Below, piece by piece: positions 1-64,000 of a DNA stretch of 64,000 nt (positions are counted from its first letter, which is position 1; each line of letters starts with the position of its first letter). Position numbers and translations under genes: made by a program. Source of the DNA: Strigamia acuminata (lineage: Eukaryota; Arthropoda; Chilopoda; Geophilomorpha; Linotaeniidae); assembly GCA_949358305.1 (NCBI GenBank), contig OX442318.1, positions 2,094,501-2,158,500 of the forward strand, given 5' to 3'. The notes beneath the pieces were generated by a model. It ran no database searches, was not told the origin of the DNA, and was given only the letters and a program-made list of their open reading frames with translations.

Positions 1-331
1 CAATTAATACCTGTCACTACTTTAACTGTTACCCGTACTACTATAGAAACAATTATTGATGCTTCAGGACCAACAGTTACTGTTCTTCCAGATCCAACAG
101 TCATTGTAACTTCAGAAATAACTGATGTTGTGACTCCAGAAACACCAGCTACTGATACTCCAGAATTAACAACAGTTGTTATTAATCCAGAAACAACAAT
201 CATTTATCCCAAAAAGAACTGGTATTGTTCCTCCAGTATTTACAAGAGATATTGTCACAACAGAAACAACAACTAAAACTGAAACTGAAACAATTACTCA
301 GGAGGTTTCTTCTGGTAATACTCACATCTAA
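1..331 (+). CDS. 3' end of a Thr/Pro-rich (mucin-like) protein, apparent frameshift
   Basis: Frame 1 is open from the window edge to a stop at 274-276. It is made almost only of Thr, Val, Pro, Ile and Glu, with motifs such as VTPETPATDTPE and VINPETTI. After about position 211 (a CCCAAAAAG run) the composition switches to frame 2, which continues with TETTTKTETET to a stop at 329-331. The change fits a one-base slip in the A-run, either a real frameshift or a sequence error. The composition matches the tail of the lipocalin gene at 1675-3936, so this is probably the last exon of an upstream paralog; its lipocalin domain would lie outside the window. Such tails are expected to be O-glycosylated and extracellular. 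The paralogy is inferred from composition and from shared flanking sequence (600-733 versus 2852-2945). Confidence 0.45.
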
Positions 332-599
332 CCTATCACATCGGTTACCCAAGTAGTTGAAGCGAATGATCCTCACGATTCTTATGAAAGTGTCCATGAA
401 ATGATACTGACGGGTCTTGACACTGGATTTCATTGTTTGCCAGTGGCAAGCTCGCATCTGAGCAACTCGCAACCAACACAGGGAAGCCATGTCATAATAA
501 CAAAATACATCCCTCATAGAACGGCTATGTCGTTAGGGGGTTTTCGATGTTTTCGCAAAGAAATTTCATAAAACAAATTAGTAAATTCAGAGGTGTAAA

Positions 600-733
600 T
601 GAGAACTGCACCCTGTGTCCTTCTATCAAAGAGCCAAAGACATTGTGCATTTTACGTTAAAATTCTTTACTTTGTATAAAACTAGAATTTGTAGTCCCAA
701 TTCAAAACCCCAAGGAAACAATAGAAAATGCAG
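600..733. repeat. Duplicated spacer segment of the lipocalin cluster
   Basis: The first part (about 604-670) resembles 1471-1540. The second part (about 683-733) resembles 2852-2905, including the shared AACAATAGAAAATGC. The continuation after the transposon at 736-1220 resembles 2905-2945. This suggests local duplication of lipocalin gene segments. It also provides an empty-site counterpart for the transposon. Confidence 0.5.
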
Positions 734-735
734 TA

Positions 736-1220
736 GGTGCGTTCAATCTGGGTTAGAAGAAGTGACTTTCACTTTCCTTCCTTTCCTCAAAGTCACTTTT
801 CATTGAATGCACTTACTTACCACCAGACTTCCATTTCCATTTACCGTGTGCCACACGTGAATTTACCATGTGCCACACGTGTGAATTTACTGTGTGCCAC
901 ACGTAAATTTACTGTGTGCCACACGTAAATTTACTGTGTGCCACACGTGTGATTTTTACCGTGTGCCACACGTGAATTTACCTTTACCGTGTTCATCGAG
1001 AACAAAATGGCTGCCACTGTAGCTTTGTTAAATGTGCAATGCGCATGCGCACGCACATAAGTGACTTTTAAAAGGTGGAAAAGGAACTTTTTAGTTACTT
1101 TTCTGAAAGTCACTTAAGTGACTTTACTTGGTCAAAATGTGACGTAATTATCGTCACTTCCGCCCTCTGAAAGGCAGTTAAGTCACTTAAGTGACTTTCT
1201 TCTAGCAGATTGAACGCACC
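736..1220. mobile_element. MITE with TA target duplication
   Basis: The ends are perfect inverted repeats: GGTGCGTTCAATCTG at the left and CAGATTGAACGCACC at the right. TA dinucleotides flank the element at 734-735 and 1221-1222. Further inside, AAGTGACTTTC-type motifs are also mirrored. There is no coding capacity. The related segment at 2895-2930 looks like the same site without the insert, which supports the boundaries. TA duplication is typical of Tc1/mariner-type elements, but the superfamily is not certain. A related end may exist at 27460, and a relative lies at 36500-36793. Confidence 0.7.
850..985 (+). repeat. Minisatellite inside the MITE (TGTGCCACACGTG unit)
   Basis: About six copies of a 22-26 bp unit containing GTGTGCCACACGT alternate with AATTTAC. 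Each unit is internally near-palindromic and centred on GTGCCACACGTG-like sequence, so the block is rich in CACGTG-type motifs. Confidence 0.7.
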
Positions 1221-1674
1221 TAGTGATAATGATGCCATACATAATTTTTCTTTATTCATTGCATCAATTCCATTATTCTTCATTGTATATATTCTACAAT
1301 TAATTTATTTGTGTTATTTCAATATTTAACCTTTTGTGTATTTCATATCCCTAGACAGCATTTTAACCCTTTTAAGTTACTAGAAAATTGTTTCAACAAT
1401 AAATCATTGACTTTGCTCATTCATACACATTATGTAATATATTGCAAAGGATACATGGTGTGGTGAACTTCAAAATGGCAACTGCACCCAGTGTTCTTCT
1501 TTCAAGGACATTGGGCATTTTACATTGAAATATTTTGCTCTGGCGTGATCACAATCTGAATCCGGTTGAGAGTGTATATAGAAACATGACTCACTTTATT
1601 TCATTATACACAACATATAACATTGAGCACATACGGTTTTACTTCTTTTTGGAACAATCTTTTAAACAGAAGCA

Positions 1675-3936
1675 ATGATTGATGAGCACATTATCACTTT
1701 ATTGCTATTATTTTCCAGCATTCTTCAGCACTATGTATCAACACATGAAGTCAATCTGGGACAATGTCCCAAAGTGGATGTAGTCGCAGACTTTAATTTC
1801 AGCAAGGTAAGATTAAATATTATTATTTACTACCTTACAAAAAACAGTGACAATTGTATTGTTCTTTAGATGCTGGGACTGTGGTATGTGATTCAGAAGA
1901 CCAAATCAAGCAGCAGTTGCACAACGCTTGATTTTAGGAACAACAGCGGAAAGTTAACGGTAGCTGAAACGAGCAAACCAATGGGATTAAGCATACCACT
2001 GTGAGAAAACTTATATAAGTCATAATCAATTGATGCATTAGAGTCTTTAGAAGTCTGGACCAAATGCTGACACAGAACCAGGGCTGCACTGGGTACAAAT
2101 TTAGTACCGGGAAATCTAGATGGGACGGGTTACAATGGGCCAGGGACGGGCCACCGAGTCACAGGCCACCGGGAAACTCTGTGTAGCCCGCCGGGCCAGT
2201 CTAGCACTGCATAAAACCAGGGCCGGCTTCATCTCTATCAGAAAGGGCAAATCTTATTTGCACTCTAGCCAACTTCCAAGAAAAAGTCTGTAAACCATAC
2301 TTATGTCACCGCTTGACCACTCAAGGGTGACCAGCATCACTGACACACACTGCCCAGAGGTCAGCTCTACCCTGGTGGAGTGTCTTTTGTTTTTATTTAC
2401 ATGAGCATGCATCCCATCCAGAGGTGTGCATTGGGTACGGGTACGGGTCTCCCGGGTACCCGTCGGGTGCGTGTTGTACATATTTAATTTACGATGCCGG
2501 CAATACTATTACCAAAAAGCAAATCCGGCTGGACACGTCCAAGCTGGACGATTTAATGTTTTTGCGATCGATGATTTCATCGCAATCGATCAGTAAGCAC
2601 ATGTGATCGCGTTTGGGTACGGGTACGGGTACGGGTACGGGTAGGGTAGGGTGTGGGGATGCCCCGGGTACGGGCGGTTACGGGTAGAAAATTTTTTTGG
2701 AGACGGGTAACGGGTTAGGTTTTTACGCCAATGCACATCTCTGATTCCATCCCAGGGTATCTTGTCCCTAGGTTGTCCTGAATAAGACCACTCTGACAGA
2801 ATTGCATTGCAGTTAGTCGGTGAATTTGGCACGGTACCATAAGCCGGCCCTTAAAACTAGAAGTTTCAGTCTCAAGTGAAAACCCAGAGGATTAACAATA
2901 GAAAATGCTATCTACAATGATGCCATGTGTTACTTTTCTTTATTCATTGCACCAATATCCTGTTAGATTGTATTTATTCCAGTTGGCACATGTTTGGACT
3001 ACATTTAGATTGATTAAGGTTCAAGATAGTAATGGTAATTATTGATTTTCAGCCTGATGGAGAACTTTAGCCAAGTTGGAAGTTTGAAAGTCCCAGATCC
3101 AAAACAACCGGCCAAAATGACAGTTGCATTCCCATTCAGTTTAGGCAAGATTTTAAGTTTGATTTTCTGTGTTGTGGTTCATTGTTGAATGAGATTATTT
3201 TCCATTTTTAGTTCCCTTCTCAGCAGTAGATCTCTGGATAGTTGATACTGATTACCACACATATGCAGCCACATGGTCCTGCAGACAAATTGCAGCGCTG
3301 CACCGTGGCTCTGTCATGATTTTGAGCAGACATATTGTTTTAGACCAAGATATAGTGAACAATCTGAGAGATAAATTTCAGTCTTTCAAGATCAACAAAC
3401 ATTCTCTGAGTATAGTTGAACAGAGAGGTTGCAAGAAAGATCTCACTACACATGTGCAAGACTTTGGTCCAGAAAGTACTACTGGTCCATCAGAGCCGGC
3501 AACGGAAACACACATTGTTACAACAGCACAAGTTCAAACCATTACTGCTCCAACAGAAACTGTTTTTGTTACCGCTACCGCTATTCCTGAAACTGGGACT
3601 GTAACTGGTGCTCCAGAAGGAAGAGTTACAATTCCCATTTCAACAACAGAAACAGGAAGTTCTCTTCCAGAAACAGGAACAGCAACAGCAACAGAAGGCA
3701 AAATTCCAGAAACAGAAACAGGAACAAAAACTGTTATTCCAGAAACAGAAACAAGAACAAAAACTGTTATTCCAGAAACAGAAACAGCAACTGTTATTCC
3801 AGAAACAGAAACAGCAACTGTTATTCCAGAAACAGAAACAGCAACTGTTATTCCAGAAACAGAAACAGCAACTGTTATTCCAGAAACAGAAACAGCAACT
3901 GTTACTACTGAAACAGGAACTGAAACTAAAATTTAG
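1675..3936 (+). CDS. Apolipoprotein D-like lipocalin with a repeated mucin-like C-terminal tail
   Basis: Four exons join in frame: 1675-1806, 1870-2000, 3053-3144 and 3212-3936 (359 aa). Exon 1 gives a signal peptide (LLLLFSSILQHYVSTHE) and the lipocalin start GQCPKVDVVADF. Exon 2 opens with the GxW signature (GLWYVIQKT) and a conserved Cys. Exon 3 has VPDPKQPAKMTVAFP, and exon 4 has VDTDYHTYAATWSC, matching the classic apoD strand order. ApoD lipocalins are secreted carriers of small hydrophobic ligands. After the domain's final Cys (QRGCKKD) the protein continues for about 170 residues of Thr/Glu/Pro repeat, ending in two 11-residue units (PETETGTKTVI type) and five of PETETATVI. The apoD family normally ends near that Cys, so the tail is an added, probably O-glycosylated extension. 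Intron 3 uses a GC donor (GCAAGA at 3145). AATAAA lies at 3988. Intron 2 contains two hAT-like insertions. Confidence 0.85.
2079..2209 (+). mobile_element. hAT-like MITE in lipocalin intron 2
   Basis: The ends are CAGGGCTG and a mirrored AGCACTG, with a GC-rich interior (CCGGGCCAGTCTAGCACTG). The 8-bp flanks are cacagaac and cataaaac, a degenerate duplication. It is related to the copy at 34807-34961 (opposite strand). The 8-bp duplication and CAGGG ends follow the hAT pattern. Confidence 0.5.
2419..2743. mobile_element. hAT-like non-autonomous element with GGGTAC-rich core
   Basis: The inverted ends are CAGAGGTGTGCATTGG and CCAATGCACATCTCTG. The 8-bp flanks atcccatc (2411-2418) and attccatc (2744-2751) match at 7 of 8 bases. 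The subterminal DNA is a GGGTAC microsatellite (2424-2480 and 2610-2720). The CAGAG end and 8-bp duplication are hAT hallmarks. No transposase is present. Confidence 0.65.
3706..3915 (+). repeat. In-frame 27/33-bp coding minisatellite
   Basis: This tandem repeat lies inside the last lipocalin exon. Two 33-bp units (PETETGTKTVI, PETETRTKTVI) are followed by five near-identical 27-bp units coding PETETATVI. Unit length stays a multiple of three, so the frame is kept. Identical third positions point to recent expansion. Confidence 0.85.
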
Positions 3937-4029
3937 GTGATTTGTCAACATTAATCATTGAAGATATATTTAATTTAATGTATAAAAAATAAAATAAGCA
4001 CAAAAATAAAAATCATTTGCAGTGCTAAA

Positions 4030-4255
4030 AACGCGGGAATTTAACACGCTGGCACACAAATCGCTGGCACACAAAACGCTGGCGCTAGAAACGCTGGCAC
4101 CAGGAACGCTGGCAAATAAAAGGCTGGCATGGGATACAATATATTCGGGATTTTATAAAATATATGCAACGCTAAAACAGGAGAAGCTAGCAAAAAAAAA
4201 AATATTCTAGAAAATTTAAAAATATAAACGCTAGCAGCCCTAGACGCTGGCAACG
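4030..4255 (+). repeat. Degenerate minisatellite (AACGCTGGCACA-type)
   Basis: A 10-14 bp unit centred on ACGCTGGC or ACGCTAGC recurs about ten times. It lies just downstream of the lipocalin poly(A) signal. The frames running through it give low-complexity peptides that are not believable proteins. Confidence 0.6.
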
Positions 4256-4446
4256 CTGCGCACCATTATAATAAGTTATTAATATTAATTATTAGAAAAA
4301 TTATTAGAAATTATTTTTAGAAATTATTTTAAAACTTTCACCAGATGTTTTATTTTTATGTTTATTGATATTCAATTAATTTTATGGAATTAATTAAACA
4401 TCATTCATACGTGGCCATTAAACATATTGACATTTCTCTCCGTATT

Positions 4447-5773
4447 AGGGTCACTACAAAACACAGGGTATACCCCAAATGGGGTACCCCATGGGGTGCC
4501 CCATGGGGTACCTCAAAGTCCAGGAATGTGTAATAAATAAATTAAAAAAAAATTACTAAAATGATTGAAATGAAAATTACAAAAAAAAAAATTTAAATTA
4601 CATACAAAAATATGACATTACATGTTAGAAATCAATTTTTTGACTCACAAATCACAGAAATTTATTTTTTGACTCACAAATCACAAAAATCAATTTTTTG
4701 ATTCAAAAATCGATGATTTTATTCAACAATAAATCTTTAAAAAACATTACAATTCGATATAAAAAAATCGATAAAAATGGAAAAAAAACAATAAAAATCG
4801 GTAAAAATGGAGAAAAATGGAGAAAAAACGATAAAAATCGGTTTTATCAATTTTTACCGATTTTTATCGTTTTTTCTCCATTTTTATCGATTTTTACCGA
4901 TTTTTATTGTTTTTTCTCCATTTTTATCGATTTTTTATATCGAATTGTAATGTTTTTTAAAGAGTTATTGTTGAATAAAATCATCGATTTTTGAGTCAAA
5001 AAATTTATTTTTGTGATTTTTGTGATGTTTGACACGGGCAGGCCTTTCTCAGACTGCAGGCAGATCTCCAATAGAGTGCTGTGGGTGCACAATGAGAGAA
5101 AATATCAATACAGAATGTGTAAATAAAAATTATTTGAGAAAAAAAATTGTTTTGAAAAAAGAAATTATTTCGGGGAAAAAGAAATTATTTCGGGAAAAAA
5201 AAAATTATTTCTGGAAAAAAAAAATTATTTAAGAAGGAAACAAATTAGTTTGGTGTAAATACAAAGTTTTTAGGTGTCAATAAATTTTATTGGTGAGAAA
5301 TTCATGCTTTTTCGTGTAAAAACAAATTTTCTTGTCCTACAATTCCACGCATCGGATTAAACAGTCCAAAAATCGAGTTTGGCGCCATACTATTGCCCAA
5401 GATGCATGGAGCGATGTGATTGGCCATGGGGACAATTATTATTGATTACTTGTGTCTGGGTTTCAAGCTATATGAAGGGTAGTTGAAAAATGTGAGACAG
5501 ACAGTAACAGAAATGAAATTTTCGTTTTTTTTAATAAAAACATTTGAAATTTTTATTTTTTTTTAGAGAACAAGAACATTTTTACATAATAATTATTGCA
5601 TTTCTGACTATTTGTGTATTTTTAGGACTTTGGGGTATACCCCATGGGGTACCCCATTTGGGGTATACCCCATGGGGTACCCCATTTGGGGTATACCCCA
5701 TGGGGTACCCCATTTGGGGTATACCCCATGGGGTACCCCATTTGGGGTATACCCCGTGTTTTGTAGTGACCCT
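4447..5773. mobile_element. TIR element with palindromic tandem-repeat ends
   Basis: The left end is AGGGTCACTACAAAACAC and the right end is its mirror, GTGTTTTGTAGTGACCCT. Flanks ccgtatt (4440-4446) and ctgtatt (5774-5780) suggest a 7-bp target duplication with one mismatch. Inside each end lie repeats of a palindromic GGGGTATACCCCATGGGG unit, longer on the right (5632-5756). The middle holds a large AT-rich fold-back (4690-5000) and purine-rich repeats. No transposase was seen, so it is non-autonomous; the superfamily is not assigned. Confidence 0.65.
4690..5000. repeat. Large AT-rich palindrome
   Basis: The left arm (ATCGATGATTTTATTCAACA onward) is mirrored by the right arm ending TGTTGAATAAAATCATCGAT. 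The centre is near 4850, where units of AAAAATGGAGAAAAA and ATAAAAATCG meet their complements. It lies inside the 4447-5773 element and may be an independent fold-back insertion. Confidence 0.75.
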
Positions 5774-5854
5774 CTGTATTAATCGAATCGCAACTACGGC
5801 AGTCACTTTCACTTCACTTCAACTTTGCTTTCTCCTGGACCAGATTCGTCAAAA

Positions 5855-6227
5855 ATGAAATATCAAAACCTCTTGTTATTTCTTATTCTGTCGTGCGTAG
5901 GTAAAAATAATTCATTCATTCATTCTTGAGCATTTATTTACATGTTTTGTTATTATCCAATTAGTAACGACGGCCAGCAGTAATGATTTACCACTATGTT
6001 TCATCTTTAAATGCGAATTGCACTGTTCTGGCCTTGGCTTCACCAGCGGTTGTTGTTATCCCCCTTCCCCTCCTAAACGCCCATACTCGTATGCTCCCGG
6101 TGATTGCTTTTGCTACAAGGGTGATAGGCCGAATTGTTGTAGCTTCAGTCTACTCTCTGACCTAATAGGGCCACCTTGTACATTCACTCTTTGTAATCTC
6201 CGGCTAAACAGGAGATGGCGCTACTAG
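5855..6227 (+). CDS. Small secreted Cys-rich peptide (CS-alpha-beta-like), 3' end replaced by DIRS sequence
   Basis: Exon 1 (5855-5900) codes a signal peptide, MKYQNLLLFLILSC. Exon 2 (5965-6227) joins in frame, giving 102 aa. The mature part has Cys in the order C-C-xxx-C...CC...C-x-C...CC, including KCELHC (CX3C) and GDCFCY (CXC). CX3C followed by CXC is the signature of the CS-alpha-beta fold of defensins and related secreted peptides, so an antimicrobial or toxin-like role is possible but not shown. From about residue 87 the frame runs into the left inverted repeat of the DIRS element (starting near 6178), so the final 15 or so codons and the stop are transposon-derived. The native C-terminus was probably lost or displaced. 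The start is chosen for the leader and the AAAAATG context. Confidence 0.6.
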
Positions 6228-6397
6228 TCGGGTTACGTCACTTCCGGTTCTACTAACGGGTTGCGCGGTCAGGTTCGAATTGCTCTACAAGAAAAATTTG
6301 CTTTTATATCGTTTTTTCCCCTTTTTAATTAAAGGATCTCATATTTTCGAACACCTTTCTAATAATTGTTTCTTTATTAGTTTTATAACATTCTATT

Positions 6398-9300
6398 ATG
6401 AATTCCCAAGTTATGATTACCGATTCTGGATTCCCTACTTTGAACGACCACGTGGTCCAAAATCTCCAAAATGAGGAGGTCCACGAACCTAACCACGAAG
6501 AAGAGATCGTAGAAGAGCCACCTTCGCCGAGAAGGATGCAAAATAGGATCGAATGTCTAGCCGACACTGTGTACGAGCTAAAAGACATAATGCAAAATTT
6601 GCTAACTGCGAAAACGGTCGTCGTTTCGCCGCAGAACACCGCGATGGCTGGGCCAGGTGCTGTACCTACCCCAAAAGCCACTGACGGGACAACTCCGTTG
6701 TTGAACCCCGCAATCGCAGTTCCCCTTGTCGTCACAAGCAAGCCAGTTGACGGTTCAACGGCTCCGACTCCAGCAACCAAAGTTGGTTTTTCGGATGTTT
6801 CGAAACTTTTGGGCGCCGAGACCAAGTTTGGCGACGCCTGGCCCGCCGAATTAGAGGCTTTGGTAAGCAAATCGCTTTTTGAGACCTCGACGGAATTTAG
6901 GGATCAATTAGTTGAAAAGCTAATAATCCCTGAAAACGCAAAATACTTGGACCCGCCTAAAGTGGACGGCACTCTGTTTGGAGAAGTGCAGCCTTGGATA
7001 AGGTCGAGAGACACGACGTCTCTAAAACATCAAAAGCTCGTTTTGAAAGCTTACATTCCGCTTGCTTCGGCAATGAAGGACGTAGTGGCGGGTAATTTGG
7101 ACCCCAATTCACTGGTCATCCACCTGGCCGAGGCCATGACGCTGCTGGGCGCAATGAATACGGCGCTAACGTTACGCCGACGTCTGGACTTCGCGGACTC
7201 GCTCGCACCTAGATACAAGCAGTTTGCGAAAGGGAAGGTTGTTTTCCCATCCGACCTGTTTGGCCCGGATTTGTCGAAGCAGATCAAAGAATTCGACGAA
7301 TTAAAGAAGGTTACTTCCAAGGCCACTTTTGATAAAGCCGAAAATCGCAAGTCCGACAGGGACAAGAATTACCGCCGCTTCCACCCGTACAATAGGTACG
7401 ATAATAAATACGATTACAAGCGCTCAGACAACTCAAGAAGTTTCGATTTTAAGCGCCAAAATAGTATGAACATTGTTTGTTCTAATCCTGTAACCGAGTT
7501 TACTAATTCCGATTCTCTTTGCAGATCGGGGGAAGAACCAGCGCGGGAAATCCTACAAGAAGTAGCGACAGAATCACCTGTAATTGAAAATGAAAATGTA
7601 AGAAATAAAGAGTTGTTCTTTAATTTACACATATCGCATCTGTCCTTTAAGCCAGGGAATTTACAATATTACTTGCCTGTTTGGCGTAAAATCACATCCA
7701 ATCCTTTTGTATTATCTGCCCTGTCGGGCATAAAATTCGATCTAAATTTCGACAAGCTCGTTCACGTTAAAAGAACGGAATATAGAATGAAACTGAGCGA
7801 AACTTCTGCAATTTCCCAAGCTGTGGACAAGCTTTGCCAGCAAGGCATAATTAAACAGGTCGCCCACGTTGAAGGCGAATACTTAAGTCCAATTTTCGCC
7901 GTCCCCAAGCCGGACGGATCTGTACGGATAATTTTAAATCTAAAAAAGTTCAACGAGAGCTTAGAATATCTCCATTTTAAAATGGCCTCGCTTAAAGATG
8001 CGATAAACCTTATGAAAAAGGGTCAATTTATGTTTAAAATCGACCTCACTAACGCCTTTTATTTGTTACCAATTAAAAACGAATTTAAGAAATATGTACG
8101 TTTTTTGTGGCAAGGCCAGTTATACGAATATCAGGTAATGCCAATGGGCTTGGCAAGTGCCCCACGGACCTTTACTAAGGTTATGTGCCCTGTTTTTTCC
8201 GAGTTGAGGACTTGGGGGATTTGCGGAATCCCTTATTTGGACGACGGAATTTTTCTGTGTGATTCCTTTTGCGAGGCTAAAAACGCCTGTATCGACGTAA
8301 TAAATTTTTTTCAAGAATTAGGCCTCTGCATTAACTGGGAAAAATCCGAATTTATTCCCAAAACTAGAATAGAATTTTTAGGATTAACACTAGACTCTAG
8401 AAAAATGGAAGTGTCACTTCCAGAAAGGAAAATCGTAAAAATAACTAAGCTAGCTTCACGCCTTCTCCAATTGGAGAATTTCTCTATTCAGGATTTGGCC
8501 ATTTTTATTGGCAATTTAGTTTCCGCCGAGCCAGCGCTTTCTGACGGTTTTTGGAACATAAAGCCCCTGGAATCTTTCAAAACAGGACAGTTGTTCCTTC
8601 ATAACCACAACTATAATACCTTAGTTAAAAATTACCCCGACATCAAGGCCGAATTGTCTAGATGGACTAAATTAGAAAATTTCTCCCCCAAAAATCTAAA
8701 CCGTCGCGATGTGGATACGGAGGTTTTCACCGACGCCTCCAATTTGGGTTGGGGAGCCAGTTGGAACTCCCGCTCTGCAAATGGCCAGTGGACAGCTGAG
8801 GAAAATGATTTTCACATTAATGTCAAGGAACTTTTGGCCCTCTGGTTCGCCTGGAAGGTTTTTGCCCCCTTTGACGGCAAAAAACACGTTTTGTTTCATT
8901 CCGACAGCTCCACAGTAGTGAGCGTGTTCCGGAACCAGGGCAGTAAGGTCCAGCAACTCCACCATTTTGGTAGACTAGTGTGGGAAGATTCCCAAAGATT
9001 AAATATTGACCTTTCAGTAATTCACATTCCCGGCAAGGAAAACGTTATGGCCGACTATCTGTCGCGTAATTTTTTAACTACGGATGGGGAATGGAGCTTA
9101 TCTCCAAAAATGTTTAATAAATTAAAATCCCTATTCGGACTGCCCGAGATTGATCTGTTTGCTACGAGATTAAACCATAAATTACCAAAATATTTTTCTT
9201 GGGGCCCTGACCCCTTCGCTTACAGGATAGATGCGTTCTCCCATTCTTGGAAAGAAACTTTTGCTTACGCCTTTCCTCCTTTTTGTTTAATTTCTAGGAT

Positions 9301-9682
9301 TTTACAAAAAATCCGCCAGGATCAAGCCACGGTACTTCTAGTAGTACCAAAATGGACCTCACAAGCGTGGTTTGTACCACTGTTGGACTGCTTGGTCGCA
9401 GTACCAGTGTCCTTTCCGGCCCCAGAACATCTGATGTTGGTTCATCAACCAGAGGCCCAGTTTCCTCTCCAGGCCCTGCAGCTCCTTGGCTGCAAAGTCA
9501 GTGGAGTGACCTCATCGCAGGAGGCTTTTCGCCGGACGCTGCCAACTTGTACTCGGCCGGGTGGAGATCGACAACTGTCAGAACGTACACGGCGGGAATT
9601 AAGAGGTGGACGGAATTTTCTGGTGAAGGGTCACCTTATTCCAATCCACTCCCTCCCAGTCTTGACCCAAACTATCGTTTAA
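6398..9682 (+). CDS. DIRS Gag-like, reverse transcriptase and RNase H polyprotein
   Basis: One open frame of 1094 codons. The N-terminal 350 residues are Gag-like, with a coiled, acidic start and a basic Arg/Lys/Tyr-rich end. Reverse transcriptase follows at about residues 450-720, with GSVRIILNLKKFN, FKIDLTNAFY, MPMGLASAPRTF and the catalytic YLDDG. RNase H follows (TDASNLGWGASWN, KELLALWFAWKVF, HSDSSTVVSVF, NVMADYLSR). The C-terminal part (IDLFATRLNHKLPKYFSW) matches the conserved region downstream of RNase H in DIRS elements. The product copies the element RNA into DNA. The last 330 bases overlap the recombinase frame at 9352-10485. Confidence 0.9.
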   Translation: MNSQVMITDSGFPTLNDHVVQNLQNEEVHEPNHEEEIVEEPPSPRRMQNRIECLADTVYELKDIMQNLLTAKTVVVSPQNTAMAGPGAVPTPKATDGTTPLLNPAIAVPLVVTSKPVDGSTAPTPATKVGFSDVSKLLGAETKFGDAWPAELEALVSKSLFETSTEFRDQLVEKLIIPENAKYLDPPKVDGTLFGEVQPWIRSRDTTSLKHQKLVLKAYIPLASAMKDVVAGNLDPNSLVIHLAEAMTLLGAMNTALTLRRRLDFADSLAPRYKQFAKGKVVFPSDLFGPDLSKQIKEFDELKKVTSKATFDKAENRKSDRDKNYRRFHPYNRYDNKYDYKRSDNSRSFDFKRQNSMNIVCSNPVTEFTNSDSLCRSGEEPAREILQEVATESPVIENENVRNKELFFNLHISHLSFKPGNLQYYLPVWRKITSNPFVLSALSGIKFDLNFDKLVHVKRTEYRMKLSETSAISQAVDKLCQQGIIKQVAHVEGEYLSPIFAVPKPDGSVRIILNLKKFNESLEYLHFKMASLKDAINLMKKGQFMFKIDLTNAFYLLPIKNEFKKYVRFLWQGQLYEYQVMPMGLASAPRTFTKVMCPVFSELRTWGICGIPYLDDGIFLCDSFCEAKNACIDVINFFQELGLCINWEKSEFIPKTRIEFLGLTLDSRKMEVSLPERKIVKITKLASRLLQLENFSIQDLAIFIGNLVSAEPALSDGFWNIKPLESFKTGQLFLHNHNYNTLVKNYPDIKAELSRWTKLENFSPKNLNRRDVDTEVFTDASNLGWGASWNSRSANGQWTAEENDFHINVKELLALWFAWKVFAPFDGKKHVLFHSDSSTVVSVFRNQGSKVQQLHHFGRLVWEDSQRLNIDLSVIHIPGKENVMADYLSRNFLTTDGEWSLSPKMFNKLKSLFGLPEIDLFATRLNHKLPKYFSWGPDPFAYRIDAFSHSWKETFAYAFPPFCLISRILQKIRQDQATVLLVVPKWTSQAWFVPLLDCLVAVPVSFPAPEHLMLVHQPEAQFPLQALQLLGCKVSGVTSSQEAFRRTLPTCTRPGGDRQLSERTRRELRGGRNFLVKGHLIPIHSLPVLTQTIV

Positions 9683-10485
9683 CGCTCGTCAATACCGCAA
9701 ATTTCATCGCCTCAAGATTCAATGAAGGCTTGTCACACTCCTCCATTTCGGGAAGTTTAGCGGCCATCACCGCCGCAGGCTTCATTGACCCGTCAATTAG
9801 AGCTGATGATCGTATCGCCCGAATTCTAAAAGGAGTTAATAATTTAAGGCCGAACTTACCACGTTATGTGGCCACTTGGGACGTGGGCCTAGCTCTGAAC
9901 GCCCTGCGAAAACTCTGGCCGCATGATGATCTCGATTGGAGACAACTCCAAGAAAAACTGCTCATGCTGCTGGCTTTAACAACTGCTGCCAGGGTCAGCT
10001 CGCTGCAAAGTTTTAAAATTTCGGAGATGACAGTCTCAACGGACGCGGTCATTTTCAACCCGAAAACTTTACACAAGCATTCTCGTGTTGGACACCATAC
10101 TGTATTTCGAGTGGCCCCTTATTTGCAAGAACGGGCCATCTGCCCTTTCAAGGCCCTGATGGATTTTTTGGCCAAAACAAATCCGTTACGCAAGGACGAT
10201 GGTTTGTTCTTAAAATTACAACCACCCCATGCCGCACCTACCAAAGATACTGTGCGACGATGGATTAAGGATTTTTTAAAAAAGATCGGCGTCGGTCAAG
10301 AGTTTGGTGCTCATTCGACGCGAGCTGCGGCCACCAGCGCAGCCGCCAGTGTTATTCCGGTACAACAAATATTAGGTGTTGCCGGTTGGACCTCCGAACA
10401 AACATTCGCGAGGTTCTACAACAAAACAATTGTCAACCACAATGCTTTTCAGGAATCAGTCCTAAACAGACCAATTCCAAAATAA
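9352..10485 (+). CDS. DIRS tyrosine recombinase
   Basis: A 377-codon frame overlapping the end of the RT frame. The catalytic R-H-x-x-R-Y set is visible: Arg in TTAARVSSLQSF, HSTRAAATSAA (H-x-x-R), and the Tyr nucleophile in FARFYNKTIV, with GVAGWTSEQTF between them. The N-terminal SAM-like DNA-binding region is present (STTVRTYTAGIKRWTEF). The enzyme joins circular element DNA to the genome through a covalent phosphotyrosine. The true start may be internal or reached by frameshifting; the annotated Met is simply the first in frame. Confidence 0.9.
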   Translation: MDLTSVVCTTVGLLGRSTSVLSGPRTSDVGSSTRGPVSSPGPAAPWLQSQWSDLIAGGFSPDAANLYSAGWRSTTVRTYTAGIKRWTEFSGEGSPYSNPLPPSLDPNYRLTLVNTANFIASRFNEGLSHSSISGSLAAITAAGFIDPSIRADDRIARILKGVNNLRPNLPRYVATWDVGLALNALRKLWPHDDLDWRQLQEKLLMLLALTTAARVSSLQSFKISEMTVSTDAVIFNPKTLHKHSRVGHHTVFRVAPYLQERAICPFKALMDFLAKTNPLRKDDGLFLKLQPPHAAPTKDTVRRWIKDFLKKIGVGQEFGAHSTRAAATSAAASVIPVQQILGVAGWTSEQTFARFYNKTIVNHNAFQESVLNRPIPK

Positions 10486-10581
10486 ATTCATAAATAAAAA
10501 ATGATTAAACTGAAAAATTGTTAAATTTGTTTTTTCCAAAACATTTTTATTTTTATCCTATGGAAAAAAGTTACCTTTCAA

Positions 10582-11020
10582 GTCTCCTGTTTAGCCGGAG
10601 ATTACAAAGAGTGAATGTAATCTCGGCTGAACGAAGTGAAGCGGAGCGAAGCGGAGCGAACGAGTGAAAGCCGATAACATTCACTCGTGTAATTGGAGGT
10701 TTAACAGGACCCACCGACCTCCCTTGTCACAACTAAATTATCTAAGCTCCATCTAACACAAACTAATTCGTTTTCAATCACTACCTAGCGTTCTAAATGT
10801 TTAAAAATGAACGAAAATCACGCTTACCGTCAACACCGTTGATTTCGTCGACTCCATTTTGTCCTTCACTTCCTTTTTTCCAGGATAGCTTTTAAGACTG
10901 ACGTAACCCGACTAGTAGCGCCATCTCCTGTTAAACCTCCAATTACACGAGTGAATGTTATCGGCTTTCACTCGTTCGCTCCGCTTCGCTCCGCTTCACT
11001 TCGTTCAGCCGAGATTACAT
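10582..11020. repeat. DIRS right inverted-repeat region
   Basis: This holds the two split complements of the left terminal repeat (10582-10617 and about 10900-10930) plus a 95-bp hairpin (10615-10710 against 10926-11020). The loop (10711-10925) has no open frame. In DIRS elements this arrangement lets the ends be completed from the internal complementary region during replication. Confidence 0.75.
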
Positions 11021-11029
11021 TAAATTACT

Positions 11030-11560
11030 GTGTGACGGTCATGACGTCATATTTACTTCCAAGTTCACCCCTAGATGGCGCTATTTCCCATTTTAGTGGG
11101 AAATTTGAATGCATCTAGTATTTATGTGATATTTATATAAAATTAAAGGTTTTATATAAATCCACTTTACCTTTTACATTATATCATATTAGTATGATAT
11201 ATTTGTGTGTTTATTTCTCCAGTTGTGCTATAATTTACACAAATTATAACAACACCTGGTCAAAGGATTAAGTCACCCCTCGCCACCCACAGGTGTTTGA
11301 GCTACTTTTGCAGAGTAAGACAATAGCCTTAATTGCAAATGTGTCCTCTGTATCCACTTCCTGGGACAGACCTAGTAGAAGACTGTGTCCCCTGTATCCA
11401 CTTCCTATTTACTAGGATTGGACAGTTTTGAGTGACCAGTGTTCCTATTAGAGCAATGGTCAACTCATTGTTTCTACTGAGCATATATTCCAGTGTAAAC
11501 CGGAAATAGCTCGCTCTTGTTTTTGTTTTCTGTTTGATACTTACTTGAGCCCATATTCTA
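11030..11560. other. Intergenic, no gene seen
   Basis: AT-rich DNA with short direct repeats (AGTATTTATGTGATATTTATA near 11115; ACTTCCTGGGACAG and ACTTCCTATTTAC near 11355-11410). I found no convincing exon on either strand. Confidence 0.5.
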
Positions 11561-11583
11561 CGCTTCGCTTCGCTTCGCTTCGC

Positions 11584-11775
11584 TTCATGCCAACATTCCG
11601 TTGTAGGGACACGTGCATTAAATTCCGTGTTCAATCCTTTACCTGACTACATGCCAACATTCCGTTGTAGGGGCACGTGCATTAAATTCCGTGCTCAAAC
11701 CCTTTCCGTACTTCATGCCAACATTCCGTTGTAGGGGCACGTGCAGTAAAATGCCGTGCTCAATTTCTTTTCCGC
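11584..11775 (+). repeat. Three tandem copies of a ~64-bp unit
   Basis: Each copy begins ATGCCAACATTCCGTTGTAG and contains GGCACGTGCATTAAATTCC. The copies start near 11586, 11650 and 11714. A CGCTTCGCTTCGCTTCGCTT run (11562-11585) precedes them. It recalls the CGCTTCGCTCCGCTTC motif of the DIRS hairpin, so this could be decayed element sequence. Confidence 0.75.
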
Positions 11776-12249
11776 CGAGACATTAGGGTCAAACCTAGTG
11801 TTGGATTGACGTGAGCACCATTGATTCAATTCTGGGCTGGTTGTACTTTGGTGCAACAGAATCGACAGGGTCTTTTCATAATCGTTTTATTTATACAGGT
11901 TTTAGTTATGTTTGATTATTAGATTATTTGTAATTTAATAATTCAATTCATACCTTTGCATGATTGGATTTATTCGTAAACTCAACATGATTTTCGAAGT
12001 CACTTTAATGAGTTTATCCAAGGTCAAATATTCTTGTAACTTATTTCGATAAGTTGCACATTAATATTTTCACGGAACCAGACGTTTGATTTCATTACGT
12101 GATAAGTTGTAAACCAATTTATCCGTGTGAAATTGCTTATTTAAAATCTCACTTTGAGTAACTCATATTTATGGTTATTTTGATAATCATAAATAGACCA
12201 ATTGGTAAATATCTACGAATAGATATTTAAACCAATGGTCACCCAAAGT

Positions 12250-12624
12250 TGTGACGATGCGGCAAAGTCAACCGCACTTCTCGGATAATTTAGTTACACA
12301 GAACCAACCGAAGCAGACGACAATCAGTCCGATTGCTGACGACACCTTTTACGCCCGAAATAAGAACTTTACACACTCTTATTTCAAGGCTGAACACAAC
12401 TGTTAACGTTATCTTAGGGCTTTTGAGCCACTCGTTTGTATAGCTAGTTACACTCGTATTTTACTGGCCATTTGTCGGCCATAGTTATTATATAACTTTA
12501 TTCCGGCTTAATAAATGTTCTATGTTTTGATAAACATAAACGCCTCATTCTTTGCACTTTACACACACTGCAGTTTCACTTGTTCTTTTAGCATTAATTC
12601 CTATCCCGGGTAGTCATCGTCACA
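12250..12624 (+). mobile_element. Possible solo LTR
   Basis: The segment starts TGTGACGATG and ends with the mirror CATCGTCACA. It contains a TATATAA-like box (TTATTATATAACTTTATTCC) followed by AATAAATG about 30 bp later. This TG...CA layout with promoter and poly(A) signals resembles an LTR. No clear flanking duplication, second LTR or internal region was found. Confidence 0.35.
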
Positions 12625-12675
12625 ACTGTACATTTAAATAAATAAAAAATGTTTTTGTTAAATATAAATTATGTC

Positions 12676-13044
12676 AGTGTTGTGTGCGGTACATCTCGCG
12701 GTCCACGAGAAAACGCTGTTTAGTGGGCATCACAGGAACGGGATAACGACGCTGAACGTACGTGTCACGTACGCAAAATGCACGTATCACGTCAAATATC
12801 ATAAGAAAACTTTATTGAAACTGAAAAAACATGTAAAAAGTCATAAAAAAGCCATTAAAACTGAAAAGAAATATTATAAACCATGAAAAACTGATTAAAG
12901 CTAAAAAAAACTTAAGAAATCCTAAAAAATTATTAAAACTATTGAAAAAGAGTTGAAAAACATTTAAAACTGATTGGAAAAAATGGCGTTAATGTGTTTT
13001 CTCACGTTTTCTCGTGGACCGCGAGATGTACCGCACACAACACT
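12676..13044. mobile_element. Fold-back MITE with ~40-bp perfect TIRs
   Basis: The left end AGTGTTGTGTGCGGTACATC and the right end GATGTACCGCACACAACACT are exact mirrors for about 40 bp, through CTCGCGGTCCACGAGAAAAC. The interior is A-rich filler without a gene. A related, more diverged copy is nested at about 54803-55181. Flanks both start with aatt, but the target duplication is not clear. Confidence 0.75.
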
Positions 13045-13045
13045 A

Positions 13046-13160
13046 ATTGCCAATTTGATCCATCGCCAATTTGATCTGTCGCCAATTTGATTCATCGCCA
13101 ATTTGGGAGCTCGCCAATTTGAAATCAAATTACAATAATTTAGCATCGCCAATATGATCC
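13046..13160 (+). repeat. Short minisatellite TCGCCAATTTGAT
   Basis: Six copies of an 18-bp unit built on CGCCAATTTGA(T), with spacers such as TCCAT or TCTGT, directly downstream of the fold-back MITE. Confidence 0.7.
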
Positions 13161-14094
13161 TTTTATTATTATTTTATTTTTTTATTATACTATTTTATTG
13201 TTTTAAATTCGGCGCCAAATAAGCCTATCGCCAAGCACTTGCTGGTCCATGTCGAGGATAACCACATGGGCATGGCAGACATTTTATTTAGTTTCCAGTT
13301 CACTTGTGAATAGTGTATTGCAATGAGTCATAGATTGCCATTTAACAGGATTTTTTTTTTTTTTTTACTTTTAAAACCTAAATTTTTTGTTTTAAAAAAA
13401 ACATTTTCGGTTTGAAAAAATACTAAAACATCAAAATAAAATATAATACTAAATTAAATAAATACTAAAACTCCAAATATTACCACCAGGCTGAGCAACT
13501 TGAACTGCAAACACCGATATATCGTATGGTTGTGAGAAATCATATTTTGTCAAGATAAATAACATAATTTTCGTTAAAAAATTCCTCGTTTTTACACAAA
13601 AACATTTTTTACATGACCACCATTTAAAAAAAATATCAATTTTTCACTATTCACGAAGAAGCCATTTTGAAAACATCGATACATTTACGCACCGATATAT
13701 ATCGTATCGATACCCATTACCTCAACCAACTCGGATGCGCACTCCATCACTCCACATTGCGCCGAGCGATACATCCATTCGATACGATATTTCGATTCGA
13801 TACGCCCAGTGCTAGTGCTGCGCATTGTCGTCTCGTTGCGTTAGAGATCGGAAGTCATAAAATAGGCCTAAACCTAACATTTTTAGTTTTCAAACTCGCA
13901 ATCACATTTTTTTAAAACCAAACACCAACGACTCGTCCAAAGAATAAAGTTTTAGTAAGTGTAAGTACCCGACACGGCCATCCGCCGCCACGAAAATAGA
14001 AAAATAGAAAGAAAGACAAAAAAAAAAAAAAAAAAAATGGTTGAAAGGAAAAATTGGCTAATGCAAACATTTCTCATTTTCAGTTAAAAAAACC
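13161..14094 (+). promoter_or_regulatory. Upstream region and 5' UTR of the SGT gene
   Basis: Mostly AT-rich. A more mixed block (13660-13830) has TATCGATACG-type repeats and then a CpG-bearing stretch (GTCGTCTCGTTGCGTTAG), the best candidate for the promoter and transcription start. A 5' UTR exon appears to end at 13954 (TTTA|GTAAGTG), and an acceptor (TTTTCAG) ends at 14083, eleven bases before the start codon. No TATA box can be assigned. This is inferred from splice-site shape only. Confidence 0.35.
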
Positions 14095-17000
14095 ATGTCC
14101 GAAGTGAAAAAATTAGTATATTCCATCATCCAATTCCTCTCGGAACAACTCCAGTCTGGAAGTTTGACCGCCGACGCCACTGAATCCATCGAAGGTGCGA
14201 AAACCGTCGAAAAAATCGGAAAAAAATCGAAAAAAATCGTAAAAAACACGAAAAAAACATAAAAAAAAATTAAAATTTTCATTTTTAGTCGCAGTGCAAT
14301 GTCTAGAACAAGCGTACGGAATAAGCCACGAGGAGGCGAGCGGGCGAGAAAATTCTAAAAAGCTTTTAGAAATGTTCAAAGAAGCGACGGCGAACGAAGA
14401 GGTAAATCTGATTTGGTCGATTTTTGTGAATGGAATTAATTGCTAAAGCTGAGAAATGCCAAGAGAATTTTGTTTTATCACACGCTGAGTCACATGTTAG
14501 AGTTTGTAAGATTGAAAACTCTGTTCTAAAGCGAGAAATGGCGTCGGAGAAGACGAGGCGGAGTGCGCGGACGACGAGACGAGGCGAGGCGGAGCTTTTG
14601 GAGGACAGCGAGGCGGGGAAACCTCTGGATTTGTCGTTGGAAGCGGCGAGACACGAGTTGGAACGGATGTTGCCGAAAGGCGGCTGTGTGCAGTGCGGGC
14701 GCGATGGACGTTTGACGAAACGGGGACGGCCGCACGAGACTTATTTCGGGTGTCGGGTGTGTCGGGTGCATTTGTGCCGAAAGAGGAATTGTTTTCAGAC
14801 GTGGCATACGGTGCATTGATGGTTTGATTGAAGAGTTTGGTTTGTTTTTGGTGTTTTTTTTGTTTTTTTTTGGGGTTTTGTAAGTTTGTTGTTGGTTGTT
14901 GATTGTTGGGTTTTTTTTTTGTTTTTTGGGAGAAGTTTGTGAAGTTTGGTGGGGTTTTGAATTTTTAGGGGAAGTTGATGGAATTTGTATGTTTTGAGGA
15001 GAAAAGGAGGGAATTGTGTAAGTTTTTTTGAAATGTTGAAGAAGTTTCTAAATTTTGATGGAAAAAATGAAGAAATTTTTAAATTTTTATAAAAAAAATG
15101 AAGAAATTTCTATATTTTCATGAAAAAAATGAAGAAATTTCTAAATTTTCATGAAAAAAATGAAGAAATTTCTAAATTTTCATGAAAAAAATGAAGAAAT
15201 TTCTAAATTTTCATGAAAAAAATGAAGAAATTTCTAAATTTTTATAAAAGATTAAAGAAATTTCTAAATTTTAACAAAAAATTGAAGAAATTTCTACATT
15301 TAAACAAAAAAATGAAGAAATTTCTAAATTTTAATAAAAGATTAAAGAAATTTCTAAATTTTAACAAAAAACTGAAGATATTTCTAAATTTTCATAAAAA
15401 AATGAAGAAATTTCTAAATTTTAACAAAAAAATGAAGGAATTTCTAAATTTTAACAAAAAATTTAACCAATTTTTCAAAAAATTAAACAAATTTCTAAAT
15501 TTTTCAAAAAATGAACAAATTTCTAAATTTTAACAAAAAAATGAAGGAATTTCTAAATTTTAACATCAGATTAACGAAATTTCTAAATTTTCACAAGAAG
15601 TTTAAGGAACTTGTAAATTTTCACGAAATTTCTAAATTTTCACTAAAAATTCAGGAAATTTTTTAATTTTAACCAAAAGTTTCTGTAAATCACATTTCTA
15701 ATACCAATTTGTTAACGTTTCATAAATAATTTCTAAATTGTTCTTATAAATCTCAATGTTTATTTTCTAATGTAAATAATCGTAAACTAGCGCATTTCGA
15801 ATGCTGAAAATTTCTGCATTTACAATTCGGACAAATTTGAACGAATTTAAAATTTCAAAAATTTTATATATTTTAATACAAAAATTATTTTTCATTTTCT
15901 TCAATTTAATCTTTTTTAGTTACACGAAGGTCCTATTTTTAAAAAAAAAAAAAAATCTGTTGCCATGATCCTAGTCACCTTCATTATACATCGGCTTAAA
16001 AATAATTATAATTTTATAACAAAATTCGAAAAAAAAAATCAAATTATGGGATATAATGTGCAATAGCCATTAAAATAAATTAGCACCTTCAAAAAACCAT
16101 TCAAAATGGTTAAAAAAAAATTAATAAAAAATTATAAAAATCAAAACAAATATAAAAATGTACATAAAAATATATAAATAACAAAACTAACCAAAAAAAA
16201 ATTGAATTTATATATAAATTCTATTAAAAAAAATTATAAAAAATGACAAACTAATCAAAAAATTGATGTTTTGTATAAATTTTATATGACATTGTATCAA
16301 AAAAATCGTTTTCATGTATAAATTCCACTAAAAATCCACATTTCGAGGCTTAAAATCCAAAAAACTAACAAACCACTGCCTTTATCATTGTATAAATCTC
16401 CAATTGTGCCTTTAATTCGTTGCCAAATGATGTAATTAATCGAAAACCAAGAGGCTACTCCATTGAAAAACAGAGGCTACCAATTTTCTAGTGCCAAAAT
16501 CACGTGTTATTCAATTGTAATTAATAAATAAAAAAAAATTATTGTAATATTAAAATAAAAAAAAATAACTCGCATTGATTTTACAAGATTTTGTTGGCAA
16601 TTTCAATCATTTAATTTAATTTTATCGATTTTTTATTGATTTTTTTTCGTGTAATTTCAGAGCAATTCGGAAAAATTAGAAGAACCTTCGCCGGACGTGA
16701 AAGCGAAAGCGGAAGAGTTGAAAAATAAGGGAAACGAATTAATGAAGACGGAGCGGTTCGTGGACGCCGTCGAATGCTACTCGAAAGCGATCGAATTGGA
16801 TGGGAGAAATGCCATTTATTTCTGCAATAGGTTTTTTTTGTTTTTTTTTTAAATTTATTTTTTGGTTTTATGTTGAGATTGATTTTGTTTTTTGGTGTTT
16901 TTTTTAGAGCGGCGGCTTTGAGTAAACTGAACAGTCACGATAAGGCCATATTGGACTGCGAAAAAGCTATTAGAATTGATAAAAATTATAGCAAGGCGTA

Positions 17001-20000
17001 CGGAAGAAAAGGGTTGATGTTTATTTGTTTATCGATTTGTTTTTGTGTTTTTGGTTTTTGGTTTTTGGGCGGTTTTGGAAATGAATTGGAACGAAACGAT
17101 TGAAAGGTGGTTGGGAAATTTTGATTTTTAGTCGGTTTGTTTCGAGTTTGGTCCAAAATTGGTTTTGAAATGTGATTTTCACACGATTTTGGTCTGAAAT
17201 TGGATTAAAAAAATGATTTTTTACACGATTTTGATCCAAAATTGGTTTCAAAATGTGATTTTCACACGATTTTGGTCTGAAATTGGATTAAAAAAATGAT
17301 TTTTTACACGATTTTGGTCCAAAATTGGTTTCAAAATGTGATTTTCACACGATTTTGGTCTGAAATTGGATTAAAAAAATGATTTTTTACACGATTTTGA
17401 TCCAAAATTGGTTTCAAAATGTGATTTTCACACGATTTTGGTCTGAAATTGGATTAAAAAAATGATTTTTTACACGATTTTGATCCAAAATTGATTTCAA
17501 AATGTGATTTTTACTCGATTTTGGTCCGAAATTGGTTTCAAAATATGATTTCCACACGATTTCCGTTCAAAATTGGTTTCAAAATGAGATTTCCACTCGA
17601 TTTTGTTCCAAATTTTTTGGAAAAAGTGATTTTTCACTCGAGTTTGGTCCTGAAACAAACTGGGTTTTATTTACGATTTGGATTTTCAGTCGTTTTGAAT
17701 CGATTTTAGTCTGAATCATGACTAAAGTGAACAAAAAATCACTGATAATTGTCACTTTAGTTCAAAATCCACCAAAAACAAACTGAAAATCCACTTACAA
17801 ACAATAAAACGATCGGAAATCCACCTACAAACACGATTTTTCGACTAAAACAAACCAAAAAACGACCAAAAACCAAGCTTTCCAATCATTCCTAACCAAA
17901 AACGTGACACTCCCAACATTTCTCCACTCACAAACCCCAAACCTCGATTGCAGCTTGGCGCACGCGAGCCTGAACCAGCACCAACAGGCCATAGACTGCT
18001 ACGAGAAAGCCGTGACCCTCGACCCAGACAACGAGAGCTACCAGAACAACCTGAGGATCGCCGAAGAGAAGCTAAAAGAGGCGAACCTCGGCTCGACCGG
18101 CGGCGGCGGCGGAGTCGGCGGCATGTTCGGCATGGACTCGGGTCAATTCAACCTGTCCAACCTGCTGAGCAACCCGGCGCTCATGAACATGGCCACGCAG
18201 ATGATGTCGGACCCCAACATGCAAAATCTGTAATGCGCTTTGCTTATTCGCTCGCAATAGCTTGAAATTTGCATATTCACATATATTAATTAATTAATTT
18301 ATTAATTAATTAATGGATTTTTCAATTTGATTAATTAATTTCGATTTTTTTTTTCTTTTTTTCTTCTTTTTTTCTTATTTTTTTGTTTTTTTTTCTTTTT
18401 GTTTTGAATTTTTCTTATTTAAATATTTATTACTTATTACTTAGTCTTGGTAATATTTTGTCAAATCAAAGCAGTAACATCCCGTCGACTAATCCAGCCG
18501 GGGGAGCTGGGGGTGCGGCCGGCGTGCAGGCACTTCTACAAGCGTACGTGGGAGATGGAGATCGCATATTGTCGAGATTTGGATGAGGGCCAGTCACAGA
18601 TTTTTGTTTTTTGGACGTGGGTTGGCGCTGGGGGAGGGATGTGTGGTGATGGAGAAGGTTTAGCGGGGTTTTTAATTCGTCTGGGTGTGTTTGCATGAAA
18701 AATTTAATTTTTTTACGGTTGGAATTAATATTTCACATTTAAGTTTTGTTTTTTTTATCTGGGACGTGTGAAAAGAATTTAATTTCATGTGAAATCAATT
18801 GTTTTTTTGGTTATAAATTATTTTTTTTTGATTATGAATTAATTTTTTCGATTAGAAATCAATTTTTTCGATTATAAATCAATTTTTATGATTATGAATT
18901 AATTTTTTTGATTATAAATCAATTTTTTCGATTAGAAATCAATTTTTTCAATTTTAAATCAATTTTTTCGATTTTAAATCAATTTTTTCGATTTTAAATC
19001 AATTTTTTCGATTTTAAATCAATTTTTTCGATTTTAAATTAATTTTTTCGATTATAAATCAATTTTTTCGATTTTAAATCAATTTTTTCGATTTTAAATT
19101 AATTTTTTTGATTATAAATCAATTTTTTCGATTAGAAATCAATTTTTTCGATTAGAAATCAATTTTTTCAATTTTAAATCAATTTTTTCGATTTTAAATC
19201 AATTTTTTCGATTAGAAATCAATTTTTTCAATTTTAAATCAATTTTTTCGATTTTAAATCAATTTTTTCGATTTTAAATTAATTTTTTCGATTTTAAATC
19301 AATGTTTTCGATTATAAATCAAGTTTTTTTTTATTATAAATCAAGTTTTTCGATTATAAATCAATTTTTTCGATTTTAGATTAATTTTTTCGATTAGAAA
19401 TCAATTTTTTCGATTTTAAACCAATTTTTTCGATTTTAAATTAATTTTTTCGATTATAAATCAATTTTTTTTTATTATAAATCAATTTTTTCAATTATAA
19501 ATTAATTTTTTCGATTTTAAATCAATTTTTTCGATTATAAATCCATTTTTTTCGATTATAAATCAATTTTTTCGATTATAAATTTATTTTTACGTAAGAA
19601 ATCAATTTATTCCACTTGAAATCAATTTTTTCACGTGAAATCAATTTTTTTTACTTGAAATCGATCGTTTTTTCCATTAGAAATCAATTATTTCCATTAG
19701 AATTCAATTTTTTTCACATGAAATTATTTATTTTTACTTGAAAATTATTTTTTTCCACTTTTGAATTACTTTATTATTTTTTAACTTAAAAATTAATTAT
19801 TTTTCCGATTTTTTCATTTGAAAGTTGATTATTTTTCACTGGAAATTCATCATTTCCTTCCATTGATTTTCCCCCAGAAAAATCACTGACAACTGCTCCA
19901 CACTCGTCACAATGTCTGTGATTGGTTAATTCCAACTCAAAATATTAATTAATTAATTAATATATGATAATATATGATCTCAAAATTTCTCGTTTTTATT

Positions 20001-20174
20001 CACATTTCATTATTTATATTTTTCTTAACAAAAAATTTCTTCTCTCTTCCCAGGGGTCAGCAATTGGCTGCTCAAATGCAGGCTACTAACCCTGATTTAG
20101 TTGAACAGTTACGGCGTCAAATGCATCCTGGTGATGGCAGCCCACCGAACCCAGGTGACGAAATTGGAAACTAA
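14095..20174 (+). CDS. SGTA: Small glutamine-rich TPR protein (SGT co-chaperone)
   Basis: Seven exons join in frame: 14095-14194, 14289-14401, 16661-16830, 16908-17012, 17954-18229, 18445-18543 and 20054-20174 (327 aa). The N-terminus ([18 protein letters not shown]) is the SGT dimerisation domain that binds Get4/Get5 (Ubl4A) partners. Three TPRs follow ([59 protein letters not shown]); they clamp the EEVD tails of Hsp70/Hsp90. The C-terminus has the STI1-like [16 protein letters not shown] segment and a Gln-rich end ([13 protein letters not shown]) that holds hydrophobic tail-anchored clients in the cytosol. Length matches the family. Introns 2, 4 and 6 are dominated by minisatellites, and intron 2 also holds a Cys-rich ORF. 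MNK begins about 460 bp downstream on the same strand. Confidence 0.95.
14430..14819 (+). CDS. Cys-rich zinc-ribbon ORF inside SGT intron 2 (piggyBac C-terminal-like)
   Basis: An open frame of 129 codons with GC-rich codons, unlike the AT-rich intron around it. The C-terminal 50 residues hold the Cys/His pattern CVQCG...YFGCRVC...[13 protein letters not shown]. This resembles the C-terminal Cys-rich domain of piggyBac transposases (CxxC...C..C...LC...CF..YH). The upstream part is Arg/Glu-rich with no clear fold. No DDD catalytic domain is present, so it is either a remnant of a piggyBac-like element or a nested small gene. The start codon is the first Met and may be wrong; an upstream splice acceptor is possible. 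The assignment rests on the spacing pattern only. Confidence 0.4.
   Translation: MELIAKAEKCQENFVLSHAESHVRVCKIENSVLKREMASEKTRRSARTTRRGEAELLEDSEAGKPLDLSLEAARHELERMLPKGGCVQCGRDGRLTKRGRPHETYFGCRVCRVHLCRKRNCFQTWHTVH
15040..15660 (+). repeat. SGT intron 2 minisatellite (~29-bp unit)
   Basis: About 20 copies of AATGAAGAAATTTCTAAATT followed by TTCATGAAAA or TTAACAAAAA variants. The long Lys/Phe/Asn-rich frames across it are artefacts. Confidence 0.85.
15661..16650. other. AT-rich remainder of SGT intron 2
   Basis: Very AT-rich DNA with A-runs and short direct repeats (AAAATTATAAAAA types). I see no exon or element boundary. Confidence 0.5.
17150..17660 (+). repeat. SGT intron 4 minisatellite (~82-bp compound unit)
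   Basis: The unit combines TTACACGATTTTGATCCAAA and TTCACACGATTTTGGTCTGA segments, about 4-6 copies with decay toward the 3' side. It is two related 40-bp halves that were amplified together. Confidence 0.85.
18790..19660 (+). repeat. SGT intron 6 minisatellite (20-bp unit)
   Basis: More than 35 copies of AATTTTTTCGATTTTAAATC with variants (ATTATAAATC, ATTAGAAATC). Variants occur in short blocks, as expected from unequal exchange or slippage. Confidence 0.9.
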
Positions 20175-20199
20175 AATTCTACAAAAATGCAATTTTTGA

Positions 20200-20636
20200 C
20201 ACATTTTTCCCATTTTTCAGATCCAAAATGAAATCCTGAGGTGTTTAAAGGCAACAAATAATTGTATTTCTTCCAGATGGGTTTAGTTAACGTATTTTTT
20301 TTTCCATTTTTAATTACAAATGATTATGAAAAAAAAAAAGGAAAAAAAATTATAATCTTTCAGATCTCTCGTTATTTTTGTCTTTAAAACGAAATGGCTT
20401 TATATTTTCCTGGTAAAAATTGATGGTTGCGAATTAAAAAGATGAAAAGAAAATAAAAATACAAATAAAAAACATGATGAAACATTTATTTGGGCGATGA
20501 AAAGCCAAAAAATGAGTGAAAAGTGTAATTTTAGCAACGGCCATTGCTGTAGTAAACATTGACGCGAGTGTTGCTAGGCGACTTGGATCTCGGACGTTCT
20601 CGCACCGATACGAGAGTGCGGTGGCGATCTGGAGCA
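20200..20636 (+). promoter_or_regulatory. SGT 3' UTR and MNK promoter region
   Basis: The first half is AT-rich SGT 3' UTR. The second half (20530-20636) is CpG-bearing (GCGATCTGGAGCAATGG at its end) and is the likely MNK promoter or 5' UTR. The two genes lie head to tail with little space between them. Confidence 0.4.
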
Positions 20637-20672
20637 ATGGCGGGCACTAAGCAAGGGAAGGACATCGATGAG
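20637..20672 (+). CDS. Candidate first coding exon of MNK
   Basis: ATG at 20637 opens MAGTKQGKDIDE and runs to a GT donor (GAG|GTAAAC) at 20672, phase 0. It could splice to an acceptor ending at 21640 (AAGCAG|AAAATTG), in frame with the next exon, replacing the Met start at 21632. The surrounding CpG-rich sequence fits a transcription start. This is inference from splice-site shape. Confidence 0.35.
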
Positions 20673-21183
20673 GTAAACAAATGCTTTTTCTCGCTTAAAT
20701 TCGCGTCTATTTCGTCGTTTGAAGTGACATTTTAAATTTCGGTCAATGCACGATCGTCGTATATTCGTTTAAACGACGTTTTCGCTTCGTTTTAACGCTT
20801 TTTCGTACGCTGTTGACAGCGGGATATTTAAATAGATGCGAATTAACCGAGAAATTGATGTGTCATTTATAGACGAGTTGGTCGCGGGCTCGGAAATGGT
20901 GATCTGAACACTCGAAATGATGTAATTTTGATGATTAAATGCGAGTTTGCGATTAAAACGCGTTTTTAATCGCCTCGCATTGACGTTTGACGTTAACACC
21001 TACGCGACCGGTCGGAACAATGAAACCAAACAACGAGCGGGTTAAATGGGGATTAATGGGTAGAAATCGATCGAAAATCGTATAAAATGGTCAATAAATG
21101 ATTTTTATTCGTGAAAATGAGTAAAAATCAATAAAATTCTGATATAAATTTAAGAAAATTGAAAAAAAATGAGTTCCGGTTCC

Positions 21184-21218
21184 GGGTTAGGGTTAGGGTT
21201 AAGTCGTAGGGTTATGAA
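21184..21218 (+). repeat. Short GGGTTA run
   Basis: Three GGGTTA units with flanking near-copies, inside MNK intron 1. It is too short to be telomeric. Confidence 0.6.
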
Positions 21219-21631
21219 TTTTTCTGGGGAAAGCGATTCGGTAGTGAAAGTGTTGTCTGGAGGGGAAAAAAATAAATATTTAAATGATAAACCACTTAGG
21301 CATTAAATTCAAGGTTGTTCCTTGACTCAATTTTTCCTCCCCGACATTTAACCGAAAGTGAACTCGACCTACATAAACTACCGGATAAATCTAGCTATTT
21401 CGAACCGTTTCCATACCACTTGTGAATGTGTTGTTACGCAGAATGACGTTGCTTTTGTTGCAAAAGTGAACTGGGATTCGGTGTTGATGGGAATTTAAAA
21501 GAACGTGTGAGGACGTGATCGGCTTCACTCGCGCATTTAACATCGGACGGTTAACGAGGAAAAATTGCTTCGTGTTGGGAGGACTTTTTTTTGTTATTAT
21601 TTATTTGTAATTTCGGATTTATTTTTGGAAA

Positions 21632-26549
<4,918 letters not shown>

Positions 26550-26622
26550 ATCATTTCAACCTTCATCAAATGTCATTCTTTCTTCCTCCCGTTTTCAGTT
26601 TGTCGATGCAAATTTCATTTTT

Positions 26623-26664
<42 letters not shown>

Positions 26665-26803
26665 TTTTTTTTTTATTTTTTTTTTTACAATTTTGGCACA
26701 CCAAAACCGCCATTTTGTATTTTTGTGACATTTTTGGCACATGATGTGCGCCATTTTGTTTTTTCTTGGTTTTTTTTTTTGAGGATTTTTTCATTTGACG
26801 TGC

Positions 26804-26842
<39 letters not shown>

Positions 26843-27504
26843 TTTTTCTAGTCTGTTGTTCACATAAATGGATTATGCGATTTGTTTTGGAACAAAATTT
26901 CATCGTCATTGTCATTTGTTGGAGCGTCGTAAGCGAAAAAAAAAAAGAGGAAAAAATCACGAGAAATAAATGAAAAAAAAAAATTGAGTAATTCTTATTT
27001 TTGTAATTTAGCTCGATGACAGAAAGATGCTTCATTTATCCACTCAGGGGCAATTTTAAGATATTTATGAAGAAGTTAATTGAAAGAATTATTATTATTA
27101 TTATTTTTTTTTTTTGCCAAAATGGTTTTTGAAACTCTTGAAACGAAAAAAAAAAATTTTTCTTTTTCTTTGTTGGTTTTTCGTTCCTTGATTTGTTTTT
27201 TTTCTTGTGTGCGTGTGAAATTTTTGAGTACAAAAATTTATTTTGATTTGTAAACGAATTTGCTCACTCGTCTTTGCTCATTTACTTAATTTGGAGAGAC
27301 AGAAATGTAAACATTCCATTGTTTGATGGGAATAAAATCAAATAAATTTGAACCTTGAATTTGTTTGGTGTGTGGTAAGCAAACTTAATAACACGGAGAG
27401 TAATTTCTTCATTTTAGTAGACACAACAAACGAAATGTTTTCGAAGATACTTTAAATCATTAGGTGCGTTCAAACTTAAATGGATTTCTTTGATTTAAAC
27501 CTGT

Positions 27505-28530
27505 ACGACCCATGCAGCCACTCATGGAGGCTGCAGTATGGAGAACGCCATCCTACTGAGCGTCGCCGTGGTGAATGGTGAGGAGAGCAGACTTCACACA
27601 GGGCAGGGTTTTCCTGGTTCACGTCAGGCCTGGGACATGTTTTGTCCCCTCGGTGGTCGCAGCTCCTCTCTCATGCTGGTGACACACTAGGCGTTTTGCG
27701 ACGCGATTCGCGCCGCGAAGCGATTTTGACGTCATGAAAAATGACGTCACATCCGGTTTTAATCGCGTGGCAGTACTTTTGCGGCGCGATTTTGATAGTA
27801 CATGCACCATGTACTATTTTGGTCGGCGATTTCGATCGCAGCCAATCCGGTGACACCAGGTCTCACCTGATTGGCTGCGATCGAAATAAAAATAATTCTG
27901 GTTTTTTTAAAACTAAAAACGTTGCCCTCACGTTTCCCACATTTTGCATTGGCAGTATTAAGCCTAATATTACGGTAGGCGTAATAATGCTAAAAATAAG
28001 GTAAACAAATAAAAACAGTTTGGTACTACGCTGAGAATTACTTCTAATAATGAGTTTATTTTTGTTTATTTCCTTTATTTTAGCATTATTAGGCCTAACA
28101 TTAGGCTTAATACTGCTAAATAACATCTGGAATTAGATAATCCTTTGCGCAGATGTCGATAAAAATAAGAAACTGGAGATAGCCAATAATTCGTCGTCCT
28201 CCATTTTTTTAACAACAATGTGTTCCTAAAATCAGCAGTTCTCAGCTGTTTTTATTTGCATCGCATCGCATTGTGCCTAGTGTGTCATGCCTGGCGAAAT
28301 AGCTGGGCGATTCGCCTAGCGATGCTATCGCCTGTCACGTGGTCGCGGCGCGAATCGCGTCGCAAAACGCCTAGTGTGTCACCAGCATTACACTCTCTAC
28401 TCTCACCTCACCTCACCACACCACTCAGCTCCCTCCTCCTCCATACTGGGTCAGTCCACCCTCAATGGGGGATGACCTTTGGGCTGTAAGACGATTTGTG
28501 GCAGTGAAGCAGGTCACAGTTGTAAAACTC
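27505..28530. repeat. Dispersed repeat split by a nested TIR element
   Basis: The left part (27505-27674, with CTCATGGAGGCTGCAG) and right part (28387-28530, with CACCACTCAGCTCCCTCC) together match the copy at 35490-35830. There, the equivalent parts are separated only by CTCTCTCTCATCACACCAC, so the 27675-28386 element inserted into this repeat. The type of the host repeat is unknown. Confidence 0.65.
27675..28386. mobile_element. GC-rich TIR element
   Basis: The ends GCTGGTGACACACTAGGCGT and ACGCCTAGTGTGTCACCAGC are mirrors for over 40 bp, through TTTGCGACGCGATTCGCGCC. Internal palindromes (CGATCGCAGCCAATC around 27835-27885, and TTAGGC...GCCTAATATTA blocks 27960-28110) add further hairpins. 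There is no transposase. An empty-site counterpart exists at 35700. Confidence 0.75.
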
Positions 28531-28589
28531 GCTTTTAAACAGAAAATTGATTAAGACCCCGGCAATAAAAGTCACGAATCACGTTTCTG

Positions 28590-28935
28590 CACACATTTTG
28601 CCAAGTTTTTGCTCACATTTTACCATAATTATGCATACATTTTACCAAGTTTTGCATGCATTTTGCCAAGTTTTTGCACAAATTTTATCACATTTCTGCA
28701 GACGTTTTATAACATTCCTGCACACATTTTGTCACGTTTTTGCACACATTTTGTCACGTTTTTGCACACATTTTGCCATGTTTTTGCACACATTTTACCA
28801 CGTTTTTTACACACAATTTATCAAGATTATGCACACATTTTGCCACGTTTTTTCACACATTTTACCAAGTTTTTGCGCACATTTTACCATGTTTTTTACA
28901 CACATTTTATCACGTTTCTGCACATTTTGCCAAGT
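28590..28935 (+). repeat. Minisatellite, ~21-bp unit
   Basis: About 16 copies of TTTTTGCACACATTTTGCCA with C/T and A/G variants. His/Phe/Thr-rich frames across it are artefacts. Confidence 0.9.
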
Positions 28936-28994
28936 TTTCCACTGAGTTATGTGTGTCTCCAGTAACACCATCTAGCATCAGATCACTCCAAGGG

Positions 28995-29500
28995 TTTGCC
29001 AAGAAAAATCTCCAAAAATCTCCCAAGGGAAATCCCCAAGGGAAATCCACAAGGGTTCCCCAAGAAAAATCTCCAAAAATCTCACAAGGGAAATCCCCAA
29101 GGGAAATCCACAAGGGTTCCCCAAGAAAAATCTCAAAGAGTCTTCTAAGGAAAATCTCCAAGAGAAATTTCCATGGGTTCCCCAAAGGAAATCTCTAAGG
29201 GTCCCCCAAGGAAAATTCAGAAGGGTCCCCCAAGGAAAATTCCGAAGGGTTCCTCAAGGAAAATTCCGAAGGGTCCGCCAAGGGAAAATAACAAAGATCC
29301 CCCAAGTGAAATCTCTAAGGGTCCCCAAAGGAAAAATTCCAAGGGTCCCCCAAGGAAAAATAACAAGGGTCCCCCAAGGGAAAATAGCAAGGGTCCCCCA
29401 AGAGAAAATAACAAGGGTCCCCCAAGAGAAATCTCTAAGGGTTTACCAAGTGAAATCTCTAAGGTTCCCCGGAGAGAAATCTCTAATGATTCCCCAAAGA
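28995..29500 (+). repeat. Minisatellite, ~27-bp unit
   Basis: About 18 copies of AAGGGTCCCCCAAGGAAAAT and relatives (AATCCCCAAGGGAAATCC). The 5' half has a longer period of about 66 bp and the 3' half a 27-bp period. Confidence 0.9.
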
Positions 29501-29667
29501 AAATTTCAAAATTTAATATTTATATATTTTAGTTTTTAAATTTTTTTTTACTCATTAAATGTTTCTGGCATGGTTTTCCTCCCATATTTGCTGTGACTGT
29601 GGCAATTATACCGTCAGTTACCAGGATATTTTTGGGTGATTTATAGCTACAATTTGAACAAAACTTG

Positions 29668-29985
29668 AAAAATTTCGGGAAAATTTCGGGAAAATTTCGG
29701 GAAAATTTCGGGAAAATTTCGGGAAAATTTCGGGAAAATTTCGGGAAAATTTCGGGAAAATTTCGGGAAAATTTCGGGAAAATTTCGGGAAAATTTCGGG
29801 AAAATTTCGGGAAAATTTCGGGAAAATTTCGGGAAAATTTCGGGAAAATTTCGGGAAAATTTCGGGAAAATTTCGGGAAAATTTCGGGAAAATTTCGGGA
29901 AAATTTCGGGAAAATTTCGGGAAAATTTCGGGAAAACTTCGGGAAAACTTCGGGAAAATTTCGGGAAAATTTCGGGAAAATACAG
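29668..29985 (+). repeat. Minisatellite, 11-bp unit, ~29 nearly perfect copies
   Basis: A pure run of GGGAAAATTTC with only two C-for-T changes near 29937-29950. All six frames are open because 11 is not a multiple of three and the unit has no stop, so the overlapping long frames are artefacts. Confidence 0.95.
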
Positions 29986-29999
29986 GAAACCATCCCCAA

Positions 30000-30960
30000 G
30001 CCATTTTACTATTAGGATGGTTTTTCCATATGGATATCGGTCCAAAACATTAAATTAAGGATATCATGGACCAATATACTTAGAAAAAGGTATTGGAGGA
30101 CTGTTAAGCTTCCATTTGCAGATGATGAACTGCCTTTGACATGGATATTTCAGCAGAAAAATGATCCTAAGCATAAAGTCAAGGCAATTGCTCAGTGTTC
30201 CACAATGGCATTGCTTGTGGTTTGGATGTTTTAATGAAATGTATGAGTGACTGCACATGTGTTTATGGATAAATTTTAATATTTGCCGCATATTTTACAA
30301 TGGGAATGGCTAATTGTTTGTGGTTAATGGATATGTTAACTTACTTTTTGCCTCTAATTTTTTATGTCACTTCACAAAAGAATTTTTTTCTCAGAAACTG
30401 ATGGATAGATGTTGATAAAATTTTAGGTGAATGAAGTAGGATGTCGTACGAGTCTCCAGTTAAAATTTCATAAATTTTCCTCTCTTTTTTCCCCGAGATA
30501 CAGCCAAAAGAATCAACATGGAGCGTTTGTTAACTTAGTTTTTGCTCTCACTGTACTAATTTTGACCTGAAAGTAAATTCAAATTTTTTATATCAATTTC
30601 CAACTTGAAAATGTTTGAAAAATTTACTTTTTTTCCAGTTTATGGACCAGTGTGTGACACTTGAATGTCATACACTGGAATTCATATGGAATTTATTACA
30701 AATTAATAACCATTGTAATCGAGACAAACAACCGCGCAGTAAAACTTGAAATCAGTTTGTGTTTGATGGCTAATTTAATTTGGCACGACAGCCATTACAG
30801 TATGCTGCGGTTCGATTTCATCTAAAATGTACATGTGGGTTTTTTCCGGTTGCGATAAACAATCCTGCAGCTTTTGTTTTTTGATTTAGGAAACAAACTT
30901 CTTTAAATATTATTTTTCTCGTAAATTAATCAAAATAAACTAACCACATTCAAAACTTTA
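30000..30960. other. Intergenic, no gene seen
   Basis: AT-rich DNA between the minisatellite block and the 5' flank of the DEG/ENaC gene. I found no exon with splice signals on either strand. Confidence 0.5.
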
Positions 30961-30964
30961 AACG

Positions 30965-31110
30965 TAATAAAATTTAATCATCCGGTTTGCCAGTGGTGTT
31001 GGCCTTGATGAATGTTTTCTCTTTGCAGTATGTAAACTGTAACCCAAACACTCTTCCAGCAAGTTGCAACTGTAAACAGATTAAATTGTGTTCCTTCTTC
31101 ATAATTTAAA
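30965..31110 (+). repeat. Duplicated 5' flank of the DEG/ENaC gene (left part)
   Basis: It contains GCCAGTGGTGTTGGCCTTGA and continues to TTCCTTCTTCATAATTTAAA. The same sequence recurs at 38165-38295, and the right part continues at 31600-31870 (copy 38300-38640). The pair marks a segmental duplication of the upstream region of the channel gene. Confidence 0.75.
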
Positions 31111-31123
31111 TAATTTGGGTGTA

Positions 31124-31586
31124 CTTTAGAATAGGGCCCACTTCAGAATGGGCCCAAAATTTTGTTACTTACTAAACAAACCCTCTTGAGTCCGAAAATG
31201 ACACTCAAAAGTGTCGGAAATGAACCTAACTTTAATCAAACTCAACCTGGCCCTACCTATCCTTAGGTTAGGTTAAGGTTAGGTTAAGGTCAGGTTAGGT
31301 TAAGGTTAGGTTAGGTTAAGGTTAGGTTAGGTTAAGGTTAGGTTACGTTAAGGTTAGGTTAGGTTAAGGTTAGGTTAGGTTAAGGTTAGGTTAGGTTAAG
31401 GTTAGGTTAGGTTAAGGTTAGGTTAGGTTAACGTTAGGTTAGGTTAAGGATAGGCTAGGCCAGGTTAGGTTAGGTTAAGGTTAGGTTCATTTCTGACATT
31501 TTTTAGTGTCATTTTCGGACTCAGGAGGGTTTGTTTGGTAAGTAACGAAATTTAGGGCCCGTTCCGAAGCGGGCCCTATTCTAAAG
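31124..31586. mobile_element. Long-TIR element with (TTAGGTTAAGG)n core
   Basis: TIRs of about 110 bp start CTTTAGAATAGGGCCC and end GGGCCCTATTCTAAAG, with TA on both sides (31122-31123 and 31587-31588). The arms continue through GAGTCCGAAAATGACACT and GAAATGAACCTAAC. The centre (31261-31490) is a tandem array of GGTTAGGTTAA units. The second copy of the flank (38290-38310) lacks the whole insert, giving an empty site. No protein is coded. Confidence 0.8.
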
Positions 31587-31599
31587 TAACTCCAATAAT

Positions 31600-31911
31600 T
31601 TAAAATGTTAAAAAAGTTTTAATGAAGAAATACACAGAACTTTTATTTCTTGAAAGTATTGCACCATGTTAATCAATTACAAATACAAATACAAATACAA
31701 ATATCCCATAAAGTAAATAAAACAAGCAAAATTTACATTGCTTAAAAAATTGTAGACTTTCTACAAACACTCTTTGCGCACGTAACGTGCAAACATTGCT
31801 TTGAAATATCTCTTCATTATTTACGTCTTTCGACAACTTGGAACCAACACCTGTAAGCATTGGAGTGTAGACACACTATTTTGAGTTACACATCGTCGAC
31901 ATCGTCTAAAG
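31600..31911 (+). promoter_or_regulatory. 5' flank and probable 5' UTR exon of DEG/ENaC gene A
   Basis: The right part of the duplicated flank (31605-31870) shares ACAACTTGGAACCAACACCT with 38600-38620. The stretch ending TCGTCGACATCGTCTAAAG at 31911 is followed by GTAACTG, a plausible donor. A plausible acceptor (AAATTTACAG) ends at 32027, just before the chosen start. Gene B has a comparable leader ending in GTCGATCAG|GTAAGT at 61450. Confidence 0.4.
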
Positions 31912-32030
31912 GTAACTGATTTTATTAATTCAACAATGTTACAAGCACACAAAATCCTTTTATGTCAATCTTCAACCCCAGATGGAACTCACAATGCCAA
32001 CTCTTTGTTCATTTTGTAAATTTACAGACA

Positions 32031-35000
32031 ATGATACTACATCAGCTCAGAAGAAAAATGCAACACATTGTTGGCAATGTGATGGCAGAGCAAGCGGAGA
32101 TCCCAGCATTCATCAAATCTCTGGAAAACATTTCAAAAAAGAAGAAAATTGCGTTATACCTGTTGCTAACATTAATCATTCTCAATTTGGCAGTGTGTAC
32201 TTACCAAACAGCTGATCGAATATTGCATTACATGGACGAACCAACAGCAGTTGATGCGCACCTAATTGAAACATCGCATGGTCTTTTTCCGTATGTTTAT
32301 ATTATTCCACCAACAACTCAGGAATTTAACAATTTTACTTGTAAAATGACTGGCCGAAAGAACCTCATCAGTCTGTGCAGTGGTTTGCTATTCATAACAA
32401 CTCCTAATACCTATCCTGTAACTGAAATTTTAAAATATTTGAGTTTCACTAGTTACATAACTGATGCATACTTTACAACGGTAAACCTCCATTTCTCTCT
32501 TTCTATCGGTTAATAAATACTCCGTAAATAAATAAATAAATATTTTTTTTTGCAGGGAAAATCACGCGTCAATGTTACAATTAAAGCATATGATGCAGTT
32601 CTTGAGCCGATGGCTGAAGTTTCAAGTCGTAAGCTAAGACCCAACATTCTCATTTTTTCACTGTTTTAAAATCCATGTTTGTTTAGCATTGCAGTTTCCA
32701 TATGGAAATGTTAACTACAAGATTGTGATCAAACTAAAATTTCCAAGAGCATGCAGCGATATATTTGTACGTTTCAATGCTGCTAAAACTTCTATAAGTT
32801 ATGTCGAATAAAAACTGTTACACTTCATCTTCAGGTATTAATAGATCCATCACCGATCAAGTATCATACACACAGAGGTGAAGCAATAATTTTGCCGGCA
32901 AGAGGACAAAATATTGATTCATATAAAAGAAGTTTGCCAGCAGTAAGAAATATTGTAAAAACTAATGTGAAAAAGGTAAGGAAAATACCTTAATCAAATT
33001 TTCTATATTGCACTTTCTAACTTTAAAGATAAAATAACTTAAAAATGGTTTGCTAAAGATACAATGTAAAAATGATTTTGTTGATATAAAACTTTAACAT
33101 GTTTTCTAGTATCATTTCATCAACACGAAAAAAAATCCTTGTGACAACAATTTACACGACTGTTTGTATCCTTGTCTCGTGAAGGATATTACATGCAGGT
33201 ACAAGTGTTTTACGAACTGAGATCAGAGTCCAATTGACTACGACGTTTCGGCGACAGTGGTTTTGTCAATCGGAAATTGAAACATTTTGAGTTTTCATGC
33301 CCTAAAATGACCAATTAGGCACTATATTTGAAAAATAAAATCATCTTTAATTTTTTTAAAAAAATATAGATCCCAATTTTGTCACCTCTCCAATTTTGGG
33401 CAATTTTAGTGACTAATTAATTATTTTAGACTACTGAAATTGAAGGGGGGTTTGTACCCCTTTCGCCGAATGCCGTTTTGCCGAATACTCGGCGAAACGG
33501 GTTCACACAGTTTACATCTGCAGTCGTGTTAAAAAATACTGACCCTCACTCTTTGCTGGCAATTGCACTTGTGCGTAATTTCGTGTTTTGCCACTAGGTG
33601 AAACAAGTGATAATACTTGTATAGCCTTGTCTGTATTATCACCTGTTGATGTCTGGTGTTTCAACTAGTGGCAAAATACGAAATTACTCACAATTTAAAT
33701 TGCCAGCATAGAGTGAGGGTCCAGTTTGTTTTAACATGACTGTACCAAGGTTTCCAGATAAGTGAAAATCTGATTTACAGATAGACAAAATTCAATTATT
33801 CACTTATCTGGAAAACTTGGTACACATAAACTTGGTAATTCATGTGTATTATTATTCTGTACGCAAACCAATAAGCCTTAATTTATATTTTAGATATCCA
33901 TTTTACGATGCAAGAAATCTACCAGAATGCAATGACACATATCAAAGACTACAATACAAGAAGAGGAATGCTTTACACCGTTCGCAGAATGTAGTAGGAA
34001 ACTGCAAATGTCTTGGTTTGTGCGATGTATCACAACTCAGCACAAGCTTTGATGTAATACCTAGTCCTGAGAACATAATCGACATTTCCGTTGCGAATAA
34101 TAACGTTCGGACATTACAAGAAAGATTCTCTTACGACATAATATCTTTATTGTGTGACATTGGCGGAAACATTGGACTCTACTTTGGAATGTCTTGCTTA
34201 ACGATCGTCGAAATATTTGTTCACTACTGTAAAATAATTTCCTTCAAGTTTCGAATAAGTACAGAAGCAAATTCCAAGTTAAAAGACAAAATTCAAGCAA
34301 TTTTAGGAAAAAAGAAGAAAAATCAAAAATCAAATAAACTGAAAAACATCATGTTATTATTTCTAATTTCCACGTCGATTTACCAAGTTTACATTTCAGT
34401 TAATACTTACTTTGATTATCCACTCCTTAAAACAGTCATTCTAGTTAAAGACGAATTCATTCAATTTCCACTCATCATACATTGTCGAGATACTGATGAA
34501 ATCTTAAAAACCAAGGCACGTTTGCAGGATCAGTTGCAATATGATGCTCGGCATTACCAACTGATTGATTTACTCCATCCATCATCTCCATTCGCAAACA
34601 AACCACTCAAATTATGGAATGCCTCTTCAAATTTTGACCGTTATAATCGAATGTTTCCAGTAAGGAAGTCCCAGTCCAGCTTAAAGCTCACCTGCAGAAT
34701 GAGCGTTTTCGCCTGAATCAACCTGGTACTGCAAAAACTCAACGATAGGTTGTGACAAATTAACATTTAAATGATGTCACACAATCATCTAAACCCATCA
34801 TGTGAGCAGTGCTGGACTTGCTCGGCGGGCTACTGGGAGTTTCCCGGTGGCCCGTGGCCGCTGTGGCCTGTCGCGGCCTGCTGTGGCCTGTCCCGACTTC
34901 ATTAATTGTGGCCCGGACACCCAGATTTCCCGGCAATAAATTTGTTCCCAGTCCAGCCCTGCGTGTGAGGTGATTGAGTTAAAACATTTAAATGTCAATT

Positions 35001-37929
35001 TTTCACAACATATCAGTGAGTTTTTGCACTACCTGGTGGTTACAGCCGAAAACAATCATTCTGCAGGTGAGTTTCAAGCTGGACTGAGACGATTTTTATT
35101 ACCAAGATTGTGTCTATTTGGGTGCACAATACTAATAATTAAATCTAGGAGGACTGAAGCAAAAGCGCTTTTGGTTTTTTTTCCTTAAAATTGTTACACT
35201 TGAGAAACGTTTTTGAACAAGTGATAATTTGTGTTTGACCAAATATGCAGTAATGCAGTTGAGTCTAGTTGACTTTGAAACACAGCTAGTTACATGTCCT
35301 TCTATACTCAAAACCACCACAACGTTGACCTATTGTTCGAGCCGTATCACTGGTGTAGTGGCACAAAAAAGTAGCTCATAACACCATATTTGTACAGAAC
35401 TCCAGACATTGTGATCGATTACCAACATTGTCAAAGGCACAGAACTACACTGGCGTCCGACCCGTCACACACGGAACCCAAATCCCATCGATGACGTGGT
35501 CGGTCGCGTCGGACGAACATTCTGCCGTACTTACCCATGTAGCCGCTCATGGAGGCTGCAGCAGGCACATCTTCCTGCTACTGAGCGTCACAGTGGTGAA
35601 TGGTGAGAGGAGCAGAGTCAGCAGTTGTCTTTGCTGGTGTTAGGACCGTGGCAGCTCACCCTGGCACGTCTTCACCCTCGGCTCTCTCAGCAAAGTCTCT
35701 CTCTCATCACACCACTCAGCTCCCTCCTCCCCTGCTAGGCCGGTCCACTCCTCCAAAAGGGGGATGGCTTGGGGCCACCAGGTGGTGTGTGGAGTGACGT
35801 AGGCCACTAGGGTGGCCAAACGGTCACAATATGTCAAAATATGTAAAGAGTGGAGAGTAGAGGATTCCCTTATTATAGTTTTCTTATACAAATAAAGCTA
35901 TCTTTACAGTATTACCAAAAAGCTTTACCCACGCATTATGCCAATCTGTCAGCAGTGTCAACAGTATTTGGAATCTGCGCACATCTTAACAAAGGTAAAA
36001 TCTAATATAAAATATACATCATTTTCCTCAAACTTTAAAAAATTTACAGCTGATGAGCTATACTCTCCAAATAAAAACCTTTTACAGCTTGAGTATCCTG
36101 CCTATCAGTACAAGTACAGATTGAAAGTGAATCAAGCAGTGAGATAACTTTGCATTTGCAGTTTATATTTAGCAGATTTTTAAATTGTATTCATTCCAGA
36201 ACTTCATTCTACCACCGAATCAAATGTTTCACCCAAAATATTTATTTTACATATCCAGTGTTGATGATATTAAAATCGACATTTCTCGTCAAACGGTAAG
36301 GTTTCTAGTTACAAAACCCATTAGTACCAACACGTTAATTATTTTTAGTTGGTTGGAATGAATACTCCGAAAAGCCCTTGTGCAGCCAATGATCAAGTTT
36401 CAGAATGCGAAAGAAAATGTTATGAAGCCAGACTACAGATGCAACCATTCAAGTGCAAGTACGTATGTTCTCAATACATTGGTTTCCATGTAAGACATTT
36501 TGCATTCAATCCTGAAAAGAGATTTGATTTATTTGTCTGAAATGGCTTCTCCAAACAGGATATGACATTTTTTACATCTCCTCCCTGAGAACTCAACTCG
36601 AAAGAATTCAAATTACGATCAAGTGAAATTGAAATCACTTCTTTGACTTATCTCTTCTGCACCTGCTATTGGCTATTGTTACCACGTGTTGGAGACAGCC
36701 AGCTTTTTAGTTTGTTTCAGTTTTTAGTGTGCATGATCGAGAATTCCATTTTTTAACTCACTTCTTTAAGTGAATTCGTCTTTTGAGGATTGAATGCACC
36801 TATCGATTAGTGCTTCGAGCACTAAGCAGTCTGCAGGCAACACAAAAACTGAATGGTATTAATCAGTCTAACCTGCCTCTGAGAAATTATTTCTGGAAAT
36901 TCTGAGTACTAAGCTTAATGTAAACATGAGTTTTACCATATTACCCCGCTTTAAGCCGCATGCCGGTATAGTATGAGTTTGACCAGCATGCCGGTATAGT
37001 TTGATTTTGACCGGCATTTTGTTTTAAGTGAGGAAAAAAATTTTTCAATGAGAATTAAACCAAAACAAGCTTTATTATATGTCCAAAATGTAGTAAATTG
37101 GCCTAAAGTTCCGTAAACTTGCCCAAATTTTAATAATAACCTTCAGAATATCAAGAAAACTCCAATTTTGGAGTACAGCTGTATGGGACCTAATTTAATA
37201 TTGCAGTGGCTCTTTAACAACTGGGAAATTTTGTAAATTGTAACTTTTGGCTCTTCCAAAAGGTTGCTTTCAACCCCTGACTTATACCGATATGTTTCAC
37301 TTTATACTGGCATGCCAGTAAATGCTGTTTGGATGAAATTCCAAAAAGTTTGTAATCCCATGTACAGTCAGTCATAAAAATTAAAAATCATCCCAGTCCA
37401 GCTTGAAGCTCACCTGCAGAATAAGCGTTTTCAGCTGTATCCACCAGGTAGTGCAAAAACTCACTGATATGTTGTGACATATTGACATTTAAGTGATGTC
37501 ACCTTCACATCATGGGTTTAGACGACTGTATGTACAGCGACATCCAGCTTAAACATACTGTATAATAATAATTGGTCCTTCTATGTTAGGTTGCCATTTA
37601 TGCAAACAAGTAAACTACCTCTCTGTCTGACTCGAGAGGCAGCTAGGCAAACACACAGCATGTATTTGGAGACTCAATTCCAGACAGATCCTATCGAACA
37701 CTGCTCCTGCTTTGCACGGTGTAAACAAACAACATTCCTACCTTCAGTAAAACAAGATAGATATTTAATCACTCTATCCAAAGTTCAATTCAGTGTTGAC
37801 AGCAACATTCGAGAAGTAATTGAAGAAGAGAAGATAATCTCCATCGTCAAACTGCTTTGTCAAATTGGATCAATTCTTGGTATTTGGACTGGTCTCTCAG
37901 CATTTGCACTTCTTGAATACTTTATTTAA
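32031..37929 (+). CDS. Tandem-fused DEG/ENaC channel protein (two subunits in one chain), gene A
   Basis: Eleven exons join in frame: 32031-32480, 32556-32628, 32687-32766, 32835-32975, 33110-33198, 33894-34659, 35910-35994, 36050-36138, 36200-36295, 36349-36458, 37590-37929 (772 aa). Unit 1 has TM1 at about residues 40-58 (IALYLLLTLIILNLAVC), the post-TM1 YPYVYI motif, a Cys-rich extracellular loop, and TM2 at about 360-388 (LLCDIGGNIGLYFGMSCLTI) with the G-x-S filter as GMS. The same exon runs on through a Lys-rich linker (389-428) into unit 2: TM1 at about 429-447 (IMLLFLISTSIYQVYISVN), then FPLIIHC, loop, and TM2 at 742-772 with GLS. The chain stops right after TM2. DEG/ENaC channels are amiloride-sensitive trimeric Na+ channels, normally with one subunit per gene. 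The N-terminal His-Gly gating motif is not visible. Several MITEs sit in introns 5, 6 and 10. AATAAA lies at 38097. Confidence 0.85.
33521..33742. mobile_element. Mariner-like MITE in intron 5 of gene A
   Basis: The ends are CAGTCGTGTTAAAA and the mirror TTTTAACATGACTG. Inner arms are GACCCTCACTCTTTGCTGGC and GCCAGCATAGAGTGAGGGTC. The right side is followed by TA; the left has TG. The ends and TA flank fit Tc1/mariner-type elements. Confidence 0.6.
33743..33823. repeat. Short palindrome next to the MITE
   Basis: GTACCAAGGTTTCCAGATAA at the left is mirrored by TTATCTGGAAAACTTGGTAC at the right, around an AT-rich loop. Confidence 0.75.
34668..35090. mobile_element. Fold-back element in intron 6 of gene A, hosting a nested hAT-like MITE
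   Basis: Arms of about 125 bp: left from CCAGTCCAGCTTAAAGCTCA, right ending TGAGTTTCAAGCTGGACTG. A half copy lies in intron 10 at 37392-37560. The hAT-like MITE at 34807-34961 sits in the loop. Confidence 0.7.
34807..34961 (-). mobile_element. hAT-like MITE with 8-bp duplication
   Basis: The ends are CAGTGCTGG and CCAGCCCTG. Flanks catgtgag (34799-34806) and cgtgtgag (34962-34969) match at 7 of 8. The interior is GC-rich and related to 2079-2209 on the opposite strand. Confidence 0.7.
35490..35830 (+). repeat. Dispersed repeat in intron 6 of gene A
   Basis: It contains CTCATGGAGGCTGCAG, GTGGTGAATGGTGAGA and ACCACTCAGCTCCCTCCTCC. It is the uninterrupted counterpart of 27505-28530. The element class is not recognised; no clear TIR or poly(A) tail was seen. 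Confidence 0.65.
36500..36793. mobile_element. MITE in intron 10 of gene A
   Basis: The ends TGCATTCAATCCTGAAAAGA and TCTTTTGAGGATTGAATGCA are imperfect mirrors and related to the ends of the 736-1220 element (GCGTTCAATC). It begins about 40 bp after the exon-10 donor at 36458. Confidence 0.55.
36800..37390. other. Remainder of intron 10
   Basis: AT-rich with repeats of CATGCCGGTATAGT (36958-37010 and near 37310). No exon was seen. Confidence 0.5.
37392..37560 (+). mobile_element. Half copy of the intron-6 fold-back element
   Basis: It matches the left arm of 34668-35090 (CCAGTCCAGCTTGAAGCTCA through TGTTGTGACATATTGACATT) but lacks the mirrored arm. Confidence 0.65.
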
Positions 37930-38159
37930 TTGCAAAGTAAAAAACAAAAAGTTATTCGTTAACAAAATCTTATTTTCACTCTTTTCACCTATTTCGTCAA
38001 TTTGTTGTCAGGAAAAATATAAAAGCACTCATATTTAAAATTCTAATTTTAGCTTTGATCACTTCCTCTTACATTGAATGCACCAATGTAAAAGAAAATA
38101 AATAACAAATCAAAAAATACTAATCAATGGTCTGGCAAAATTCTCAATGTTTTTGAGGC

Positions 38160-38650
38160 GCGCTATATAAAATTTAATCATCCGCTTCGCCAGTGGTGTT
38201 GGCCTTGATGAATGTTTTCTCTTTCGAGTACACAAACTGTAACCAAAACACTTCTCCAGATTAAATTGTGTTCCTTCTTCATAATTTAAATATTTTAAAA
38301 TGTTAAATATTATTTTGTTGAAGAAATACACAGAACTATTATTTCTTGAAAATATTGCACCATGTTAATCAATTACAAATACAAATACAAATATCACATA
38401 AAGTAAATAAAGCGAGCAAAATTTACATTGCTTAAAAAATTGTAGAATTTTTTAAAAACACTTGTTTACTTTGGAAATATTTTCAGAGAAATCTTGTATC
38501 AATACATAAGCACGAATGAGCAAATATAATGTTGACATAAATATTTCTGCATTGATCTGTTTAATCAATCACTCTTTGCACACATAAACATGTCTTTCGA
38601 CAACTTGGAACCAACACCTGTAAGCATTGTAGTGTCTGAACTCCATACAG
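38160..38650 (+). repeat. Truncated copy of the DEG/ENaC 5' flank
   Basis: It matches 30965-31110 and 31600-31870 at high identity and lacks the 31124-31586 insert. It ends near AACACCTGTAAGCATTGTAG, just before the satellite starts at about 38681. No channel exon follows, so it looks like the start of a further tandem gene copy that is lost, displaced or separated by the satellite. Confidence 0.7.
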
Positions 38651-38680
38651 TAACTCTTCAATCTTTACGTTTGCCTTTGG

Positions 38681-41600
38681 GTTTTTGTCAAAATTGGCAA
38701 AAATTGAAAAAGTCCCAGAAATGAGCTCAATCGATCGGAAATGAGCTAAAAAATTGATTAAATATCACAAGCATATGCCTAACTCCTACAGTTGTTGAGA
38801 TATCTGCAATAAACCAAGTTTTCCGATAACTTTTTCTTTTGAAAAATTCCGTTTTTTTACCATAACTCTGCAACCGTAACAGATAGGCATATGCATGTGA
38901 TGTCTATTCGCTTTTCTAGCTCATTTCCGATCGATTGAGCTCATTTCTGACAATTTTTCAATTTTGGACCGATTTTGGCCTTGTCAAAATTGGCAAAAAT
39001 TGAAAAAGTCCCAGAAATGAGCTCAATCGATCGGAAATGAGCTAAAAAATTGATCAAATATCACAAGCATATGCCTAACTCCTACAGTTGTTGAGATATC
39101 TGCAATAAACCAAGTTTTCCGATAACTTTTTCTTTTGAAAAATTCCGTTTTTTTATCATAACTCTGCAACCGTAACAGATAGGCATATGCATGTGATGTC
39201 TATTCGCTTTTCTAGCTCATTTCCGATCGATTGAGCTCATTTCTGACACTTTTTCAATTTTGGACCGATTTTGGCCATTTCTCCATAGATTAGCCTTTGG
39301 GTTTTTGTCAAAATTGGCAAAAATTGAAAAAGTCCCAGAAATGAGCTCAATCGATCGGAAATGAGCTAAAAAATTGATTGAATATCACAAGCATATGCCT
39401 AACTCCTACAGTTGTTGAGATATCTGCAATAAACCAAGTTTTCCGATAACTTTTTCTTTTGAAAAATTCCGTTTTTTTACCATAACTCTGCAACCGTAAC
39501 AGATAGGCATATGCATGTGATGTCTATTCGCTTTTCTAGCTCATTTCCGATCGATTGAGCTCATTTCTGACACTTTTTCAATTTTGGACCGATTTTGGCC
39601 TTGTCAAAATTGGCAAAAATTGAAAAAATCCCAGAAATGAGCTCAATCGATCGGAAATGAGCTAAAAAATTGATTAAATATCACAAGCATATGCCTAACT
39701 CCTACAGTTGTTGAGATATCTGCAATAAACCAAGTTTTCCGATAACTTTTTCTTTTGAAAAATTCCGTTTTTTTACCATAACTCTGCAACCGTAACAGAT
39801 AGGCATATGCATGTGATGTCTATTCGCTTTTCTAGCTCATTTCCGATCGATTGAGCTCATTTCTGACACTTTTTCAATTTTGGACCGATTTTGGACCGAT
39901 TTTGGCCATTTCTCCATAGGTTAGCCTTTGGGTTTTTGTCAAAATTGGCAAAAATTGAAAAAGTCCCAGAAATGAGCTCAATCGATCGGAAATGAGCTAA
40001 AAAATTGATTAAATATCACAAGCATATGCCTAACTCCTACAGTTGTTGAGATATCTGCAATAAACCAAGTTTTCCGATAACTTTTTCTTTTGAAAAATTC
40101 CGTTTTTTTTACCATAACTCTGCAACCGTAACAGATAGGCATATGCATGTGATGTCTATTCGCTTTTCTAGCTCATTTCCGATCGATTGAGCTCATTTCT
40201 GACACTTTTTCAATTTTGGACCGATTTTGGCCTTGTCAAAATTGGCAAAAATTGAAAAAATCCCAGAAATGAGCTCAATCGATCGGAAATGAGCTAAAAA
40301 ATTGATTAAATATCACAAGCATATGCCTAACTCCTACAGTTGTTGAGATATCTGCAATAAACCAAGTTTTCCGATAACTTTTTCTTTTGAAAAATTCCGT
40401 TTTTTTATCATAACTCTGCAACCGTAACAGATAGGCATATGCATGTGATGTCTATTCGCTTTTCTAGCTCATTTCCGATCGATTGAGCTCATTTCTGACA
40501 CTTTTTCAATTTTGGACCGATTTTGGCCATTTCTCCATAGATTAGCCTTTGGGTTTTTGTCAAAATTGGCAAAAATTGAAAAAGTCCCAGAAATGAGCTC
40601 AATCGATCGGAAATGAGCTAAAAAATTGATTAAATATCACAAGCATATGCCTAACTCCTACAGTTGTTGAGATATCTGCAATAAACCAAGTTTTCCGATA
40701 ACTTTTTCTTTTGAAAAATTCCGTTTTTTTACCATAACTCTGCAACCGTAACAGATAGGCATATGCATGTGATGTCTATTCGCTTTTCTAGCTCATTTCC
40801 GATCGATTGAGCTCATTTCTGACACTTTTTCAATTTTGGACCGATTTTGGACCGATTTTGGCCATTTCTCCATAGGTTAGCCTTTGGGTTTTTGTCAAAA
40901 TTGGCAAAAATTGAAAAAGTCCCAGAAATGAGCTCAATCGATCGGAAATGAGCTAAAAAATTGATTAAATATCACAAGCATATGCCTAACTCCTACAGTT
41001 GTTGAGATATCTGCAATAAACCAAGTTTTCCGATAACTTTTTCTTTTGAAAAATTCCGTTTTTTTACCATAACTCTGCAACCGTAACAGATAGGCATATG
41101 CATGTGATGTCTATTCGCTTTTCTAGCTCATTTCCGATCGATTGAGCTCATTTCTGACACTTTTTCAATTTTGGACCGATTTTGGACCGATTTTGGCCAT
41201 TTCTCCATAGGTTAGCCTTTGGGTTTTTGTCAAAATTGGCAAAAATTGAAAAAGTCCCAGAAATGAGCTCAATCGATCGGAAATGAGCTAAAAAATTGAT
41301 TAAATATCACAAGCATATGCCTAACTCCTACAGTTGTTGAGATATCTGCAATAAACCAAGTTTTCCGATAACTTTTTCTTTTGAAAAATTCCGTTTTTTT
41401 ATCATAACTCTGCAACCGTAACAGATAGGCATATGCATGTGATGTCTATTCGCTTTTCTAGCTCATTTCCGATCGATTGAGCTCATTTCTGACACTTTTT
41501 CAATTTTGGACCGATTTTGGCCTTGTCAAAATTGGCAAAAATTGAAAAAGTCCCAGAAATGAGCTCAATCGATCGGAAATGAGCTAAAAAATTGATTAAA

Positions 41601-44600
41601 TATCACAAGCATATGCCTAACTCCTACAGTTGTTGAGATATCTGCAATAAACCAAGTTTTCCGATAACTTTTTCTTTTGAAAAATTCCGTTTTTTTTACC
41701 ATAACTCTGCAACCGTAACAGATAGGCATATGCATGTGATGTCTATTCGCTTTTCTAGCTCATTTCCGATCGATTGAGCTCATTTCTGACACTTTTTCAA
41801 TTTTGGACCGATTTTGGCCTTGTCAAAATTGGCAAAAATTGAAAAAGTCCCAGAAATGAGCTCAATCGATCGGAAATGAGCTAAAAAATTGATTAAATAT
41901 CACAAGCATATGCCTAACTCCTACAGTTGTTGAGATATCTGCAATAAACCAAGTTTTCCGATAACTTTTTCTTTTGAAAAATTCCGTTTTTTTTACCATA
42001 ACTCTGCAACCGTAACAGATAGGCATATGCATGTGATGTCTATTCGCTTTTCTAGCTCATTTCCGATCGATTGAGCTCATTTCTGACACTTTTTCAATTT
42101 TGGACCGATTTTGGACCGATTTTGGCCATTTCTCCATAGGTTAGCCTTTGGGTTTTTGTCAAAATTGGCAAAAATTGAAAAAGTCCCAGAAATGAGCTCA
42201 ATCGATCGAAAATGAGCTAAAAAATTGATTGAATATCACAAGCATATGCCTAACTCCTACAGTTGTTGAGATATCTGCAATAAACCAAGTTTTCCGATAA
42301 CTTTTTCTTTTGAAAAATTCTGTTTTTTTTACCATAACTCTGCAACCGTAACAGATAGGCATATGCATGTGATGTCTATTCGCTTTTCTAGCTCATTTCC
42401 GATCGATTGAGCTCATTTCTGACACTTTTTCAATTTTGGATCAATTTTGGACCGATTTTGGCCATTTCTCCATAGGTTAGCCTTTGGGTTTTTGTCAAAA
42501 TTGGCAAAAATTGAAAAAGTCCCAGAAATGAGCTCAATCGATCGGAAATGAGCTAAAAAATTGATTAAATATCACAAGCATATGCCTAACTCCTACAGTT
42601 GTTGAGATATCTGCAATAAACCAAGTTTTCCGATAACTTTTTCTTTTGAAAAATTCCGTTTTTTTTACCATAACTCTGCAACCGTAACAGATAGGCATAT
42701 GCATGTGATGTCTATTCGCTTTTCTAGCTCATTTCCGATCGATTGAGCTCATTTCTGACACTTTTTCAATTTTGGACCGATTTTGGCCTTGTCAAAATTG
42801 GCAAAAATTGAAAAAATCCCAGAAATGAGCTCAATCGATCGGAAATGAGCTAAAAAATTGATTAAATATCACAAGCATATGCCTAACTCCTACAGTTGTT
42901 GAGATATCTGCAATAAACCAAGTTTTCCGATAACTTTTTCTTTTGAAAAATTCCGTTTTTTTATCATAACTCTAGCAACCGTAACAGATAGGCATATGCA
43001 TGTGATGTCTATTCGCTTTTCTAGCTCATTTCCGATCGATTGAGCTCATTTCTGACACTTTTTCAATTTTGGACCGATTTTAGCCATTTCTCCATAGATT
43101 AGCCTTTGGGTTTTTGTCAAAATTGGCAAAAATTGAAAAAGTCCCAGAAATGAGCTCAATCGATCGGAAATGAGCTAAAAAATTGATTAAATATCACAAG
43201 CATATGCCTAACTCCTACAGTTGTTGAGATATCTGCAATAAACCAAGTTTTCCGATAACTTTTTCTTTTGAAAAATTCCGTTTTTTTACCATAACTCTGC
43301 AACCGTAACAGATAGGCATATGCATGTGATGTCTATTCGCTTTTCTAGCTCATTTCCGATCGATTGAGCTCATTTCTGACACTTTTTCAATTTTGGACCG
43401 ATTTTGGACCAATTTTGGCCATTTCTCCATAGGTTAGCCTTTGGGTTTTTGTCAAAATTGGCAAAAATTGAAAAAGTCCCAGAAATGAGCTCAATCGATC
43501 GGAAATGAGCTAAAAAATTGATTAAATATCACAAGCATATGCCTAACTCCTACAGTTGTTGAGATATCTGCAATAAACCAAGTTTTCCGATAACTTTTTC
43601 TTTTGAAAAATTCCGTTTTTTTTACCATAACTCTGCAACCGTAACAGATAGGCATATGCATGTGATGTCTATTCGCTTTTCTAGCTCATTTCCGATCGAT
43701 TGAGCTCATTTCTGACACTTTTTCAATTTTGGACCGATTTTGGCCTTGTCAAAATTGGCAAAAATTGAAAAAATCCCAGAAATGAGCTCAATCGATCGGA
43801 AATGAGCTAAAAAATTGATTAAATATCACAAGCATATGCCTAACTCCTACAGTTGTTGAGATATCTGCAATAAACCAAGTTTTCCGATAACTTTTTCTTT
43901 TGAAAAATTCCGTTTTTTTATCATAACTCTGCAACCGTAACAGATAGGCATATGCATGTGATGTCTATTCGCTTTTCTAGCTCATTTCCGATCGATTGAG
44001 CTCATTTCTGACACTTTTTCAATTTTGGACCGATTTTGGCCATTTCTCCATAGATTAGCCTTTGGGTTTTTGTCAAAATTGGCAAAAATTGAAAAAGTCC
44101 CAGAAATGAGCTCAATCGATCGGAAATGAGCTAAAAAATTGATTAAATATCACAAGCATATGCCTAACTCCTACAGTTGTTGAGATATCTGCAATAAACC
44201 AAGTTTTCCGATAACTTTTTCTTTTGAAAAATTCTGTTTTTTTTACCATAACTCTGCAACCGTAACAGATAGGCATATGCATGTGATGTCTATTCGCTTT
44301 TCTAGCTCATTTCCGATCGATTGAGCTCATTTCTGACACTTTTTCAATTTTGGATCGATTTTGGACCGATTTTGGCCATTTCTTCATAGGTTAGCATTTG
44401 GGTTTTTGTCAAAATTGGCAAAAATTGAAAAAGTCCCAGAAATGAGCTCAATCGATCGGAAATGAGCTAAAAAATTGATTAAATATCACAAGCATATGCC
44501 TAACTCCTACAGTTGTTGAGATATCTGCAATAAACGAAGTTTTCCGATAACTTTTTCTTTTGAAAAATTCCGTTTTTTTACCATAACTCTGCAACCGTAA

Positions 44601-45387
44601 CAGATAGGCATATGCATGTGATGTCTATTCGCTTTTCTAGCTCATTTCCGATCGATTGAGCTCATTTCTGACACTGTTTCAATTTTGGACCGATTTTGGA
44701 CCGATTTTGGCCATTTCTCCATAGGTTAGCCTTTGGGTTTTTGTCAAAATTGGCAAAAATTGAAAAAGTCCCAGAAATGAGCTCAATCGATCGAAAATGA
44801 GCTAAAAAATTGATTGAATATCACAAGCATATGCCTAACTCCTACAGTTGTTGAGATATCTGCAATAAACCAAGTTTTCCGATAACTTTTTCTTTTGAAA
44901 AATTCCGTTTTTTTACCATAACTCTGCAACCGTAACAGATAGGCATATGCATGTGATGTCTATTCGCTTTTCTAGCTCATTTCCGATCGATTGAGCTCAT
45001 TTCTGACACTTTTTCAATTTTGGACCGATTTTGGACCGATTTTGGCCATTTCTCCATAGGTTAGCCTTTGGGTTTTTGTCAAAATTGGCAAAAATTGAAA
45101 AAGTCCCAGAAATGAGCTCAATCGATCGGAAATGAGCTAAAAAATTGATTAAATATCACAAGCATATGCCTAACTCCTACAGTTGTTGAGATATCTGCAA
45201 TAAACCAAGTTTTCCGATAACTTTTTCTTTTGAAAAATTCCGTTTTTTTATCATAACTCTGCAACCGTAACAGATAGGCATATGCATGTGATGTCTATTC
45301 GCTTTTCTAGCTCATTTCCGATCGATTGAGCTCATTTCTGACACTTTTTCAATTTTGGACCGATTTTGGACCGATTTTGGCCATTTC
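38681..45387 (+). repeat. Satellite array, first block (21 monomer starts)
   Basis: Head-to-tail monomers start at GTCAAAATTGGCAAAAATTG (38687, 38983, 39307, 39603, 39938, 40235 and so on to 45078). Spacing falls into three classes: 296/297, 324/325 and 335/336 bp. The classes differ by the presence of a linker with TTTCTCCATAGGTTAGCCTT and by an extra GGACCGATTTT. Monomers are nearly identical. Each is an imperfect inverted repeat: AGAAATGAGCTCAATCGATC near the start is mirrored by GATCGATTGAGCTCATTTCT near the end. No gene lies inside. Confidence 0.95.
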
Positions 45388-45997
45388 TGTTGGTCATATG
45401 ATTCGGTACGGATCACAAATTATTATTTGAGTCGATGTTATCAATGATTATTCAGTATTCATTATGTTATTTACCGTTTATTGACTCTTTTCAATGTATT
45501 TCTTATTTTGGATATGTTCCAAGTTGTATTCCGTACAATTGTACGTGATTGTGTTATATTTAAGTGCATTAAGCACCTTGCTGTTAGTTTTCCATCAAAT
45601 GCATGTGGCATCATGCATCTTGTAATATTTTCCTTTTTTATATTGCCCAATTCTAACACCAGATGGTGTTATCGTTTGTTATTCTCACCCAAGATGGCCG
45701 CACACAGGTGCGAGGATGTTTTCCAACCTTTTCAAATGAATAGGAACATTACATGTAAGCATTATTTCGATTAAACATTATATTTTATTGTTTTAACTCA
45801 TTGCCAGTTAACCTAGCACGTTTATAAGTGCTTAGTTTATAGTTTTTGCGCAGATAAGTGGCATTAGGCCACGCGCACTTGTTTTTCACGGCAAAACGTC
45901 CGTGTTACGTTCGTCTCGGGTCGAGACGGCGCCTTCCGTGCTAAATACACGCTTCCACCGGTGTTATTCGCACCGTTTTGCGCTTCACTTGCCTACA
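45388..45997 (+). repeat. copia 5' LTR
   Basis: 610 bp, TG...CA ends. It contains TTATATTTAAG (possible TATA region) and AATAGGAACATTACATG downstream. It is identical to the 3' LTR as far as compared by eye. Confidence 0.95.
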
Positions 45998-45999
45998 AG

Positions 46000-46010
46000 T
46001 GGTAGCAGAG
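46000..46010 (+). promoter_or_regulatory. Primer-binding site, initiator tRNA-Met type
   Basis: TGGTAGCAGAG, two bases after the 5' LTR, is complementary to the 3' end of animal initiator methionine tRNA including CCA. This is the usual minus-strand primer for copia-class elements. Confidence 0.75.
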
Positions 46011-46867
46011 CGCTGGAGACGATCCACTGTGCAATTTTCGTTAATTTACTGCAAAATTTTCGCGTTTATCGCGAATTTTTGCAGCATTTATCTATTTTCA
46101 GATTTTCGTCACTATTTTCCACCGATTTTCGTCTTGCCAACGTCTTAGCGACGTTGATTCGACGTTCTTACGACGCCTCATTCCTTAATTTTGCCGAAAA
46201 TTCCGCGGGCTACGCGAATTTTCCGGCAAATTTCATATTTTTCAGGTTTTTCGCCGATTTTCCTTGTACGACAACGTCTTCGCGACGTTTACCACTAGAA
46301 ACGGGCGATTCCCGCTGCTTAGTGCCCCGGTGCACGGCAGTATCGACGATTTATATCGATTTTCGACGATTTATCGCTTTTTCGGCGATCAAATGCGATT
46401 TGGCCAAATAATCGCACATCAATCGGTTTTTCACCGCACCGAATTAATCAATACTTCCCTTTCAGTAGTCGTATTACCTTTGTTAGTTTTTAAGGGGGAT
46501 TTTGGTGTGGGACACTTAGTATCCTCGGCGCCCTTCACTCGAATCCGAGTAAGCGCCGTTGTATTCTCCGGTTGTGCTTGTCGTGGTACAAGTGAGGTTT
46601 CCCGCGGCTCCAGGCAGTCGAACGGACCCTCTCAGACTGGCAACCGGAGGTTATTTGACAACTTCAGAAGTTGTCGCCCATTTTTGGTATTCCGCTTCGA
46701 TCCACGTGGGAACAGTGCCGTGTCGTGTTTGTGCTACGGAATCCGTGTTTTGTGCGCCGTTTTAGTGCTATTTCGTCGGTTTTCGTGCTTCGATTTATCG
46801 CTTATCGCCGACATCGCCACTCCCAACACTAGTTTATCTCCGCGTTTGTGCCTTCGTCTTCATCACG

Positions 46868-49800
46868 ATGCAGAAAGGCTCGAATACTTCCGGTGGTCAC
46901 GTACCGATACTCGCCATCGGCAACTACGAGATGTGGTCGCGATCGATGCGAATGCTCCTCAAAGCTGAGGGGCTTTGGCACCACATCACCGAAGAAAATG
47001 AAAAAGACTTTCTTGTTACGGCCACCGAAAAGGAGAAACTCAAATTTCAAAGAAAAAAGGATAAAGCTTTGGGTCTGCTTTACATTCATTTGAGTGAAGC
47101 GAAGAAATCAGCCCTCGATTCTGTCAAAACCCCGAAGGAAGGCTGGGACGCATTAGCCAAAATCTATGCGCCCAGTTCCCGCGCGCGCAAAGCCGCTCTT
47201 CGACGAGAATTCCTCAATCTTCATATCGACAAAAACGAAGAAATGGCTGATTTCCTTGGCCGGGTGGACTACCACGTCCGCAAACTCACCGACATCGGAG
47301 AAACAGTTTCACCCGACCACCAAGCTTATCAATATTTGGACATGTTACCTCCCGAATATTCTCAAGTTTCCTTCGCCATTTACCACTGGGATGACGACAA
47401 ATTCAAACCTAACATCGTCTCGGATCAGCTTCTTGCGGAGTATATGCGTCTTAAGACATATTCTTCACGTGATACTTCCGGTAACTCATCGGCCTACGCA
47501 TCGGACCGTGGTCGTAATCGAAACCGAACACCCCGTCCAATTGAATCCGTGACATGCTTTAATTGCGGCGAAAAAGGACACTACGCTAATAAGTGCCCTA
47601 AACCGCGACAGGACAATCGCCAACCACTTCCGGCTGTATCTCTGCAACGTCCGTCGCGAAGTAAGAGCCGACGCCGCAACAAGAACACTGCTTCGAAACC
47701 GGCAGACGGTAAACCACGAGGCAATTCTCAAGTCCGAAGAGAATCGAACTTTTTCGTGAACGCCCCTCCGCATCTGGTTCAATCTCCGACGGTGCATTTC
47801 ATGCAAGGCCATGAATGGATTGTAGACTGCGGGGCAACCGACCACGTTTCACACGTGCAGTCGTGGTTTGTCGACTTTGTGACAGTTGTGCCTTTCGACA
47901 TCGAACTCGGACAGGGCCATTCTCAGGTCACCGGCAAAGGCACGGTTCGCATTCAAACGCTCATCGATGGATGCGAGTGCATCGTTAACCTTCGAGATGT
48001 CCTTTTTGCTCCAAACTTCGAGGCCAACCTTATCTCCGTTTCGAAGATCGATAAAAACGAACATCATATTCATATTTTTAAAGGAGAAGTCAACATATAT
48101 CAGACAGACGCTCGTAGTCCGGTGCTACGTGCTAAGGAAAAGGGTGGACTTTACTATGTCGATGGATTATGTTCTTCTGCGACGATTTCTACGACTGTTT
48201 CGACTGTTCCGCCGCCGACTTCCTCACAAACCCCTCCGGTACGAACAATGGTTACCGTCGAGGAAGATTTTGTCAAAATCCCGAAGTCGAAGAAGAAGTC
48301 TCAACCTCGACACATTACGGATTTTCGATTCGACGTTGCGAACTCACCTCCGCCGACCCCAATTCCGCCCATTCCTAATGCCATTCCTGCACCGCAGTCG
48401 ACTTCACCTCCTTTACCTCCTTCTACATCACTTCCTCCCGCAGCCGTTCCTCCTCTCCAGTCCTATACCAATGCCCTCAAGTCAATCTCCTCGACTTCCC
48501 CTCCGAACACCTCTTCGCCGTCAAATCCGAAGAAGGTGGCCGCTCCTACGTCCAAGCAGGATGCGACGGGCATTTGGCATAGCCGTCTTGGACATTTACA
48601 CACGGCTGCGATGCGCCTTCTGGCTGCCAACGAACAAGTTTATGGCGTCGAATCCGGAGAAGTCTCCAAAGAGTTGGCTTGCAACCATTGCCGTATCGCC
48701 AAATCTATTCGTGCGTCTCATAAACCCGATCCACATCCTGTTTCAACAACGGCGTTGGATCTGCTCCATATGGACGTGTGGGGACCGGCGCCTATGACTT
48801 CTTTTGGCGGTGCACGCTACGTTCTTACTGTTATCGATGATGCGACCCGCTATTCTTGGATCATCCCGATGGCCCAAAAGTCACAGGTTTTTGGTGTGTT
48901 TAAAGACTTTGTCGCTCGGATCGAAAACGTCGCCGGCACACGCATCAAAGCTATTCGTTCCGACCGAGGGGGGGAATTTATGTCAAACGAGTTCCTCCGA
49001 TACCTCAAAGATAAGGGAATTGAAGGTCAACGGACTAATCCATCGAGCCCTCAGATGAACGGAACGGCAGAGCGCATTAACCGCACGATGATCGATAACG
49101 TTCGTGCAACTCTTGAGGAAACCCGCCTTCCGGATGAACTTTGGGCCGAATTCGCAGTGACTTTCGCATATCTCAAAAATCGATCGCCTCATTCCCGTCT
49201 TAAGAACGAAGTACCGTATATTCTTTGGCGTCAACGTGCATTGTCTCTCCGTCACCTTCGTAAACTCGGATCCAAATGCTGGGTGCATTACACTGCACCG
49301 GGCAGGAATAAGTTCGAAGCACGTGCATGGGAGGGATATTTGGTCGGATACGCCACTGGTACTCGTGGTTATCGTATTTGGAATCCCGTTGATAATAAAG
49401 TCGTCGAATCCATACACGTAAAGATCGACGAACGAATTACTTACCGCAAATCATTGCGCAACGGGAACCGAACATCTTTCGAGTCGCCCCAACGTCCACC
49501 TAACCAATCTGGACCTCATGTCAATTTCGACGATAACATCACATATGTCCGCTGGTCGAAAACAGCAGATTCGGAAGATGGCAGCTCGTCGTCAGATGAA
49601 GAATCTGACATGCCTCCTCTAGAAGAGAGTTCGAGTTCGGCTGCATCTGCACAATTCCAGACACCGGAACGTCAATTTCAAGAAGCGTGTGCTTTGAGAT
49701 TGCCGAGTTCCGACAGCAATCTGGGTGATGACACGGATCGGGACATCGACGATATCGATGAAGTTTCTCTCGTGCCAATGTCTAACTACACTTCTCCTCA

Positions 49801-51796
49801 CATGTCACCACAAACTTCACCTCAAACATCACCCCCAGTGTCTCAACCTGGTTCTCCACGCAGATTCGTGACGACACGAAGAAGAGCGGCTACCTCCGTT
49901 CTCCAACATACGATACCGGTCTTCGATGCTGCCCCTATGTCCCCAGCTCCCCTCCAAGGAACTGAAGGGACTGAAGTAGCACCTATATCTGCACATAGGA
50001 CCGCTTACAAATGGAGATATGTCGGGGGAGATTCGCATTGCGCACGTTGGAGACGTGAAGAACATCTCCGCAAGGATCAGAGACCCGGAAAGATTGACAC
50101 CGATGTATATTATTTCCCGGAACCGGATGTGCGACTACGTTCACGCGGGGACATCGAGAAATATTGTCAATTTAACCATCTCGAATATAATCCGGAACTC
50201 TTTTTCTTTGGCAGTATTGAATATACTACGCCTACGATCCCTGCCAGACATGTGGCTCACCTCTGTCGAACGGAACCCGCATCTTTCGCCGAAATTCCAA
50301 AATTCCACGATGCACCGAAATGGCGTGAAGCCATAGACGAGGAGTTGGGAACGTTTAAAGAACGTGAGGTTTATCAGGAAGTACCACGACCGCCCGACAC
50401 TACGATCCTCGGATGCAAATGGATATTCAAGCTAAAGACCGACACTACCGGGAAGATTTCTCGTTATCGAGCCCGACTTGTCGCACAAGGCTTTCGCCAG
50501 ACGCTTGGAGTGGACTACGATGAAGTCTTCAGCCCCGTCGTTAATTTTGTATTGATTCGATTCTTCTTTTGTCTCCTCGTCTCTCTACTCGGATGGAAGG
50601 ATGCGCACTTGGATGTGAAGTGCGCATACCTATACGGGGACCTCGAACATCGCGTCTACATGCGAATTCCAGCCGGCGCTACTTGCTCGAACCCGAACAA
50701 CGTCTGGTTATTGATCAAGTCATTGTACGGCCTTCACCAATCAGGCCGACAATGGTATGAAAAGCTTGATGAGACTCTTCGTGCACTCGGTTTCCGCAAA
50801 TTACCGGCGTGCAACTGCGTTTACGTATTCGGGAAATCGGCTATTATGCTAGTCTACGTGGACGATATAGTTTTATTCTACGCAACCGACAACGTCTTAA
50901 CGCACCTTATTCAATTGATCTCAACGAAATTTCAAATCGTCAATCTCGGACCCATTTCGAAGTTGCTCGGCGTGGAGTTTATTAGATCCGCGGGCCGAAC
51001 TTTCATTTCACAGCGTGCATATATTGCAAAAATTCTCAAGAAGTTCGATATCACACCGGATCGGATGATCAAAGTTCCGGTCACAGTAGGAACGACGCTC
51101 GTGAAAGGATCGAAGGAAAATTTACCAGATTTTCCATACCGCTCGCTAATCGGATCATTACTCTTTTTGGCTTCAAGAACACGTCCGGACATTTTATATT
51201 CGATCATCGCTTTGTCCCAATACAACAACTGCTACGATGAATCACATATTCGGGCATTACTTCAAGTTTTGAGATACGTAGCAAATACGGCCGACTACAT
51301 GATCGAACTTTCCGGATGCAACTCGAGCCAACTTTGGGCATGTACCGACGCTTCGTGGGCCTCCGACACCGCAACATCTCTGAGTTTCGGCGGTTTCATC
51401 ACCTTTATTGGCAACATACCCATCGGATGGAGCTGTAAAAAGCAATCGTCAGTAGCGTGTTCCACGATGGAAGCTGAATTCATCGCCCTCGTGGAATGCG
51501 TGAAAGAACTATACTGGCTCGATCATGTATTCCATCAACTCCCATTTCTTAATCGTTTATCATCGCCAATCGTATACTCCGACGCTCTCGCATCGATTCA
51601 ATTCACGTCGAACGATGTCGAGAATAGCAAGACTAAGCACATTCGCGTGAGGTACCATTGGTTGAGGGAGTGGTATGTGGCCAAGCGATTTCAACTTCGA
51701 AAAATTCCCGGCGACGTCAACATTGCAGACATTTTTACCAAATGGCTGTCGTCCGACCGTCTTAACAAACTGATTGGAGGGATTTTTCAACTTTAA
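46868..51796 (+). CDS. copia Gag-Pol polyprotein
   Basis: A single intact 1642-codon frame. Gag (about 1-230) ends in a zinc knuckle, CFNCGEKGHYANKC. The protease has DCGATDH at its catalytic site (DSG is more usual). The pre-integrase HLH...CxxC is HSRLGHLH...CNHC. Integrase shows the D-D-E set in DVWGPAP, SDRGGEF and NGTAERIN. Reverse transcriptase (about 1160-1400) has GCKWIFKLK, YRARLVAQGF, DVKCAYLYGDL and YVDDIVLF. RNase H has TDASWASD and STMEAEFIAL, ending near KTKHIRVRYHWLREW. Order protease-integrase-RT-RNase H defines Ty1/copia. Codon use is GC-richer than the surrounding satellite. No stop or frameshift was seen. Confidence 0.95.
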   Translation: MQKGSNTSGGHVPILAIGNYEMWSRSMRMLLKAEGLWHHITEENEKDFLVTATEKEKLKFQRKKDKALGLLYIHLSEAKKSALDSVKTPKEGWDALAKIYAPSSRARKAALRREFLNLHIDKNEEMADFLGRVDYHVRKLTDIGETVSPDHQAYQYLDMLPPEYSQVSFAIYHWDDDKFKPNIVSDQLLAEYMRLKTYSSRDTSGNSSAYASDRGRNRNRTPRPIESVTCFNCGEKGHYANKCPKPRQDNRQPLPAVSLQRPSRSKSRRRNKNTASKPADGKPRGNSQVRRESNFFVNAPPHLVQSPTVHFMQGHEWIVDCGATDHVSHVQSWFVDFVTVVPFDIELGQGHSQVTGKGTVRIQTLIDGCECIVNLRDVLFAPNFEANLISVSKIDKNEHHIHIFKGEVNIYQTDARSPVLRAKEKGGLYYVDGLCSSATISTTVSTVPPPTSSQTPPVRTMVTVEEDFVKIPKSKKKSQPRHITDFRFDVANSPPPTPIPPIPNAIPAPQSTSPPLPPSTSLPPAAVPPLQSYTNALKSISSTSPPNTSSPSNPKKVAAPTSKQDATGIWHSRLGHLHTAAMRLLAANEQVYGVESGEVSKELACNHCRIAKSIRASHKPDPHPVSTTALDLLHMDVWGPAPMTSFGGARYVLTVIDDATRYSWIIPMAQKSQVFGVFKDFVARIENVAGTRIKAIRSDRGGEFMSNEFLRYLKDKGIEGQRTNPSSPQMNGTAERINRTMIDNVRATLEETRLPDELWAEFAVTFAYLKNRSPHSRLKNEVPYILWRQRALSLRHLRKLGSKCWVHYTAPGRNKFEARAWEGYLVGYATGTRGYRIWNPVDNKVVESIHVKIDERITYRKSLRNGNRTSFESPQRPPNQSGPHVNFDDNITYVRWSKTADSEDGSSSSDEESDMPPLEESSSSAASAQFQTPERQFQEACALRLPSSDSNLGDDTDRDIDDIDEVSLVPMSNYTSPHMSPQTSPQTSPPVSQPGSPRRFVTTRRRAATSVLQHTIPVFDAAPMSPAPLQGTEGTEVAPISAHRTAYKWRYVGGDSHCARWRREEHLRKDQRPGKIDTDVYYFPEPDVRLRSRGDIEKYCQFNHLEYNPELFFFGSIEYTTPTIPARHVAHLCRTEPASFAEIPKFHDAPKWREAIDEELGTFKEREVYQEVPRPPDTTILGCKWIFKLKTDTTGKISRYRARLVAQGFRQTLGVDYDEVFSPVVNFVLIRFFFCLLVSLLGWKDAHLDVKCAYLYGDLEHRVYMRIPAGATCSNPNNVWLLIKSLYGLHQSGRQWYEKLDETLRALGFRKLPACNCVYVFGKSAIMLVYVDDIVLFYATDNVLTHLIQLISTKFQIVNLGPISKLLGVEFIRSAGRTFISQRAYIAKILKKFDITPDRMIKVPVTVGTTLVKGSKENLPDFPYRSLIGSLLFLASRTRPDILYSIIALSQYNNCYDESHIRALLQVLRYVANTADYMIELSGCNSSQLWACTDASWASDTATSLSFGGFITFIGNIPIGWSCKKQSSVACSTMEAEFIALVECVKELYWLDHVFHQLPFLNRLSSPIVYSDALASIQFTSNDVENSKTKHIRVRYHWLREWYVAKRFQLRKIPGDVNIADIFTKWLSSDRLNKLIGGIFQL

Positions 51797-51998
51797 CCGA
51801 CTAAGACATTCTTAAGTTATTCTACCGACTTCGAGGATCGTCGTGTTCTGTGGGAATTTTCGGGCTTTATTGTGATTGTGTTACAGTACCCGGCACGATG
51901 ATTCGATCTATTATTTTTGGTTTTCACACATCGGTACACCATAATTCTCGTGTTACTTTTTCAGTTGTTTATCCAGTTTCCCAGATCAGTATCGAATC

Positions 51999-52009
51999 AT
52001 GGGGGGATT
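51999..52009 (+). promoter_or_regulatory. Polypurine tract
   Basis: ATGGGGGGATT lies directly before the 3' LTR, the expected plus-strand primer of a copia element. Confidence 0.75.
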
Positions 52010-52619
52010 TGTTGGTCATATGATTCGGTACGGATCACAAATTATTATTTGAGTCGATGTTATCAATGATTATTCAGTATTCATTATGTTATTTACCGTT
52101 TATTGACTCTTTTCAATGTATTTCTTATTTTGGATATGTTCCAAGTTGTATTCCGTACAATTGTACGTGATTGTGTTATATTTAAGTGCATTAAGCACCT
52201 TGCTGTTAGTTTTCCATCAAATGCATGTGGCATCATGCATCTTGTAATATTTTCCTTTTTTATATTGCCCAATTCTAACACCAGATGGTGTTATCGTTTG
52301 TTATTCTCACCCAAGATGGCCGCACACAGGTGCGAGGATGTTTTCCAACCTTTTCAAATGAATAGGAACATTACATGTAAGCATTATTTCGATTAAACAT
52401 TATATTTTATTGTTTTAACTCATTGCCAGTTAACCTAGCACGTTTATAAGTGCTTAGTTTATAGTTTTTGCGCAGATAAGTGGCATTAGGCCACGCGCAC
52501 TTGTTTTTCACGGCAAAACGTCCGTGTTACGTTCGTCTCGGGTCGAGACGGCGCCTTCCGTGCTAAATACACGCTTCCACCGGTGTTATTCGCACCGTTT
52601 TGCGCTTCACTTGCCTACA
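52010..52619 (+). repeat. copia 3' LTR
   Basis: 610 bp, same as the 5' LTR. It is followed by the second ATTTC and then the rest of the interrupted satellite monomer (TCCATAGGTTAGCC). Confidence 0.95.
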
Positions 52620-52848
52620 ATTTCTCCATAGGTTAGCCTTTGGGTTTTTGTCAAAATTGGCAAAAATTGAAAAAGTCCCAGAAATGAGCTCAATCGATCG
52701 GAAATGAGCTAAAAAATTGATTAAATATCACAAGCATATGCCTAACTCCTACAGTTGTTGAGATATCTGCAATAAACCAAGTTTTCCGATAACTTTTTCT
52801 TTTGAAAAATTCCGTTTTTTTTACCATAACTCTGCAACCGTAACAGAT
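52620..52848 (+). repeat. Satellite array, middle fragment
   Basis: The last 30 bp of the monomer split by copia, then the first 199 bp of the next monomer (start 52650), which is itself split at CAGAT by the element at 52849. Confidence 0.95.
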
Positions 52849-52869
52849 CCCAAGTAACAAAACTATGTT

Positions 52870-53470
52870 AAATCTAGATAGAATCTATGCAAACCGTCTA
52901 TCTTGGTACATAGATTTAACATAGAATAAGGTAGAAACTATGCCGAAACTACATAGCATTGACATGGAATAAGCGCATTTCTGTCACGATTTTGACATAG
53001 CATCTACATAGAGCTGTAGATCGATGCTACATCAATACAACGTCAAATCGACGTCGAATTCTACGTAGAGTTCTATGTCGATTCAACATAGAATCGATCT
53101 ACCGCTTTATGTAGATTCAATGTCAAAATCGTGACCAAAATGCGCTAATTCCATGTCAATGCTACGCTGTTTCGGCATAGTTTCATCCTTATTTTATGTT
53201 AAATCTATGTAGAATTCTACGTCAAACTCTGCATAGAATTCTACGTCAAACTCAACGTCAAATTCTACGTCTATTTAACGTAGAATAAGGATGAAACTAT
53301 GCCGAAACAACATAGCATTGACATGGAATTAGCGTCGCCCGGTCGCGATTTTAACATAGCATCGACATAGAGCTGTAGATCGATTCTACTTCAAATCGAC
53401 GTAGATTCGATCGAGACTTCTACATCAATTTGAAGTAGATCTGATATTAAAATCGACTTATAGTTCTATG
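52870..53470. repeat. Left subterminal repeats of the capture element
   Basis: Three blocks in alternating orientation share AAACTATGCCGAAAC, CATAGCATTGACATGGAAT and GAGCTGTAGATCGAT. The middle block is the reverse complement of its neighbours (GCTACGCTGTTTCGGCATAG), so this region can fold into hairpins. Confidence 0.8.
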
Positions 53471-53565
53471 TACTTTTTTTGTATAAAAAAAACAAAATAT
53501 TAAAATTTTAAAAAATTTTATTTTTCAAAAAATAACAATATTTTACAAAAAGAACGAGTTTTTTC

Positions 53566-54004
53566 ACGCGTGACTTCTTAGCAACAACGGTTTTGAGAGT
53601 TGAGGCCATTGTTGTGCATTCTGATTAAATTTCTCATCTCTATTCGGCCCAGGTTTGCACCATTTTCCCGTTGTTTTTCCGGTTGTAATCGTGTCGGAGC
53701 CGAAATTCGCCGGTCACGTATCGATCTCGGTCGTTGAAGACCAAAATGGAGGTTTTGTAGACTTTGATTGCGTATTCTTCGTCGTTTTTGCCGAGTGCGT
53801 GGTGAAAGTTTGCTTCTTTTCCCGTGCCGACGCAGCCGTTGATTTCTTCAAATTGCGAATTAACTATTTTGAAGACGATCATTCTAGTGCGCACGTCTAG
53901 AACCTGTTAGACTGTTGCACGGTCGAATTTGTCTTTGGTTCGGCGCTCGTTTTCGGTTAGTTTGTTTGTTGTGGAACTGGATAAATCGGGGACGTCGAAT
54001 TGAA
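53566..54004 (-). pseudogene. RIO1-type protein kinase fragment (RIOK1-like), broken
   Basis: On the minus strand, an exon with an intact acceptor (CCTTTTAG before TTCAATTC) reads KDKFDRATV[13 protein letters not shown], then [24 protein letters not shown] and [10 protein letters not shown], ending MVQTWAE. These are the ATP-binding region and the RIO1-specific segment before the catalytic loop. RIO1 is a cytosolic kinase/ATPase in 40S ribosome maturation. One in-frame stop sits where Glu is usual in ATVEQVLD. After TWAE a frameshift and stop follow, though MRNLIRM and, in another frame, KPLLLRSH still match. The catalytic half is missing. Nearby intron sequence shows that genomic DNA, not mRNA, was captured. 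Confidence 0.85.
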
Positions 54005-54203
54005 CTAAAAGGAATGAAAGTAAATTGTCATTTTTGTTTATTCGTTTTAAGCAAGAGGTTTTATTTAATTTCAGAAATTCAATTTTAAATGAAAAAATTC
54101 AATGTAAACCCAAAATGTTCAATATAAACCCAAAAAATTCAATAAAAACCCCCAAAAAATTAAAACTTTCCCTAAAAATAATCAATTTTAACGTGTAACT
54201 CAC

Positions 54204-54618
54204 ATATCCGACTACGGTAGGTTCGCAAATGGATCTGTAGACCACGCGCGTTTTTTCATCTACAAATTAGTGTTTTTGGTTTGGTTAATCAGTATTAAGA
54301 AAAATGTAAAGTCAAACTACCTTGTTTAATTGTTGAGTTGTGGTCTGTTCGCGGGTTCGCTCCTTATCGCGAAAGACCTGTCCGCTAGTTCGTATTGATT
54401 CGTTTCGTCTGTTAAAAATAAATTCGTATTAATTTTTAGTTTAGTTTTACGTCGGCATAAAAGATCGTAATAAGTGAAATTTATTTACTTTATATTCGAA
54501 TTACGTTATTCGGGCAGTCGGGTCGTTTATTTCCTATCATTTTCCGATTTCCGAGGTTAATTTTATACACTGCGTTTTTGTCATCGCTTCGGCATGTATC
54601 GATCGTTGATCGATCTAC
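54204..54618 (-). pseudogene. Three exon-like pieces of unknown origin
   Basis: Minus-strand segments with splice-like borders: 54489-54618 (contains NAVYKINLGNRKMIGNKR), 54321-54408 (RTSGQVFRDKERTREQ) and 54204-54259 (EKTRVVYRSICEPTVVGY). Each has an AG before it and GT after it. They do not resemble the N-terminus of RIO1 kinases, so they may come from another gene. I do not recognise the family. The 54489-54618 piece meets a stop before its donor, so it is broken or not an exon. Confidence 0.35.
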
Positions 54619-54802
54619 CTGTAAAAATCAAAACACCTACCGGTACCTTCCATACACATGGCTTACATGGTTGTATGGTTTAATTCCAGCAACAAGATGT
54701 TTGATTAAAACCATTAAAACCATTAACCTAACCACGCGGTCGCTTAGAGCACACAAACCGGAAGCCGGTACTTTTAAAAATTCGTGTACCGCGGACCGAA
54801 CT

Positions 54803-55181
54803 TGCGGTACATCTCGCGGTCCCCGAGAAAACACGAGAAAACACGAGAATCTCGTGTTTTCTTGCGTTTTCCACTTCCTATTTTAAAAAAAAGTAAAGAA
54901 TCAAAAAAAAAAAACTGATTAAAAGTGTTATTATGGTTTTTAATATTATTTTTCACTTTTAGTCGGTTTTTTTAATGGTTTTTTATGGTTTTTTTAAATG
55001 GGAAGTGGAGAAAGCGAGAAAACACGAGATTCTGGAGTGTTCTCGCGTTTTCTCATGGTCCGCGAGACGTACCGCAAATCCCGGTCCCAGTACTGTACCA
55101 GGACCGCGGTACTTTACGTGGGAGTGCCGTGTACCGCGCGCCGGGACCGCGGTACACGTTAGCTGTACCGCGCACAACACT
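54803..55181. mobile_element. Diverged fold-back MITE nested in the capture element
   Basis: The left arm TGCGGTACATCTCGCGGTCC and right arm ending CCGCGCACAACACT match the family at 12676-13044. Extra CGAGAAAACACGAGAAAACA repeats and GGACCGCGGTAC palindromes have been added. Edges are approximate on the left. Confidence 0.65.
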
Positions 55182-55439
55182 GTCCCTACGTTCACAAAAC
55201 TGAATAAAACATTAAAAATCAGACAAAAAATTTGCATTTTTTATTTAAATTATTTTTTCCAAAATCCAACGTCAAAACCATGTCGCCAAACACAGAAAAC
55301 TATAAATTTTATATCGAAAAAAATTCAAACGAGCATTTCTAGAATAAACAATTATATCAACAGAGCGGTCTATGTTAAATCTACCGCACAGCCCCGTCAC
55401 GAAGCCCGCGTTGCTCCTGCAATCGTGGTTTAAGAAAAG

Positions 55440-55820
55440 TTGTTTGCAGTATACGTCCGGTCAGTTGGCCAGCAGACACGCCGTCGGATCGCAGCCGGAC
55501 TCGACGTGCAAAAAGTTGAACACTTCGGGATAATCGGACCAGTGGCATCGGCAGGTGCTTCGTAATGCGATCGAAGCGCACGTCGTCCAAACAACCTAGA
55601 AAATCGAAATCAATCGAAATCAAAACGTTCCGTTGTATTGTTTTATCGTTTTACCGTTTTCGTAATCTTGTAATTCGCCGCTTTGAAAGTCTTTCCGTCC
55701 TCCGAGAACGATTCCGTCGCTGAGAACGCTGATCAACGGATGAAACTCGTTTAAGTTGAAGCTTTCGAAGCTGGATTTCGGATTTAAATTCGTTTTCGTG
55801 GTGATTCGGATTCGACATGA
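55440..55820 (-). pseudogene. Laminin-G/cadherin-like domain fragment, broken
   Basis: Minus strand, two exon parts (55820-55655 and 55595-55440) joined across a 59-bp intron with good GT/AG borders. The reading is SDGIVLGGRKDF...YENGCLDDVRFD, the GG and GCLDDVR signatures that end laminin-G domains in Fat/CELSR/CadN-type cadherins. Past LPMPL the meaningful frame shifts: FNFLHVESGCDPTAC appears in another frame and meets a stop, so the following EGF-like part is broken. The source gene would be a large cell-adhesion receptor. Its exact identity is not determined. Confidence 0.6.
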
Positions 55821-55984
55821 ATGTGTATTTGACGTACGAGTCAGTTTTTGCAGTTAGGCCTAATTTTTAATCAAGCGTTGCTAAAATTTAGGCCTAACTG
55901 CAAAAATCCTAGCAAAATCAAAAAAAATATTTGAAAAAAAATAAAAATAAGTATAAAAATTGAATTACAATTACAATCATAAAT

Positions 55985-56580
55985 ATTTTAACAATTGAAA
56001 CCTGTGTGCACTGCCGATGCAAATCTTCAAAACCTTTGCCACGTGTGTGTGTCGAATGCTGTAACATCATCAAACGACGCTCGTTTCAATCTTTTCGGAC
56101 GTCGGAATGTGCGACGATGTTGTTTCGTCCGCATTATCAACCAACAGTGTTTCGATCCACAAGCAGAAATATCGCGTTTTGGTGCGTTGGTTTAGATGAA
56201 ATGGTTGTTCGTTGAGTTCTAGTCGTTCTCCTCAATTTCTCCTCTTTCTCGTCGTTGCAGTCCTCGCCTTGGCTCGTTTCGCTTGTGGCGTTCCTCTCTT
56301 CACTTCTTTCGGCCACCCGCTTTTCGTTTTGAGCAGAATCTCCTTAACGGAGGTAAACTGCTGCAACTAGGAAAAAAACCCAAATAAAATCAATAAAAAC
56401 ACGAAATAACGCATTAAAATTAATACAAACAACAACCCACCTTGTGCGGTCGGAACTTCGAATTGTCCAACTTTTAGCGCATTCTTTGTGTCTTCGTAAT
56501 GCAGAAATTCTCATAATAATCGTTCGATCGGTCTTCATCCCAGTCCCTGCCCGTGTGCTCGCTTAAGATTGAAGAAAATC
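55985..56580 (-). other. Further exon-like debris in the capture element
   Basis: Segments such as 56455-56530 (FLHYEDTKNALKVGQFEVP on the minus strand, ending at a GT donor) and 56250-56365 (QFTSVKEILLKTKSGWPKEV, after a TAG acceptor) have GC-richer, codon-like composition. I cannot assign a family. They may continue the captured genes or belong to a third one. Confidence 0.3.
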
Positions 56581-56939
56581 ACATGAACAAGCACCTCGAC
56601 TTGTGTTTACTCCGAAATTTAAATTAAGTTTTTAAAATCATCGTTTTATGTTTTTTTTTGTTATTACATTAACTCGTTATGTAATATATAAATATTTCAT
56701 CGTGTTTGGTCGTTCCTCTTGATATTTCAGCCCTTTTTACCAAATCATTGTTATTTTTTATTCACGAGCGCATTCAAATTTCTTCTCTACAATCGCCGAA
56801 GTCGTGCTTATAGATTTGTATACATTGTTGACGGTAGGACATTATTTCTTTATTTCTTTATTTGTAGTGATTCATTTCTGGAAAATATACAAATTCAAAC
56901 GAGCATTTCTTGAATAAACAATTACATCAACTCAAAGTC

Positions 56940-57850
56940 ACCGTCGGTCTCTATTGATTCAACACAGTGTTGAATTCATGTTAAATTTATTTTGGGATAG
57001 AATGTTGACATAGATTTAACATCGCATCGACATTAACGGTCTACACAGATTCAACACGGAGCGGTCTACACAGATTCAACATCAATCGCTCTCTGTTAAT
57101 TCAGCATAGAGCGGTCTATGTTAAATCCATGTTAAAATTAAATTGGGATAGAATTATGACATAGATTTAGCATAGCATCGACATTAACAGTCTACACCGA
57201 TTCAACACAGAGCGGTCTATGTTAATTCAACATAAATTGGTCTATGTTGATTCAGCATAGAGCGGTCTATGTTAAATCCATGTTAAAATTAAATTGGGAT
57301 AGAATTATCACATAGATTTAGCATAGCATCGACATTAACGGTCTACGTAGATTCAACACAGAGCCTTCTATGTTAATTCAACATAAATCGGTCTATGTTG
57401 ATTCAACATAGAGCGGTCTATGTTAAATCTATGTTAAATTTATTTTGGGATAGAACAGTGACGTAGATTTAGCATCGCATTGACATTAACGGTCTACGTA
57501 GATTCAACACAGAGCCTTCTATGTTAATTCAACATAAATCCGTCTATGTTGATTCAACATAGAGCAGTCTATGTTAAATCTATGTTAAAATTAAATTGGG
57601 ATAGAACTGTGACATAGATTTAACATAGCATCTATATCAACAGGCCTATGCAGATTCAACACAGAGCGGTCTACACAGATTCAACATCAATCGCTCTCTG
57701 TTGATTCTGCATAGAGCAGTCTATGTTAAATCTATGTTAAATTAAATTGGGATAGAACATTGACATAGATTTAACATCACATCTATATCAACAGGTCTAT
57801 GCAGATTCAACACAGAGCGGTCTATACAGATTCTATGTAGATTCGATCAT
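56940..57850. repeat. Right subterminal tandem repeats of the capture element
   Basis: About six units of roughly 150 bp share AAATTGGGATAGAA, GACATAGATTTAACATAG and TTCAACACAGAGCGGTCTA. A short piece of the same repeat is found at 55351-55384, so part of the interior (to 56890) may be a later insertion or duplication. Confidence 0.8.
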
Positions 57851-57864
57851 CTGTGCTACCTGGG

Positions 57865-59890
57865 ATAGGCATATGCATGTGATGTCTATTCGCTTTTCTA
57901 GCTCATTTCCGATCGATTGAGCTCATTTCTGACACTTTTTCAATTTTGGACCGATTTTGGCCTTGTCAAAATTGGCAAAAATTGAAAAAATCCCAGAAAT
58001 GAGCTCAATCGATCGGAAATGAGCTAAAAAATTGATTAAATATCACAAGCATATGCCTAACTCCTATAGTTGTTGAGATATCTGCAATAAACCAAGTTTT
58101 CCGATAACTTTTTCTTTTGAAAAATTCCGTTTTTTTATCATAACTCTGCAACCGTAACAGATAGGCATATGCATGTGATGTCTATTCGCTTTTCTAGCTC
58201 ATTTCCGATCGATTGAGCTCATTTCTGACACTTTTTCAATTTTGGACCGATTTTAGCCATTTCTCCATAGATTAGCCTTTGGGTTTTTGTCAAAATTGGC
58301 AAAAATTGAAAAAGTCCCAGAAATGAGCTCAATCGATCGGAAATGAGCTAAAAAATTGATTAAATATCACAAGCATATGCCTAACTCCTACAGTTGTTGA
58401 GATATCTGCAATAAACCAAGTTTTCCGATAACTTTTTCTTTTGAAAAATTCCGTTTTTTTACCATAACTCTGCAACCGTAACAGATAGGCATATGCATGT
58501 GATGTCTATTCGCTTTTCTAGCTCATTTCCGATCGATTGAGCTCATTTCTGACACTTTTTCAATTTTGGATCGATTTTGGACCGATTTTGGCCATTTCTC
58601 CATAGATTAGCCTTTGGGTTTTTGTCAAAATTGGCAAAAATTGAAAAAGTCCCAGAAATGAGCTCAATCGATCGGAAATGAGCTAAAAAATTGATTAAAT
58701 ATCACAAGCATATGCCTAACTCCTACAGTTGTTGAGATATCTGCAATAAACCAAGTTTTCCGATAACTTTTTCTTTTGAAAAATTCCGTTTTTTTATCAT
58801 AACTCTGCAACCGTAACAGATAGGCATATGCATGTGATGTCTATTCGCTTTTCTAGCTCATTTCCGATCGATTGAGCTCATTTCTGACACTTTTTCAATT
58901 TTGGACCGATTTTGGCCATTTCTCCATAGATTAGCCTTTGGGTTTTTGTCAAAATTGGCAAAAATTGAAAAAGTCCCAGAAATGAGCTCAATCGATCGGA
59001 AATGAGCTAAAAAATTGATTAAATATCACAAGCATATGCCTAACTCCTACAGTTGTTGAGATATCTGCAATAAACCAAGTTTTCCGATAACTTTTTCTTT
59101 TGAAAAATTCCGTTTTTTTTATCATAACTCTGCAACCGTAACAGATAGGCATATGCATGTGATGTCTATTCGCTTTTCTAGCTCATTTCCGATCGATTGA
59201 GCTCATTTCTGACACTTTTTCAATTTTGGACCGATTTTAGCCATTTCTCCATAGATTAGCCTTTGGGTTTTTGTCAAAATTGGCAAAAATTGAAAAAGTC
59301 CCAGAAATGAGCTCAATCGATCGGAAATGAGCTAAAAAATTGATTAAATATCACAAGCATATGCCTAACTCCTACAGTTGTTGAGATATCTGCAATAAAC
59401 CAAGTTTTCCGATAACTTTTTCTTTTGAAAAATTCCGTTTTTTTTACCATAACTCTGCAACCGTAACAGATAGGCATATGCATGTGATGTCTATTCGCTT
59501 TTCTAGCTCATTTCCGATCGATTGAGCTCATTTCTGACACTTTTTCAATTTTGGACCGATTTTGGCCTTGTCAAAATTGGCAAAAATTGAAAAAATCCCA
59601 GAAATGAGCTCAATCGATCGGAAATGAGCTAAAAAATCGATTAAATATCACAAGCATATGCCTAACTCCTACAGTTGTTGAGATATCTGCAATAAACCAA
59701 GTTTTCCGATAACTTTTTCTTTTGAAAAATTCCGTTTTTTTACCATAACTCTGCAACCGTAACAGATAGGCATATGCATGTGATGTCTATTCGCTTTTCT
59801 AGCTCATTTCCGATCGATTGAGCTCATTTCTGACACTTTTTCAATTTTGGACCGATTTTGGACCGATTTTGGCCATTTCTCCATAGGTTA
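57865..59890 (+). repeat. Satellite array, last block (6 further monomer starts)
   Basis: It completes the monomer split at 52848, then continues with monomers starting at 57965, 58289, 58624, 58948, 59273 and 59570 in the same orientation and length classes. It ends at CATTTCTCCATAGGTTA, 59890. Confidence 0.95.
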
Positions 59891-61440
59891 ATTCTATTAA
59901 TTCACTGACAATTGAACTATTCAAAGCACATTGACGCACCATCTGCATTCAAAAAGTAATTTCGTCTAAACCTTATATTCAATTTAAAAAATCTTAAATC
60001 TTATATTCAATCTAAAACACCTTATATCTTATATTCAATGTAAAAAACCTTAAATCTTATATTCAATCTGAAATAGCTTAAATCTTATATTCGGATTTCA
60101 GTAGAGCACACTTCAACGACTCAAACCTGGAGAATTTCTTAATTGTATTTGAAATGCACTCGATATAATGTTATAAAAACTGTAACAAACTTGATGATAG
60201 ATATTAAAAAGTAATCAGTAATTTTCTTACTTTGTTTTTAATTTATCATTCACATTTCCAAAAGGAGAAATTTATTTATTTCATTATATCTAACATCAGA
60301 AACACTTGTTAATATATTGGTCCAATTTTGATATAAATTTGTCGAACCAATCTTAAATCATACAAAAATATCAAAATTTTGGCTCATTATGCTGGTACAA
60401 AAACTAGACTGTTCCACAACACAATTTGACGATCAGGAAATATAAAAACCTATAAAAGAAAACCATTTACCTCGTTAAATTGATGAAATTCGTCAAACTG
60501 GGTCTGAACTCAATAATAATAATGACGCAAAAACTCGCGATGTTGATCGAGGCCTCGTCATTGGACGAGTAGCGGGCACAGGCAAGTTTCTCCTAAAAGT
60601 TTACATTTCGTTTTAGTAATTCAAGTAAATTAAGGGAAATAACTCACTCATCACACACCAGCGATCGGTGATCCGTGACGAATGTAGGCTTAAACGCATC
60701 GACTGGTCTCGGCCGGGATAAATCGTGTGGTGCCATTTAATGGCGAAATGGTGAAGCTTTCCTCATCGTCCTGCCGTGACAAAATATGAAAAATTGAAAT
60801 CAATTCTTTAGTAATTCTGTCATTGCATTAACTAAATTCAAATAAGATTCTATCCCTATCGGTGTGACATCCACACGATTCGACGTTAAAACGTCAACAT
60901 GATCAAGATTTAGGCTCAAGGCTGGACTTCCGGTCTCACGCTAGTGCAGGGATTGGTGTCATCTCCATCTAGCGACAAAATGCAAAGCTAAAAAAACAAA
61001 ACTAATTTTAAATGTGCTTTTTTAACCAGAAAATGCCAATTGTAAAATTATAGAGAATTATTTATTTCATGTAACGGCATGTTTAAAATAAGATATTGAT
61101 TACACATATTTATATTTTTAAATAATAGCCACTTAAGCAGTACTTAGTGAACTACAAACAGCCCACATCCTGTGGAGCCTTAGCCGGAAGTTGAAACCGG
61201 ATGCAACAAATTTCCCAGCAAAGTTCCAAGCACGGAAGTTGTAAAAATGTGAAATTAAAATAACCATCAATAGCCATAATTTCTTGTTTAAAATGGCAAT
61301 CAATTGCTGTTGCCGTTACTTTAATAGCCAACACAAGAAAACATAAAATTTATATCGTCAAAGAGAAAATAACCAACAACATAAAATTTACATTAGTGCA
61401 GCTTTTCACAGCAAATAGACTGTACGCAATTCTTTGTGCC
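59891..61440. other. Intergenic region upstream of DEG/ENaC gene B
   Basis: A short 25-bp repeat (CTTAAATCTTATATTCAAT type) lies at 59965-60090. Minus-strand stretches at 60480-60590 (ACARYSSNDEASINIAS) and 60670-60770 (ESFTISPLNGTTRFIPA, then a stop) look like decayed exons, but I cannot name the source. A probable 5' UTR exon of gene B ends at 61450 (GATCAG|GTAAGT). Confidence 0.4.
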
Positions 61441-61617
61441 GTCGATCAGGTAAGTGTGTTAAATCTTAACATTTTGGCATTTTAAACAGTCCCAAAAACA
61501 TAATAAGTTACACACAAAACCATACAGTGCATACATACATTACAACAATATTTAATGAAATCAAAATTAATTTTCATGTTGATACCAAATCAGCTTAGCT
61601 ATTTGAGAAAAATAACC

Positions 61618-63914
61618 ATGGATAACTACCGATCAAATCAACCAGTTGGCCGAATTCAACAACTTAGAAGACGGAAGCTGCAACGACTCGTTGCCAGCAT
61701 TGTGGTGAAGCAACCACAGATACCAGCATTCATTGAATCTATGACAACCATTTCAAAAAAGAAAAAAATTGTGTCTGTTCTGCTTTTCACATTGCTTATT
61801 GTCAATCTGACAGTGTGCGTTTACCAAACTATGGATCGATTATTGTTTTTCATGAATGAACCAACAACTGTTGATCTGCACTTAATCGAAACAACTTATG
61901 GTTCTTATCCTTATGTTTATATTTTTCCAATAACAACTCAAGAATATAACAATTACTACGGAGAGGGATGTAATGCTTTATGGTATCTGCCAAATCGGCT
62001 GCATCAGAACTTTAGTGACTCCGTCAAACTTCTGAGTATTCCTAGTTACATAAGTGAAGCTTATTTCAAAATGGTAAACCTACATTTCTATTTGTGTAAA
62101 TCAAATAAATAAGAAAAATTTTGCAGGGGAAATCACGTATAAATATTCAGATTGGAAATTATGATTCCGTTCTGCAACCCACTGCTCAAGTTTCAAGTTG
62201 TAAGTCTTAACACACAATGACCAAACTTAAGTCTAGATTTGTAATTTTTGTAATATCATTTTTGTTTAGCATTGCAGCTTCCATATGGAAATGTTAATTA
62301 CAGGATGGTAATCAAACTAAAATTTCCATCCAGTTGCGGCAACTATTACGTAAGTTTTTAATTTAGTCCAGAATATAGAAACATTTATCTTAGCACATTA
62401 CAGAATGGAAAGAATTGTATTTTTCTGTTTAATTAAAATTACTATACCTGTTGTTTTTTTTACTATTTCAGGGAATAATAGATCCATCACCAATTAAATA
62501 CCATTTTCCTTTTAATGACGGACTGTACATGTCGTTAAATTCACCGGTTGGAAATAAAAATAAATATGTAGCTACATCAAATATCTATAAAGTAAGAAAA
62601 CAATGCCCTAACCAAGCTAATCCTGTGTAAACTAACCGATACAACTCGACTCATACTTGACATCTAATTGTGGTTGCAGTATCACTTCATCAACACAAAG
62701 CGAAATCCTTGCGAAAACAATTTGCACGACTGTTTTCGTCTTTGCCTCCAGAAAAATCTTAGTTGCAGGTACGTACGCAGTGATATCATATTTTTGTAAA
62801 GATAACTGGCAATTATCTGTTCACACTGCAATTTTCCATCTATATTTAACTCATGAATAACAGTGCTGGCCCTGAAATTTGCAAAGCCTGTTCCAAACCC
62901 CAAGCACTGACTCTAAAACCCCCCAAAAATTAATTTCTTTGCGAATTTTGTTAGGTTTAGATTTGAAATAGCATTATTGAAAGCTTATATTGTTTGCGGG
63001 CTTTATGCAGTTGCTTGTTGCAACTTGTTCCATTATAATTTCCATGTATTTTTGAAGCACCTGGGTTAGTCTGTCTCTGATAAACAACTGAAATCAATGG
63101 AACTTAACTTAATTTTAGATACCCATTTTATGAGGCAAGACATCTACCAATATGCAATGACACGTATCTAGGAGAACAATATAAGATATGGACCAAATTA
63201 GTCCTTGCACTTAATATAAAGGAATCTTGCAAATGTCTCGATTTGTGTGATGTGACACAACAAAGTATAACGTACGATCAGATTCCTGATTCCCAGTGTA
63301 CCATAGAAGTTGCTGTTGGTAATAAATACGTCCGGACATTGTATCAACGTTATTCCTACGACATAATCTCTTTATTGTGCGACATTGGTGGCAACATTGG
63401 ACTCTATTTCGGAATGTCTTGTTTAACACTCGTCGAATTATTCGTCCACTGCTGCAAAATCCCTTTCATCAAGTTGACCAAACGAACTCAATCAAATTCA
63501 AAGTTGAAAATCAAAATCCAGACAATTCTTAACAGAAAACAAAAAAACCATAATCGATCCTCTCTCAAGAATAAAGGGAAAAACATCCTGTTAATGATTC
63601 TGATTATAATCTCGATTTATAATGTCTACAACTCAATTAATTCTTATTTGGATTATCCATTTGCCAAAACTGTTATTCTGGTTCGAGACGACATTATTAG
63701 TTATCCACTCATTGTCGATTGCCGAGACAAACCCGAGATAACATATGCAAAAACCCAATTGGCCAGAAAACTTAACGCTGATTATCAAAATTACCAACTC
63801 ATTGATCTACTTCATCCATTATCTCTATTTGCTAACAACACACTTAAATTATGGAAAGACTCATCAAATATCAACGGACAATACAGGCATCAACACTTCG
63901 ACCAATGGGAAGAA
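61618..63914 (+). CDS. Tandem-fused DEG/ENaC channel protein, gene B (runs off the window)
   Basis: Six exons in frame: 61618-62073, 62127-62199, 62270-62349, 62472-62591, 62680-62768 and 63119-63914. The start is chosen at ACCATGG; an earlier in-frame Met is at 61555. Unit 1 has TM1 (VSVLLFTLLIVNLTVCVY), YPYVYIFP, the loop with NPCENNLHDCFRLC, and TM2 (LLCDIGGNIGLYFGMSCLTL) with GMS. The same exon then codes a Lys/Asn-rich linker and unit-2 TM1 (ILLMILIIISIYNVYNSIN) and YPLIVDCRD, ending at a GTAAGC donor. Exons 2, 3 and 5 have the same lengths as in gene A (73, 80, 89 bp) and all junction phases agree, so the fusion predates the A/B duplication. The rest of unit 2 lies beyond 64000. Confidence 0.85.
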
Positions 63915-64000
63915 GTAAGCAACTAAATTTCTCAATCATTTTATCTGCAAGTTTTGTGGGTTGCTCAATCAAATGCCTCAACTATTTCTTCAAGAGCTTG

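Follow-up and report, generated by a model that had tools for sequence, protein, structure and literature searches.

Tandem DEG/ENaC genes with two channel units in one reading frame, and their multiplication in the genome of the centipede Strigamia acuminata

DEG/ENaC channels are trimers in which every chain supplies a single subunit with two membrane helices. One unit per chain is found in the centipede broad-range thermal receptor BRTNaC1 (8ymr and related entries) and in PDPNaC1, a chain of 421 aa. According to the accessible part of its report, PDPNaC1 is a homotrimer of centipede antennal neurons with a short chain lacking the canonical His-Gly motif; its closed state has constrictions at Asp372 and Gly375, Ser376 is the likely proton-binding residue and Gly378 sets the selectivity (PMC12714832). 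A search of literature titles and abstract openings, in which the slash spelling of the family name was likely missed in part, returned no natural tandem DEG/ENaC protein.

The gene described here, gene A, lies on the forward strand (32031-37929) of the whole stretch of DNA that was analysed, hereafter the window (64,000 nt; C6:2094501-2158500 of the 237.5-Mb assembly used for the genome search). In contrast to PDPNaC1 and BRTNaC1, it carries two units per chain and, as judged from its sequence, is a DEG/ENaC variant departing from the rule of one subunit per polypeptide.

Gene A, gene B and the repeated gene structure

Gene A consisted of 11 exons with GT-AG borders throughout. Exon 1 (32031-32480; splice sites, translation, hydropathy) opens with the ATG at 32031 and encodes the cytosolic N-terminus, TM1 of unit 1 and the start of the first ectodomain. 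It is followed by exons 2 (32556-32628, 73 nt) and 3 (32687-32766, 80 nt), both of equal length in gene B (see below), by exon 4 (32835-32975; splice sites, translation) and by exon 5 (33110-33198), in which the 8-Cys block of unit 1 begins. In one open frame, exon 6, the joining exon (33894-34659), completes ectodomain 1, encodes TM2 of unit 1 (CDIGGNIGLYFGMS) followed by a Lys-rich linker (residues 390-429), and goes on into TM1 of unit 2 and the first part of ectodomain 2. The unit 2 ectodomain continues in exon 7 (35910-35994), exons 8 (36050-36138) and 9 (36200-36295), both set by splice sites and translation, and exon 10 (36349-36458), where the 8-Cys block of unit 2 begins, while exon 11 (37590-37929) holds the remainder of this block and TM2 of unit 2 (CQIGSILGIWTGLS), with a stop directly after it. 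Introns 5, 6 and 10, the long ones of the gene, contain MITE-like inverted-repeat elements (33521-33742, 34668-35098 and 37382-37502).

The preliminary description of the locus had proposed a 772-aa chain in which exon 6 links a TM2 with a GMS filter to a second TM1 through a Lys-rich linker of about 40 residues, the later exons completing a second unit with its own TM2 (GLS). This was borne out by the present analysis. The eleven exons gave exactly 772 aa. The joining exon was open over 255 codons in one frame, the other two frames contained 19 and 15 stops, and shuffling its bases 20000 times never left it open. Hydropathy placed four membrane segments near residues 37-62, 369-395, 429-448 and 740-772, so that each unit has two membrane helices around a Cys-rich ectodomain, with the 8-Cys block present in both; the 40-residue linker had 13 K+R against 2 D+E. 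Both units matched PF00858 above its curated cut-off of 23.6 bits, unit 1 with 44.5 bits (E 1.5e-11) and unit 2, completed by exons 7-11, with 46.2 bits (E 4.4e-12), and the filter tract G-x-S in TM2 read GMS in unit 1 and GLS in unit 2. A length of about 390 aa had been given for both units, which held for unit 1 (about 389 residues) and was too high for unit 2 (about 343 residues). The units were 23% identical to each other over 146 residues. AlphaFold2, run with shallow alignments for P0001 and for the joining exon, reached a mean pLDDT of 39 and gave no usable model.

In the search against solved structures, unit 1 matched best to PDPNaC1 (E 1.3e-16), followed by BRTNaC1, while the single sequence of unit 2 gave BRTNaC1 as its best match (E 3.1e-08); a profile of unit-2 pieces had no significant match among the solved structures, the best being ASIC5 at E 0.046. 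Among vertebrate channels, unit 1 matched ASIC5 (E 9e-6) and, in the TM2 region only, ASIC1 (E 3e-4), both far more weakly than the centipede channels. The 8-Cys block is shared by both gene A units and PDPNaC1, and BRTNaC1 lacks the full block; unit 2 is thus tied to the centipede channels by its single-sequence match to BRTNaC1 and by its Cys pattern. The absence of the N-terminal His-Gly motif from both units, noted earlier, was confirmed, the sole His-Gly pair of gene A being at residue 83 in the unit 1 ectodomain. PDPNaC1 resembles the gene A units in being short, in having no N-terminal His-Gly and in its 8-Cys block, and since it is an accepted member of the family, the missing motif is not decisive in the centipede group (PMC12714832, accessible part).

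A second tandem gene on the same strand, gene B, was found by tblastn of both gene A units against the window, with its start at 61618. Exon 1 (61618-62073; tblastn, translation) is followed by exons 2 (62127-62199) and 3 (62270-62349), of 73 and 80 nt as in gene A, by exons 4 (62472-62591) and 5 (62680-62768), and by the joining exon 6 (63119-63914), where TM2, linker and TM1 are encoded in 265 open codons. Exons 7-11 lie beyond the window edge and were read from the adjoining DNA (L039), the last one at C6:2160117-2160453, which completed gene B to 11 exons and 773 aa. Over 748 codons the whole chains of A and B were 54% identical, with dN 0.326, dS 0.899 and dN/dS 0.36. For the separate parts, dN/dS was 0.35 in unit 1 (bootstrap 0.25-0.46), 0.21 in the linker (0.08-0.71; 232 of 300 bootstraps usable) and 0.40 in unit 2 (0.29-0.53). 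Because the bootstrap ranges of the two units are below 1, both are, on this codon comparison, under purifying selection, unit 2 being about as strictly kept as unit 1.

The phases of the ten introns were identical in genes A and B (0,1,0,0,2,0,1,0,0,2), and the series 0,1,0,0,2 occurs in them twice, in introns 1-5 (unit 1) and in introns 6-10 (unit 2). Introns 4 and 9 are at matching residues ahead of the first Cys of the 8-Cys block, and introns 5 and 10 at matching residues just ahead of the PF motif. The repeated series and the matching positions suggest a common origin of the units in a single type of gene with five introns, and the structure also suggests that the last exon of one copy was joined to the first exon of the other. 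In the tree, PDPNaC1 and BRTNaC1 were placed between the unit-1 clade and the unit-2 clade, and three alternatives, bearing on whether the units are sisters or come from the fusion of two different channels, were not separated, with p-AU values of 0.66, 0.41 and 0.28 obtained from fewer replicates than the program advises. The Strigamia maritima protein T1IP81, the most distant relative (24% identity), was still tandem and each of its two units grouped with the corresponding unit of the other proteins, which indicates, as far as the tree can be read, that the join is older than the split of the tandem gene lines. The linker was also considered as a leftover of the unit-2 N-terminus, for which no support was obtained (803 of 3000 shuffles scored as well).

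The surroundings of the two genes are rich in repeats. The DNA upstream of gene A (30967-31771) recurs downstream of it (38167-38462) at 79-88% likeness, as would be expected if a third copy had lost its beginning there; no coding remains were found in this downstream flank. A palindromic element with many GTTAGGTTAAGG-like units is inserted in the upstream flank copy (31105-31604). A repeat array with units of about 310-335 bp, some 97-99% alike and each with a match of about 76% to its own reverse strand, occupies 38666-45369 and 57864-59861. An intact copia-type retrotransposon (45388-52620; ORF 46766-51796, 1676 aa) adjoins this satellite array, and its insertion is recent, because its two flanking 611-bp repeats (45388-45998 and 52010-52620) are 100% identical. 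Further upstream were a retroelement at 6389-10485, presumably DIRS-like, with a reverse transcriptase followed by a tyrosine-recombinase frame of the phage integrase family, a frame with a transposase-type zinc finger (zf-Tnp_2; 14430-14816) and a short frame with TPR repeats (17808-18233), which may belong, as an exon, to a co-chaperone of the SGT type. Neither Rfam families nor tRNAs were detected in scans covering the 64,000-nt window.

The junction-exon family and its pore residues

With gene A exon 6 as the query, 147 of the best 149 of 1475 candidates scored (the query itself included) had no stop, and all 149 spanned at least query positions 30-234. A distant copy used as the query added 21 new places among its best 148 of 1413 candidates scored, 144 of them without a stop. 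The union of both queries put the junction exon at no fewer than 170 places, each match spanning TM2, linker and TM1, and 165 of the 170 among the matches listed were free of stops. Not every match is necessarily a separate gene, since at least one pair of matches had the identical sequence on two contigs (L031 and L032). The matches listed for the gene A query clustered on C6 (43 of 149 between 0.82 and 2.27 Mb), C1 and C8.

The outer exons were similarly abundant: the first exon of gene A gave a best 150 of 731 candidates scored, one of them with a stop, and the last exon a best 150 of 1345 candidates scored, itself included, four of them with a stop. When partner exons were counted on the same strand within 15 kb of a junction exon, 94 of the 170 were flanked, among the matches listed, by a first exon on the upstream side and by a unit-2 end on the downstream side; the other 76, without one or both partners among these matches, comprised 22 with the first exon only, 31 with the end only and 23 with neither. 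As a control, first exons were also paired with their strand flipped, and one of the 150 then had a junction exon as partner. Two loci contained a second unit-2 end exon after the first (L015:3485-3721 and L017:3461-3751), which may be a last exon used alternatively or what is left of a decayed neighbouring copy; both, that of L015 being incomplete, kept the Q and S described below, the L017 one with TSLS in place of TGLS, and they were left out of the unit-2 pore count.

Protein searches returned four relatives, all from Strigamia maritima, and no matches beyond Strigamia in searches that needed shared 5-residue words and partly covered the best 7991 candidates only. In three of them (T1IP81, T1IVW1 and T1JC02), TM2 is followed within the same protein by a basic linker and by the TM1 of a second unit, so that the junction of the four-TM proteins which the preliminary description had proposed to seek in related genomes is present there; these three, recorded as uncharacterized proteins, differ from gene A in that their gene models end within unit 2. 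The fourth, T1IWL3, has unit 1 only, without TM2. Taken with gene B and the junction exons, these proteins support the reading of two complete DEG/ENaC units in one frame, and the finding is both real and larger than earlier described, a second gene and a genome-wide family having been added to it.

The frame was open in all 30 loci that were fetched, and every one had a linker of 35-44 residues with a net charge of +7 to +16. Mean pairwise identity among these loci was 0.88 in TM2, 0.44 in the linker and 0.53 and 0.57 in the flanking parts, and the distances of the unit-1 and unit-2 parts were correlated (Mantel r 0.83, 0 of 2000 permutations). Among the 25 closest pairs listed, raw counts placed dN above dS in the unit 1 ectodomain part of seven, with TM2 nearly unchanged; examples are L034/L032 (dN 0.123, dS 0.056), L019/L015 (0.115 and 0.047) and L035/L031. 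Two of these seven are doubles, L031 being the same as L032, and dN did not exceed dS in the other 18 pairs, e.g. L037/L026 (0.042 and 0.185).

The pores of the two units differed in a repeated manner. The outer pore of unit 1 read D-x-G-G in 30 of 30 loci (DIGG in 29), and its filter was G-x-S in 29 of 30, with GMS in 26 and GIS, GLS, EMS and GVS once each; in T1IVW1 of S. maritima the unit 1 pore is DIDG. All eight unit-2 ends read through TM2 (genes A and B, L015, L016, L017, L023, L033 and L036) had Q-x-G-S with a GLS filter, i.e., Gln in place of the Asp and Ser in place of the second Gly, and L019, which stops short of the filter, agreed with this Q/S pattern as far as readable. In the alignment to PDPNaC1, the positions of Asp372 and Gly375 are occupied by Asp and Gly in unit 1 but by Gln and Ser in unit 2, and Gly378 is kept in both gene A units. 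Of seven unit-2 chain ends, five had the stop directly after TM2, L016 had it one residue later and L023 reads on. Among other DEG/ENaC ends of the genome (L001-L008, the best PF00858 matches), D and GG were present in 8 of 8 and all stopped 7-20 residues past the PF00858 match; they are probably single-unit genes.

Assembly of the tandem chains and alternative readings

For this family, with its joining exon at 170 or more places, we give about an even chance to the reading that each chain is a built-in heterodimer supplying two neighbouring subunits to a three-subunit cation channel. The linker would be cytosolic. As the preliminary description had pointed out, two units do not simply make up a trimer; the third place would be taken by a separate subunit, contributed either by another DEG/ENaC gene of the genome or by a second chain. 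The Asp and the Gly at which PDPNaC1 is constricted in its closed state are missing from unit 2, so the closed gate of such a channel would be asymmetric, with unit 1 and the third subunit bearing most of it. Since ASIC subunits that have been linked still give functional channels, a natural link is compatible with assembly.

If three chains came together instead, all six units could be used in a pair of trimers tethered to each other by three cytosolic linkers, one forming a conducting pore of unit 1 and the other a separate, modified pore of unit 2, each pore keeping its threefold symmetry. The linker of 35-44 residues may be long enough for this, and a unit-2 motif conserved as a type of its own in all eight ends read is what would be expected of a pore made of unit 2 only; such a pore would, however, be unusual without the conserved Asp and second Gly, and to our knowledge no DEG/ENaC protein forms tethered double trimers, which leaves this arrangement rather unlikely. 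Two chains could also close a four-unit pore as a pseudo-tetramer, four being the number at which a tandem dimer closes naturally. This we consider very unlikely, since the solved DEG/ENaC members other than PDPNaC1 are also trimers. PDPNaC1 is itself a homotrimer (PMC12714832, accessible part), and the one study in which ASIC1a was predominantly tetrameric at the cell surface, with linked constructs, based this on cross-linking gels (PMC4529235, accessible part).

The remaining readings concern the integrity of the product. Splitting of the mRNA or protein into two ordinary subunits, by an internal start, early polyadenylation or cleavage of the linker, comes into consideration because AATAAA is present inside the linker of both A (34333) and B (63570) and a Met occurs in the tested linker region of 13 of 30 loci. 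The other 17 loci have no Met there, stops are missing from nearly all junction exons among the matches listed (165 of 170), linker length and positive charge are kept while the units co-diverge, and three of the four Strigamia gene models join both units, so that such a split appears quite unlikely. An assembly error at exon 6, which the preliminary description had named as a possible undoing of the finding, was excluded by gene B, the Strigamia proteins and the family of junction exons; together with a pseudogene or a chance open frame, it is practically negligible given independent copies in the data of two species, purifying selection on both units and the failure of any of the 20000 shuffles to stay open.

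Possible sensory role and comparison with known channels

That the family is a sensory receptor repertoire may be inferred more weakly than the built-in heterodimer, from its clustered copies, the varying ectodomain parts next to a near constant unit 1 TM2, and nearest characterised relatives that are centipede antennal channels; the seven pairs with dN above dS in raw counts, out of the 25 closest ones listed, give a faint hint of such a role as well. In the accessible part of the Strigamia genome paper, sodium transport was among the functions enriched in lineage-specific duplicates, and the words ENaC, pickpocket and sodium channel were not found in that part of the main text (PMC4244043). 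Tentatively, and with the chances somewhat against it, the family could be a centipede-evolved receptor superfamily, here outnumbering the 69 genes for ionotropic-type receptors that have been reported from Strigamia, in which covalent DEG/ENaC heterodimers of a gate-bearing and a gate-less unit would combine with a third subunit into asymmetric pores gated by chemical, thermal or acid stimuli. This would then also be a sign of a receptor repertoire that has been missed in centipedes. As a natural group in which the one-subunit rule is broken many times, the family offers a ready test of how strict the three-subunit assembly is, and the difference between the unit-1 and unit-2 pores a test of whether a closed gate needs all three subunits.

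Vertebrate ASIC and ENaC share with the gene A units the two-TM unit, the G-x-S in TM2 and the Cys-rich ectodomain, and differ from gene A in having one unit per chain and the His-Gly motif. What is new here is the tandem join as a natural feature, together with its multiplication and with a difference between the unit-1 and unit-2 pores that recurs in the family. The nearest counterpart of the join is found in engineered ASIC concatemers, in which DEG/ENaC subunits were joined end to end and remained functional (PMC10329638, PMC4529235, accessible parts), two-subunit fusions being among the linked ASIC constructs tabulated in the latter. Those concatemers are man-made, whereas the centipede link is natural, pairs unlike units and has its pairing kept across the family.
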